DNA from: Roridomyces roridus
Taxonomy: Eukaryota; Basidiomycota; Agaricomycetes; Agaricales; Mycenaceae
Length of the DNA stretch: 64,000 bases
Assembly: GCA_029378245.1 (NCBI GenBank)
Contig: JARKIF010000039.1
Location: 310,001-374,000 of the forward strand
Direction of reading: 5' to 3'
Shown here piece by piece: positions 1 through 64,000 of the stretch (within the stretch, counting starts at the first letter, position 1; each line of letters opens with the position of its first letter). The translations under genes and the position numbers were made by a program. Below the pieces are notes generated by a model. It had not been told where the DNA came from, searched no databases, and worked only from the letters and a program-made list of their open reading frames with translations.

Positions 1-437
1 TTGTATGGTTTGTATAGCTCGATACGGACATGTATTACATAGTTAATATACAGGGATATTTAGGCGCATAAGCAGAGCCAAAAAGGCAGTAAAAAGACCA
101 ACTCACCGAGTCCACAGAATGCCCTGGGTGCGTCCCAACAATGCCACACCGAACCTTGAAACAGTCCTTACGGTGTTCTTCAGGCAGCGCAGGGTGGCAA
201 CAATCTGATGGTGGTGGTGGCCAAAAAGACAGCCAAGTAACCACTCACCGACTCCCACAGAATGACCCTATGCCTTGAGTGCATCCGATGTGCCGTGCGT
301 GCCAAGTCCAGTCACAGATGAGGAATTCCGACGAGTGGAATGGAAGCCGAGGCAATCGGAAGAGGATTTGAGTCGGCGGGGCATCCAGCTCGTTTTTCAA
401 GCGTCTCAACAGAAGGACAAGGGAGGTCGCGATGGGT
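1..437. other. No confident gene (left edge)
   Basis: Short open frames occur on both strands but none has a recognisable motif or a convincing splice structure. Two similar short stretches (near 105-130 and 243-265) resemble minus-strand splice donors (ctcaccga) followed by cacagaatg, so this may be the tail of a gene on the minus strand that was interrupted by the element at 447-1361. Confidence 0.3.
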
Positions 438-446
438 GTGGAAGAG

Positions 447-1361
447 TAGTCTCGGCACCAGACCCTTATCACATCCCAAAGGGAACCCTGTCATAAGGGT
501 CTGGGGTAATCGGTCGCAGCTAAGCGGGACATTGCGCTATCAATTTTGATGGCAAATTCCCACCATATGTAGGGCTGTAGCATAGCTTTGATAACGATCC
601 GATAACGATTACACTACATCGATAAGCCTTTCTCCTGCTCCCTCCACCATCCCGGGACATCTAGACACCCCAGACAGCCTCTAGCAACCCCATAGCACCC
701 CACATTAAACTGTAATGAGCCAAACAGGTTCATCACGGCAATCTGGATCCATGGGACAATGCCGGCAGGGGTGTGGATGGAGTACCGGGGGAACCTTTCC
801 TTGATAAAATCAAGAATAATGTTTGTTTTTTCTGGATCTGTGTATCTATGGGCCCGAGAGCTGGCTCCATATGTTGCATCGTCTTCTTCATCATCTGAAT
901 TGTCTGAATTGTCACCAAGCTGATTGGGGTCCAAATCCATAAAATTGGTGTCTTCCTCTACTCCTGGGAAGTAGAGGTCTGGAATATGTGGTCCTGGTGG
1001 GCTGGAGGAGGCTCCAATGGTACTTTCAGCTTCTTCCTCCTCAAATCCATCAGAGAAGTGCATTTCCCCCCAGTGTGGTCTAATTGGATAAGCCATTGTG
1101 TGCTGTGGGGTGCTATGGGGTTGCTAGAGGCTGTCTGGGGTGTCTAGATGTCCCGGGATGGTGGAGGGAGCAGGAGAAAGGCTTATCGATGTAGTGTAAT
1201 CGTTATCGGATCGTTATCAAAGCTATGCTACAGCCCTACATATGGTGGGAATTTGCCATCAAAATTGATAGCGCAATGTCCCGCTTAGCTGCGACCGATT
1301 ACCCCAGACCCTTATGACAGGGTTCCCTTTGGGATGTGATAAGGGTCTGGTGCCGAGACTA
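447..1361. mobile_element. MULE-like non-autonomous DNA transposon with 258 bp TIRs
   Basis: Positions 447-704 and 1104-1361 are inverted copies of each other; I see no mismatch between them by eye. The element is bounded by the 9 bp direct repeat GTGGAAGAG at 438-446 and 1362-1370. Long inverted repeats plus an 8-9 bp target duplication are the hallmark of Mutator-like elements. The ends read TAGTCTCGG...CCGAGACTA. The 400 bp centre encodes a short acidic frame but no transposase catalytic domain, so it would need a transposase from elsewhere. Near-identical arms suggest a recent insertion. The same nine terminal bases close the element at 13574-15004. Confidence 0.85.
614..1096 (-). CDS. 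Short acidic ORF inside the MULE-like element
   Basis: A 160-codon frame starts at ATG 1096 and is the only long frame in the element's unique centre. The first ~75 residues are rich in Glu, Asp and Ser; a middle part of about 35 residues (DPEKTNIILDFIKERFPRY region) looks like a genuine protein segment. The last ~30 codons run into the left inverted repeat, so the frame probably ends by accident there. I do not recognise the family. A likely reading is the N-terminal scrap of a transposase or accessory protein left after internal deletion. It could also be a captured host gene fragment. Confidence 0.3.
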   Translation of the reverse strand: MAYPIRPHWGEMHFSDGFEEEEAESTIGASSSPPGPHIPDLYFPGVEEDTNFMDLDPNQLGDNSDNSDDEEDDATYGASSRAHRYTDPEKTNIILDFIKERFPRYSIHTPAGIVPWIQIAVMNLFGSLQFNVGCYGVARGCLGCLDVPGWWREQEKGLSM

Positions 1362-1370
1362 GTGGAAGAG

Positions 1371-2500
1371 AAGTCAAAGACTCTGCCCGCAAAGAGGCCA
1401 CGCGGTCATCGGTGATCGGCGTTGCAGCTTGCGGCTGCTGAACACGTGGTGCTGGTTGATGACTGAATTGGGAAAGAAGACAACAAACGCTAACAACACC
1501 CTCTTCTCTTCCCTCATCTCACCGACTCTCTGTCCCGTCCTCCCGCTGGTTTCTCCTGCTCGGGACTTGGTCCCACTAGCCCACGATGGCTCCCAGTGAG
1601 CATACCTGGCTTATGCGGGCCGTCGGAGTCTGACTCATTCTTGTAGACTCCATCCGCTGGGCGCCGACTCGGTCCTGGACTTGGAAGTTTTGACCGGCAG
1701 ACCTTCGGCAAACGGTGTGTGCCTTGATTCATCTACAGCTCTCGCCCACTTATGATACAGTCCCCCGTAGAGTGACCGACATCGCCGACCGTCCGCTGCC
1801 ACATATGTCGAACTGGAAGTATGTCATCTATATTCCCGCATCATCCACAGTCGCTGACCTCCCAATTAACCAGGTTTTCTCCCCTCTCCCGAGAACCTGC
1901 TTGCCTGGTACGGAAGGCGCGGTGAGTTTTCCTATGTGACCTGTGATATTGACATCCTAACGTTGGGACAGGCTACCACCCACGCAATCGGCTACGCACA
2001 CACACCTACGACTTATCTCATTATCTCAGCTTCCGTCAGCCTGGGCCTCAACTCCAGCGGTCATCGACGTTCACACTGTGGGCGCTGCCGCCCGGTACGT
2101 GTTCATTGGCCGCCGGATAATCCGAAATCTGATTTAGACCCAACAGTGTCATCCCGCGCACCGTCGCTGCTGCGTCGTCGCTGAGCGCTGAGGGCACGTG
2201 CACCATCTCGTTCACATAATTAAGTAGACTTGTACATTCGATAGTGCCACATCCAATATATACTGTCTAGCCTCATTGTGTGGATTATGAATGAGTGTGG
2301 ATGTCATTTCGGAGAACCTTTTGGGAGTGCTTTTTGGGGTCTTTTCTGGGCAAAAAAGCGCTTTTTAACGCAACCGGACCTAGCTTAAAAAAGTGCCGAC
2401 CTCTTTTTCCTCTTTCGCGCTTTCGGCTCTTTTTGGCTCCAAAAAAGACGAAAAAGACGCGAAAGCCCAAGTTGTCAAGTTGCTGATGGCTTGGGTTTCG
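1371..2500. other. Gene-poor stretch, possible decayed exons
   Basis: Nothing firm. Around 1720-2190 there are frames on the plus strand that could be joined by introns (donor gtgagt at 1921, donor gtacgt at 2096) but no family is recognisable. From 2300 to 2490 the sequence is unusually rich in runs of A and T (cttttt, aaaaaa), which breaks any reading frame. Confidence 0.3.
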
Positions 2501-2544
2501 GTAGTGAGTGTGCCCTGTATCATATATATTCGCACTGCTGACAA

Positions 2545-3100
2545 TGTATCTCAGCCTGAAGAACCGTGGTCCCGACGACTTGGAGGAGGGCATCTTCCAA
2601 ATGGCGTGCGAGACCATGCTGCTGCCGATGGAAGAGAAACTTCGCTTCGAGGCGACGAGAAGCCACGGGGGCCAATGCAGTCGATGCGACCGGACAGCCG
2701 GACACGGTGGAATTAATCAACGTCGCAAAGGACGACGCCCTCGCCTGGCCTCAAAAAGCCCGCCACGCGTATCCGTCGACGGTGTACGCGCACTGGAAGA
2801 ATGAATCACGCCCTTTGTCAAGAAATCAAGAAATCCATGGAAGTCAACGATACCATCCTTCAGATATTCAGCGATCGGCTCGGTCTGCCTCCCAATGCTC
2901 TGAAGAAGAGACACTTGGTGGACGAATACAGCGGTAGCCAAACTCGTGTGATCAAGAATCCCCCTTCCCCGCAAGAGCCTCCGAAAGTCGCGATCGGGGC
3001 TCATACGGACTTTGGCAGTCTCTCGCTCTTGCATAGTCGGCTTGGAGGACATCTTGTGGCAGTCGACGCGCGCGCAGGACGGTATACCCAACACGGTAGA
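2545..3100 (+). pseudogene. 2-oxoglutarate/Fe(II) oxygenase remnant (isopenicillin-N-synthase-like)
   Basis: Three overlapping frames must be joined to give one recognisable protein. Frame one (about 2550-2660) matches the part before the core (ACETMLLPMEEKLRFEA). Frame two (about 2655-2805) continues with GQPDTVELINVAKDDALAWP. Frame three (2801-3075) carries SDRLGLPPNALKKRH, a conserved SQTRVIKNPPSP stretch and the iron-binding pair in GAHTDFGSLSLLH. Homology ends just after that point, so the second iron-binding His and the 2-oxoglutarate Arg are missing. In this family the enzyme hydroxylates or desaturates small molecules using iron and 2-oxoglutarate. With two frame changes and a lost C-terminus it cannot make an active enzyme. 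Frame shifts by assembly error are possible but would not restore the end. Confidence 0.75.
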
Positions 3101-3558
3101 CGCCGTTGGGAGGAGGCCTGGCGTCGAATCACTTAACGAGTACACCAGCAACTTGAAGTAGATTTTCTTTGCAGTCACATGTCACGACGCCAGTGGATGA
3201 GTTACCGGATGAGTTGGTGTGGGTTGGCGTGAACGCAACAGAAAAGAAAGCAACGCCGCAATGGTACGGACTATGTAGCATGAATGGAGAAAGATGACCA
3301 GTGATCAGAGTGTCGTCCTGCATGATTGTAGAATGGAGGAAGACTGTAAGGCAGGTGCATCAGCTTCGGTGAGAGCATTGCCAGCAAGGCATTAAGGAGA
3401 GCCGTGTGTGAATAGCTTGTCCAGAGCTCGGTGTACACGGAGAGCTTCGAGCCTTCGACTTCATCATTCGCTTTGACCCCAGAAATTGTTATTTATACGT
3501 CTTGAGAGAGTGTCTTGCTCTCAGGGGGACACGATGCTGCTTCAATGATTATGTTTTG

Positions 3559-3943
3559 TAGGGTGCTGTTTTTAATGCCTGTTTGCAAACCGGTTTATAA
3601 ACCGCTGTTTATAAACCCGGTTTATAATGTTTCTCGACGGATGTTCGGTTTATAAACGGCACACAGGATCAATCTGATACCATCAATCGTGCTGATGGCA
3701 GTCTGATGAGTGTTCTACTTGCTCAATGGTGGGTCAAAGCCCAGTCAGAGCTTATGGAAACTCACAGAGGCACGTCAGAGGCTCCACCGTCCGGGGAAGG
3801 TGAAAATAGTTGACAAATGGCTCTCAGAACCGTGAATTTCCTCTTCTGCTATTCGGTTTATAAACTGGTTTATAAACGCCCTGTTTGCAAATCAGGTTTG
3901 TAAACCGGTTTTTAAGGGTCTGGGAATTAAAAACAGCACCCTA
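3559..3943. mobile_element. hAT-like MITE
   Basis: The 385 bp element has ends TAGGGTGCTGTTTTTAA and TTAAAAACAGCACCCTA and is flanked by the 8 bp duplication ATGTTTTG (3551-3558 and 3944-3951). The other arm of the big inverted repeat carries the empty site (a single ATGTTTTG followed by aacgcc, read on the minus strand near 21740). An 8 bp duplication with TAGGG-type ends is characteristic of the hAT superfamily. Inside, near both ends, several copies of GGTTTATAAAC-like palindromic motifs occur, as expected for subterminal transposase-binding sites. It encodes no protein. Confidence 0.9.
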
Positions 3944-4023
3944 ATGTTTTGAACGCTCAGGCCCCCCTTTTCCGGACGAGATTTTGGGGAGAACCGTTGA
4001 AGAGTCCGCAGTCGTAGGAAGGT

Positions 4024-5347
4024 CACTGTGAGACCCGGGGGACATGATTTTCATGTACCCCGGGTACCCCCAAATCATGCACCGATGCCATGAAACTCAC
4101 GTGAGGGTGGTCGAAAATCACCTCCTCCTCCATGAAATGTGAATAACCAATTCATGTCCGTTTTCGACGTTTTCATGTACCGAATTCATGTTCCCATGAC
4201 ATGAAAATGACTGGGAACTGAGTGGGTTTGATTTTGAGCAATGCAGCTTCCTAATGAATACTATTCCTGAGGGACTGAATTTCGGATGAAAGGAATATGA
4301 ATTTCAAAGTAATGTAGCTAATACAAGGAAGTGCTACCAGCAGCCCGCCCGCTATTGCTTCCACCACCACCGGGACTCAAGAGCCACACACGCATCACCG
4401 GATTCGAAAAGATCAACCTGCGGCTGGATGTCAGATCAGAATGCGGCTCGAAGGTGTACACTAGTACACACCTCAAGCAGTGGGAGGCCACAGTAGCGGC
4501 GTCGTAGATGGGGAGGGAATCAAGCTCAAGGACAAAAGCCATAGAAGGGCACATACCTGAAAGAAGCGAGCTCTGGCCCCGCCATCGACTCGAGAAGCTT
4601 GAGGACATCAAGTTCGTATCCGGTCAACAGATCGTAGCAGGATGAGCTCGTGACGCACCTGAGGTCAACAGTGATTGGAACACTGGGTCCCAAGAACCAA
4701 GCCCTACACTCAGTCGAGACAGCCACAGCGGCTTCTTGTGCTGTCTTCAAGCTGTCGTCCGAGGTTCATGATGTGCAGAGTGGAAGGGCATCAAAGGGTC
4801 CAGACGTTGATATTGCAATGAAGTACTGTCGACAGGGGGCTCCTGGGGAGAAGAGAGTGGAGGAGAGGTACATTGAAGAATGGGGGGGAAGGCGACATGA
4901 GGGTTGGGAGGAAGGAGTGGAGCGCCGTGACAGACGTGACACCACTGACCTCATCCGCAGCATGGCTCCACACCGGCCTTCCCACAACTTTCCCAAGTCC
5001 TTCTCCGTGCAAATATCTCACTGTGCAACAGCGCGGTCATCAAGGGACGTCCAGACGGGGTATAGGTTGATCGAAGAAGACCCTGGCTCGATCAATGTTC
5101 ATTTCCATCTTGCTCCCTGATTTTCATGTGTTTCTCCCATGATTTCGGCTTCACCAATTCAGCGGAATTGTTCCTGATTTTCACCGAAGAGGCCATGATT
5201 TGATACATTGTACGGACTCTGTAAAAATCGCAAATTAACGTCTGAAGTACCCGAGGTATTTGATCTGTTCATTTCAGGCCATAGACTGTGATTCTGCTTG
5301 TTCATGGCACGGCGACATGAAATTCATGCGCCGTTGTTTTCACAGTG
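4024..5347. mobile_element. CACTA (EnSpm/CMC)-like non-autonomous element
   Basis: The 1324 bp insert begins CACTGTGAG and ends TTTTCACAGTG, with the 3 bp duplication GGT on either side (4021-4023, 5348-5350). The empty site GGTAACCAG is preserved in the right arm. A CACTG start and a 3 bp duplication fit the CACTA superfamily. Both ends carry many TTCATG/CATGAA motifs in both orientations, like the subterminal repeats of that group. Frames of 97-156 codons inside have no transposase signature and overlap one another on both strands, so I treat them as chance frames. Confidence 0.85.
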
Positions 5348-6018
5348 GGTAACCAGAAGATGCGGGCAACAAGCGGGGGCGCAGAGGATTCGAGGGAAGG
5401 GATAGCTCCTTGTTGCTCCAGGAGAAAGAACACAGAGATTGGGTTGGTGGGGAGCGGAGGCAAAAGAGAATATCAGATCAGCCGACACGGCGTGCCGAGT
5501 CAGGGTCGTGTTTGTTTGTTTGTTTGCAATTTCCGAAACCTCTTGTTCTTGACCACCACCGTCGTTGGCAATCAAAGCTTCTCAGATGCTCAGGCAGTCT
5601 CCGCTCTCTCAATGCAAGCCCGAATCAACCCAAGTCGAGTAACTTCCCGAGACGGCTGGAGACGCAATGGTCTTGGTCCGTGGTTTGGCCGCTGGCGCAC
5701 TTCGCGCCTGTCCTCCAAAGCATCACTGGCCCGTGTCTATCTCGAAGGTCAGCACGAGAATGCGCGGCGTGCGCGCGTCAAGACGGTGCGCATGGATGAG
5801 TGCGCTGCTCGTCGACTATATCCGTCTGTCGGAACTTGTGGAAACAAACGCTCAAGATGCTCGGCCGTCTAATTGAGAGGAAGGTATCTCCGTTTGCAGA
5901 ATGTAATGGGGGTACAAATGCGATATTGATATACACAAATCGAGCCGGTTTCTATTGGACAGAGTGAGCACTGTGGAGCAAGGACGGACGATAAAGACGA
6001 ACAGAATATAAATGATCC

Positions 6019-7594
6019 TTATTTACTTAGGTCGCTGATGCCTGGCGACGCGTCAGCCGTGAAAACGATAGAGGGCAAATTGACGGACCTGCTCAGCATG
6101 TGATCGCGCAGACCCTGCTCACTGAACGAGCGACGCGAATGTGGACATTCTGGGCAGAGCATTGGGCGCGTTGTTTCAGGGGCTTTTGTTGCTTTGTGCC
6201 TAGCAAAAGTTTAGGTGTCGGTTGAGGCTGGTGGAAGGCAACTCGCTTATGAGAAGACACTCCGTCGGCTCGCAACTCGTTGCATTGCTCACAGCGGATT
6301 CTGTCGCCAGGCCGCGCAGGCATGTTGGGCGGGAGCACGCCAGCTTTCATCCATTCGAGCTGGGCGAGGGTAAGGCGACGAATCTGGGCCCATACTAATG
6401 AGGTCGTGAGTCCTTTATTCACGAGAACAGAAAACACGAACCCGTGGTGGTAATAAGCTCCAGATCACGATTGAACGCGTCAAACACGCTGAGCGCTGCC
6501 GGACATCGCAATACGCCTTGGACCTTCTTGTTTTCCGCCATACACATGCTCTTCATGCTGTTGGATGTCAGTGGGGTAGGACAGGATGCCAAGCGACGTA
6601 CAATGAAAGGTTGGCACTCTTGACGACAGCCTTTTCTACGAGGTACGCGATTTGCCAGGATTCGAGGGCCTTGGCGTTCTGGGGAGCATTGAGCTTCGGA
6701 AGTAAAACGTCGAGACAAACCACAACTTGAGAAATCTTGGACCGATCCAGGGCTCGCAGTGCACATTCCTGCATGAAAAAATGAGCGGAAGAAAAGACAT
6801 TTATAGAGTCACCCACCGCGTCCAACTGTTCGCCTCGGTCGACGACCAGCGCTTGTTCTCGTTTGTTTTCAGCATCCTTGATCGCGCGTCGGGAGTATCG
6901 GTAGACGGTCCCGCCGTTGGGAAGGGTGCACGACTCGCGAGGCAGCCAATTTCCCCACGACAGAGTAGTGTATTTGTGTCGTTTATCGTGCCACATCGAG
7001 TTGCCGCTGAAATTGTCGGCCTTGGTTTGAAGAGTTGGCTAACACTCACTGGAGGAGCATTCCCCTGCATTCGGCCTGCTTCAAACGTGAGAATGGGATG
7101 GCGCAACACGGAGTCAAGACCCACCGAGCAAGCCCGAAAACGGAAGAGAAAATGGCAAGGTTGGGAGTCTGTCCATGCAGAGCAACGCTGCACCGTATTG
7201 TTGAATGGATTTGGGCATTGAAATAGCATACAAACTGTGCAAAGACCGCCGCCGAGCAGCCAGAACGCATAGGCCGAGGGAGAGTAGTTTCTGCTGGCTT
7301 CAACAACGGGAGGTGGGGGTAGTCTTGAGCAGTTCCCGCGGGACATATTTCCATAAGATGATTCCCAGAGACGGTTGGTTTGAATGAATGCACGCAGAGA
7401 CTTTGAAGTGCAAGAGAGTTTGGCCAGATCGAACGGACCGCAGAAGCTAAAAATCTAGACATAAATGTGATCCCAAAGACGAGGAAGACGCGCACAACAC
7501 GCACATGAAATCCGATATCCAACGGAATTTCTTTGCAGACAAGCACTGAAGTCGAGTCGCTGGTTGGGAATCGAGCTGGATGGAAGTCGCGCAT
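6019..7594 (-). CDS. F-box / zinc-finger protein A, left-arm copy
   Basis: This is the mirror copy of the right-arm gene at 18886-20464; see that entry for domain order. It reads outward from the palindrome, with the start at 7594 and the stop at 6019. Splicing is needed: the first donor lies right after the codons for DIGFH, and the second exon carries the helix LAKLSCTSKSLRAF. It differs from the right copy only toward the 3' end. One Cys of the C-terminal Cys/His finger reads Arg here (PHSRRSF instead of PHSRCSF), one codon is missing just before the end, and one substitution lies near 6536. F-box proteins of this kind are taken to be substrate-recruiting subunits of SCF ubiquitin ligases; the substrate is unknown. 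Confidence 0.6.
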
Positions 7595-7684
7595 GAGAGA
7601 GAGAGAATGACAGCTGTGTGAGCGCCGAACTCGCTTGATCACTGATCATGACCACCATGTCCTGGGTCGTCTCCTGCTCTTCTC

Positions 7685-8273
7685 AGTACTAGGGCTCGCG
7701 CTCGTCGTTGTCTGCAACGGTCACCGGCGATACAACGCTCCTCCTCCGGTGTCTCGATCTCTCCATTCTTCCAGTGGCACTTCTGCGTTCCCGAGTCAAT
7801 CTCCGAGTAAACAAATTATTTGCTGCGGGTATAAAAACCCAGCCTCTCGGCGGCTGACACTCCAATCTTCTGCTTCTGACTCTCGTTGTCCTCAATTCGC
7901 GATCCGTCCTCAAGGATATGGGGTGCGCAGGCGTACATGTGGGGTGGATGGACGTGGTGCAGTTATCACTCTGGGAGAGCTTCCGACAGGTGCAAATCTG
8001 TGCCGAAGCATTGCACCAGCTCCCAGGTGGACTGTCACTGCGGTACTATCTACTGGCAAACTCACTTCCCAGACTCGGCGAGGTCGGTGGGGCGGGGGAA
8101 CAATCCCTTGACGGTACGCATTCTCTTCGTCGCTGTGCCCTCACTCATCCCTTTCTCCCAGCCCGGGGTAGTCAGTAGATAGTTTTCCCGGGGGATGGGC
8201 TCGCAACCCTTCGCGCTCCCTTGTCGTGGGCCCCGGGCTTGAGACTCGCAAGAGTCGACCAAGCGCGCGAAAA
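7685..8273 (+). repeat. Dispersed TATA/intron/3'-block module, copy a
   Basis: This is the best preserved copy of a family seen six times in the window. In order it has a conserved ~140 bp upstream block, a TATA box (TATAAAAA at 7830-7837), a GC-rich start region (cggctgacactcc), a short coding part, an intron (donor gtacgcatt near 8113, acceptor ctcccag near 8161), and a final exon ending in codons for Gly-Ser-Gln-stop. A conserved 3' block follows at 8168-8273, GC-rich and ending gcgcgcgaaaa. From ATG 7918 the frame would give about 75 residues, with LWESFRQV and HQLPGG recurring in other copies. It lies between the divergent F-box genes A and B, pointing toward B. Confidence 0.65.
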
Positions 8274-8982
8274 TTCTGCATTCATGTATCTCTCTACCCT
8301 TCTAATGCAATTTTTTACTTCGAAAACCGAGTCTCTATCCAAAGAAAATGAGAGGACTAGCGACGCAGTCAGCCAGGCCCGGGCGGCCCGATGAGGACAG
8401 AAGCATCAACGTCAACGGCCGCGCTTCCACCACCATCTCGATTCTTAACCTCAGCTGCATTGTCGACGCAAGCAGACGACCATGGGCCTTCAAAATTGAC
8501 AAATTCACTCCGAGCTATGACGACAATCTTCTCTGCATCTCGGACAACGGTCTATGATGTCGCTACTGGCAAGAGAAAAAATTGGCCAGGCTGACGGTGT
8601 ACATCTGTGCGTCCGTGTCTTTCTTTCTGGTTTAATTCTGGGGACTCATTGTTGAACAGGCACAACCACCGTCGTTTGTCGCGCGCTTCACCCAAGCTTC
8701 ACCGTCGCACGACGTGATCAAGGTCCCAATACCCCGTGCCAGCCTTCTCCCCCGTCTTTTTTGACATCTAGTCGTGCGCTGGGAAGTCGCTTGTCCGTTG
8801 CCTGAGCAGGTGCCTACGCATCCCATTCTGAGACAACTTTTTGGCTGATGGAATGGACAGTACTTATTGCAACTTTTGACGCTGGTCGATCAACCCTATA
8901 TGTTGATTTGTCAGTTTCGACCACGTCTTCGAGCCCCGCTCATTCCACACCAGCTATCTCGCCCTCGCCCTTTCAAAGTGTA

Positions 8983-10547
8983 ATGGCTCTTCTATACAAC
9001 CCGCCAAAACTCGTGGACGTAGTCTTGTTGGTCAGTGCCTGTTATTTGCTGGAGTTGGCTACTGACATCCCGTCTTCCAGACCTCTTTGTACTGCTCCCC
9101 AAACGACCTACTTCAGCTACGAGCAACGTGCAGGAGGCTCCGCCAGCTATTGTCCGACTCGCTCGCCTGGTCTGCTGCTCGCCGCAACACTCACGGCGTA
9201 CCTTCACCACCTGAAGGCTTCTCCGAAGTCGCGTGGGCGAGCCTCCTTTTCCGCTCGAAGGCTTGCTCGGTGCGTAAGAGTTTGTGCATCTGAATAGGCT
9301 TTCCCGACACATATCCAGGAATGCGGCAGCGCTTACGTCGGTATACCGGAGTGCTTCCCCTTGGGCATCCAGTGCTGTTCGGTGAGTTCGTTTGGACGTG
9401 CTCGCGCATTTGTTGAACTCTCCCAAGGACCTGTGTCGTGAACGCATTACCTCGTATGTTGATTATATGTGTGTAGCGACTTTCTGTCGTGCTCATCAGT
9501 CTCTCCAGCGGCCAAACGAGGCAACATCGAGCTCGCTGGGTTTTCCTTTATGCCATTCGGGAAAAGTTCTGCTACGACGCTCTCCAACTTCACCGCTGGA
9601 TACCGAGACCCAAGGAGGTACTGGCAGGAAAGTTCATACCTGCCGAGGCCGCGCTAGCTGCAGACCGCGAGTACAAGGAACGGCCGTCAGACGAGGCGTT
9701 CTTCCAGGTGCAAAAGTCGTGCCGATTCCGTTTTGAACTTGAGCTCACATTTGTAACAGGAGCACTGGCGTCGCCAGGCAGTGATCGGCGCTTGGACCAA
9801 GGTATGCTCACAACCTCATTCCAGGCTTGGCTGCGCGTGAAACATGTCTATACAGACCCACGTCGAGTTGCTGCGATGGAAGGCTCGGTTCGATTCGATT
9901 GACCTGGATCGGGTGAACCGCACGGTGTAAGCCCCCTTTTTTGAGATTGAGGATGCATTCAAACTCTTTTGCAGACTCTTCCAATATGCGTCATCCAAAG
10001 GCCTCCGTGGTGCCGACGTTGTCAGATCACCGACAGTCAAGGACGTCTTCGCTCTCTTCGAGCGGGACAAAGCGCTTATCTGGAATCCCCATGGTCCGAT
10101 CTTCCTTCATCTTGGCTACATCTGTCTTGACCCAGTTTCACAGTACTCGACCTTCGCACTCTGAAGATGGATCTCGACCTGCTCGACTACCACACTAGAT
10201 TGTTCCAGGATACGCGGACCCGGATGGACAAAATCAAGTGCAGTGTCTGTGAGCGCATGGTGCCAACAGATGATTTCGAATATCACTGTTATGACCGGTG
10301 AGCTAATACCAGGAATGTGAACAACGGCTTGCTAATTATCCCGGCAGGCATCCTGACTTCAGAGTGGAGTGTTTGCGGTCTTGCAAATTCGACTCGCTGG
10401 TCACTCCGGAGGAGCTTGTTGATCACACTCTTGACTGGTGAGTTGGCGATGACTAGCCACTGTGGCGCACAGCTCATCACGCATACCAGTCACTCGTTAT
10501 ATCGCTTACAAGAAGGGGATTTTCACTCGAGATACTACCTTTCGTAG
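8983..10547 (+). CDS. F-box / zinc-binding protein B
   Basis: Exons can be followed from ATG 8983: exon 1 (PPKLVDVVLL), an intron with donor gtcagt after TTG TTG, then an F-box helix region with DLLQLRATCRRLRQLL. A short Cys-rich exon follows (ECGSAYVGIPECFPLGIQCC). A long helical part reads on to about 10160. A treble-clef-like stretch then has KCSVCERMV and a paired His (YHCYDRHPDF), and the gene ends HSRYYLS-stop at 10547. The order F-box, Cys pairs, Cys/His finger is common in mushroom F-box proteins, probably SCF adaptor subunits. Near 10160 the frame after STFAL must shift to reach KMDLDLL, so there may be a frameshift or an intron I could not place. Its first 230 bp are inside the palindrome arm, the rest in the spacer. 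Confidence 0.6.
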
Positions 10548-10599
10548 AGTCAATGTATATATATTTTGCCGAACTTCTGTCGTTTGATCTGGAACCTTC

Positions 10600-11479
10600 A
10601 TGTCGTCCCGTCCCACCAACGAAGAGATTGCCAGCCGGACAACTACCTTCGCACTCGCTCTTTTTCAGCAGCATACCAGAGGCTCCCGACGTCTCGCCAG
10701 TCCCATTGACCTGGCCCAGGTGGCAGATGATTTCGGTTCGGGCTGGCCAACGTCCGCGATACACTCACACGCGGCACAACTCTGGACTTGGAACGGGCAC
10801 ATTCTTTTCGAGGCAGCCGTGACCAAAACTATTCGTGATAGATATGGCGGTTTCGCCGCCTCCCCTTCAATGGCCTCCAGGGTGCGTGCGCCATCTGTAT
10901 ACTCATTGAAGGAATACCGACAACTTGATTTACTTCAGCTCATTGTAGACTCAATGTCGGACACACCAGCCACCACTTTTTACGCCCTCTGTTGCGGTAG
11001 AGAAAAGCCCCAAATTCCTTTCGATATGCACAACACTTTCTATGCCGCGATACACCACCTCTCGCTTCGCCATTCTATTCCGGCGGTGCATGCTTGGGTT
11101 AAGGATAATATTTCGGATCTCATTTTCGAGACGCTGGCGTATGTCCTGCCTCTCATGGACGAGTATGTCCTCAATTTCGCGCCGGGAGTCCTTTGCTAAT
11201 TTTCCTTTCTAGCGTTCGCCCAGCGCCGGGTGTTCCCTGTGAGTTCCTCGCTCTAGCAACCCATAGCTTCGCTAGAAATGCTGGTCAGATCCTTTTGTTG
11301 AGATGTCCGAGTACTGGCGGGCACTGAAGGCCCTCGAAGACGGCGAAATCGTCGATCGCCCTGGCCGAGGACGGCGGTCACCAGATCGACAGGTCAGTTC
11401 ATCGGTTCTGCATACCACTGACATTCATCTCACCTATCTACAGATTGCTCCTCTCCCTCGACGATGGGACAAGTCGTGA
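10600..11479 (+). CDS. Unrecognised spliced gene in the palindrome spacer
   Basis: Four exons give a 242-residue product: 10600-11162, 11213-11238, 11289-11392, 11444-11479, all with GT-AG borders and consistent phase. The protein starts MSSRPTNEEI. It is mixed helical, with a Trp-rich stretch (SAAQLWTWNGH-type) near residue 65 and a basic tail (RPGRGRRSPDRQ). No transmembrane segment or signal peptide is visible. It starts only 52 bp after the stop of F-box gene B and meets the RNase III-like gene tail to tail, overlapping its last codons. I do not recognise the family. The long unbroken first exon and clean introns argue that it is a real gene. Confidence 0.55.
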
Positions 11480-13375
11480 AGGAGACTGGGGCTCAGTGCT
11501 GCGCGTCGCCGTGTTTCAGGAAGGAAGGGTTGATTTAACAGCGATTGAATGTGCAAAATGTAAGATACCACACTCGTTTTGTAGACAACGGCATATATTC
11601 GATAAGAAGAACTAGTGTAAATTCTCTTTCCCCCCTGCGGGCCGACTCTTCGCTTTGGACTTGCTGCCGCCAGCGATCCCGTTCGCAAGTCTGTGGCAGC
11701 GTCAGTCTTTATCAAATCGTTGGAAACAACCACGAACGTCGCCAGGACAATAGGCCGATCAAACGAAGCAGTAGGTGACGCCGGCGCGGAATCCAGCACT
11801 GAGAGTATCGATTCAAGATTGAGAGCAAAGGGCGGGAGTGTAGCGAATTCGGAACGTGTGGTAGAAGTCTGGCCGGACGCAAGCGAGGTCGCAGAGGGAG
11901 CAAGCGTGAGCTGTGCGGGGGCAGGCGTCTTGGATTCGATCCGCCTACGTTTCACAGCACGGTCTGGGCTGCTGGTATTCATGGTCTTGCGCTTGCCGTT
12001 GTCGAGCGCGGCTAGAGCGACAAGGATGAGAGGCCGGAACGCCTTCGTAACCCAATTCTGGATGACGCCGTATTCGTAGTCTTCCAGGAGGGCACCCAGC
12101 ACCGTCTCAAACGCATCCCCGGCGGTCTTGTCAGGCCTGGTGCGTTTGAGGATATCGAGAGCGTCCATGAACTCGCCCATGACGTTGTTGGTCCCGAGGG
12201 CCCGTGCAATGATCTACAAAGGCTGAGAGCGCCGTTGTGCGGGGAGAAGAGTAAAGGTCGTACCCGGTGGAGATCTATTCGATCCGGCAGAACTTCACGG
12301 AGAGCCACCTGGATGAGTCCGTAGAAGGAGCGATCGCCATAGTATTCGAGACCACCGCGCACTCCATGGGAGTGAGAGACTGTCGCCAGCTGCAGACCCT
12401 CGTGTCTGAACGGCGGGAAGGGCGTCGCTTGGTCATAGTGGACCCCCAGCCAACCAGTCACGAAATCAGAGGCATATACCACTATGAAGGCCCTTGGTGG
12501 ACAAAAGGTGTTTTCTTGTTGCCAGCACCATCATTTCCGTGACATCTTCGAAGATCTTGCAAGATTTGGCAAGATTTTCCAGTTTGTTCAAGATCTTGGA
12601 AGATATTGGATGATTGTCAACTTTCCCTGGCATTATTTTACCATCATCTTGCAAGATCTTGTGAATTTTCTCCCCCCAGGACCTTGAAAGTTTGTGCAAG
12701 TTCCACTGACTCATTTTGACTCCACTGATTTGCAGCGAATGTTCAAAGATTTTGAAGGATTGAAAGTCAAAATATGGCCCATTGAGTCTAATAGGGATGC
12801 AAGATCTCACCAGAGTTGGTGGTGCCGTGGTGGCCGAGCTCAAGCCGCATACTGCGATCAATCATTTATGTTGAAGGGCGCAAAAGTGTGATCTATCAGT
12901 TTCCTGGCGGTTCGGCTGCCAACGGATCAACAGCCTGAGTGGGGGGCAATCAGAAAATCATTGATTGGCATGTGGGATTTACTGCGACACTTGCCGCCTT
13001 TAACCTTCCAAGATCTTGTGACACACCACAGAATTTTTGATTCCAGTGTCAATTTTTTATCTGTTTCCACTTGTTGTCTGACTCACAAGATCTTGCATCC
13101 TTGCAGTGCAGAAAATATCACTTGAACCCTCCTTGAAATACCACATCGTGCAAAAACTAGCAAGATATCAATGGATGTTGCAAGAACTTGATTCAACTTT
13201 CAAAATGAGCCAAATCTTTCAAGATCTTGAGACTTTTGTTGAGATTTGAAGAAAGAACCACACATGCCTGCACAATTCCAGGTTTTGTCCACCAAGGACC
13301 CTCAAATACCACAGCATTGATTTCCTCCTGCCGATCAGGCTCGCCGGGAGGCACTGTGTACGAGCGTTGGGTCAT
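11434..13375 (-). pseudogene. RNase III-domain gene interrupted by a MITE
   Basis: Read from ATG 13375, the first 70 coding bases run to the target site of a MITE (12483-13305). Coding resumes at 12475, crosses a 50 bp GT-AG intron (12214-12263) and continues to the stop at 11434. Taken with one copy of the target duplication, the two halves of exon 1 add to a whole number of codons, giving about 353 residues. RNase III signatures are clear: LEYYGD with the first Glu/Asp pair, and KTAGDAFETVLGALLED with the Asp-Ala-Phe-Glu of the second metal site. A Lys/Arg-rich patch (VKRRRI) follows. There is no double-stranded-RNA-binding domain in the remaining tail. With the 823 bp insert the frame is shifted, so the gene is probably inactive unless the insert is spliced out. 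Family members cut or bind double-stranded RNA. Confidence 0.65.
12483..13305. mobile_element. MITE inside the RNase III-like coding exon
   Basis: The ends are inverted copies: left GGCCCTTGGTGGACAAAA after TATGAA, right (reversed) GGTCCTTGGTGGACAAAA after TTGA. The 7 bp sequence ATACCAC flanks both sides (12476-12482, 13306-13312). Removing the element and one ATACCAC joins the host gene in frame, so the insertion borders are well supported. The body is full of CAAGATCTTG-type palindromic decamers and close variants, near both ends. There is no coding capacity. The superfamily is uncertain: a 7-8 bp duplication would fit hAT or a relative. Confidence 0.85.
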
Positions 13376-13573
13376 CGAAGAAAGAGAACAGTAAACCATT
13401 GTTGCTCTTCTGCGGACGTATAAGAGAGTGGGTGGAGTGAGTTCTGGGGATATGAGAGGGTGGGGTGAGCGAATGTGGGCCTTGACCAAGGAATGGCGTT
13501 GGGTGAGTTTCTTGAAAACGATGAAGGCTTCGATTCTTGACTGTTGTGGCTTGACTGTTGTGGGTAGGAGCAA

Positions 13574-15004
13574 TAGTCTCGGAAACCCAGACGTTCCTCG
13601 CATTCTCACAGCGGGACTTACGGCTGATTCTCAGTAGCCGGATTTAATTCCTAATCTGTAATTTCGACTGATGGATGAGACATTTGATTGATCGGCTATA
13701 TGTGTGATGGGAGAATTGGCGCTAGAACGTCTGGGCCGGTCGTCGCTGTGTTACCTACCATCAGCGTGACGTGGCGTGTAACACCATTATTCCCATCGCC
13801 AAATCATGGTCCCCGCTTGATCCTCTCAACTGCCGCAGTGAGGAAAGCCCAAATGGACTAGCCAGACAGACTAGACTTCGAAACATACTAGGGTTTGCCA
13901 TACAGACAGTAAGAGACATGAGATCTGAGCTCCCCCACTCATTCATTGGTGCCTTGCACTTGGGTTTCGGAGCAGGGCACTTTGTTCTCGGAGCAATGTA
14001 CAACTTGTTTTCCCTACAAGTACCGTGCCAGAAATTTGATGCCAATTTGGGATAATGAAGGCCCGAGTCATTTCCGAAGTGTTGTGGCGGGTGCTTGGGA
14101 CGCGGGGAAGGCATTAACGAGCGCGGGGAGGGCAGGGAGCGCAGCCGGAAGCGCGGCAGGCAGGCGGCGGGTGATGTGGAGCAAGAGTGACGCCTAGCTG
14201 GCGCACGCCTCCCCCCCAATGACATGTCCAAAAAAGGCTAATCGGATTGATATCAAGGCACGTGGGGGTTTCTTGGCATTTACTGGGACTGTGACGCCAC
14301 GTGGCGGCCACTAACCAATGTCCCAGTGGCTCTGCGGTTCCGGTGTCCCATCGTCATGATCCTTCATTTCTTGAATGTCTCGAGTTCAATTCTTGGTGCT
14401 GGTCAATTTTTTTGTCAGCATTTTGTTATTCTACAATGAGAGAAGGGTGGGTTGGTTGGTTAGGCTCAGTTGAATGACATTGTCCTACCCAGACTGTCAA
14501 TACCTCCCCCGCAGCCTCGGCTGTGAATACCCCTCTGAGAATCCACAGTGAATGGGCAGTTAGGTACAGTATCCACGGTGAATGGGTGGCTAGATCTGAT
14601 AGACCAGGTTCAAGTTAGGCTCAGTTGGTTAAGTTAGGTTGTTGGAGCTTGAGGAGCTTGAGGAGGCTAGGGTGGAATTTACAGAAAAAAAGAACTGACC
14701 CCACACTGTATCGAACTCACGCAAGACAAATCACATGACCTTATCGGCTGTCACATGACCTTATCGGTGTCATTGGGGGGGAGGCCAAGGGGGTTTGTGA
14801 CGCCTCCATCACGCTGATGGTAGGTAACACAGCGACGACCGGCCCAGACGTTCTAGCACCAATTCTCCCATCACACATATAGCCGATCAATCAAATGTCT
14901 CATCCATCAGTCGAAATTACAGATTAGGAATTAAATCGGGCTACTGAGAATCAGCCGTGAATCCCGCTGTGAGAATGCGAGGAACATCTGGGTTTCCGAG
15001 ACTA
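13574..15004. mobile_element. MULE-like non-autonomous element with ~200 bp TIRs
   Basis: Positions 13574-13775 and about 14808-15004 are inverted copies with a few mismatches. The 8 bp flanks AGGAGCAA (13566-13573) and AGGAGCGA (15005-15012) match at seven of eight bases. The terminal nine bases TAGTCTCGG are the same as those of the element at 447-1361, so the two probably use the same or a related transposase. The centre (about 1 kb) has no credible gene. It holds repeated short motifs such as gttaggctcagttg and two copies of cacatgaccttatcgg. Arm mismatches suggest an older insertion than the 447-1361 copy. Confidence 0.82.
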
Positions 15005-16760
15005 AGGAGCGAAAGGTGGAGTGATGTGATCACGACTTGTAACCGGCGCTGCTCAATCCAAGCTGCTCATCAGGCCTCAGCGCTCAGCACTGGAGGAACC
15101 TTCGCAAATGCAGCTCACCTTGAAGCACGGCTAGTCCAAAGGTCCTCACGATTTCATCTTCGACAGCCGGTCAATCTTCTGGTCCCTGTCAGAGCTCGAG
15201 AACGCAGAGGTTGTCGTTGGTGGCCTCGGGCCATTCTCCCAAAACTGACGAAGAGATGAGAATTGGGTGACAGTGAGATGCAGGGCGGCGTCGGCTACTA
15301 ATCCGAATCTCCTCTGCCAACCATTTCGCTCAGTACTAGGCCTCACGCTCGTCGTCTGCAACGTTCCCGGAGATATAACACTGCTCCTCCGGTCCCTCGA
15401 TCTATCCATCCTTCCAGTGGCGGATCAGCACACCGACCGCCTTCGAGTCCTGCCCTGTAACATCACCATCATGCACTGGACTTTGTCTTCAATGAAGATG
15501 ACAATCTCCTTTGTGGCGACGACAATCTCACGACGCAAGGAACAAGCTGGTCCCAGAGATTGAAATGCGTCTCGTGCGTGGGTTCCTTTGAAACTGCTTT
15601 TGCTGGTTTGACTCTGGCGCAGGTAGAGTACGCCATTTCGAATCGACTTGCCTTCTGTGTTCTCTGGAGAATTGTCCGGGTATTGTGGCCTTCACAGGTG
15701 CGTACTCGTTTCATCTTCAATTTACTCGGCTGACTTGGGCCAGTCTTGTAGGCTGGCGAGATGGCTGAGGACTTGCGGCAAATGCATATACAGCTCGTCC
15801 ATCCGCGCCATGCGGCCATCTCATGATTGTTCAATTTCGATGGTGGATCCTGTATCTCGACGCCGAAGATTGTCTTCCGTTCTGTCCTCTGGATTTGAGA
15901 CCGCCAGTCTGTCCTACCGCAACCATGGGTGCGGCTAGATCATGCACAATTTCGCAGGCAAGCTCACGCCGTTGGGGGACACTGGCAGTCCCAAAGCTCG
16001 CATCATTCAAGGTAGTAGGCTGTTCTCTTTGACCATAGCGTCAGTTTCTGACTTTTACACAGAATGTACAATGCCCGATGCTAGCCAACAGGTCATGCAG
16101 CGCAGCGCGCTGGTCCAGATCTGGCATATCCAGCACTCTCCTCCCTCGGGTTTGGATGGCACATGCACTTCGCCCTCATGCGTTGAGAGCATCCAAAACG
16201 GAGTGCTTATCGTCCTGCTGGCCCACACCTCCTCATACTGCGTTCATTGGCTTGCTCCACCTTTCATAACTGCGCGAGCACGATGCACTTGTTCCGCAAC
16301 AGTTGCAGCAGGCCCAAGTCAAGCGTGATTCTGACAAGAGGGATTCTCTCAAAAGGCCTGCGGATGTAGCGATCTCTCTGACTTGAAAGCTCCTCGAATC
16401 CACTCAAGGAGACCATCGACTTCCTAGTTCTCCAGCAACATATCTCGTGATGGTGGCTATCTCTGCCGCTATACACCCTCGCCGACGGCAGCCTCGTCTA
16501 CTGGTGTCGCGGTCGAACGTGCTCAGGCGATCAACGTCTTCAATACAAACACGCCGATGCACATCGGACCTTGCGAGCGCGCGTCAAGTGAACAGGGTCT
16601 GTGCGACCGTGACCAGAAACCAAGGAACAGGTCAGTCGTATTCGTTACATGGATTCTGTCGAACTGAATCCGACCGCAGGCACCAGACCTCATTCTCAAG
16701 CGGGGAAGGCAGACACACGATTCGGGAGAGTTCCCAATGTAGTTATTCAAGAATTGAATC
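15005..16760. other. Decayed coding region and partial dispersed module
   Basis: Positions about 15332-15425 match only the upstream block of the dispersed module family (tcagtactaggcctcacgc, then ctcctccggtccctcgatct), with no TATA or 3' block after it. From 15610 to 16480 several plus-strand stretches look like exons. One reads VEYAISNRLAFCVLWRIVRV, followed by donor gtgcgt near 15699. No continuous gene can be built and I recognise no family. A similar phrase (tcgaccatagcg...tctctgact) recurs near 25990, so both may be remnants of one gene type. Confidence 0.35.
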
Positions 16761-16763
16761 ATA

Positions 16764-17497
16764 TTAATATTTCCGTTGTTCCACATTGAGTCGTTTGCAA
16801 GCGGTATTGTAGATATTGAATCCATAAAATATTGATCCCAAAGCAGGAGATGTATGTAGAGATATACGTGTAGTGTGAAGTCGATGGCAAAGGGAGCAAT
16901 GGGCTGTGGGCACGTCGTATTCTAACAGCTCTCCTTCCCTTCCACTGGACCAGCAAACCGAGCATGCGAGGTACCAGTGTGACGGTGCGCTGAGGTGACG
17001 ACCCTGCAGAAAGATATCAGAAATGGCATGATTTGAGGGAAACACATACACGGAGAGCGGCTGTGGTTTCGAGTCGGGCATTGGAGCACCTTCGGGTAGT
17101 TTCAAGAAAGCGAGGAGGGTGGCTAGTTGTGCAGTGGCGTGGGGTAGCGTAGTGGGTGTAGCGGCAGGAGACGTAGCGGCAGGAGAGGTAGAAGAAGGTG
17201 TGCAGCGCCGCTTGGCCGAGTGTTCTTTGTCCTCGCCGTCAATTCCGCATTTCTGGGGCCTTGGCATGAGTGGTGAAGGTACGCCGTGATTGTTGCGGCG
17301 AGCAGCAGACCAGGCGAGCGAGTCGGACAATAGCTGGCGGAGCCTCCTGCACGTTGCTCGTAGCTGAAGTAGGTCGTTTGGGGAGCAGTACAAAGAGGTC
17401 TGGAAGACGGGATGTCAGTAGCCAACTCCAGCAAATAACAGGCACTGACCAACAAGACTACGTCCACGAGTTTTGGCGGGTTGTATAGAAGAGCCAT
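16764..17497 (-). pseudogene. Truncated F-box B copy fused to foreign tail at the palindrome junction
   Basis: From ATG 17497 the minus strand repeats the first two exons of F-box gene B (PPKLVDVVLL, then DLLQLRATCRRLRQLL). At 17270 the match ends in mid exon, after codons for GVPSP. The reading frame then continues without a stop into unrelated sequence: a basic, Ser/Pro/Thr-rich stretch (HSAKRRC, then repeats of SPAAT), a helical part (AQLATLLAFLKLPEG) and two Cys pairs (YLACSVCWSS, HCSLCHRL), ending at 16764. The foreign part resembles the region after the RNase III domain in the neighbouring gene (basic KRRR patch, then Pro/Ala/Ser), but this is a weak impression. Whether the fusion is expressed cannot be told from sequence. 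Confidence 0.5.
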
Positions 17498-18206
17498 TAC
17501 ACTTTGAAAGGGCGAGGGCGAGATAGCTGGTGTGGAATGAGCGGGGCTCGAAGACGTGGTCGAAACTGACAAATCAACATATAGGGTTGATCGACCAGCG
17601 TCAAAAGTTGCAATAAGTACTGTCCATTCCATCAGCCAAAAAGTTGTCTCAGAATGGGATGCGTAGGCACCTGCTCAGGCAACGGACAAGCGACTTCCCA
17701 GCGCACGACTAGATGTCAAAAAAGACGGGGGAGAAGGCTGGCACGGGGTATTGGGACCTTGATCACGTCGTGCGACGGTGAAGCTTGGGTGAAGCGCGCG
17801 ACAAACGACGGTGGTTGTGCCTGTTCAACAATGAGTCCCCAGAATTAAACCAGAAAGAAAGACACGGACGCACAGATGTACACCGTCAGCCTGGCCAATT
17901 TTTTCTCTTGCCAGTAGCGACATCATAGACCGTTGTCCGAGATGCAGAGAAGATTGTCGTCATAGCTCGGAGTGAATTTGTCAATTTTGAAGGCCCATGG
18001 TCGTCTGCTTGCGTCGACAATGCAGCTGAGGTTAAGAATCGAGATGGTGGTGGAAGCGCGGCCGTTGACGTTGATGCTTCTGTCCTCATCGGGCCGCCCG
18101 GGCCTGGCTGACTGCGTCGCTAGTCCTCTCATTTTCTTTGGATAGAGACTCGGTTTTCGAAGTAAAAAATTGCATTAGAAGGGTAGAGAGATACATGAAT
18201 GCAGAA

Positions 18207-18793
18207 TTTTCGCGCGCTTGGTCGACTCTTGCGAGTCTCAAGCCCGGGGCCCACGACAAGGGAGCGCGAAGGGTTGCGAGCCCATCCCCCGGGAAAACTA
18301 TCTACTGACTACCCCGGGCTGGGAGAAAGGGATGAGTGAGGGCACAGCGACGAAGAGAATGCGTACCGTCAAGGGATTGTTCCCCCGCCCCACCGACCTC
18401 GCCGAGTCTGGGAAGTGAGTTTGCCAGTAGATAGTACCGCAGTGACAGTCCACCTGGGAGCTGGTGCAATGCTTCGGCACAGATTTGCACCTGTCGGAAG
18501 CTCTCCCAGAGTGATAACTGCACCACGTCCATCCACCCCACATGTACGCCTGCGCACCCCATATCCTTGAGGACGGATCGCGAATTGAGGACAACGAGAG
18601 TCAGAAGCAGAAGATTGGAGTGTCAGCCGCCGAGAGGCTGGGTTTTTATACCCGCAGCAAATAATTTGTTTACTCGGAGATTGACTCGGGAACGCAGAAG
18701 TGCCACTGGAAGAATGGAGAGATCGAGACACCGGAGGAGGAGCGTTGTATCGCCGGTGACCGTTGCAGACAACGACGAGCGCGAGCCCTAGTA
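18207..18793 (-). repeat. Dispersed TATA/intron/3'-block module, copy b
   Basis: Mirror image of copy a within the right arm, base for base the same: 3' block at 18207-18312, TATA box read on the minus strand at 18643-18650, ATG at 18562. It lies between F-box gene A (right copy) and the truncated B copy, pointing toward the latter. Confidence 0.65.
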
Positions 18794-18885
18794 CTGAGAA
18801 GAGCAGGAGACGACCCAGGACATGGTGGTCATGATCAGTGATCAAGCGAGTTCGGCGCTCACACAGCTGTCATTCTCTCTCTCTC

Positions 18886-20464
18886 ATGCGCGACTTCCAT
18901 CCAGCTCGATTCCCAACCAGCGACTCGACTTCAGTGCTTGTCTGCAAAGAAATTCCGTTGGATATCGGATTTCATGTGCGTGTTGTGCGCGTCTTCCTCG
19001 TCTTTGGGATCACATTTATGTCTAGATTTTTAGCTTCTGCGGTCCGTTCGATCTGGCCAAACTCTCTTGCACTTCAAAGTCTCTGCGTGCATTCATTCAA
19101 ACCAACCGTCTCTGGGAATCATCTTATGGAAATATGTCCCGCGGGAACTGCTCAAGACTACCCCCACCTCCCGTTGTTGAAGCCAGCAGAAACTACTCTC
19201 CCTCGGCCTATGCGTTCTGGCTGCTCGGCGGCGGTCTTTGCACAGTTTGTATGCTATTTCAATGCCCAAATCCATTCAACAATACGGTGCAGCGTTGCTC
19301 TGCATGGACAGACTCCCAACCTTGCCATTTTCTCTTCCGTTTTCGGGCTTGCTCGGTGGGTCTTGACTCCGTGTTGCGCCATCCCATTCTCACGTTTGAA
19401 GCAGGCCGAATGCAGGGGAATGCTCCTCCAGTGAGTGTTAGCCAACTCTTCAAACCAAGGCCGACAATTTCAGCGGCAACTCGATGTGGCACGATAAACG
19501 ACACAAATACACTACTCTGTCGTGGGGAAATTGGCTGCCTCGCGAGTCGTGCACCCTTCCCAACGGCGGGACCGTCTACCGATACTCCCGACGCGCGATC
19601 AAGGATGCTGAAAACAAACGAGAACAAGCGCTGGTCGTCGACCGAGGCGAACAGTTGGACGCGGTGGGTGACTCTATAAATGTCTTTTCTTCCGCTCATT
19701 TTTTCATGCAGGAATGTGCACTGCGAGCCCTGGATCGGTCCAAGATTTCTCAAGTTGTGGTTTGTCTCGACGTTTTACTTCCGAAGCTCAATGCTCCCCA
19801 GAACGCCAAGGCCCTCGAATCCTGGCAAATCGCGTACCTCGTAGAAAAGGCTGTCGTCAAGAGTGCCAACCTTTCATTGTACGTCGCTTGGCATCCTGTC
19901 CTACCCCACTGACATCCAACAGCATGAAGAGCATGTGTATGGCAGAAAACAAGAAGGTCCAAGGCGTATTGCGATGTCCGGCAGCGCTCAGCGTGTTTGA
20001 CGCGTTCAATCGTGATCTGGAGCTTATTACCACCACGGGTTCGTGTTTTCTGTTCTCGTGAATAAAGGACTCACGACCTCATTAGTATGGGCCCAGATTC
20101 GTCGCCTTACCCTCGCCCAGCTCGAATGGATGAAAGCTGGCGTGCTCCCGCCCAACATGCCTGCGCGGCCTGGCGACAGAATCCGCTGTGAGCAATGCAA
20201 CGAGTTGCGAGCCGACGGAGTGTCTTCTCATAAGCGAGTTGCCTTCCACCAGCCTCAACCGACACCTAAACTTTTGCTAGGCACAAAGCAACAAAAGCCC
20301 CTGAAACAACGCGCCCAATGCTCTGCCCAGAATGTCCACATTCACGTTGTTCGTTCAGTGAGCAGGGTCTGCGCGATCACATGCTGAGCAGGACGTCCGT
20401 CAATTCGCCCTCTATCGTTTTCACGGCTGATGCGTCGCCAGGCATCAGCGACCCAAGTAAATAA
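18886..20464 (+). CDS. F-box / zinc-finger protein A, right-arm copy
   Basis: From ATG 18886 the first exon ends in DIGFH at 18975. A 50 bp GT-AG intron (18976-19025) leads to exon 2 with FSFCGPFDLAKLSCTSKSLR, a classic F-box helix pattern. A Cys pair (LCTVC) follows. Later coding parts include MWHDKRHKYTTLSWGNWLP (from 19484) with donor gtgggt and acceptor ctttt...gcag. They also include SKISQVVVCLDVLLPKLN, and a C-terminal stretch with CEQCNE, CPECPHSRC and a paired His (LRDHML), a probable zinc finger. Stop TAA at 20462-20464. The middle exon borders are tentative. It is probably a substrate adaptor of an SCF ubiquitin ligase; the target is unknown. It faces away from the dispersed module copy b. 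Confidence 0.6.
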
Positions 20465-21106
20465 GGATCATTTATATTCTGTTCGTCTTTATCGTCCGTC
20501 CTTGCTCCACAGTGCTCACTCTGTCCAATAGAAACCGGCTCGATTTGTGTATATCAATATCGCATTTGTACCCCATTACATTCTGCAAACGGAGATACCT
20601 TCCTCTCAATTACACGGCCGAGCATCTTGAGTGTTTGTTTCCACAAGTTCCGCCAGACGGATATAGTCGACGAGCTCATCGTCTCAGCTCGCTCATCCAT
20701 GCGCACCGTCTTGACGCGCGCACGCCGCGCATTCTCGTGCTTACTGGTGGGCCCAGGACCTTTGAGATAGACACGGGCCAGTGGTGCTTTGGAGGACAGG
20801 CGCGAAGTGCGCCAGCGGCCAAACCACGGACCAAGACCATTGCGTCTCCAGCCGTCTCGAGAAATTACTCGCCTTCAACACAGGTCCAGACGATATCGTG
20901 TCCCTGGGATGGAACGAGGAAAGAAAGACAAAGCGGCAGGCCGGACAGAGGCTTTCCCTTCCAGAAAAGGACCGCGACGCCCGTCGTCAGCAAGAAGCCT
21001 TGCATCACAAGTCCAGAAGAACAAGATAATCTTGGGCTAGACTTGGGTTGATTCGGGCTTGCATCGAGAGAGCGGAGACTGCCCGAGTATCTGAGAAGAT
21101 CTGACA

Positions 21107-21446
21107 TCAGTCTTTTGACAAAGATCTTGCGACCTTTTTGGGCTTGGCAGCTTGTGGCACAAGCTCGCAAGGTCAAAGCGAGGGTTAAAATCCCGGAAAT
21201 GGTTGAAAGTGGGCTGAAAAAAGGTATTAGCGAAGGAGGAGATACACTGAGAGGCAATGGAAGCATGTACCAGTCAGATCCAGGGTCGAAGGAAATAAAT
21301 CTGTGTGGTCCGATGGGAGTCGAACGAGGGACCTTGCGAGTTTCAGGACCTGGCTTGTGAGCTTGCGGGCTTGCGCAGATTTGGCGGGCGCTTGCGGGCT
21401 TGAATGACCTTGTACAAGGTCACAAGCTAGATGTCAAAAGTCTGAT
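21107..21446. mobile_element. Small inverted-repeat element in the right arm
   Basis: The ends ATCAGTCTTTTGACA and (reversed) ATCAGACTTTTGACA bound about 340 bp that is absent from the matching place in the left arm (near 5570-5585). The target duplication is unclear, at most 2-3 bp. Inside, on the minus strand, is a stretch like the B box of a tRNA gene (GTTCGACTCCC near 21310-21320) and repeated caagcccgcaag motifs. A SINE-derived or tRNA-derived insert is possible, but no full tRNA fold is seen. Confidence 0.55.
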
Positions 21447-21879
21447 GGATTGCCAGTGGCCTTGGTGGGAAACATTGCAAACAAATAAACACAACCCTGA
21501 CTGGCACGCCCTGTCGGCTGATCTGATACATATTCTCTTTTGCCTCCGCTCCCCACCATCTAAATCTCTGTGCTGTTTCTCCTGGAGCAGCAAGGAGCTA
21601 TGCCGTCCCTCAGGCTGTACGGGCCCATGCTTCTTGCCCACATCTTCTGGTTACCTTTCTCCAGCGGCGAACTACTATCCGGCGGTTCTCCCCCAAATCT
21701 CGTCTGGAAAAGGGGGACCTGGGCGTTCAAAACATAGTCATCCTTGAAGCAGCATCCTGTCCCCCCGAGAGCAAGACACTCCCTCAAGAAGTATAAATCA
21801 CAATTTCTGGGGTCAAAGCGTTGAAGCGAATGATGAAGTCGAAGCTCTCGAGATCTCCGTGTACTCTACGCTCTTGAAC

Positions 21880-22395
21880 TTTCAACCGCACACGAGTCGT
21901 CCTTTCGCCTTGGTCGTCGTGCTTCCACTGGCCCTGATGCGGCTGCCTCCCAGGTTGTCTGGACTTTCCAATCACACAGGACAACAGAACATCATATTTC
22001 CACAGTCATCCTGCTTAGTCCGTCCCATTCCGGCTTGGCTTTCTTCTCTCCTGCGCTCACACTAACACATACCAGCTCATCCACTAGCGTCTCTGTCACT
22101 GCAGCGTTGACTTCCTGGTGTATTCGTCAAGTGATTTGACCCCGAATGCCCAACATCCTTCGAAAACACGGACAGGGAAACTACGACTTCAAGAAAGCCC
22201 AAACGTAGTTGTGTGCGCGCCTCGACCTCCACAAGACAATGTGTCCCCCGTCCTCGTGGCGGACTTGGTGCTCTTCAAGTCCATTCTTTTGCCCATCGCT
22301 GCGCGGGGTCACTGACTCACTCGTCGGGATGGAAGTTGGGCACTATCACTCGAAAAGTCCAAAGAGAACAGAATATATTGAGAAAGTTACAACCA
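21880..22395. other. No confident gene
   Basis: Short plus-strand frames only (65-117 codons), without motif or convincing introns. Confidence 0.3.
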
Positions 22396-23220
22396 CTTTT
22401 CGCGCCTTGGTAAGTTCCCGAAACGAGAACCGCAAGCTCGGGGCCCACGACAAGGGGGCGCGAAGGACGGTGAGCCCATCCCCGAGAAACTACCTACTGA
22501 CTACTTCTCCCGAGCTCCTTCAAACGGCAGCGACGAGGACATATAGGCGAGGGTATCAGTAACAGTGTAAAGACGAAGAAGAGGACGAAAACGCACCATG
22601 AAAGAGAACCCGAAGACAAGCCACCCCCTCCTCCTGCTGCGCCGGTAAAACAGTACACGGGGAAGCCTACATTCGTCCTCCCGGAGTATCCAGTCGTGGT
22701 ACTACTCCCGCCGCAGAGGTATCGATGTGGAGCCCACGCCCGGAGCAGGATTCATCGAGGGCGTTGCGCGAACTTGATGTATAAACGAAGTCTGGGAGAG
22801 GGTTAGACAGGGTGCATGTGAAGAGAATGAAAACGAACCTTGAGGTCTTGAATCTTGAGGAACCCACGGTCTTGAGTCTGGTAAAGGGCGCGGGTCAGCG
22901 ACGATAAGCTGGTGTAAGCGAGAGAAGTACCTTGAGGCAGCCTTGAGGTCTTGTGTCTAGCAGCGGGCGAGGGTGAGCCACAGTTCGAACGGAAAAATGA
23001 GAGAGTACCTTGAAGAGATGGTAGTGGTCAAGAGGCAAGAGCCCTGGAGTGTCAGCCACCCGGCGGCTGGCATTTTATACCTCGTGTCGTGACAAACAAT
23101 TTTTTTGAATTCCTGGCTCGGGGACTGGATCAGGAATCGCGGGTGCCTTTGTGTCGCGCAGCTGCCAATAAGTTTTTTGAATGGTCAACTCGGGGCTTGG
23201 CTCGGGGAAGCGGGAATGCA
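22396..23220 (-). repeat. Dispersed TATA/intron/3'-block module, copy c
   Basis: Minus-strand orientation. The conserved 3' block is at 22396-22505. TATA box (gtataaaatg read on minus) near 23070-23080, then the shared phrase gccgg..ggctgacactcc. The last codons again read Arg-Ser-Ser-Gln-stop before the block. The middle is longer and unlike the other copies, with several tcaagac/ccttgag repeats and possible extra introns. No F-box gene follows it directly. Confidence 0.55.
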
Positions 23221-23350
23221 TTGGAATGGAATGAAGGTCCGAATTAGGATGGCGAACAAACAACCACCCACAAACTTCTTCGGTGCCAACGATTCATACG
23301 AATTACAATCCAAATGTACATACACGCATTTCTATTCTGAAGCCATCTAC

Positions 23351-24616
23351 TCATACAGTCTGTTTCTGCGCTTCACCCAAGAAGAAATGCAACCCAGTCA
23401 CCGACAAATCCATAAGCGACACGACAATGTCCTGCGAAGGCATCTTGACCTTCCCCTTCGTAACAACTGTGATGCTCGCATGCTTTATCTGCTTCCGCCG
23501 CGCCTTCAGCGCACGCTGAATGAGCACCCACGCAGATTCCGAAGGAGGGGCGACGGCACGAATTTTCAAAGACACGAGGTTTGGGAGTAGCGAGTTGTTC
23601 GCCGGAAGCGCTAGGACAATGAAAAAGTGGCGCATGACGGGAAGCGAGGGTGATATGATCTTCAACTGCGCGAGTGTGGGGATGAGGCGCAGTGCCTCCT
23701 CTGTCAAGGCATGTCCAAAGAGGGCGGAACAATCGAGGACCAACTCCTGAAGCGGCGGCAGGGAACGTCGCAAGAGGGAATGGAAATCGTTATGGGTGAA
23801 ATCCGTCCTCGAAATAGGAAGATACAGCGTCTGCAATTGGGGCGCGAACACTGTTTTGAGGAAGTCGGGGCTGCCTTGGACTCGGTCTGAATGTTGGCTG
23901 AAAATGATCTGGCGCAGATGTGGAAAGACGAGGTCTTTCGCGCACTTATCGGTCCACATATCCAGCGGCGTTACGTTGTCCAATCCCAGTTGAATGAGGT
24001 TGGGGGAACAGCGAAGGAGGCGGATTAAATAGGACCAATGACAACATTTGACCTCCGTCCCGCAACGAAAAATGAGGGTGGTAAGCGAATCTAGCTTCGG
24101 GGGCGTCATCGCGTCGAAAATACCGGGGGCAAAGGAATGCTCAGTCGGACCAAGGAAGACGGAGAGGCTTTTCAGCTGAGCGGGGTGGCGCCATAGGAGA
24201 GAGAGTACATTGGGATCGGCGGGTCCTGTAAACTCGATGGATACGTGCAAAGGTCGGTTTCGAGCACGTTCGAGCCGTGTGGACAAAACCTCCTTGTAAC
24301 TATTGGCTTTCGGAAAGACGATGCGAAGCGTGGCCCATAGCGTAGGAGTGGAAAGGGCGATGTTGGACCATTCGTGGCAGACGGTCATAAGGAGTATGGG
24401 CGTGTTGGCGCTCGTATTCTGGCACGAGTGAAGGCATAGGGTGAAGATTTCGGACGAGACCTCGAGAGGCAGTCGGGCGACTGGGTCTTTCACGGCGTTG
24501 AGCTGGCGTCGAAGGTGTATTTTCTGGAGGTGCAGCTGTTTCAAAGTCTCCCTGTTCGCTTCCTTTTGGATCAAGACCTCTTTGATTTGCGCCCGAATCT
24601 GTGCAGCGGTGGACAT
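23351..24616 (-). CDS. F-box coil protein F1
   Basis: Intronless frame of 421 residues from ATG 24616. The start was chosen because the homologues in this window begin with the same Met-Ser and coil; the frame is open further upstream without ATG support. Residues 1-~45 form a Gln/Lys/Glu/Leu-rich coil. An F-box-like motif follows (DPVARLPLEVSSEIFTLCL), then CHEWSNIALSTPTLW and a C-terminal half with leucine-rich-repeat-like strands (SPNLIQLGLDNV, LPPLQELVLDCS). Members are probably receptors of SCF ubiquitin ligases that choose proteins for degradation. It is the most diverged of the F-box coil genes in this window. Confidence 0.85.
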   Translation of the reverse strand: MSTAAQIRAQIKEVLIQKEANRETLKQLHLQKIHLRRQLNAVKDPVARLPLEVSSEIFTLCLHSCQNTSANTPILLMTVCHEWSNIALSTPTLWATLRIVFPKANSYKEVLSTRLERARNRPLHVSIEFTGPADPNVLSLLWRHPAQLKSLSVFLGPTEHSFAPGIFDAMTPPKLDSLTTLIFRCGTEVKCCHWSYLIRLLRCSPNLIQLGLDNVTPLDMWTDKCAKDLVFPHLRQIIFSQHSDRVQGSPDFLKTVFAPQLQTLYLPISRTDFTHNDFHSLLRRSLPPLQELVLDCSALFGHALTEEALRLIPTLAQLKIISPSLPVMRHFFIVLALPANNSLLPNLVSLKIRAVAPPSESAWVLIQRALKARRKQIKHASITVVTKGKVKMPSQDIVVSLMDLSVTGLHFFLGEAQKQTV

Positions 24617-24619
24617 GGC

Positions 24620-27060
24620 CGACAGCACCAAAGGGAATCTATTGCTCAAGTTGGTCTCCTGTGCGACATCGAACGCGAGCATCTCACCTGGATATCGCGG
24701 CGGGTTCGGTATCGCGGGTGGGGATGACGGTGGTTTGTGAAGAGCTTCTGATGGCATCTCGGCGTTGACGTCCACCACTTCCACTCTGCGGCAATCTCTC
24801 GGTGTAGAGCGCACAGGGGCGGCCGCGCAGTTTTCTGGACCTCAATATCATACAAGGATGCCTTCTACCATTGACCCCCGCGTCGGCCTTGTCCCGGATG
24901 TCGTTTTCTGACTAGGCCAAATCGTCGTGTCCTTTCGTCCTCAGGTCACCCTGTCTTTCTTCGCCTCACATGCAGTGAGTCTCCCATTCGACCAAAGCGT
25001 CGGGCTCTGATCCTATTCCAGAAACTCGGCCAAAAGTGCTGCTCCTACTCATCGTCGGCCTTAGCACACGTATCGCATCGGGGCATTTGGATACATCCAA
25101 GACTCCAAGCTAGCTCCAAGACGCATTGCCATCGTTCATTTCCAGCAGTAGCATTCACGACCACCACTTCCGCTCCAATACCAGCAATACCTCGGCGTTC
25201 AGCGTACATGGGATAGCATGGTGTGTAGTCTGTGTGCCTCAACATCTTGTGCTTACGATGTCCACAGGTGCCATCTAACCTGGCGACCTTGTCCCGATGT
25301 TTTTCAGCCCGTTGACTCCTCCGCTCGTGGCCCGGTCCTTGCAAGCCCAGCTTGGCTCAAATCGTTCAGCCCCTTTGCCTCAGGTCATGGCTGCGGAGGT
25401 TGGCCACCGCCATTTTTCACGCCCACGAGGCACCGTGTTTTTCGTTGCCCCAAGCGCTGCGGCCTGTCGTCAGCCTAGGATGCGCGTCCATCGTGTCGCG
25501 TCGGGACCATCCCGTTGCGTATATTTCGATAAATCCAAGCCGCATTCCATGGCTCGCGATTCCGACCGGAGCACGGCCTTGGCCGTCCTGCGCGATGAAA
25601 CTTCCACTGTCTGCGTGTACCCTATAGAGGACAGCTCGAGATTCGCTCTTCATTACCCGCTTGAAGGCTCCGTTGCAGTTGGTCTTTGCCGTCGTGGTAC
25701 TGAGATGGTTCTCGTCATTGCCCTCCCGAAACTAAGTGTTTCGTTCGCTGCATCTCGATCTCCCTCGGTGCAGCGTCAGTCGGGATAGACTGTTTTGCTT
25801 CCTCTTCAGAAGTCGCAGCCGCAGATGGACATTGTGGTTCCTTCTCATGCGTCACCCGGGATTGTGCGCTCCTTGGGCTCGGAACCGCCGATTTGTCGTG
25901 TTGGTGCTGCGGGTGCGGATATATCCCCAAGCTTTCGGTGTCGGTAAATGTAATCGCGTCATTTATGAACTGGGTGGGGCTTCTTCTTTCGACCATAGCG
26001 CCGATCTCTGACTGAGATACAGAAACCATCTTTTGGGCTATGAAAGTCAACCACCACCCTCGATGCGAGAATCGGACGCCAGCTATCCGACACTCCCTTT
26101 TCTTTCCCACCCGTCCTCCCGAATCCTCTCCATCAACACCCTTCTGCTTGAATATAGTGCCGCGCTCGTATGTAAGCGCTGGTCTGTACAGCTGCATATA
26201 CCACTGCCTCGCCATCCAAAGCCATATACGCCCTCCACGCTTCTCGCTATTCTATTGGCATCTGCAGTGCATCCGTCCAAACTGGAGGAGTGGATTTGTC
26301 ATACAGGGATGGTTTCTTTCTGGCCTGTCCCTATAGTGCAGACGGATGGACCTGTGGCGGCCCAGGAGACTTTTTCTGCGCCGCTTCCGATATGGCGTCT
26401 CTGGATCCGGGCCCACCTCTACTTCCAGCGCCCCCAGGTCCAGCGGCGCGTTCACGGCCAGGTGTGAAGTATGTGGGTGCTTCGCCACCAATGACGTTGT
26501 GCAAGTGCTCCGGACACCGACGTCTCGTAGAGTGGACTTTCGATGGACCTTCGGAGGTGTGGACAGCGTGACCATGTCCAATCTCATCGATCTCATCGTC
26601 CTTTCCGTCTGCACCCAGTCGTTGCCTGGCTGCAACTAAGCGGTTCTCTGTGGTTCTGAATCTACGCCTTCATTGCGAGACGTAAATGCTTTTCTCTGGT
26701 CCCGATGCTCCAATCCTTGGAAGCGATCGTGGATGAGCTCAATGCTCTGCCCATCCTTACTGTTCTCGCCAATCCACGCACCTCATTCCATGCCTTTCCC
26801 GCTCTCCAATTCGGTTTTACGGCACGAGTACGAGAAAGAGCTCTACGAGCAGTTGCTTGCGGCGCTTTTCACTCGCCAAGATACGCTTCGGCGTATTTGC
26901 GCTCACGGTGGAAGCACTGAGATACCAGTGCAAGCCGCTGCTCGGGCTGGTATTGAACGGGTTGGACATCCAAGCCGCGTATATGGTGAATGCCAATGCA
27001 TGCACTTTGACAAAGAGACGCTGTATTCAAGTATGTAACTAATAGTAAAATTGCGATTAT
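24620..27060. other. Degenerate coding region between F-box genes
   Basis: Plus-strand frames that look protein-like but cannot be joined into a gene occur at 25297-25788 (163 codons, with DRSTALAVLRDETSTVCVYP), 26033-26467 and 26857-27042 (FGVFALTVEALRYQCKPLLG). Introns with good borders can be imagined between them, but no family emerges and several stops remain. I regard this as one or two decayed genes. Confidence 0.35.
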
Positions 27061-27062
27061 AT

Positions 27063-28356
27063 CTACTCAACGAAGAGCAAATTCCGACTGGGGTGCCCAA
27101 GCTTGATATCCATGCCCTCCGCGGACAGTTCCTTGAACGCGGCGAGAATGTTTGGAGGGACCTGCACACCGTTGGAATAGCATACTAAGTGAAGACTTCG
27201 TAGCTGAGTACGACGAGTTTCTAGCAGACGAAGGGTTGCTTCCCATGGGAAAGTGGAAAAACAGTGAGAAAAGCAACGGATATTGAGAGTCTGGAGCTCG
27301 GAAGGATTGTACACGGGTTCTCCGCCAAACGTGCCAATAGTTCCTGCACAACCCTTGGTCTCGGATACTTGAGCTCCAACCGTACCAGAGTGGAAATGCG
27401 AGTAAGCAAGCTACACATCTCGTCGATGCTTTGGGTATGATGACTGATGACGAGTTCCTGTAGAGGCGGTTTTGACCAATCGAGGAAGGAAGTGATCCTC
27501 CAATCATCATACAGCGTGTCCTCTGCAGTAAGAGCAAGCGTTTGAAGGTGAGGCGCGGAAATGAAGGTTAATATGTCGTATCCAGCCGCAGTGTCGGGCT
27601 TGGCCTCATATTTGAAAATGAGACTGCGTAGGTTGGGAAGCATGAGCTTCTCAGAAGCTCCATCCGCATCGTCGTGGAATTCCACCTCGTTTAAAACCAA
27701 CTCGGAGAGATTGGGGGATAGGCGAAGAAGTTGCATGAATGGAAGCAACTCGAGCGCTAGGTTTTCCCGACCGAAAATGATCAAGGATTGAAGCAACGGA
27801 AGAGGTTGAGGTTGCGCAGACGCCCAAATGTTCCAATACTCGGTGTCCTCCGAATCCGAGTCATCATCCCCACTCTCTGTTTCATACTTCTCTGCGGCAG
27901 AAAAATCGAGGCGCTCCAAGCGACTGGATTTCTCCCAAAGAAGGACGGTTACTGGATCATTGTCCGTGAATGTCGTGGCGGATATGTGCAAAGAGTGCCC
28001 TCCGGCCCGTTGAAACCACAGTTTCAGAAGTTCTTCAAAACCGCTGGGACGGGGAAGGTAAAGGTTGATTCTAGCCCAAAGGGCTGGAGTGGATAGGGCG
28101 ATGTCGGTCCAGGCATTACAGATTTTCAGTAGAAGCCGTGGGAGGTCTGCACCTGGTTCGGGATAGGGAGGCATCGAATGAAGATGTCGGATGAGATTTC
28201 GAGTGGAAGACGCGCAATTGGATCGCGAAGGTCATTCAACTGACGCTGAAGAGAGCTTTTACTCCGTTCTAGTTTCTTGAGAAGATCTTTTTGCCGCTCG
28301 ATGTCTGCGGAAACTTGGTCGATTTGCGCCTGGAGCGCTTCAAGTTGGACGGACAT
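27063..28356 (-). pseudogene. F-box coil gene F2, two frameshifts
   Basis: From ATG 28356 the coil and F-box start are intact (RLPLEISSDIFIRCLP). At about 28166-28170 four bases (one ctcc unit) are missing relative to the neighbour F3, and the frame jumps. The next 300 codons continue in the second frame. At about 27293 one more base is missing (agctcc against agcctcc in F3) and the end is in a third frame, closing at 27063. Without those two deletions it would match F3 closely along its length. It is therefore a recent pseudogene, or carries two assembly errors. A Tc1-like MITE lies about 100 bp upstream of the start. Confidence 0.8.
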
Positions 28357-28452
28357 ATTGGATGTATGCCGCAATGCTCGTTCAGAAGATGCAATCCTGG
28401 CAGTGACCGGGTAAGCACACGCAGTCAGCTCGGAATCAATGAAACTACAGTA

Positions 28453-28602
28453 CTGTACCATTTCGACCGTAGGTTCATCAAAATTATGTAATTTCTCGAC
28501 CGAGAAGGCCGAAAAAATTTCTTTTGAATTATGGTGATTTTTGCACACATCAAAAAAAGTTGGCTGTGACCTGTGACTGAACTTACGGTCGAAATGGTAC
28601 AG
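28453..28602. mobile_element. Tc1/mariner-like MITE upstream of F2
   Basis: A 150 bp hairpin element with ends CTGTACCATTTCGACCGTA and its reverse complement, flanked by TA at 28451-28452 and 28603-28604. A TA duplication and CTGT start fit the Tc1/mariner superfamily. It sits about 100 bp upstream of the start codon of the pseudogene F2 and has no coding capacity. Confidence 0.75.
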
Positions 28603-28876
28603 TACTCTTCGAGAATTTTGAGGTGATGATTCAGGATGATTCGTTGTTGTGGCAAGGAGAAAGACGCGGCACCACCCTGCACCACCACGTGATTTCGTAA
28701 CATTTCCTTCCTGGCGAGTCAAGTCTAAAACGCAAGGCGCGACTGGGTCAAATGGAGGGGAGCCAAGGCATTTACAAGTTATATTCAAAAGTAAAGATTC
28801 AAAGTAGCATATCCAAAGCATCCGCGAGTCGCAGACTCACACTTGAAAGAGTGTTCGTTCCACCGGCTCCCTCTTT

Positions 28877-30175
28877 CTATTCCAAGGAAAGCAAATTGCG
28901 ACCGGAGTATCCAATCTGGATTTCCATACCCTCCGCAGAGAGTTCCCTGAACGCGGAAAGAACGTTTGCAGGGACCCGCACACCACCGGGTAGGCCTACT
29001 AACTGAAGGCTCCGCAGCCGAGTACGGCGAGTGGCTAACATACGGGATGTTGCTTCCCAGTGGAAAACGGAGAAGTGGCCCAAAGTGCAGGGAATCCTGA
29101 GCGTCTGGAGGCTCGGAAGGATTGTACACGGTGTCTCTGCCAAACGGGTGAATAGGTCCCCCATAATGCTCGGTTTCGGATACTTGAGCTCCAAGCGGGT
29201 CACGGCGGGGACGATATTAAGCAAGTTATACAGCCCGTCGGCATCGTCAGTGTCCGCATCCCAGACGATTAGTTCCTGTAGAGGCGGTTTTGAGCCCCAG
29301 AGGAAGGAAGTGATCCTCCAATCGGAATAACTTGTGCCTTCTGCGGAAAGTCCAAGGGTTTGAAGGTGAGGCGCAGAAATGAAGAGCAAGATGTCATATT
29401 CGCCGGCAGTGTCGTCCTTGGCATCATAGTCGAAAATGAGACGTCGAAGGTTTGGAAGGACAAGCTTCTCAGAAGCCTCATCCGCATCGCCGTCGAATTC
29501 CACGTCGTGTAAGGTCAACTCGGACAGCTTGGGGGATAGGCGTAGAAGTTGGATGAATGGAAGCAACTCGAGTGTCAAGTCTTCGCGACCATAAATGAAC
29601 AACGATTGAAGCAACGGGAGAGGTTGGGGCTCCACAGATCTCCAAATGTCCCAACGTTCGATGCCATCCGAGTCCGAGTCCGGTTCGTCATCCCCGCTCT
29701 CTGTTTCATCCTTTTCTCCCGCGGAAAATTCGAGGCGCTCCAAGCGACTGGAATTCTCCCAGATGACAGCAGCCACATGGTCGTCCATGAGCCCTGTAAC
29801 GGATATACACAAGGGCTGCCCTCCGGCCCGTTGAAACCATAGTTTCAAAAGTTCTTGAAAGCCTTGAGGACGGGGAAGGTAGAAGTTCATTCTAGCCCAA
29901 AGGGCCGGAGTGGATAAGGCGATGGCGGTCCAGGTATTACAGATTTCCAGGAGAAGCCTTGGGACGTGTGCACCCGGTCCAGGATAGGGAGGGAGGCATC
30001 GAATGAAGATGTCGGATGAGATTTCGAGCGGAAGTCGCGAAATTGGATCGCGGAGGTCGTTCAGCTTGCGCTGAAGAAAGCTTTTATTGCGCTCGAGTTT
30101 CTTGAGAAGCTCTCTTTGCCACTGGATGTCTGCGGAAACCTGGTCGATCTGCGCCTGGAGCGCTGGGATGGACAT
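28877..30175 (-). CDS. F-box coil protein F3
   Basis: Intronless, 432 residues. A coiled coil fills residues 4-40 (heptads of Leu/Ile with Gln, Glu and Lys). The F-box starts at residue 43 (DPISRLPLEISSDIFIRC), followed by the helix CNTWTAIALSTPALWARM. An acidic insert (ESGDDEPDSDSDG) lies near residue 170. The rest is leucine-rich (LLRLSPKLSELTLHDVEF, KPPLQELIVWDAD). It ends with the family's conserved close FRELSAEGMEIQIG. It is the intact sister of the pseudogene F2, which lies directly downstream on the same strand: a tandem duplication. Probable substrate receptor of an SCF ligase. Confidence 0.88.
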   Translation of the reverse strand: MSIPALQAQIDQVSADIQWQRELLKKLERNKSFLQRKLNDLRDPISRLPLEISSDIFIRCLPPYPGPGAHVPRLLLEICNTWTAIALSTPALWARMNFYLPRPQGFQELLKLWFQRAGGQPLCISVTGLMDDHVAAVIWENSSRLERLEFSAGEKDETESGDDEPDSDSDGIERWDIWRSVEPQPLPLLQSLFIYGREDLTLELLPFIQLLRLSPKLSELTLHDVEFDGDADEASEKLVLPNLRRLIFDYDAKDDTAGEYDILLFISAPHLQTLGLSAEGTSYSDWRITSFLWGSKPPLQELIVWDADTDDADGLYNLLNIVPAVTRLELKYPKPSIMGDLFTRLAETPCTILPSLQTLRIPCTLGHFSVFHWEATSRMLATRRTRLRSLQLVGLPGGVRVPANVLSAFRELSAEGMEIQIGYSGRNLLSLE

Positions 30176-30532
30176 AATTCTGTATCATACTAAGTATTTG
30201 ACAAAATTGAGCTAATGTTGACTGACCACAGGCTGAGTGATTCAGACCAGGAAGCACGGCGAGTGCCTTTCAAACAAAAATGACGGGTCGTACCCTTTGT
30301 TTCTGGATAAGTCATGTTAGATCATGGTTGCCACCGTATTTTGAGCAAGTTTCGCACCGTTTCCAGCTGCTTGGAGACGCTAGACACAAAATATGCGGTT
30401 AGACGCAAATCAAGGACTGGGATGATGGTGGCACGAAAGAAGGAGCGACAGGCTCACGTGCCCGGGGATATCAATGTCCTCATGCGTGTCGCGTGGCGGA
30501 AATAATGGATTGCAAACTAATTCGACAGGCTA

Positions 30533-31831
30533 TCAAGAAAACAGAATATTCTTCTCGTCGACTCCAGGTTTTCCAATAAAAATGTCAATCCCACTTTCCG
30601 TCGACAGGGTTCTGAACGAGCCAAGAACATCCGGCGGAACTCGAACATGCACAGTTTTAGCGAAGGTTACGCGCATCGAACGCAGCTGGGTGCGACGGGC
30701 AAGGGCAGCATGGAGGAGTGACCTCCATAGACGAGCGGGGAACTGATGAAGCGAATGGAGTTTCAGGGTGTCGATATTGGGGAAAAAACTCGTTGGATGT
30801 TGAGCCAACGTCTCAAATAGGTCTGTTGCGAATGGAATTTCGAGCCATTCGAATTCCAGACGCGAGATGGTGGAAACAAAGGGGGTAATGTCATTGAAGA
30901 CACGGAATTCTTTCTCTGAATCCTCGATGACGAGCGTCCGTAGAGGTGGCGATGAACGTTGCAGGAAGGAGATAATGTCCGCGCTGTTCTGTGTGTTGCA
31001 TGGCATCGCGAAACCAAGGGCTTCAAGATGGGGGGCCGAGAAAAATCTGAGGATCGTATGATCCTGGGCAGACATGAGAAGTTCTCTGTAGAACCGAATC
31101 CGACGCAAAGCTGGGAGACAAAGCTTTTCAGTCGCTTCATGTTGCGCGACATTCATCATCTGCACGTCGTTGAGGCACAACTCGGTGAGGTTGGGTGAAG
31201 AGGAAAGAAGCTGCCGTATCTCCAGGGGAGAGAAAATCGAGCTTCTATGACCCAAAACAGTAAACTTGTGAAGGAAAGGAAGCGAATCGGGTGGCGGCGT
31301 GTCTCCAAAAAGCTGGTGAAATTCGACATCGTTCGAATCATCAATGTCTGCGGGGCACATTGGCTCCGGGCACAGTTCGAGGTGCCCCAATTGAGTGGCG
31401 TGGGCCCAGAGGACGCTGGCCACACCGGATTCGATAGGTCCTATCGTATGCAGATGCAAGAGGTGGGTTCCAGCGCGTTCAAACCACCTGCTCAAAAGGT
31501 GCTGGAAACCTTCGGAGCGCGGCAGAGTGAAGATGAGTTTATCCCACAGGGAGGGTGTAGACAGAGCGATGTCGGTCCACGTATTGCAGACCTGAAGAAG
31601 TAGCATGGGGATGCCTTCAGGCCGGGGCGAACCGTAGACGTTGCGACCTTGAATAAAGATTTCGGACGATATCTCGAGTGGAAGTCGTGCGATTGGATCG
31701 CGGAGGTGATTGAGCTGGCGCTGAAGAAGGCTTTTGCTCCGCTCGAGTTTCTTGAGGACTCGGAGCTCTTTTTGCCTCTCGATATCTGCGGAAGCTTTGT
31801 CTATCTGCACCTGGAGCGCTTGGACAGACAT
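30533..31831 (-). CDS. F-box coil protein F4
   Basis: Intronless, 432 residues, same plan as F3: coil, then DPIARLPLEISSEIF, VCNTWTDIALSTPSLW, and leucine-rich repeats (SSSPNLTELCLNDVQM, SSPPLRTLVIEDSE). It ends in a glycine-rich close (TESGIDIFIGKPG). The coil carries a small insertion (KELRVLKKLERSKS) relative to F3. A dispersed module (copy d) ends about 230 bp upstream in the same orientation and may supply promoter or leader sequence. Confidence 0.88.
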   Translation of the reverse strand: MSVQALQVQIDKASADIERQKELRVLKKLERSKSLLQRQLNHLRDPIARLPLEISSEIFIQGRNVYGSPRPEGIPMLLLQVCNTWTDIALSTPSLWDKLIFTLPRSEGFQHLLSRWFERAGTHLLHLHTIGPIESGVASVLWAHATQLGHLELCPEPMCPADIDDSNDVEFHQLFGDTPPPDSLPFLHKFTVLGHRSSIFSPLEIRQLLSSSPNLTELCLNDVQMMNVAQHEATEKLCLPALRRIRFYRELLMSAQDHTILRFFSAPHLEALGFAMPCNTQNSADIISFLQRSSPPLRTLVIEDSEKEFRVFNDITPFVSTISRLEFEWLEIPFATDLFETLAQHPTSFFPNIDTLKLHSLHQFPARLWRSLLHAALARRTQLRSMRVTFAKTVHVRVPPDVLGSFRTLSTESGIDIFIGKPGVDEKNILFS

Positions 31832-32057
31832 TGGAGAGCTCTGAAGCTCCTTCAGACTCTGCGACCTTGGTAGAACATGTGTACTTACCGAAGTTCGGCC
31901 GATGATGGTGGTAGGAAGAAAGAAGCACCACCCTCACGTGATTCTCACAAACTTTCCTTTCACGCGTCGAGGGTAGTCGGAAATTCGATATGCTCAAATA
32001 CAGATGTGGAAGGCATTGAATAAAGATGTACATATTGGAAAGTACAAAGCAACAAAA

Positions 32058-32680
32058 TTTTCGCGCTCTTGGTAAACTCTCATCGAGAGTCGCAAGCCAG
32101 GGGGTCCAACGACAAGGAGGCGCGATGGGTTGCGAGCCCACCCCCCTGGAAACTAACTACTGACTACGGTCTAGGAAGCACGATGAGCGAGATTCAAAAC
32201 GCAATGGAAGCAATCGCACCTTGACAAGATATCCCAACGCCAGGCCTCTCATCCACCCACTGCTTCCGCGTAAACGAGAGCTCCATCGGCTCGCTCTCGA
32301 CGCGGATGCTCTGACGTCCTCCCGGGAGGTGAACCAAGGCACTCGCACGGATTTTAAAGTCGACGAGTCGGCGTCGCAAGAAAACCCGCCGGATGCTCTC
32401 CCAAAGAGGTACCGCACTGGCACACACTGCGCCCTTCAGGGTATGGAGGTCATTGAGGTGCCAAGCATAGGATCTAAGAACAGGGCGAGTGTCAGAGATG
32501 AAGAGAAGGCAGAGTGGAAGAAGGCGTATTACCGAGGTCGTCTTGGCGAGCACTGGAAGATGGGGAGAAAACCGTCTGCTGGCTGGGCTTTTATATGTTT
32601 TGCAAATAATTTTTCTGTCTGGTTGACTCGGGACTTGACTCGGCGATGCGGAATGGAGGCGTAGAATGGAGCTGATCGAA
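32058..32680 (-). repeat. Dispersed TATA/intron/3'-block module, copy d
   Basis: Minus strand. TATA box (catataaaagcc read on minus) near 32587-32597, a first intron (gtaata...ttcttag, about 32475-32535), then an open frame with the family motifs LWESIRRV and HLPGG. The terminal intron (gtgcga...cttcctag) is at the same place and phase as in copy a, followed by Asp-Arg-Ser-Gln-stop. The 3' block covers 32058-32168. It is the longest open copy, but no ATG is in frame near the motif, so coding status is uncertain. It lies upstream of F-box F4 in the same direction. Confidence 0.6.
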
Positions 32681-32851
32681 GAGACAAAAAATCTTTTTCT
32701 TCTCTTCGATCACAACGCCGGCCTTCGGAGGAGATTAGTGCAGACAGGGAGTCAGAGGTGACGCGACGCGACGTGGCGTTTGGCTGCGCGTGATCGCCTT
32801 ACCGATTTGGTGACAGCATCCTCGTCAGCACGGCGGGCCTCTGCATGCATA

Positions 32852-35800
32852 ATGAGCTCCCTCGCGTTTCTAGTGACCGAGCTCCAGGCATGTTGTCTGA
32901 CTTTACATTCTGAACAGCTCATTGAATCCAGTCCTAGTCCTTGGCCAGCGAAACTCGCAGGAAGCACCCAGACATTCGTGAGGTCCGTCGTGCCTCCTAG
33001 ATTTCGACGTCCACCCTGCTGAACGACATTCAAGGCTGCAGAGAAGTCGTTGGCAATCCTCAGAGCGTCTCCCGAGCAGGCAACCGCCAACTTGGCCTCC
33101 GGTTCGCGACCTCACTCCATTTTTGCTGCGCACCAACACTTTGCCTAGATGGACCCCAGTCCGACGATCTCCTGCGCCCCGTATTCATGGGATGTGCCAC
33201 CAAGAACGCCAAAGTCGTCGCCATCTCGTTGGGCTCGCTCCAGCGGCTGATAGCCCTCAAAGCTGTCCCGCACTCCGCCGTCGAGCTCATAATCAACACC
33301 ATGAGCGACGCGATGAGCCAGGGTGTCGATATCCAGCTGAGGATACTCCAGACGCTGCTGTCTCTCGTCACCAATTTCCCGGCCATACATGGAGGTTTAC
33401 TGGGAGAGGTGTGTTATAACACGTTTTCTGCGAGACGTGTTTCTCAGAGCCATACAGGCCCTACTGCTATGCTTCAAGCTGCAAGAATCCAAAATTGCCG
33501 TCGTATCTTCGACTGCGGCCGCGACGCTGCGGCAGCTGGTCATGTTTGTCTTCGACAAGATGGTTGACGAGGACCGCCGCGACGACCCGGACACCACCCA
33601 ATGGATCGATATGAAACTTCCTAACGGGACCAGCAAGAACCTCGGCCCCTCCGCCCGCGACGCCTTCTCCGTTTTTGAAGACTTATGTCTTCTCGCCAAC
33701 TCGGAGAAGCCCAACTTTCTCAAGCTCGAGTTTCTCCACAAAACCTTTGCGTTGGAGTTGATTGAGAGCGTTCTTACAAACTACCACGACCTCTTCCGCA
33801 AGGTGCGCCTCTTTGCCACGCCGTCTATGGTGTTGTACTAACCATTTTCAGCATACAGAACTCGTTCTACTGCTACAACTCCACCTCTGTCCCCTTCTAC
33901 TCAAAGCCCTCTCTGACCGCGCGTTGTTCCCCCTCACGCTACGCTGCACGCGCGTCGTTTTCCTACTCCTCAAGCAGTTCTCTCGCGAACTCGAAACGGA
34001 GTCCGAGATCTTCCTCATGCTCCTCATCAAGATCGTTGGTGACGAACACGCAGAGAGCTCGGAGCCTGCAAGGCCACAGTGGATGCGTGTTTTGGCTATG
34101 GAAATCATGCGAGGGTACGTCAATTCTCATTCCCAAAGATCTGACTCTGACCGGTCTTCTCCAGGCTTTGCAGCGACGCAGAGCTGATGCGAAACGTCTG
34201 GGCGCGGTACGACGCCCGCGAGTCGGGCTCAAACGTCTTCACCGCCCTCATCACCGCGCTGAAGCGCCTTTTGACCGAGAAACCTGCTTTGCTGGGTGTC
34301 TCGAATCAGATTTTCGGTGTCGGTGTGCAGCCTGAGAACTCTGGATTCGACTCGGTTGCTGGTATGGCGGGTATGGTGGCCAATGCTGCCAGTGCCACGG
34401 TTTCTGGCGTTGTTGGCATGATGGGCTCCAGTGGTGGCCTAAGCTTGCAAGGTTCGGCGATGAAGTTGCAATGGTATGTCCCGATTTCATCCAAACCGCG
34501 CATTGGAAGTTTACGACCGACTCTAGCATTGACCAATTGGACAAGGCGGACGCGCCGCCCATCCCAGACTCGTACATTTACCTCCTCGCGGTGCAATGCT
34601 TTGTGTCGCTCTGTGAGGGCTTTGCGTCCTTTACAGGTCCGCTATACAGTACAATCGTGATCCAACGACCGCGGGCTGCTGGAGAAGCAGTCATCAGGGC
34701 CCCGCCAGCTCTCGATCTCGCATCTCTACCTTCAGATGACCCGTCAACGGAGCAACTGCGCGTTGTGTCGGCGATCATTGAAAGCGGCTGGCCCGCCCTT
34801 CTTGCCGCCTTGTCTTTCATCATCGCGACCAACCTCTCCGATGACCTTTTCGTCGAAGTTCTGGCGAGCTACCAAGCCATGACAAATGTGTCTGGGATGC
34901 TTGGGCTGGTGACCCCGCGAGACGCCTTCTTTACCAGTCTCGCCAAGTTTGCAGTCCCCACCCGGGTTGTATCGAATCTGGATCACTCGTACGGTGCAGA
35001 AGTGCAGACCCCGCGTACCGCTGCGTCGCTGTCGGAGAATCTGGGTCTGACCAGCCCCGCACCGCCAACCGGCCTGTCAGAGCGCAATCTAGCTTGTCTC
35101 AAAGTGCTCGTTGCCAGCGCCTTGTTCTTGGCAGGCAGTCTTGGGGAGAGCTGGTTTGGGATTTTGGAGGCGTTGCAGAACGCTGATTATGTGCTGACGT
35201 CGAAGGGTGCATCGACTCCTGCCACCAAGCGCCCGGCTGGGAACCGTACGGTTTCGGGGGCTGTTTCCCGCCACGCGTTGCTCTCGGATTTGGACCCAGA
35301 GGCACTGCAGAGCGCTATCCAACGTCTGTTTGACGCGTCAAAGAACCTCGAGGACGAGGCGTTTACGCACTTTGTCGGTGCGCTTTGCAGACTCAGTGCA
35401 GAAATGGTGGGGATGCAGACGGAGGAGGATGTGATGATTGTGGATTCGGAAAGTATCAGTAGTCTGGTGGAGGAGCCGCCGTTGTTATCCCCCAGACAGG
35501 ATGCTGCAGCGCATCGGAGGCGAGTTAGTGGCATTCACCTTCCACCCACACGCACTCTTGTAAGCTTCTTTGCACATATTTGGACGCTCATTGACTCGAT
35601 GTTAGCGCTCTGGTGATTTTGGTATCAACAAACTCGGCGGAGTCGCCCTTCTCAATATCTACCGCCTTATCTATCGCTCTCCGGACGTTGCTTGGAATAT
35701 CATCACTAACCACCTCCTCTCCATCATCCGACTTTCATTTGCCCCACAATCCATTCGCGTCCAGGCTGCCCGGGTTCTTGACGAGATCTTGGTGATCGTC

Positions 35801-38800
35801 CCGCGGAACCTGACGACGGCCGGTGAGCTGCAGGCTCAAGTACAGAGGCACGTCCTGGACGTTCTCGCCCAGCAGGTCGTCCCAGATAGTGGTGGGAGTA
35901 CCACGACCAGCGTAGAGCTCCGGCGGATGGGATTGGAAACCCTGCATCAAATCCTCCAGGCTTCGGGGCATACACTCATCATCGGTTGGGAGACGATATT
36001 CGAGATGCTCGCTAGCGTCTGCAAGCCTCCGCCTCCTGCGCGCACAGCCTCCTTGGAATCGTTGCCGGTAATGAGCTCTCCGCCTTCACCCGTTCGCACC
36101 ATCAAACCGCTGGCGCTGGGACTCGGAAATCCGAGCGAGAAGAGTTACACTGCGCTTGTCAAGATTGCTTTCCAATCATTGACGCTCGTTTGCGATTCGG
36201 TTTCATCCCTTTCCCCGGCCCATCTCCGACTGTGTATCAGCACTTTGGGGCAGTTTGGACGGCAGGCGGATACCAACATTGCTCTCACTGCTGCAGCGAG
36301 TCTGCTGTGGAGTGTTTCCGACGTGATCCAGTCGAAGCGGAAGGACGTGGAGGTGGAACCAGAGTATAACTCTCTGTGGATGTTCCTGCTCCTGGAGGTG
36401 CTTGGGCTGTGTACCGATACTCGGCCTGAAGTGCGCGATGGTGCCATTCAAACTTTGTTCCGCACTATGCAGCTATACGGCGCCACTCTGAGTCAAGAGA
36501 CGTGGGATGAATGTCTTTGGAAAGTCACATTCCCATTGCTCGATTCTCTCACTCTTGAAATCCGGCGGTTTGTTGTCACTTCTCCGACGTCAAGTTCGGC
36601 AGAAGCGTCAACGGCTCCTGTGCAAGCCTGGGACGAGTCCAAGACCCTTGCCCTGCAATCCATCGGCTCCATCTTTCACGATTTCCTCTCCTCCAAAATC
36701 ATCCTGCTAGACTCGTTCACCAAAGCGTGGGATGTATTCGTCAACCACATCCAGGACGCGGTCCTCCTCGATAACCGCTCCATTAGCCCACCGGCGCTGA
36801 GGTGTTTAGAAAAGGCAGTCAAGGCATCTTCAAGTGCTCCCACGGAAGTCAAGTCAAAGATTTCCGAGATATGGGAACGTGTGTGGGCAATGTGCGATAC
36901 TGTCGGGGATGCCATTTTGCGCAGGGGCAGCGCGAATGTCCCAGATACACCTTCTTTCGAAAGCCCGCACAAGCCTTTCACGCAGGAGAGTCTTGTGGCG
37001 TTTTTGGAGGTCATGCGGTGCACCAGGAGCACTAGTCGAGCGCTGGACGGGGTTGAATGGCCTTTGGAGCGGCTAACGCGGCTCATGGCTATCCTCAAGG
37101 GTCTCTCGAAATTTGCGTTGTTATCATGATGCTCAATATTTGCAGGAATTTTGACGTATCCGAATTCGCCGGACTATAGACCAGACGTGGATCAATTACC
37201 TCCCGTACAGGTATGGGCCTTATATTCTTCAGCTGCAGATTGCTCATTCATCCAGTCCATTGTTCTCGATACGATTGTCGACATTGATCTTTCCGCGCCC
37301 GGCTGCCCGTCCTTGGTCATGAAGGATCTGTCCGAGTACACGACTCTTCCCTTCTTGGCGGCGTTTGATGTCCCAGCAAACCCCAAGTCGCAGACCCCGC
37401 AGAAGAGAATCACGTATATCGCAATTGCGAAGAAGACGATGCCGATGCTTGTGGAGCTTTTCCTGCGCTTCAAGGACCGAGAGGAGATCTACAAGGATGG
37501 AACGATTGAATCTGCCCTCTCGGTACGTTCTTCAGCTGAGATTCATCTTTGTACTAACATGTGCACAGGCATATTCGATCCCAGTCAAGCTCAAGTACGA
37601 CTGCCCACCGGCCTCCAAGTTTGGCCACGACCTTCCGCTCTGGAAAACTGCCACGTCGAATTTCCTCAAGATTGTGAAGGAATGCACTGTCCCCATACAG
37701 ACTCTGGGCGATGGTAAGTCGACAATCTTAGGGTCCGAATCGATTTAAACCAACTCTCAGCCATCTCGGATGAGCATATCGAGGGCATCTGGAGGCAGAT
37801 TCTCGATGTTTTCAGAGGTGGGATTCTGGCTGATTGGTAAGCATCAATCCACACATGGGTAAACAATCGACCGACTTTTGCCAGTTCCACTGCCGAAGCC
37901 TTCTCCCTCGAGGTGCAGGAAGCTGAAGAAAACTTTGACCTGGCTCTCATCGGCGCCCTTGAAATTGATGTGGTACCTCATCTGGGGGACAAGCGTGTCC
38001 CTGATTCCTTGGTCGGCATGCTGGCCAAAGTTCTTCATCAAGGGAGTCGGTTGTATGAAGTCCAGCCTCAGTCGCCCGTGTCATCTTCTGGCTCTCGGGA
38101 GTTTGAGAAGATTGACTTGGATGGGAATTATGAGAATGGGAGCACGCAGCCGGGCACGGTTGTTCCGCGGGAGCGGTTCTCCTACTGGTGCTTTGACCTC
38201 TTGTTCTTGATATGCTCCAACACCACGAAAGGTGCGCTAGCTGACAGTAATACCGTTTTTGGTTGCTCAGATATCGTTCTAGACCAAGAGTCCTCAAGAC
38301 GAAGATTAGCTGCTTTTAGTCTTCCGTCATTATTAAGTCGATGTCGATCGGTCCTGGTGGGGTACGTGGCAGACGAGGCGTTGCGAGGCAACCTTCCTTT
38401 CCCTCGGGCAAGGGAGGACGAGCTGCTGTACGTTCTGCGCAAGTTGCTCGAGCTAAGGCTATGGCCTGGCTCATTATGGGCCGCGCTGTCAGAACAGCCG
38501 ACGGAGTATGCTATCGAGCAGCCTGGTGAGCGCGTTTCTTCTACATACTCCCCATCGTATTGACGACCCCGACAGCCATCGACACTTCTCTGGGCCCGTC
38601 GCTGCTTATTGCAGACGCGGTCAAACGATCGCCTGTCGCTCATCTGTTCCACTTTTACCCGGTTCTCTGCGAGATTGCGTCAATACCACGGCAGACGCCC
38701 TCCTCGTGGGTTGTCGACAAGGGGTCTTCGGTCGCCGAGTTGGATGCTCGGGTGTTGGCCAGAGAATGTCTGAAAGAGGTCGGAAGGGAGATGGGAGTGC

Positions 38801-38808
38801 TTCAATAA
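32852..38808 (+). CDS. MON2: MON2 homologue (Golgi/endosome trafficking, Sec7-related)
   Basis: Sixteen exons give 1746 residues: 32852-32887, 32938-32982, 33035-33101, 33149-33408, 33458-33802, 33852-34114, 34165-34473, 34527-35559, 35606-37100, 37146-37210, 37256-37522, 37569-37713, 37761-37836, 37885-38231, 38271-38525, 38576-38808. Phases agree throughout. The N-terminus (SLAFLVTELQ, then EAAEKSLAILRASPEQ-type DCB region) and the HUS-like block around FMGCATKNAKVVAISLGSLQRL are diagnostic of Mon2/Ysl2. There is no Sec7 catalytic domain, as expected. In yeast, Mon2 is a scaffold at the trans-Golgi and endosomes, acting with Dop1 and the flippase Neo1. Intron 1 appears to use a GC donor (CAG|GCATGT). 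Length is normal for fungal Mon2. Confidence 0.9.
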
Positions 38809-38907
38809 AGACTTCTTTACATCTAATTTGCTATTAATCGATTCGCTATAGACAATGGGACGTTTGTGGATATCGTAAATTCATTCCATTTACACACAGG
38901 CCTGGAT

Positions 38908-40510
38908 TTAAATGTACACACTAGCCTGCCCATTAGTCGTTTCCACAGCCGCCCTCCCGCGATGCATATTCCCCCGCTCCCAAAACACACTCAGAGCCAT
39001 CCTCGTCAGCCTGACCATCCATGTCTGAAATGTGCGTGTCCGGTCTTTGCCAGCTGGATCTTGCTCGGACGAGTCGACGCGTCTAGCGCTGATAGAGCCT
39101 CCTGCGACGTTGATGTCGCCTTCGTATGTGGACGGGAGGTGTAGGTCGACTGGGGCGTTGGATGTCGTTGCTGTGACGTCCAGCGTTGCGTCGACAGGGA
39201 GGGTGAGGATCTTGGCCATTAGCTGCCCGTTGGATGTTCGCTGCTCGACGCGGAAGCTCCCGTTATTGTGGGATGCGGTGGTCAAGTGGATTGATGACTG
39301 CAGGTTGCTAGTATAAACGAGTAAGTATTCAGTGTGGAGAGATGGCTCTTGGCGCACTCGTTGCTCGTCTTGATGGTCACGTTCTTGGTGTCGCTGCTGT
39401 TCCCGGCGTCGAGATGGACGTCCACGTTGATGGGAGCGTTGCTCGTGCGGAGGTCTACCGATTCGATAGCTGTGAATATCCCCGAGATACCGCCATTCGA
39501 GGTGATCACTTTGGTGCTCCGGGACACCAGATGCTGTGAGAAATGCTGGGTCAGAAGCGCAAGATAATGGATGATGAAACGCACGTCTACAGAAACAGCA
39601 CCATTGGTCGTCGAGAACTTGACTTTGTCGGCCTTGACGGTGTCGACGTGGATTGCCCCGTTGGAACCTTCCAAGGATAGAGTACCGAAATGAGCAAAGT
39701 CCTTTATATCGAGGGTTTGCTCAAAGTTCTTGAGGTCGGTAGTGAGGCGATTGACGTATAGGGAAGAGTTGCTTCGCGGAAGGGTGAGGACCACTTCGAA
39801 GAAAAGAGCTTCAGTGCGGGAAGGGCTACGCCAGGACCTGGGCGTCTGCACGGGAGTGAGTGCATATATTGCACGAAGAACGTACTTACCAGGAAACCAA
39901 GGCCCCATTCGCCTTCTCTGCGCGAAGCCGAGCAGATCTTTGCTGTATCGCGGACGTCCTTGTCGAAATAATGTAGCGTGACGTCTACGAGAGCCATGTC
40001 GATGTCCGTAAATGTTGTCGAAATCTTGAACGACCCCGCCGAAAGTGACCCATGCGAAAAGGCCAGCAGAGATTCAGGTGGGAGTGGGATGCCGTATTCA
40101 AAAACCATCGAGTAAGGGAATGGTGCAGCTATCGGATTCTTCCTCTCGGCCTCGCCCGAAGGCTCCATGCAATCCATCGCTACACCAGGAATGCTGGGAT
40201 AGGACCTCCATCTACTTCCAATGACCTTGCGGGCGGTGAATTGCTTGTGAGAACTTGGTGGACCAGGACTTACCCCGATACTAAACAAGACGCTACCCAG
40301 CAGCAGAAAACTCAAGACCCATAGCCCGAACGCGACGAGAAATACGCGACGGAAGCTGCGAGTGCTGCGGACGACATGATGGTCTGGTTGATGGCTCGGT
40401 CCCGCAGCATCTGTATACGCTGGTGGAGAAGATGCAGTGTCTTCGACCCGCAGCAAAGGCGTCGTGTCTTTGACAGCGCTCCTTGGAGAGTCGTCCTCCG
40501 TCAGGATCAT
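38908..40510 (-). CDS. Single-pass membrane protein with DUF4097-like beta repeats
   Basis: ATG 40510. Residues 1-~50 are cytosolic-looking and Pro/Asp-rich, with a transmembrane helix near 55-80 (VFLVAFGLWVLSFLLLGSVL). Outside it, repeated short beta units follow, of the type TSNGxI/TTNGAVSVD (LEGSNGAIHVDTVKADKV, ITSNGGISG, TSNAPINVDV, TTSNAPVDLHL). This is the pattern of DUF4097/adhesin-like beta-helix domains. Three introns are supported: after GLGFL (gtaagtacg), after SVD (gtgcgt) and after KTSN (gtgcgcc). Such proteins are common in mushrooms and lack a known role; a surface location is inferred. It converges with MON2, with 99 bp between the stops. Confidence 0.75.
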
Positions 40511-40714
40511 GGCAGAGATAAGGACCGCCAATTGTCATGATGTTGTCCGGGCACGTTCACCACTTGACAGTTTCAGGAGAGAGAAGGAAATAGTTGGGAA
40601 AGGAAAGTGTACACAAGAGTAATTAAGAGAGATCTATTATAGTCCCCCAGGAAATATTACACGCTGAGTAGTTTGGAGTCAGCCACGGAGGACGAACGGG
40701 CATTCAACTCACCT

Positions 40715-41212
40715 TTACTTGGATTTGGACTTGGACTTGGCTTCTTCAGCCTGCTTCTTCAAATCCTTGAGTCTTCCGCTTTGACGAGTCGGCCCAGTCG
40801 GGACGGCGTGCCTTGTGTGTTTCTTGCCACCCGAGTGAGCAGGTGCACGACTTGCGGTCGGAGGCTCATTCTCCTTGTTCGCGTCGGCGCTGGCCTGAAA
40901 ACGACTCCACTTAGCAGCAATCAAGACAAAAGGTAAATAAAATTGACTAACCTCGGGGGCAGGAGCATCGAACTCCTCTGAAGCCAGTGCTTCCTGAGGG
41001 ACGCCCGGCAGGACTGTCTGAGCAGTCATCTTCCCGTCGCCGTCGTACCAAGTGGCGGTGGTAGTGCCGTCGGGTGCGTCCACAAAGGTGACGGAGGAAG
41101 CGCCTTTGGGCGGCACGCACGTCCACTCCTCGGGTCCCAAATTCTTCATGGACCTCCAATAGACCTTGGCTGGCGTCTCGGAAGATGCAGCGATGAAGAA
41201 TTTCGGATGCAT
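40715..41212 (-). CDS. Small basic-tailed protein (tandem paralogue 1)
   Basis: From ATG 41212: MHPKFFIAASSETPAKVYW and a compact first part with Trp/Tyr-rich strands (TTTATWYDGDGKMTAQ), one intron (donor gttagt after DAPAPE, acceptor ttttcag), then a basic tail with TRQSGRLKDLKK and a terminal Lys/Ser repeat. About 140 residues. The tail suggests a nuclear location (inference). It is related to the next gene: both open with Met, a Lys-Phe/Leu-Phe-Ile-Ala core and an adjacent Tyr-Trp. Family not recognised. Confidence 0.6.
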   Translation of the reverse strand: MHPKFFIAASSETPAKVYWRSMKNLGPEEWTCVPPKGASSVTFVDAPDGTTTATWYDGDGKMTAQTVLPGVPQEALASEEFDAPAPEVSQFYLPFVLIAAKWSRFQASADANKENEPPTASRAPAHSGGKKHTRHAVPTGPTRQSGRLKDLKKQAEEAKSKSKSK

Positions 41213-41624
41213 GAGTGGCGTCTGGTCTGGTCTGGGGGGTGAGTGTCGAGGGTTTGCTGCAGGCCTTTTATACAGGGAGGCCTTCAAAGCGCCAGGCGGG
41301 ACCTATCCTTGCTTCTCATTGTGCGGCGGCATGAGGCTGTGACGATGAGAGCCGCGTTACGAGAACTGGCAGCCTCGAGGGTGTGCGCGATCTTGGGCTC
41401 GCTGTGAGGAACCATGGAGACGAGGACAATGCGCAGCCAAAGCTCTTGAACGACCGAAAGAGGAAATCTTTTTTGTAGTACGATATCTGAGGCTTGAGTG
41501 GCCGTACCCCGCGCGGGACCTAGGGCCTTATCTTAATCTTAATCTTAATCATACACATTCAAAAACGATCTGGTCAATGTTCGATCAGCTTTACAAAAGA
41601 GACGATGGGCCAATTGACTCGCCT

Positions 41625-42191
41625 CTATACAGAAGCGCGCTTTCCTCTTGTGCTTCTACGCAGTGGCGCCGACTCGTCGCTGGCGATCTTGGCACGCTTT
41701 CTAGGCCGGCGGCTCACCGTAGACCCTGCCGCCTCCAACTCCGCTGCAGGCCGTTTCTTTGCTGTCCTCGCATCATTGTCGTCCTGCGCTTTATGCTCCT
41801 TGATCCTCTGCAAACGAGTTCAGTGACAAGAATTTGTCAACAGAAAATCCCAGTCAACCTTGGACTTTGGCGCACGGCGATGCACAACAACCGGATCAGG
41901 TCCCTCATCATGCACCCGCTTGGACCCGCATCTGGCAAACCACGGCCGCTGCCCGAGTCGCTCGGTCGAATATCTCCTCCCATGCGCATCATAATTGTAT
42001 CGCACGACCTTGCGCCCGGGCCCTTCCACGTATGCGGAGTACGGCACGCCCAAAGGCGGTGCGTCGAATGACGGCGGAGCCTCGAGGTCAAATCGGTCTT
42101 GATTCCTAGTCTTGTATTCCAGGTGGTCTCTGGGTAGCCAGTAATACACGGGTGCGTCGGGCGGTCCGGCTATGAACAACTTTTGGAGCAT
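41625..42191 (-). CDS. Small basic-tailed protein (tandem paralogue 2)
   Basis: From ATG 42191: MLQKLFIAGPPDAPVYYWLP, then KVVRYNYDAHGRRYS, KVDWDFLL near the end of exon 1, an intron of about 30-40 bp whose exact donor I could not settle (acceptor cgtttgcag), and a basic tail (KKRPAAELEAAG, SRRPRKRAKIA, RRSTRGKRASV). The layout equals that of the neighbour at 40715-41212, about 400 bp downstream on the same strand, so the two arose by tandem duplication. The basic tail resembles a nuclear localisation signal. Confidence 0.6.
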
Positions 42192-42199
42192 CCGAGGCT

Positions 42200-43235
42200 T
42201 CGGTATCGAATTTGGGTTGGTGCAGGCTTGGTGTCGACGCCGGGTTTATATGAAATGCGCGGCCCAAGCTGAGTTTGATGGGCCCATTGTCTTTGTGGTC
42301 CCGATGGTCGTCTTGCTCTTGCCAAACAGCCCAATATGAGCAAAATCGCAAGAGCCCCGGGGAGAGGCACGGTAACGCGTCGAGTTCCCGGCCACCCAGT
42401 ACGAGAAAGCGTCTTCAAAAGGATGAGCTGTTGATTTGGACCCTGCGCACTCCTGGGCGAAAGATCAGCAACGGTCATGAGGGGAGGGCCATGCACAACG
42501 CACTTGCAGTTTGAAGCTACATCTGCATCGTCTCCAGCCGCGCTTGACGCGTCTTCCAGGCTTGCGGGAAATCTGCTGCTCCAGCCACGAGAGAGTGGAA
42601 TCGCTAATCCGCGGTATGAAGTTGAGGGTATGTCCTGTATAAGCCAGGTAAAAAAGTGAACGTGGTGACCGTAAGAAAAACCGCACCAGATTACTCGTCG
42701 ACAAGGCCTAGCCCCCTCCATCGTCCAAGGACTGAAACCATTGTGGGTAATCAGCGATGAGTTGGGACACGAGTACTCACCAAGCAGTGAAGAGAACGTC
42801 CCAGCAAACGAGCTGATAAAGCCAGAGCCATCGTTCGTAAGATTTCAGGGATTGTGCATGGCGTGGTATGAGAACGACGCTGACGAAAGCATGCAGTCGG
42901 GGAACCTGAGTTGTCGCGAGTCCTAATGGTCGCGGTCACTTGAGGCAGCTAAAGGTAAAGGAGAAATGACTTGAGCCAAGAGTGGGAGTTGTTGTCAAGC
43001 CTCCAACGACATGTCAATCACAAATCGCAGCCCAAAAGCGGCTTTCACTCCGGCAGGGAAAAAATAGTTGGATGAACAGGACAAAAAAGAGAGAACCACG
43101 GATTTCGGGGAAGGAACTTGTCGCCCCTCGGGTGTTTGAGCGGAGCATAGCATCGTACAGCCGTTCAGCCATTCAACCGTTGATAATTAATTAAGCAACC
43201 ATGGTATACAGGTACGGGACAAACACTTGCCCAAC
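42200..43235. other. No confident gene
   Basis: A 183-codon minus-strand frame (42170-42721) overlaps the start of the previous gene and shows no motif. The rest has only short frames. Confidence 0.3.
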
Positions 43236-43240
43236 CCAGC

Positions 43241-43847
43241 CTACGCGGTAATCACCTCGTCAATTAGATGCCCAAAGATCCTCAGAAACCGTGAAAATTC
43301 ACGGTAAATATTTTGCACATGGCAATAATGCGACGCCGAGCGCTCCTTGATCTCCCCACCTGCAGCGCATACACCTCCCAGTGATGGTGTGCTCACCAAA
43401 TTACCCAAGATTGTCCACCACGTCGGTAAAGACATTGTAAGCCTTATCTGCCTGCAGATCAAGGTATTTTTCTGCGTATTCGCAAAGACGTGATCGAGCG
43501 TCGCCAGCCAGACCGGATGGACAAAGAAGCTTGGCATGTTGGTTGTCGGTGGAGAGCTGGATGGTAGCGTAGCGCTCCATTCACGTTGTATGGATAGGAA
43601 CACACAGAACCCGTACGGTGGGTAATATATCGAGTGGCATCTTGTGTGTCATAAGCGAAAACAGATTCTTTGCCGTTGGGAACTGACGGTGAACGCGCCG
43701 CCGTCTGAGCCTCGTGATGGCTCCCAATCCTCCACCGAGGAGGTAATGATGATACGGCTGCTGTCGCACAGCGTTTGTGCATGCCGCACGCTGCAATACG
43801 GGATTCCCCCGGGTCTCAAAGCGGACAAAAAAGTGGTTAAGAGACAT
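43241..43847 (-). CDS. Hypothetical small protein downstream of the esterase
   Basis: A spliced reading from ATG 43847 gives FVRFETRGNPVLQRAACTNA, a basic patch (RLRRRRVHR), and MPLDILPT. A GT-AG intron follows (about 43561-43623), then NQHAKLLCPSGLAGDARS and LDLQADKAYNVFTDVVDNLG. A second intron near 43385-43430 leads to a last exon that can be read in two frames, so the C-terminus is open. No family is recognised. The start lies only 50 bp beyond the esterase stop on the same strand, which is tight for separate genes; a downstream start at 43580 is an alternative. Confidence 0.4.
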
Positions 43848-43896
43848 CGACGGGGCGAGAGAAAGCAGCTCCGTTCGAGGGTATAGAGTATACACG

Positions 43897-45056
43897 CTAA
43901 GCCTTGGTGAACTTGTCAAAGAACGCCATCACGATGGAGCTCGCAGATATTGGGCCGGGGCCTTCGCCAGCCACGAGGCAAGAAAAGTCGAGAGACGTAG
44001 ACGCCCAGCAGTGTCCTGCGAATACATTAGCCAGGATCTAGTTCACAAGACGAATGGACTGACCCATATCATCCACCTTCCAATGCTGCAGCAACCCCTC
44101 GACACCATTGCATGTCCAGGAGTAATGCTGCACCGTGCCGTTAAACAGATCCTCCACGGTTTTCGTCGAGTCGGGACAGTTGTTGCGCTGCGCCCACCAG
44201 CTTAGCCTGCAAAAAAAATAGTCAACTCAATATCCCACTCGATCGGATGCGGACCGACACTAACCAATCAGGAATAGACGGCTCAATACCACCTTCGCCC
44301 TCTCCGCCGTTGTAATTGACGTCAGGATCCGCGCCCCCGTGAATCTCAAGCACCGGTACGGGGGTCTTTACAGGCGTGCACCCACCCACACCATTATTGT
44401 CAGTGTAAAACGAGCCAGAGCCCGCAGCAAACGCAGCAAACTGCGACCCAACCTCGCTACACGCGATGGTGTCGACGAATCCACCGCCGATGGACATGCC
44501 CGTGGCGTAGATACGGCTGTCGTCGACGCAGTAGTTGGCCCGGATTTCGGTGAGCAGGTCGGAGACGAAGGTCAGGTCTGCGGGGACCGTGGCGTCAGAG
44601 TAGTTGGCTCCTGCCCATGCGCCCTGTCGGGTTGTCAGAAAACGAAGGACATGGCTGGGCGAAATGTCTGACCCCGAGCCCATTGGGGTACACCATGATT
44701 TTCTGCACTCTCGATCAGTCGCATACGCGAATGAATACACGGTAGCTCACATTAGCGCTATATTGGCTCCCACTGAGACCCGTGTCGACCTCGAAGAAAA
44801 GACCGATGCTGGACGAGCCATGGAATCCAAGGACAACGGGGTACGGCACGTCTTGGCTGTAGTTACTGGGAAGATGGATAGAGTAGGAGCGGGAGGTGCC
44901 GTTGCTCGTCAGACTGTGGTACTGGGTGATGCCGTTGAACCAGTGAGATATGCCACAACCTGCGGTTCCACTGGTTTGTCGGGGAACATCGACAGAGGCG
45001 GCACTGGTGGCAACAACGCAGCTGGCGGCAGCAGCAACGAACGTATATGATCGCAT
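43897..45056 (-). CDS. Secreted esterase, CE1 / feruloyl esterase B-PHB depolymerase type
   Basis: Five exons (45056-44751, 44702-44673, 44623-44265, 44206-44064, 44015-43897) give 318 residues with clean phases. There is a signal peptide (MRSYTFVAAAASCVVATSA). The alpha/beta-hydrolase marks are all present: oxyanion region VVLGFHGSS, nucleophile GMSIGGG, acid loop HGGADPDVNYNGG, and the catalytic His in GHCW near the C-terminus. KIMVYPNGLG and GAWAGANYS are typical of the fungal feruloyl/acetyl-xylan esterase group in CE1 that resembles PHB depolymerases. It probably releases acyl or feruloyl groups from plant cell-wall polysaccharide outside the cell. No cellulose-binding module is seen. 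Confidence 0.88.
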
Positions 45057-45059
45057 CCT

Positions 45060-46789
45060 TGAGTACGGAGGATGTCTGGCCGTGGAATGGAGGCTTTATG
45101 AAGCAAGATGCACGACCATGTGGGTCTGTAACGCGCCGCAGATCCACAACGCGTGCGGATGACGGGTTGTGAGATCGGTTACTGGGTCCATCCAGAGCAT
45201 CGTAGCATTCGTAGCATGTTTTTCAACGCGAAATCTCGTGAAAAAGGCTGAGGAAGCCCGCCGAAGTGAAGGATGCACGAGGTTCGCAGCAAGGGCATCA
45301 TTTTTCTCACCACTTGACCGCGACGCATTCTTTTATTGCTCCCTGTACGCTACAAAATCTCTTGCAGTCCTTGCCCGAGACCATCGATGGCCAGCAGCTG
45401 AAAACGTAAGATATTCGCCAGCGTCTGGGTCAGGTCCAAATCGTGAATCCAATTATATGGTCTGCGGCCAAGAATGTCAACGATCTCCTTGCGCCAGGTG
45501 CTGAATAGACGACCGTCTGTCAGCGCTGCGTTCTTGGTTACAAGCTGTGGTTTGCGACAAACCCAAGTTCCTCAGGACACCCCTCAAGGCTCATGCAAGC
45601 ACCGAAGTCAGGTATATCACCCACCCTTGGCCCTTTGTCGTGGGCCCGGGTTTTACGTGGAAAGTAGGCCTTCAGCCGCGGCGAACGTATCGAGCTGCTA
45701 GTCGACAAGACGGATGTCATGGCGGGCCAGGTGGTTCCGCCGTGGTGCGAGGACCGTGCGGCGACAGATGTGGTGGAAGGATACAAAGGTCATTGCGTTG
45801 TGTTATCGTCGCGTTGGTGAGTCTCTTTTCTTTTCCCCATCTGCCGCAACGGTCTGCGTCACGAGCTGCGGTCGCTGGTCGAGCCGGGTACGATCTGCGT
45901 GGATATCGTGCTTTCAGTTGCACTCTCTTGACAGGCAGCAGAGCCACCCTCGACCTCCGCTTGGTCTCGGCCTCTCAATATATTCTCTTACTGACGTCGC
46001 CCTTTCAGGTCTTCCTCTGGATCTTCATACCCCAATTCTGCTATATATCTATAATATCACATATGATGTCGCGCTTTGGATAGTCCCTCAAACCCACAGC
46101 AAGGCAAGGCAATACAGGATCCGCGGTCCCAGATTCCCCGCCTACCTACCCACACACTGCGTATTGCGAGCAGAGCTGAGATCCGGATTGCGCGCGAGCT
46201 GGCTGCGGATTGCATTCCAATCGCACCCACTCCATCGAAGGCCTGCATCCTCCATGCGCTGGGTGCCACACGCAAATAGGAAATACCTCGTCAGTCGTGG
46301 CGACATTGCGCTATTCGTGGGATCCGATGACGCTGGTTGCAGAGGATAGAAGGAAGGCAGAGGTTCCCTCCCTCCTTGGGTGGCCACGGGAGACTGATTC
46401 GATGAAAAAGAAGGGAATCGCGGGGATGCCACTACGACCTTTGACCCAAATTGCCATGGTGCGAGTTTCTGGGCCATGGCCATGGCCGCTTCATCTCCGC
46501 TCGCGGCTCCGTCCGACTGCGTTATTCCTTCTCTTTTCTGGGTGCGAGTGGGAGTCTTGCACTCGCGACCCGCTTTTCTGCATCATATCGGAGAGCGTGA
46601 GGAGACCCCACATCCTCCCCCGCGCTCTGGAAAGTTACTCGTGATCCTCCTCCCTCTGGCCAAGATGCGTTGGATGGCTCTTCCTTCTCGCACGGTAGTT
46701 CAAATTGTCGAATCCGGTGCTCGCGGAGGAGAATTGTCGTTCTGTGCCTGTTTCTTCTCCTCGGAGCGTCTGCCGGCTCTCGGCCCAGC
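45060..46789. other. Gene-poor stretch
   Basis: Positions 45627-45665 match a fragment of the conserved 3' block of the dispersed modules (ctttgtcgtgggcccggg). A plus-strand piece near 45700-45910 reads DVVEGYKGHCVVLSS and, after donor gtgagt (45820), LRSLVEPGTICVDIV. This may be a gene remnant but no family is recognised. The remaining frames on both strands lack motifs. Confidence 0.35.
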
Positions 46790-47440
46790 GTGATGCACCC
46801 TTCCGCTGTAGGTCTTGGTGTGCCTAGTCGGACTGCGCCGCTGTAGGTCTTGGTGTGCCTAGTCGGACTGCGCCGACAGTTCGAACGGAGAAGCATGATT
46901 CTAGTCACCAAGCACACACCCTGCCGCCGACGTTGCGCCGACGCGTCTACGACGGCAAGCTCGGTTTGTGTTTGCAATACCAAACTGAGGGGATGCGCAA
47001 ACGCAAGGGATACCCTCAAACTTTGCGGTTCGAATGACTGTGGTCTCGGAACGCGGTTTGCAATACTTGGCGTATACTGCGAGTGGGCAATATGGCACTG
47101 GCGCTGTTGGGGTGCTGCGAAATGCGGTTCTGACCCTCTGGAGAGTGTGCCGGGGGACATGTGCGCCAGCTACGGTGATGCACCCTTCCGCCAGGCTCTT
47201 GGTTTTGGTGCCATGCCTAGTCGGACTGCGCGACAGTTCGAACGGAGGTAGAAGCACGGTTCCAGCCACCAAGTAACACCCTGCCCTTGCTGTCCGCCGA
47301 CGCCGACGATCCAACGGTCTACAACGGCAAGTCGCCACCCGCTTTTGTTTGCCAGTCAAGCTGAGGGGATGCGCTCAGACTTTGCGGTTCGATTGATTGT
47401 GGCCAAAATGCTTCCAGAACCCCGTTTGCGATATTGAACG
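46790..47440. repeat. Imperfect direct repeat of ~280 bp with a perfect 35 bp tandem unit
   Basis: Positions 46790-47072 and 47176-47440 align as direct copies sharing gtgatgcacccttccgc, cctagtcggactgcgc, gacagttcgaacgga, caccctgcc, gaggggatgcgc and ctttgcggttcga. Inside the first copy a 35 bp unit is repeated perfectly (46805-46839 and 46840-46874). No gene is visible in either copy. The repeat lies 250 bp upstream of the ice-binding protein gene, so it could hold upstream regulatory sites (inference). Confidence 0.75.
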
Positions 47441-47623
47441 TGAGAACGGGCAAGTTCGGCACCTGGATTTGGACTACAGCTCACACGCACGTTTGGATTT
47501 GAACAGTTCTTCTAACATATGAGGTACGAGATCAATTGCTATACCGCCTGTGCACGAATGACTAAGCATTTCTGCGTATTCAAGAAAAACGGTCATGACG
47601 CGTCATACAAAATTACGAGGATG

Positions 47624-47630
47624 TATATAA
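47624..47630 (+). promoter_or_regulatory. TATA box of the ice-binding protein gene
   Basis: TATATAA lies 66 bp before the start codon at 47697, followed by a CT-rich leader (tttactcctctcaaactc), the normal layout of a strong basidiomycete promoter. Confidence 0.6.
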
Positions 47631-47696
47631 ACGCGTCCCTGCAAGCCCATTTTCTGTAGCTTTACTCCTCTCAAACTCATCTTCACCTCGACAACT

Positions 47697-48685
47697 ATGA
47701 TCGCGAACACCTTTGCAATCTGCCTCTTGGTTATTGTTGCTCATCCAGCGATAAAGTCCCTACTCACTCCCAGTAGACTGCTCTCAGCAGCGTGAACGCT
47801 CTCGGACCTGCGCCCGTAAACCTGCGGACGGCCGCCAATTTTGCGATTCTCGCCAAAAGTGGTGTCACCACTGTCCCTCCTTCCGTGATTGGTACGTTGC
47901 CCGCTTGCTCTGCCAGCAAAATTTCTGATAAGTCGATGCAGTTGGCGCTATAGGTGTCAGCCCAATTGCCGCAACCGGCCTGACCGGATTTTCCCTCACC
48001 GTCGACTCGACGGGACAGTTTGCGACCTCAGGCCAAGTGACCGGTCACCTCTTTGCCGCGTCCTTCGCTGCTCCCACTCCGGCCACGCTCACCGTCGCTA
48101 TTGGTGACATGGGCACCGCGTTCACCGACGCAAACGGCCGCGTCAATCCTAATTTCACCAATCTTGGCAGTGGTCAGTGAAGTCTTTATTTTGGCTATGG
48201 AAGATGTTCACAACTTCATCATCTCAGGCGCAATCGGCGGCCTCATTCTCGTCCCTGGGCTGTACAAGTGGACCGGCGCTGTTAGCATCGGCGCCGACGT
48301 GACCATCTCGGGAGCCTCTACGGACAGTACGTTGATCTCCGCAATACTTATTTGCGTTCCTGGAAGCTGACGGTCTCTAACTTTCAGCGTGGATCTTCCA
48401 AGTCGCGGGAACGCTTTCCGTGGCAGCCGGCAAGCAAGTTCTCCTCGCTGGCGGCGCGTCGGCGGCCAACATCGTGTGGGTCGTCAGTGGAGCTGTCAGT
48501 GCGGCTGCTGGTGCCCACATCGAGGGTGTTGTCCTTGGACAGACGTCCATTAGTCTGCTCACGGGTGCCTCTGCCAATAGCCGTCTTCTGTCACAGACAT
48601 CCGTCGCGCTTCAGAAGGTGTGTTTGTACTGCACCGTCAGAATTCTCCATTAAAATCTCCTTCACAGGCTACCGTAAACAACTGA
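47697..48685 (+). CDS. Ice-binding (antifreeze) protein, DUF3494 family
   Basis: Six exons (47697-47729, 47777-47891, 47942-48172, 48228-48326, 48388-48617, 48668-48685) give 241 residues. A short signal peptide (MIANTFAICLL then ALSSVNA) is split by intron 1. The mature part starts PAPVNLRTAANFAILAKSG and continues through GAIGVSPIAATGLTGF, DANGRVNPNF, GLILVPGLYKW, the Ala/Gly-rich beta-solenoid QVAGTLSVAAGKQVLLAGG and SASLLTGASANSR-type repeats. These are the signatures of the secreted beta-helical ice-binding family shared by fungi, algae and bacteria. It binds ice crystals; in mushrooms some members serve other surface roles. Length is normal for the family. Confidence 0.9.
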
Positions 48686-49092
48686 GCACGGCTCGGAATT
48701 TGAGGATAAGTAGGGTTCATGGTGGTTTTTTGGGCAATTTGTTTCTTGCGTTTCATATATGGGATCCGTACCCGAGTAGCAGTCCAGTGACAATATACGT
48801 GGACAAATATCAATTTCTTGAATTGTCTGCACCTTGAATTAGTATCCTAACCAACCAATGGCCAGAGTCGAAGAGAAGTCCCGAGGAAACCTCGTGGATG
48901 AAGATCCGTGTGTTGTCCGTGTGCCGCACCACTCCAGCACCACTCCAACGCGCTTTCATATACGATTGACGGGATCAGCACGTGAGCGTGTCGCCGCCTC
49001 ACACTTTCGCCTCCTGCCATTCGCACTCAAAATCAAGAACCTTCACCCGGCCCCATATCTGCCCAAACCCAGCAAGACCTTGTATCGGAGGA

Positions 49093-49943
49093 ATGGAAAA
49101 AATTGGGCCCCCGAAATCGCTGGTCACACGTATCGGTATCGCCAAATTTGCTGTGCCGTCCGTCCAAGTCGATGCACTCTGCCTCTTGAATCCGAGCTAT
49201 ATCCAGCTCCCCGAGAACGTGAAAATGCAAAAGGAGACCGTTCTTTCGCTCATAAAGGGATCTACCGTGTTCATTAACTATCTGGGTGCGTTCTCATCTG
49301 GCGGCAGTCGCGTTTGGGTCTCACATGCGACGCGTCGTTCTAGCTGCTACCTGACGCGCTTCCCCTCCAGCGCCCACGACGTTGCCCTATCCAAACAACA
49401 CAAAAGCATATCCGCGTCCGACGTCCTCAAAGCCCTTGAGATGATCGAATTCGGTGATTTGGCAGACAAGCTTCAGGGAGAGCTCACAGGCCCGTGTTGG
49501 CAAGCTCATGGCATCCTCCGTTTCCTGATATTCTTCCAGTTTACCCCGAGCTGGCCAAGGCTGACAAAAGCAAGAATGGGAGCTCGAACGTGAATGGTAG
49601 CGCAGCTCTCAAAGGCAAGGCGTCATTCGCCAAGGGCAAGGAGAAGGAGAAGGCGACTATCGTGCTCCCTGGCTCCGCTGCGCCTTCCACAAGCGGAGCG
49701 CATGCTGACGGCGAATCAATATCTTCTAGGCCTGGAGTCGCCCAGGGTATGGACGTCGATGAAGATGTGGAACTCGACGTGGAGGGAGATCCATACGCCG
49801 AGGTGGACGTGGAGGAAGAGCAGGTGCAGGAGCCGGAGGACGTGGATGACGGGGAGGACGTGGATGTCGTCGAGCCCGAAGACGACACGATGGAGATGAA
49901 TGACCTTGAGGAGGACAACCCTCAGAACGGTATGGAAGACTGA
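49093..49943 (+). CDS. DPB4: DNA polymerase epsilon small subunit Dpb4/POLE3-like histone-fold protein
   Basis: Four exons (49093-49152, 49207-49289, 49371-49495, 49540-49943) give 223 residues. The histone fold reads PKSLVTRI...AKFA, LPENVKMQKETVLSLIKGS, TVFINYL, then AHDVALSKQHKSISASDVLKA and ALEMIEFGDLADKLQ. This matches the POLE3/CHRAC17 line (SASDVLxAxExMEF). The C-terminal 100 residues are Lys/Ser-rich then strongly acidic (DVDEDVELDVEGD onward), as in fungal Dpb4. With Dpb3 it forms the histone-fold pair of DNA polymerase epsilon and is shared with chromatin-remodelling complexes. Two extra residues precede the AKFA segment compared with the usual spacing; the last two intron borders are the least certain. 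Confidence 0.85.
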
Positions 49944-50098
49944 TGTTTCCCCACATTGTATCATTTATTGTACTCATCTCAATTCTCACTTTTCATGACG
50001 AGCACGGAAAATATTCACTCAGAGTCAGATCAATTGGGTCTACGATGACAAGTCCACCAGCCCACAAGAGCACAGACGAACAGAACTCACCGCAAATA

Positions 50099-50400
50099 TC
50101 ATCCAGAAGGCATAAAACAGCCATGCCGCCATGTCAGCTGGTCGTTTCCTGGGCACCGGCGGTCCTGCTTTCCGATAAGAGCACCTAAGCGGTCCCATCT
50201 AGCATACAGGCGTGCCAGACGCGCTTCAAGGGAAAGGCATCGAACATCCTTGTTTTCTGGCGGACGGAGGGCGGTCAGAAGGTCTTTGTCTTCTGCGAGA
50301 ACTGCGAAGCGGACCGCTAGAGCCTCCATGCGAGCCAGAGACGCTTCAAGGCGCCGGATATCGGCTTCTGGTGTTGGCCTGTTTTCTGGCAGAGGATAAG
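50099..50400 (-). CDS. Hypothetical coiled-coil exon
   Basis: A minus-strand frame shows a regular helical pattern (RRLEASLARMEALAVRFAVL, then SLEARLARLYARWDRLGALI) with a repeated LEAxLAR unit. It ends at 50099. Upstream, another minus-strand frame (50474-50659, with RRVKFVRLEDTRSFPEK) could be an earlier exon but I could not find a clean junction. Function unknown. Confidence 0.35.
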
Positions 50401-50881
50401 CAGGATAACAGGATATGGAGCGAGATGCTGACCAGCTTCTGTATCAGCGGCGGTGGAGGAGCCTTCCGATGCTTCAAGTGCAAGAGGAGTCTGCGGATCT
50501 AGGCTTCTCTGGAAAGGATCTTGTGTCTTCGAGACGGACGAATTTTACGCGTCTGGAATACATAGATGGGGAGCGATTCCATGAAGAGGGGATGGCCGTT
50601 GAGCTGTTTCGCCGGGAGCTGACATGGAATGGCGAGCGCAGCAGGTCCGCAGTCGTCAAGGCATGGTCAGGTAAGTAGAAGATAGGAGAGCAATTGATCG
50701 GAATATAAAAATTTCAGCTTCCTTGCTTCCTTCAGAGAAAGAACTCGCAGACAATAATCATGAGCACCTCTTACTCACAGAGCGTGCAATTTTGAAATGG
50801 TCGCGTCGAAATGGTCGTGTCAAGAGCGCGTCTTGGGCGCGTCAAGAGCGGATCACAAATCTTCCCTCTTTCTCTTCTTCA

Positions 50882-52064
50882 ATGTCTACCTCCGAACTGG
50901 AGCTGAACAAAGCTCCTCTGGACCCAATCGCAAGGCTACCACTGGAAATTTCATCCCAGATCTTCGCATATTGCGTCCCTCTCCGTCCGACACCCGGGGT
51001 TCAGCACGTCCCCATGCTCTTTTTGCAGATGTGCAGGGCGTGGACGGTGATAGCTCTATCCACACCTCAACTCTGGAGCTCTGTCCATGTCGTCTTTCCT
51101 CGGCCCAAGGGTTTCGCGCACCTGCTCGAAGCATGGCTTGACCGCGCTCGTTACCTGCCTCTGTCCATATCCCTGCATGGAGCGTTTGTGGACGAAATTG
51201 GCAGCGTCTTCCGCCGGTACAGAGAGCAGTTGGAGACGATCGAGATATACCCTCACACAAACGTTGGGGAAGACGTGGACATTATGAAATGCATGGGCGC
51301 GGACACTTGGCAGCCTTATCCTCGTTTGACCAGGCTGACCGTCGGCGGCATGATCGATGGCTCGCGAAAATTTCTTGCTCGTCCCATTTTGACGATGCTC
51401 CGCCTCTCCCCTGCCCTCGTCGAGTGCATATTCGACTATATTCCATACATGTTGGTGTCCGGTGCGGACCTCGCGCACACGATCATTCTGCCAGCATTAC
51501 GTCGGCTGAGCTTTGGGAGTGGCTCAGATATCATCGACATCCACTTCAGTGACGATGAAATCTTGCGAGGCCTATCACTTCCCTCTCTCGAAACGCTTTC
51601 CACGCCTCTTTTTGGCATAAACCCGAGCCATCTCGTGGAATTCCTCGAGCGGTCTACGCCGCCCTTAACAAGCCTCACCATTGGCAACGCCTCAGACGTG
51701 ACAAGTTACCTCCGTCAATTAACCGCTTTAACGCCATCTCTCACATACCTCGAGTTGCATGGCGCAGCTTTCGATTTGCTGCACCTTTTGTTCCAGCTCT
51801 TGACGGAGAATCATCTCCCACAGCTCCGAGCCCTGCACCTGCAGGCTGTGGACTTTGCCGCATTTCCCGCTTCTCTCTGGGAAGATATCTTACATACACT
51901 GTCCATGCGACTCGAGCATCACCGAGTTGACGATGAGGATGGCGCACCAGGACGAGTCTCAGTTATCCTCAGAACTTAGCGCCGAAATCCGCACTGGGCT
52001 GCGTGACCTGGTGGCCCGTGGCATGAATATTTATGTCGGAACGGAGCAACGCTGTTATATTTGA
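50882..52064 (+). CDS. F-box coil-less relative F5, C-terminal frame change
   Basis: From ATG 50882: a short N-terminus without the long coil of its relatives, then DPIARLPLEISSQIFAYCV, MCRAWTVIALSTPQLW, leucine-rich strands (SPALVECIFDYIP, STPPLTSLTIGN). The frame stops at 51979 (365 residues). The usual family close (LRDLVARGMNIYVG) is found in another frame and ends at 52064. The two frames would join near 51905-51912 (around tccatgcgactcg). So the gene carries a one- or two-base indel, an unseen intron, or an assembly error. The 5' open frame reaches upstream to 50723, but the downstream ATG fits the family. Confidence 0.7.
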
Positions 52065-52309
52065 AGTGGATGTACGCTAGAGCGCTATATCACATGCAAT
52101 ATGAGCGTCGTGTAATCATGCCCACAAAATCCGTCGCACGAAGATCTAGGCTTTCTCAGCTTTGTCAAGAAGACATAGATGGACGACTCACGTTCGCCAA
52201 CGGTGCCCGAATTTGCCTGCAGCGAGCGCAGCCCGAATCGTACCTCTTGAGCAGTGGGGCATCGCTCAGAGTGACTCGAGCGGGCTCGAGCGCGCGGGGG
52301 CTACTCAAG

Positions 52310-52960
52310 AGTCAGATTCCGGGTGCCTGAACTGGGTGCTGAGGCGGGTGTGAGTTGCTGGCCGTGGGCGATGACAGAGAGGTTGCCAGTGAAGCATTTA
52401 ATCGCGATGTCGCGAAGGAGGGTAGCGTTGTGCACAAGGATCTCGTTTACGGAGCTAAGTAGTATTGTATCAGCTTCCGTCGAAAAGGAAAGGAAAGAGT
52501 GTGCCAGGGACCAATGCCATGTCGAGAAAGAGTGGTGCCAGGTACAAGGCGCGCTGGCCGCGGGTTCGCTTCGAGCTGCAGGATAAGAAAAGCGACGATG
52601 CCGATGCAGTGTGCCGTGCTTGGGTGGATATTGGAGTACCCGCATGGACTCTACACCTCGATAGAGCTGTCCATATAGCCCCTTTCTGCGACACCGAGTG
52701 TAGCGAAGATGGCTGTAGGTCACGTACCCGGCTTGATTTGCAGTGAGCCAACGATAGGACAATAGGATTCCAGACATACCACGGCCATGGTCATCCACCA
52801 TCATAGGGAACGTATCGGGTCCAAAGCGCTCGAGAAGAGCAGGAGCGAGGTGGCCAGCGCTCTGGATGATCGCAGGTTCGCTTAGTACGGCTTCTCTGTA
52901 ACGACGTACCTGAGGGCCATCGCAAGCTGGCTCCTGTATTATTCAGAGCCACGCTGCGGG
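52310..52960 (-). CDS. Unrecognised minus-strand exons
   Basis: One exon after acceptor aatacag (near 52935) reads VRRYREAVLSEP, SAGHLAPALLERFGPDTFP, MVDDHGRG, then a donor gtatgt near 52780. Further exons seem to follow toward 52310 (one ends with ILVHNATLLRDIAIKCF). The amino-acid pattern looks real, but no family is recognised and the whole structure cannot be fixed. It may be incomplete or decayed. It lies between F-box F5 and the SUMO gene. Confidence 0.35.
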
Positions 52961-53368
52961 AACCCCGAGTTCTTCTCAAGAACTCGAAAAGACGTCTAGG
53001 CCTGGTGTCAATCCTCGTCAATGTGCTCCCAAGAAGACACTTTCAGGTGCCAGCCCAGTACAGCAACGAAGAGGGCGGCCTGCTCTCAACGTCTGCGAGA
53101 CCCCTCATCAAGAGTCCAGTAAATAGAGAGGCATGGGGGGCATCTTCCTGGAGGACGGAAAGCGGTGGCCCGAGCACGCTATCTTGCAAGCCAGATGCGG
53201 GGAAACCCTCATTTGATTGACGCGGCACAGATTCGGATAGAAAAGGACAAGAATGAGATTCAAGTATAAGACAGCGGTGGGTTGGGGTTTGGGTGGTACA
53301 TTATACTGCAAGTAGAAAGATGGATGGACGGATGATCTGGAAACAACGGACAGCGGAAAGCTGGGGGA

Positions 53369-54008
53369 TCACGGGGTACGCGATGAGGCGCCGCCGACCT
53401 CTGCGGAGAGAAAACGTAAGTAAGACAAGAGAGAGAAAGGGACGAAGGACGTACGCTCAACCATGACATCGATAGTGTCTGAAAAAGGCGGGCGTTAAGG
53501 CGGGCGACGAGAAAAGGGTCAAAGCGGCGCACCGTTATCCTCCATGTCTAGAGATGACGGTGTGTCATCGTCGTTTATTCGCGAACCGTCGTACAAGAAC
53601 CTGCAGACCCAGGCGCGGATGTAAGAATCGGTGACGAGAATGATAAAAGGAGAAAAGGGACGACTGCAGTAGGGGCACACTACCACTCGCCGTCCCTGTT
53701 GCAAAGAAACAACGTCCACTCACCGAATGCTGCCAACATCCTTCCCGACTTTGCTGGCATACGCTCCTTGGAGCTTGCTCAGCTTCGTGCTCCGTTTGAT
53801 CTTGAAAAAGACTTCCTCTCCCGTCGAGCTCACGACCTGATACAGAAAAGCGCGTGAAGACGTGAGAAAACGTGTCTTTTAGGCAGGCAAGGAGAGCGAG
53901 AAGGCTGGCAGCAGGCGCAGAGATGCACACCTTGATGTTTATGGTGGAAGCAGAGTCCTCAGATTTGACCTCCTCCTGAGGGAGCCCTTGCTGCTCGTCG
54001 TCAGACAT
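53369..54008 (-). CDS. SMT3: SUMO (small ubiquitin-like modifier)
   Basis: Five exons (54008-53931, 53836-53724, 53600-53533, 53478-53455, 53400-53369) give 104 residues. The acidic N-terminus (MSDDEQQGLPQEEVKSED) is followed by the beta-grasp fold: INIKV, EEVFFKIKRSTKLSKLQGAY, FLYDGSRINDDDTPSSLDM, DTIDVMVEQVGG. The Gly-Gly pair is followed by a six-residue tail (ASSRTP) that a Ulp protease would remove. SUMO is attached to lysines of nuclear proteins through E1, Ubc9 and E3 ligases. All introns have GT-AG borders. The start lies 209 bp from the divergent gene at 54218, so a shared promoter is likely. Confidence 0.93.
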
Positions 54009-54217
54009 GGTGCTTTGTGGTTCTAGAGTGTGTGGGGGACAGGGCTTGTGTGGTTGGCGGACGGGTCCGAGTCAAAGTCGAAAGACAAAGCGGGCACTGG
54101 CTGAGAGTGTGGGCAAGCGCTGATGACTAAGCATCTTTTCTTGGCTTTGGCGAGCCGTGGCCATCTTCGAGGGCCGTATACTACTGGACACCCAGATCTT
54201 GTTTGCCTTTCTCCGTC

Positions 54218-55585
54218 ATGTCCTCTGAACCGCGACACACCACCAGCGCCCTCAATGTCGACGAAAACACCAAGCATAGTATGGTCCATGCTATTAGCCA
54301 TCCTTCCTTCGCGCTACCGACAGTGCCTGACTCGGAAACCGCCTGGGATACAATCTTTCCACACTCCTACCAAATCCAAAATCGCCTCGTCGGAATAGGT
54401 ATTTCTTTTTCCACAAGGACGAGCTCCTTACTGAGATACACCAGGCGAGTGTGCGGTCATCGCCGCGTTCGGCCAAGTTCTTCGGGAAGCGCCCTCATTG
54501 CAAGAAGGCTGCGAGGAAGGGCTGACCCAGGTAAGCTCTTTCACCCCTCTCTTGCCTTGGGCGACCTGCTCACTCGCTATGAAGACGCTCAAATACGCGA
54601 TTACGTCTGAGGAAGTCGTTGCTGCCCTCATGGAGCGTGTCGATCGAGAAATACGCGCAGGCTCGGCCGGCTCCCCTGCCAGACTTTTCTATGCGTGGAT
54701 CGGGACGTTGTCCGACGACGACGCGGGTGCGCGTCAAGTCCACTCCTTCTTGGTCAACTTGCTCGCACCACTCGTCGAGGTTGGCACGCGTGCTAGAAGG
54801 CAGATGTAAGCCCTGATTCATGTCGTTCCTCCCATACGCTGACTTGTCGACCAGGATTCCTCCCAAAGACACCGATACTTGGACCATCCGTGCACCGCGA
54901 GGTAAGGTGCGCTCCGGAGCCATAGACCTATCACCTTATCTTCTCTGTCCAGAGGAGACGGGGCTTCTTTCACTTAGAGAGGCCTTCAACAAACGCCGGT
55001 CGCTCGAGGTGACGTCCTCGCCTTGGGTATTTTATTGCTACTCCGTTGGCCTTCACCCGCCAACTATTTCTTAGGTCCTGACCCCAATCAAGTCGGCAGC
55101 AAGAAGCTCAGTCAACCCGTACCGTCATCAATGCGACTCGGATTTCTCCCTGTATTCATACGGGAGTCGTTTGTCCCACGTCAAGTCCAGCGACGTGCGT
55201 CTCTGTATGTCTCCAATACTCCCATGCTAACTCTTTTCGTTAGCATTCTCCGGCCTCTTTGAGCCCTCGCAAAAGGAAGAGAACTTTATCCAGTAAATCG
55301 GCAATCCTGGCGCCTTTCTCGTTTCCCCTTCCCGTGAAAACCTCGCTGGCCCGAACACCAGTAACCCCTTCTCGCACCCAAGCAGATGTCGGCAGTTCCG
55401 CCTCCTTCTCTCTCCAGGCCGTGTCGCCCTCAGCAGCAACGCCATCGCCATCTCTGTCCGAAATTTTCGAGTTGACGCCGGAGCCTGCACGCAAGAAGAT
55501 AAAGACACACCCCATCTTGCCGTCGCCTTCTTTGTCGGACATTTTGGGCTTGACCCCGCTCCGCAACAAGATGCCGCCTTTCTAG
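54218..55585 (+). CDS. Hypothetical nuclear-looking protein, divergent from SUMO
   Basis: Seven exons (54218-54398, 54445-54530, 54585-54805, 54855-54901, 54953-55008, 55075-55194, 55244-55585) give 350 residues with consistent phases. The N-terminal ~170 residues are helical (ECAVIAAFGQVLREAPSLQE, AITSEEVVAALMERVDREI, HSFLVNLLAPLVEVGTR). The C-terminal half is basic and Ser/Pro-rich, with minimal CDK-type sites (LTPIKS, SPRKRKR, TPVTPSRT) and two similar repeats, SPSLSEIFELTPEPARKK and SPSLSDILGLTPLRNK. No known domain is recognised. The pattern suggests a nuclear, cell-cycle-regulated protein, which is only an inference. Confidence 0.65.
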
Positions 55586-55589
55586 ACTG

Positions 55590-56385
55590 GTCTCCTTCAA
55601 TCGCAAAGCTTCCTCCCCTCGGCTACAGCACTATTCCCCACAATCAACTACCTCTCGCGCTAGAACCACACCACACCTGCATCCTACTCTCCAGTACAGT
55701 TTGCACAAGTTCTATGCGTCCAGATTCGATGAGTTGGAGCCGATGGCGGGACATTGCGTCCTTCTTTCAAGGTATGTGTGCCACTGGACAAGTGCTTTGG
55801 ATGCTCATCATCTTTAGATCGACTTTGCCCCTCAAACTCGGTCTCGGCGACGCCGTTTCATGCACATGCATCCTATCCCGTACGTTGCCCTCGTCTTTCC
55901 GTGATCAATTATGTTTACTATGTGTTCTTCAGGACTTTTTTCTCTATGCCCCCGAAAATTCTAGTAGAAGGGCAAGAAATCATTATGGCCTTGTGGTACC
56001 AGATACATGTACGCAGACTAGATGAAGAGTGCTTATTTGGATCCATGGCGGAAGACTCGCAAGGCTCGGATGAGCTAATATGAGTATCTTCAAAGAGCGC
56101 CGGCCGGTCGACGTGCGGGCAAACGTGAATGCAGATGCGCTTGCACGTCGCCATCCCCTTCCTCCTCCTACGAAACCCAAGGCTGATTCACCCAAACAAA
56201 ACACTTGCCTTTCAATGCCTCTCCCTAGCTGTGTCCAAGTAGTGATCTGTGTATGGACCCGACATGTCATAGCATCGTAGACGCGCTGATTGACCGCTTG
56301 GGCGTCGAAAGAAAAGGGCACTTTGGTATCATTCAAAACGACGCAAGAGAAAGGAATATATATATTCACAATTTCCAGCCACTTT
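55590..56385. other. Possible coding remnants, nothing firm
   Basis: A plus-strand frame reads LQYSLHKFYASRFDELEP with a donor at 55771 and an exon-like piece after acceptor atctttag (55818), but no start and no continuation are convincing. Possible remnant of a partial duplicate or an extra exon of the previous gene. Confidence 0.3.
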
Positions 56386-56390
56386 TCGCG

Positions 56391-57010
56391 CCTTGGTAAG
56401 CTCTCAAATCGAGAGCCGCAAGCCCGGGGCCCAACGACAAGGGGGCGCGAAGGGGTGCTAGCCCATCCCTGGGAAACTATCTACTGACTACTGCGGGTTC
56501 TTGACAGCGGTAGCCTCGGGGGCGTAAGTCGAGCTGGAAGGGAGAGTGTGAGTAAGACGAGTGAGAAGGAAAGACATCGTACCGTGTAAATGGCCGCCGA
56601 CACCCCGCCCTGTGTCTGCGAAAAGCCCTGCTACGTCCATCCTAGCTCTCAGCCCTCCCCTCGGGAGCTACGTCAAGGCAACGGCACGGATTCGAGGGCA
56701 ATCCGTCAGAAGCTCTCCCGAGAGGTACCGACTGAGGAATGAATCGGAGGTGCCCTCCACAGAATCACGAGGGCGGTGGGCATCTTGAAGGCTTATCTTG
56801 CGCCTGGAATCTAGCAAGCGTCAGCGGGACTAGATGGCAGGTGAGGACATGGCGCACCTTGATGGTATTGAGGAGAGGCACGACCAGATAGACGGTGGTG
56901 GTCAAAGGAGAAGAGTGCTGGCAGTCAGCCGCCTGGTGGCTGGCGTTTTATACGCGGGGCAAATAATTTATTTGCTCGTCGGGAAAATGGAGAGATCGAG
57001 ATTGTTGCGG
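56391..57010 (-). repeat. Dispersed TATA/intron/3'-block module, copy e
   Basis: Minus strand. The 3' block is at 56391-56495 and the TATA box (gtataaaacgcc read on minus) near 56944-56953, followed by the shared ggcggctgac phrase. A terminal intron (gtacga...ttccag) precedes a last exon ending Arg-Ser-Ser-Gln-stop. Part of the core (cggtacctct.gggagagc) matches copy d, but one base is lost and stops interrupt it, so this copy is degenerate as a gene. It stands head to head with copy f. Confidence 0.6.
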
Positions 57011-57218
57011 CTCGTTTGGGTTATGAACCACCGGGAGTGAAGACGAGGAGGACCATGAGTCTAGTGGCCGACATGTTCAGTGAGCAAACGCGTTTGGCGC
57101 GTCGGTGACGCGGAGAGAGGGCGCTGCTGATGCAATCAAGACTCTTTTGATCGTTGACCACCATGTCCAACCTTTCCCGAACATTCTCATCCCCATGAAC
57201 TTTTGACTGCTGAAGAAG

Positions 57219-57797
57219 ACCGTCGCTCGTCGTCGTCTGCAACGTTCCCGGTGATACAACGCTCCTCCTTCGGTCCCTCGATCTCTCCATTCTTTCAGTG
57301 GCACTTCCGCGTTCCCGAGTCAATCTCCGAGTAAACAAAATTTATTTGCTGCGCGTATGAAAGACCAGCCTCTGGGCGGCTAACACTCAAACCCTCTTGC
57401 TTCTTACCTCGTTGTCCTCGATTCGTGGCCCGTCCTCAAAGAGATGTGGGGTGCGCTGGCCGCATATGTGGGGCGGGTGCCCGTGGTGTAGTTATCACTA
57501 TGGGAGAGCTTCCGACAGGTTTAAATCTGTGCCGAAGCATTGCACCAGCTCTCAGGTGAACTGTCGCTGCGGTTCGCATCCAGGGCTCACCACTTACCTG
57601 CTCCGCGAGGCCGGGGAGCGGGGGAACAATCTCTCGACGGTACGCATTCTCTTCTTTCTTGTGCCCTCTCACTCACTTTTTTCCAGCCCGTAGTAGTCAG
57701 TAGACAGTTTTCCCGGGGGATGGGCTAGCACCCTTCGCGCTCCCTTGTCGTGGGCCCCGGGCTTGAAACTCACAAGAGTTGACCAAGCGCGCGAAAA
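57219..57797 (+). repeat. Dispersed TATA/intron/3'-block module, copy f
   Basis: Plus strand and closest in sequence to copy a (gggagagcttccgacaggt, gcattgcaccagctc, gggggaacaatc shared). The TATA box is weakened (gcgtatgaaag near 57352). The LWESFR frame has two in-frame stops in this copy. The terminal intron and last codons (Arg-Ser-Ser-Gln-stop at 57700) are kept, and the 3' block spans 57693-57797. It ends about 200 bp upstream of F-box F6 in the same direction. Confidence 0.6.
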
Positions 57798-57993
57798 GTC
57801 TACTTTCTTGTAGATACGCCATTTCAATTCCATTGCTGTTTCTATAGCGAAATTTTTCCGAGTATCTGGTCCTCAGAACGGCCGCGTCTATTCGTGCAAG
57901 TCTCAAAACCCCTATCAATCTACCCTTGTTCCTTCACACCACCTGTGAGTGACATCTGGACTTTCGAGCAGCATCCCATCCTATTCGTAGGTT

Positions 57994-59223
57994 ATGTCTG
58001 CACAAGATATCCAAGCGCAAATCGACATAATCTCGCAAGATATCGAGCAGCAGAAGCAAGTCTTAAAGAAGCTCGAGTGGGATAGGAGTCTTCTTCAGTG
58101 CCAGCTCAACGCCGTCCGCGACCCAATTACTCGATTGCCGCTCGAGATTGCGTCCGAAATTTTCGTGCATTGCCTCCCTCCCTACCCAAACCCCTACACC
58201 GGCCGCCTTCTTCTCAATATTTGCAATGCATGGACTCGCATCGCTCAGTCCACCCCCGCTTTGTGGACCACGATTTATTTTGCACCAGGCGCCGATGGCT
58301 TCGAGAAACTTTTGGGGAAATGGTTTCAATACGCCGGGAACCACCCGTTGAACGTGCATGCGTCGGGGACTTTGGATTCCGCCGTGACGGAAACGATTTT
58401 GCGCCACTCTCATCATTTGGCGCGACTCGAGCTTTCCTCGGGCACTCAAAACGACGTATACGAGGAAGACGAAACCCTTGACGTTGAGCTCTTGGGAGGC
58501 GTGTTACCGGAACCTCTACCCGTTCTTCGAGCTTTGGCGATTCGGGGTGCAGAAAATACTCGATTCTGGTCATTCCCCTTTCTCCAGCTCCTCCGCCTGT
58601 CCCCAAACTTGACGGAGCTGGAGTTGAAGGACATAGAATTTGTGATGGAACCCGAAGCCACCGGAGTGCATGTGTTTTCCAATCTCTGTCGTCTATCGGT
58701 AAACATATTCAACGGGCGAGGCATTCGCACAATCCTGGGGCGCATTTCTGCACCTCGTCTCGAATGTCTCGATTTATACGGGCTCGGCATGCACGACAAC
58801 GATCCGCTGACCTCCTTCCTTCGCCGATCGTCCCCGCCTCTCCAGAAACTTCACATCGTCAATGTGCAGAATTCCAGGACAGTGGATGAAATCCTCAGTC
58901 TCCTTCCCACTACCACGCATGTCGAATTCGAGTATTTTGGCCAGCGCGTTGCGCAGGACTTGTTTACCCAAGTTCTCGAACAGCCCACTATGCTCCCGAA
59001 CCTCCAATCCTTGCACTGCGCCCTCATGCCCAGTGACCTGCCGTGGGATGCCATTCCTGGGGTGTTGTCTGCTCGTCGCGCTCGCATTCAATCTGTTCGT
59101 TTGGAATGCAACGCCATTTCAATTCCGGCGGATTGTTTGAACGCGTTGAGAGATTTGTCGGCGGGGGGTATGCATATCTGCATTGGAAACAAGACGCGGA
59201 CAATTTTTCCAGATAATACATAG
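57994..59223 (+). CDS. F-box coil protein F6
   Basis: Intronless, 409 residues. N-terminal coil (QAQIDIISQDIEQQKQVLKK), F-box (DPITRLPLEIASEIFVHCL), CNAWTRIAQSTPALW, leucine-rich strands (SPNLTELELKDIEF, SPPLQKLHIVNVQ), and the terminal close LRDLSAGGMHICIG. First of three tandem genes (F6-F8) on the plus strand; F6 and F7 share the wording RIAQSTPALWTTI and are sister copies. A dispersed module (copy f) lies just upstream. Confidence 0.88.
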   Translation: MSAQDIQAQIDIISQDIEQQKQVLKKLEWDRSLLQCQLNAVRDPITRLPLEIASEIFVHCLPPYPNPYTGRLLLNICNAWTRIAQSTPALWTTIYFAPGADGFEKLLGKWFQYAGNHPLNVHASGTLDSAVTETILRHSHHLARLELSSGTQNDVYEEDETLDVELLGGVLPEPLPVLRALAIRGAENTRFWSFPFLQLLRLSPNLTELELKDIEFVMEPEATGVHVFSNLCRLSVNIFNGRGIRTILGRISAPRLECLDLYGLGMHDNDPLTSFLRRSSPPLQKLHIVNVQNSRTVDEILSLLPTTTHVEFEYFGQRVAQDLFTQVLEQPTMLPNLQSLHCALMPSDLPWDAIPGVLSARRARIQSVRLECNAISIPADCLNALRDLSAGGMHICIGNKTRTIFPDNT

Positions 59224-59410
59224 TTCAAGTCGGGTTGTTGATTGGCTGTTGAAGATGGGCTTGAATCAAATGGGGTTATTCGCGCTTTCCTTCCTACCAC
59301 CATCATCTCTTTCGTCAAGTTTCATTTCCATTTTCATTCATAGGTGGGTACCAGTTAATTCTGCGTTGGCTCGTAACAGGTATCTCACTGTGAGTCACAG
59401 CAGCCGCACG

Positions 59411-60667
59411 ATGTCGATCGTCGAGCTCGAGGCTCAGATTGATCTAGTCTCCCAAGACATAGAGCGACAAAAACAGGTGTTGAAGACGCTCGAGACCGAC
59501 AAAAGCCTTCTTCAGCGGCAGCTCAACGCCGTCCGCGATCCCATCGGGAGGCTGCCGGTGGAGATTTCATCAGAAATTTTCGTCCAATGCCTCCCTCCCC
59601 ATCCTAGCCCTGGCGCTGATAGCGCACCCATGCTTCTGCGGAATGTCTGCAATACGTGGACTCGCATCGCTCAATCTACCCCTGCCTTGTGGACCACAAT
59701 CCATTTAGAAATGCCCAGAGCCGATGGCTTTGAGCAGCTTTTGGAGCAGTGGTTCCAATACGCTGGCAAGGGCTTGTTGAATGTATACACGACGGGAACC
59801 TTGGATGACGGCGTAGCCCGGGCCATCTGTCACCACTCTAGCCACTTGGCACGACTGGATGTGTCCATAGGGAGCCGAGATAAAGACGAGGAAGATTATG
59901 ATGACCCAATCACTATGCTCGACCTCGCGAGCACGCAACTAACACTGCTTCCTGTTCTCCGCACCTTGGCGATTCATGGTGACGATGACGTGGAATTCCG
60001 GCTGCGCCCAATCCTACAACTTCTTCGCCGTTCTCCCAACTTGGTCGCGTTGGAAGTGGAGGATATTTTATTAGAGGAGGAGGATGAAGCCGATGACACG
60101 CACGTACTTTCAAATCTTCGCCGGCTGTCTTTGAACAGTTCGGCTTATACAATTCTGGGGTGCATTTCCGCCCCTCGCCTCGAATTCATCAATTTGGATG
60201 GGCTCCTTGCGAACAACAGCGAAGAAGTTATCTCCTTCCTCCAGCAATCTTCCCTATCACTTCAAACGCTTCGCATAGGGAATCCGATCCAGATTCCTGC
60301 GGTACATGACATCCTCCCTCTCCTTCCCAGTGTCACGCATGTCGAATTCGGGTATATGGGGGGCCGCCACATTGTGCAGGAATTGTTTACCACAGTTCTC
60401 GCACCGGCCGCCATACTCCCGAACCTCAAATCCTTGCATTTCACTCACCTGATCAATGACCCTCCGTGGGATGCGATTCTTCAAGTACTGTCTGCTCGTC
60501 GCGCTCGGATTCGCTCCGTTCGTCTGGCGATTGGCTACGAGTCGGCGGAAAGTGGCATTTCAATTCCAGCGGATGCCTTGACCGTGTTGAAGGAATTGGC
60601 GGCCGGCGGTGTGGATATCTGGGTCGGAACCAAGACACGGACTCTTTTCCATGTGAGTAGAGAATAG
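59411..60667 (+). CDS. F-box coil protein F7
   Basis: Intronless, 418 residues from ATG 59411. The open frame runs further 5' to 59183 and overlaps the end of F6, but the ATG at 59411 aligns with the Met-Ser starts of the paralogues. Coil VELEAQIDLVSQDIERQKQV, F-box RLPVEISSEIFVQCLPP, NVCNTWTRIAQSTPALW, leucine-rich strands, and the close LKELAAGGVDIWVG. Sister of F6 and F8. Confidence 0.87.
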   Translation: MSIVELEAQIDLVSQDIERQKQVLKTLETDKSLLQRQLNAVRDPIGRLPVEISSEIFVQCLPPHPSPGADSAPMLLRNVCNTWTRIAQSTPALWTTIHLEMPRADGFEQLLEQWFQYAGKGLLNVYTTGTLDDGVARAICHHSSHLARLDVSIGSRDKDEEDYDDPITMLDLASTQLTLLPVLRTLAIHGDDDVEFRLRPILQLLRRSPNLVALEVEDILLEEEDEADDTHVLSNLRRLSLNSSAYTILGCISAPRLEFINLDGLLANNSEEVISFLQQSSLSLQTLRIGNPIQIPAVHDILPLLPSVTHVEFGYMGGRHIVQELFTTVLAPAAILPNLKSLHFTHLINDPPWDAILQVLSARRARIRSVRLAIGYESAESGISIPADALTVLKELAAGGVDIWVGTKTRTLFHVSRE

Positions 60668-60827
60668 ACGTGATGTAAATAGATCCAGAAATCTGATGAA
60701 CAATCGCGCTTTCCTTCTTACCACCATCTTCGTCTTGTGCTGGAATCTGTTGTAAAAAGGTTGGTGCCCGCTTAATCCTGCGTATGCTTGCCACACTTAT
60801 CTTGTAGCACGCAAGTGTAACCGCATA

Positions 60828-62099
60828 ATGTCGGTCCTTGTTGAGCTCGAGGCTCAGATTGATCTAGTCTCCAAAGACATAGAGCGCCAAAAACAAGTGT
60901 TGAAGACGCTCGAGTCCAACAGAAGCCTTCTTCAGCGGCAGCTGAACACTCTGCGTGACCCTATCGCACGACTCCCGTTGGAGATTTCATCCCAAATCTT
61001 CGTCCAATGCCTCCCTCCAGGCTCTCCCGCTGTCCCCGACGGGCATCAAGTTCCCATGCTTCTTCTGAATGTCTGTAATGCATGGACCGACATTGCTTTG
61101 TCCACCACCGACTTGTGGACGAAAATCCACTTCACCTTGCCCCGAAACCAAGCGTTTGGGCGGCTTCTTGCGATATGGCTTGGGCGCGCCCGTACCAACC
61201 TCTCGCATGTATCCGTCAAGGGACCCATGCATAGTGGCATTGCCACACAGATTTTTCGGCATTCCAGTCACCTTGGGCACCTCGAACTGGCTGCAGAGGA
61301 CGGCCAAGGCGATGACGATGATTTCATCGAATTTCGCGATCTTCTGGGAGGAGTGTTGCCAGAATCGCTCCCCGCTCTCCACACCTTCGTCATTCGGAGT
61401 GGTCGCCGCACCTTACAAGTCGCGGCATCCCCGATTTTACAAATTCTTCGCCTTGCCCCCAACTTGACCAAGTTGGAGTTCGACGCCGTAGAAACTGTGG
61501 GTGGGACCGCCAATGACCTCGTCCTACTTTCGGATCTACGCCGCTTGTCGTTGAGCATGCAATCCCAGCAATATATTGGCAGCCAAAGCAAGATTTTAGG
61601 ATACATCTCCGCCCCGCAGCTGGCAACCCTGTATCTGCATCATGACTGCCGCCCCTCCGCTGAGGACCACCGGAGTATACTCACTTTCCTCGAACGATCC
61701 TCGCCCCCTCTCCACACACTCGTCAGTACAAATCCAGGCGATTGCAGTTGCCTAGATGACATCCTTCCTCTCGTCCCCACTCTCACAGATTTGAGAGTTC
61801 AATGCCCTGGACCGTCCGGGGTGGACCGTGTGTGTACGCTTCTAGGACAGACACAACCCACTGCCGTTCCAAATCTCCGAGCCTTGTCATTTACACACGT
61901 GCATAACAAAACTGGAGCGTGGGACACGGTTGTTCAGGCTTTGTCTGCCCGCCGAACGCAAATCAAGACTCTACGGATGGAGTTCAGGTCCAGTGTGATA
62001 CCAATCCCGCCAAATGCTCTCACCGCATTGAAGGAATTTTCCGCGGAAGGTATGGATATTTGGATTGGAATACGGCCATCGGGCAAAACAGGTTTCTAG
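60828..62099 (+). CDS. F-box coil protein F8
   Basis: Intronless, 423 residues. Its coil is almost the same as that of F7 (LEAQIDLVSKDIERQKQVLK), while the middle (DLWTKIHFTLPRNQAF) is nearer to F4, so it may be a mosaic of paralogues. F-box DPIARLPLEISSQIFVQCL; close LKEFSAEGMDIWIG. It converges with the long minus-strand gene; stops are 115 bp apart. Confidence 0.88.
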   Translation: MSVLVELEAQIDLVSKDIERQKQVLKTLESNRSLLQRQLNTLRDPIARLPLEISSQIFVQCLPPGSPAVPDGHQVPMLLLNVCNAWTDIALSTTDLWTKIHFTLPRNQAFGRLLAIWLGRARTNLSHVSVKGPMHSGIATQIFRHSSHLGHLELAAEDGQGDDDDFIEFRDLLGGVLPESLPALHTFVIRSGRRTLQVAASPILQILRLAPNLTKLEFDAVETVGGTANDLVLLSDLRRLSLSMQSQQYIGSQSKILGYISAPQLATLYLHHDCRPSAEDHRSILTFLERSSPPLHTLVSTNPGDCSCLDDILPLVPTLTDLRVQCPGPSGVDRVCTLLGQTQPTAVPNLRALSFTHVHNKTGAWDTVVQALSARRTQIKTLRMEFRSSVIPIPPNALTALKEFSAEGMDIWIGIRPSGKTGF

Positions 62100-62214
62100 A
62101 CTTGTAGTCTTCAAGCAATTACTTGTGGTATGTATGTATGTACACTACGGAAAACTACAATCCAATCCTAAGCTATCGAATATATATACTTAAATGCCCA
62201 AAATGAAAACGTCC

Positions 62215-64000
62215 CTATTTCTTCTTATCCTTCCTCGCAACGCGATTAAGAAGTTTTTTCGCCCGCTGATACTCGACATCCTCCTCGCTCGAATCCTCCC
62301 ACATATCCACCGTCGGCTTGCGCTCAGCCCGCTCCTGCCACGGCGCATGAAGACTCCCCTCATCATCGTCGTCCTCGTCAATCGCCGGCGGCGTCGTGGA
62401 GAACGTTGGCTGAAGTGATACCCTCACACTCTTCCGTCGAGGAATCGCCGCCCCAGTCTGCGTCGACGCCGAGCTGGCAGACAAATCCGACCCGCCGTAC
62501 CCATAATCTTCGATCAACTGGTGGCTTTCGACAGGGCTCTCGTGTATGAGTGTACCATTGCCGTTGCCGTTGACGTGGACATAGTCGTGCGGCGGTAGTG
62601 GAGGCGGCGATACATGATCCTCCTCGTGCTCCGTCTCGTCCCCATCCCCGTCGCCAAACATCTCATGCCCAGTCTCGTACGACGATATCGAAACGCCGTC
62701 GTCCGAATCATCCCCTCCAGGCTGCGCAGTCTCCTTCCCATTGCCTTTCACATCCCCTTTCCCATTGAGTAGTACGGGTGCAGGAACAGGAATGGCTATA
62801 ATCGGGACCGGGGCCTTGATAGACAGAAGAGTGGGAACAGGTGGTGGGGGTGGCGACGATGTCCTCAACGCACTGCGTAAAGGTGATTTCGCAGGCCGTT
62901 TCACTGAAGATGCAGGAGAGGACGTGGCGGAGGATGGCGGAACTGAAGGACCAGCGAATGTACTGGGTACCGCTGGAGTCGAGAAAATGGAACCAGGCGC
63001 CCGAGGCAGGCCTTCAATTATTGTTCCAGTGCTCGTGGACCGCCCCCTAGACACCATCGAATCAAGCCGAGGCGCCTTGACCTCCGGGAGCCCGTTAATT
63101 GCACTCGCGTGACCGTTTGCTCCACTCTCCGGCTTGTCGTGGGCCGCCCATCCCTCACGGTTCGCCCGCGAAACACTCTCCACAATGCTCATCAGACTGG
63201 CAGGCTCGGGCGACCGCGGGCGATGATGAACAGGCATGGTCTGTCTGCGCTCTGCCTTTGTTGTCGCCGGAGGGGGGAGCGGAGGTACGAGAGCAGTGGC
63301 CGTTGAAGAGGAACTCGCTGTAACACCTAACGACGCACGTCGCTTCTGACGGGGTGATAGTATGACAAGGTCACCTCCAGCAGTGGAATCCGACTGGGCG
63401 CTGCTGACGCTTCGGACCGTCCCCTGCTTCTTCAAGCTCTTTTTACGTTTGACAGGAGCGGATGTGGACGCCACGCCACCGTCGCTGGCCCATCCCTTCT
63501 CCTCCACAGCCTGTTTCTGAGCAAGAATCAGCCCTTGTCCATCAACCCATTCCTCCGTCGGAAAAGTTGCCGCTTCCCCACCCAACAACCCTCGACCACG
63601 ACGCGAGCCAACATCGCTCACCACTCGTGATCGCATGGTCGGCGGGTCGCTCCGGACCTCCATGGCCTCGCTGTCCTCGTCAATATCCCTGGCCTTGCCC
63701 CTACGCCCACCGGCACCATAATCACTCCCTGTCCGGCGGCCAAAGATGCCCCGTAGTGTGCCGAAGAACCCGGAGCTGCTCTTCACAGGGACGCTCAGCG
63801 TACTGCCCCCGTACGTTGGCTGTCGCTTCAGAGGATCCGACCATTTCAGCAACGAAGTCCTCGAGCCGGCAACCTGCGCGCTTTTATTAGCCGCTGCAAA
63901 CCGAGGGTTCTCGACGACCTTGAGCGTTCCAGTGGCTTCCTCCTCTCCTACACTGCTACCCTCGCCATCCTCGGGATGGCGCAAGAGATCCTCTTCCGTG
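62215..64000 (-). CDS. Ser/Pro-rich hypothetical protein, 5' end outside the window
   Basis: An open frame runs from the right edge to the stop at 62215 (about 595 codons visible); the start is beyond 64000. It contains a conserved-looking stretch (SLLKWSDPLKRQPTYGG, SGFFGTLRGIFGRRTG), then long Ser/Pro/Gly-rich disordered regions (KRKKSLKKQGTVRS, RRKSVRVSLQPTFSTTPP), an acidic part, and a basic end (KKLLNRVARKDKKK). No catalytic domain is visible. No intron is needed in the visible part. Phosphorylation-rich scaffold or regulator is a guess only. Confidence 0.6.
   Translation of the reverse strand, partial: TEEDLLRHPEDGEGSSVGEEEATGTLKVVENPRFAAANKSAQVAGSRTSLLKWSDPLKRQPTYGGSTLSVPVKSSSGFFGTLRGIFGRRTGSDYGAGGRRGKARDIDEDSEAMEVRSDPPTMRSRVVSDVGSRRGRGLLGGEAATFPTEEWVDGQGLILAQKQAVEEKGWASDGGVASTSAPVKRKKSLKKQGTVRSVSSAQSDSTAGGDLVILSPRQKRRASLGVTASSSSTATALVPPLPPPATTKAERRQTMPVHHRPRSPEPASLMSIVESVSRANREGWAAHDKPESGANGHASAINGLPEVKAPRLDSMVSRGRSTSTGTIIEGLPRAPGSIFSTPAVPSTFAGPSVPPSSATSSPASSVKRPAKSPLRSALRTSSPPPPPVPTLLSIKAPVPIIAIPVPAPVLLNGKGDVKGNGKETAQPGGDDSDDGVSISSYETGHEMFGDGDGDETEHEEDHVSPPPLPPHDYVHVNGNGNGTLIHESPVESHQLIEDYGYGGSDLSASSASTQTGAAIPRRKSVRVSLQPTFSTTPPAIDEDDDDEGSLHAPWQERAERKPTVDMWEDSSEEDVEYQRAKKLLNRVARKDKKK

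Follow-up and report, generated by a model that had tools for sequence, protein, structure and literature searches.

We found that an inverted repeat in an F-box gene cluster of Roridomyces roridus has near-identical inner arms on each of two haplotypes, and that the spacer between these arms lies in opposite orientations in the two haplotypes as assembled, with collinear near flanks. We consider it very probable that this locus is an old inverted duplication of F-box genes, in which conversion between the arms homogenizes their inner parts and crossovers flip the spacer. The stretch analyzed, referred to here as the window, comprises 64,000 nucleotides (C323:310001-374000) from an assembly totaling 90.8 Mb across 501 contigs; positions are those of the window unless a contig is named. 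The inversion polymorphism is an addition to the preliminary description of this DNA, whose reader could not see the other haplotype.

A search of the genome with a Mon2 exon (35789-37126) gave two matches, 99% identical, one each on C323 and C334, and positions 2660-59641 align piecewise to C334:1804373-1859863 at ~95-99.8% identity, with inserts on both sides. We read these contigs as parts of a two-haplotype assembly, with C323, which holds the window, as haplotype A and C334 as haplotype B, and we label the left and right arms of the repeat AL and AR in A and BL and BR in B. The near flanks (2660-3558 and 21468-28454) match C334 in the forward direction. For 59642-64000, the matches reach 68-72% within the stretch of C334 that was compared (to 1870000), and no near-identical counterpart was found in C334:1859864-1870000; thus, the collinearity of A and B ends there. 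A probe lying left of the window has 80-81% matches at C334:1864174-1864773 (plus strand) and C323:383526-384125 (minus strand), a hint that one more rearrangement may lie to the right. Upstream, reverse matches of 90-92% between C323 ~298.4-300.1 kb and C334 1745.2-1749.0 kb hint that A and B may differ by another, larger rearrangement. Also to the left of the window, an LTR-type element (C323 ~301429-309162), whose two 664-bp repeats are identical and whose target duplication measures 4-5 bp, is absent from C334, indicating a recent insertion in one haplotype. The STE3 pheromone-receptor family gave 48 exon-level matches on 12 contigs, which points to a basidiomycete, and this large number of matches suggests that the host is dikaryotic. 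A tRNA scan of the window found none.

The arms face each other across a spacer of 8059 bp in A, in agreement with the preliminary description, which had put the spacer at 8 kb and the inner 3.1 kb as free of indels with a handful of substitutions: 3123 bp align with zero gaps and five mismatches (left-arm coordinates 6130, 6132, 6136, 6536, and 9190), and the left and right coordinates sum to 26480 (Table 1). A match of 3 kb without gaps excludes chance. The outward fall in identity, with indels and arm-specific inserts, is likewise real, but it is stepped and descends to ~74%. The arm pieces are 98.7% identical at 5632-9210/17270-20875, 91% at 5572-5639/21037-21104, 84.5% at 5348-5522/21478-21655, 92% over the 53 bp at 3944-3996/21683-21735, and 73.7% at the outermost pair, with arm-specific inserts interrupting the homology. 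By zone, AL and AR differ by 0.07% (6137-9210), 2.85% (5644-6136), and 18% (5348-5643), the last value being inflated by misalignment around a right-arm insert (19 AR-only and 9 BR-only substitutions in the zone); minus left-arm positions 5522-5571, the A arms differ at 30 of 245 sites (27 arm-specific and three AL-only). C334 carries the same inverted repeat (1805617-1809181/1815402-1818966), with 3565 bp, two mismatches, and no gap. Because the structure recurs on a homologous contig, it is not an assembly duplicate confined to one contig, a possibility that had been named when the repeat was described.

Table 1. Features of the inverted repeat, its spacer, and the associated F-box genes, in window coordinates
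Feature	Position	Strand	Remarks
Outermost weak homology, left	3207..3558	+	73.7% to 21728-22082
Outer zone, left arm	5348..5643	+	Old arm-specific divergence common to both haplotypes
Middle zone, left arm	5644..6136	+	AL and AR 2.85% apart, BL and BR identical
F-box gene 1, left arm	6058..7650	-	Multi-exon, reads outward
Left inner arm (AL)	6088..9210	+	Homogenized zone, 3123 bp; strictly 6137-9210 in A
F-box gene 2	9066..10271	+	F-box part in arm, rest in spacer; spans border 9210/9211; approximate
Spacer	9211..17269	.	Inverted relative to the other haplotype, C334:1809182-1815401
Spacer ORF, 199 aa	10600..11199	+	Allelic copy on C334 opposite strand; paralogs in cluster
Spacer ORF, 248 aa	11434..12180	-	No Pfam match at E<=1
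Insert of ~820 bp, A spacer	12483..13302	.	Flanked by short direct repeat (ATACCAC)
1.4 kb element	13574..15004	.	196 bp terminal inverted repeats; imperfect ~8 bp target duplication; absent from B
Mirror F-box start	16767..17414	-	Cut at arm border, joined to other spacer sequence
Right inner arm (AR)	17270..20392	-	Reverse complement of left arm, 5 mismatches
F-box gene 1, second copy, right arm	18830..20422	+	Reads outward; mirror coordinates, approximate
Middle zone, right-arm counterpart	20344..20863	-	Limits approximate
Outer zone, right arm	21037..21655	-	363-bp block (21105-21467) where B has 37 bp
Outermost weak homology, right	21728..22082	-	Partner of 3207-3558

We aligned the four arms, which represent two haplotypes of one genome, and counted site patterns per zone. 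The outer zone provided 245 ungapped columns (5348-5521 and 5572-5643) with 31 variable sites, of which 27 have the pattern AL=BL|AR=BR and the remaining four are changes in AL alone (three) or BL alone (one). Left thus groups with left and right with right, which places the duplication before the haplotype split. Grouping is by haplotype in the inner zone (6137-9210, 3045 columns): all 10 shared substitutions and both indel events (6 and 23 bp) have the pattern AL=AR|BL=BR, and the private changes are two in AR, with none in AL, BL, or BR. The two inner arms of one haplotype (AL-AR 0.07%, BL-BR 0%) are closer to each other than either is to its allelic counterpart (AL-BL 0.33%, AR-BR 0.39%). 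Because the inner changes are haplotype-specific and present in both arms, we infer that one arm has been copied onto the other since the haplotypes split, and the ongoing gene conversion near the spacer that the preliminary description had offered as one explanation of the gradient is supported. A third grouping begins at the arm/spacer border (9210/9211), beyond which 354 columns of spacer ends contain 199 sites with the pattern AL=BR|AR=BL and four others. Likelihood trees gave (AL,BL)(AR,BR) for the outer zone, (AL,AR)(BL,BR) for the inner zone, and (AL,BR)(AR,BL) for the spacer ends, with AU p values for the alternative trees of <=1.4e-7 in each of the three.

The middle zone (5644-6136, 492 columns) is weak for topology (AU 0.036, KH and SH 0.23) and alone decides no tree. 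Its 15 variable sites comprise 13 in AR alone, one in AL alone, and one AL=AR|BL=BR, and its indel events are three in AR alone and one in AL alone. The B arms are identical to each other here and match AL; thus, BR was most likely overwritten from the left as far as ~5645. The outer limit of conversion lies at ~6136 in A and at ~5645 in B. As a polarizing sequence we used a paralog at C323:225 kb, which is ~68% identical and covers four of the shared inner sites. It polarizes two of these four (6402 is derived in both B arms and 6864 in both A arms) and is uninformative at 7615 and 7736. At the five AR-alone middle sites to which the paralog aligns, AR keeps the paralog base at two, in line with such overwriting of BR, and the paralog sides with the other arms at three, so that some AR changes are simply new.

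The inversion is seen directly in the alignment of the spacer, four pieces of which (9211-12482, 13303-13576, 15005-15938, and 15931-17269) align to C334 in the reverse direction with 98.5-99.7% identity, running from C334 1815401 down to 1809182, while no forward match of at least 40 bp was found between the spacer and C334. Both orientations and collinear near flanks are therefore present at the assembly level, and the breakpoints fall within the repeats. The course of events that we favor begins with an inverted duplication of F-box genes before the haplotype split, whose arms would undergo non-allelic homologous recombination. Non-crossover repair would copy arm onto arm (gene conversion) and keep the inner 3.1-3.6 kb near-identical within each haplotype, whereas an occasional crossover between the arms would invert the 6-8 kb spacer and so produce the opposite orientations of the two haplotypes. 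The outer parts, in which inserts and divergence specific to each arm have built up, would not have been crossed by conversion. Of the insertions seen in the window, the elements at 447-1361 and 13574-15004 have terminal inverted repeats that start TAGTCTCGG and measure 258 and 196 bp, respectively; from the length of their target duplications, ~8-9 bp, we take both to be hAT-like.

A third contig, C406 (17 kb), bears on the reliability of these observations. It is noisy: the single piece counted (9.7 kb) has 22 mismatches, 72 deletions, and 52 insertions. It follows the A order from a point ~3.1 kb outside the left edge of the window up to 14156, spanning the left flank, the left arm, and the left spacer end, and thus provides a second witness for the A-left order. 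At the 10 shared inner substitution sites, C406 is A-like at seven, B-like at one (8527), and gapped at two; of the two indels, it has the B state for the 6-bp one and, with errors, mostly the A state for the 23-bp one. The B-like positions may reflect consensus mixing or a further conversion event.

The strongest alternative accepts that conversion is real and takes the opposite spacer orientation for an error in the assembly of one contig. Mis-joins classically occur at near-identical arms such as these, which measure 3.1-3.6 kb, and C334 is the single witness of the B order. We nevertheless consider such an error unlikely for the following reasons: To fix each junction, a read of ~4-5 kb with its anchor in the diverged outer arm should be enough. 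Both contigs are long, at 511 kb and 3.6 Mb, and run collinear in the near flanks. Finally, C406 shows the A order on the left side. It is very unlikely that the homogenization of the arms is itself a consensus artifact caused by mixing the reads of the two arms in polishing. The two B-like positions of C406, in an otherwise mostly A-like left arm, are what such mixing could produce, but AR-specific bases persist at the five positions where the A arms differ (C406 has the AL base at five of five), and the 6-bp and 23-bp indels are common to both arms within a haplotype and different between haplotypes.

A two-step history without conversion, in which the old inverted duplication came first and the inner 3.1 kb was then, recently, duplicated again in inverted orientation, had been the other explanation put forward for the gradient, and the gradient in A alone does fit it. 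The four-arm patterns in both haplotypes contradict this history, and we reject it as highly improbable: because the inner changes are haplotype-specific and common to both arms, separate events would be needed in both haplotypes at the same inner junction, the outer limits of high identity differ between the haplotypes, and the outer arms retain the older left/right grouping. We find it scarcely credible that the arms belong to a mobile element, as its giant terminal repeats, and not to a host duplication. Long inverted ends do surround a spacer, and mobile-element-like insertions are common nearby, but the F-box genes of the arms have paralogs in other parts of the cluster, identity decays outward with no sharp end, and a 601-bp arm probe has no dispersed near-identical copies: its nine genome matches (nine of nine candidates scored) comprise C406, the four allelic arms, and four sequences of 68-73% identity.

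We conclude that duplication, conversion, and crossover between the arms together offer the best account of the locus. Its genes were delimited from the sequence, and their limits are approximate. The F-box is the sole Pfam match in the arms. Gene 1 matches PF00646 over the cut-off (E=3.4e-5, on the ORF at 6804-7454) and has paralogs at C323:225-227 kb and 234-236 kb, while gene 2 matches PF12937 just under the family cut-off (E=4.1e-5). A comparison of an F-box ORF with the protein collection gave 0 of 140 candidates at E<=0.001. The locus had been likened to palindromes that preserve genes by arm-to-arm copying; the likeness is partial, in that one F-box gene is present in two near-identical copies, and any preservation of function by them would be hypothetical.

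Gene 2 extends from the arm into the spacer at the A-left/B-right end. A relative of its tail lies behind, and on the same strand as, an F-box match at C334:1752464-1753101, and the DNA at 9165-10271 shares 70% identity with C323:281625-282747. Past residue 49, the sole matches of the mirror F-box start are itself and its allele. Given the near-identity of the arms, one copy of gene 2 should keep its tail in either orientation. We do not favor a functional switch of gene 2 by inversion: whichever way the spacer lies, the arm joined to this tail is near-identical. The flip looks nearly neutral, since the F-box gene cut by the border receives a near-identical arm either way. Elsewhere in the window, runs of related ORFs (409-494 aa) lie at 28877-31831 and 57994-62099, parts of which are ~68-70% alike in DNA; ORFs of the second run have F-box-like Pfam matches under the cut-off, and those of the first have none. 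The segment at 57224-57812 has 86% identity to the arm sequence at 7699-8288.

Two further near-identical inverted repeats were seen, at the assembly level, in the same F-box cluster upstream of the window. That of B (C334:1749814-1756789/1795478-1802451) has arms of ~6976 bp with eight mismatches and one gap, a spacer of ~38.7 kb, and a right end that coincides with the point where the A/B alignment stops. That of A (C323:277486-281566/282378-286458) has arms of 4081 bp with six mismatches and a spacer of 811 bp, and parts of it are 66-70% alike to gene 2 and the spacer of the window. Each contains a relative of F-box gene 2, a shared content that is partly due to ascertainment because the repeats were found with F-box and spacer-gene queries. 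No near-full-length copy of the upstream repeats was found in the other haplotype among the best 40 of 120, 40 of 450, and 40 of 116 candidates. One could picture the F-box cluster as a hot spot that repeatedly spawns and homogenizes inverted repeats, perhaps with rapid turnover and a role in recognition or conflict, where recombination of the two nuclear genomes would be suppressed by flips, but we regard this broader reading as doubtful.

The behavior of this locus is already known from yeast and mammals, and the testable features of the flip/flop class are present here at the assembly level. In the flip/flop (FF) region of Saccharomyces chromosome XIV, (PMC9731477), 4.2-kb repeats are homogenized within strains, both orientations occur, and some diploid isolates are heterozygous; the authors propose gene conversion with occasional crossover and acknowledge that they did not identify the pressure keeping the repeats alike. 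The two systems have in common inverted repeats of kilobase size (4.2 kb there, 3.1-3.6 kb here) with a duplicating gene family, homogenization of the repeats within a genome, a flanked region in both orientations, heterozygotes, and the same proposed mechanism. The present locus differs in that the arms hold F-box genes, the spacer is 6-8 kb instead of 24 kb, a gene crosses the arm/spacer border, and the outer strata are stepped with haplotype-specific limits of conversion. The yeast repeat variants were compared in independent assemblies (PMC9731477); here we compare two haplotypes of one genome. Human inversions between inverted repeats of 1.6-24 kb, described as recurrent (PMC3961182), are similar in kind, with population data there and two haplotypes here. 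Sex-chromosome palindromes keep arm identity >99% through arm-to-arm conversion (PMC3723533 and PMC8981503); unlike these, our locus has a homologous partner contig with the spacer the other way round. Among the matches listed in the open-licence literature, taken by titles and the starts of abstracts, we found no such locus in mushroom-type fungi.

Together, the adjoining zones make this one genome a natural experiment, recording in turn an old duplication, conversion since the haplotype split, and an inversion, with the limit of conversion readable to a few bases on each haplotype. Comparisons of haplotypes in clusters of this type should be read with care, as they mix differences between arms with differences between alleles. 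If the host is dikaryotic, the orientation of the spacer could be tested per nucleus, and, if our observations are confirmed, a gene cluster of another type would join the flip/flop class.
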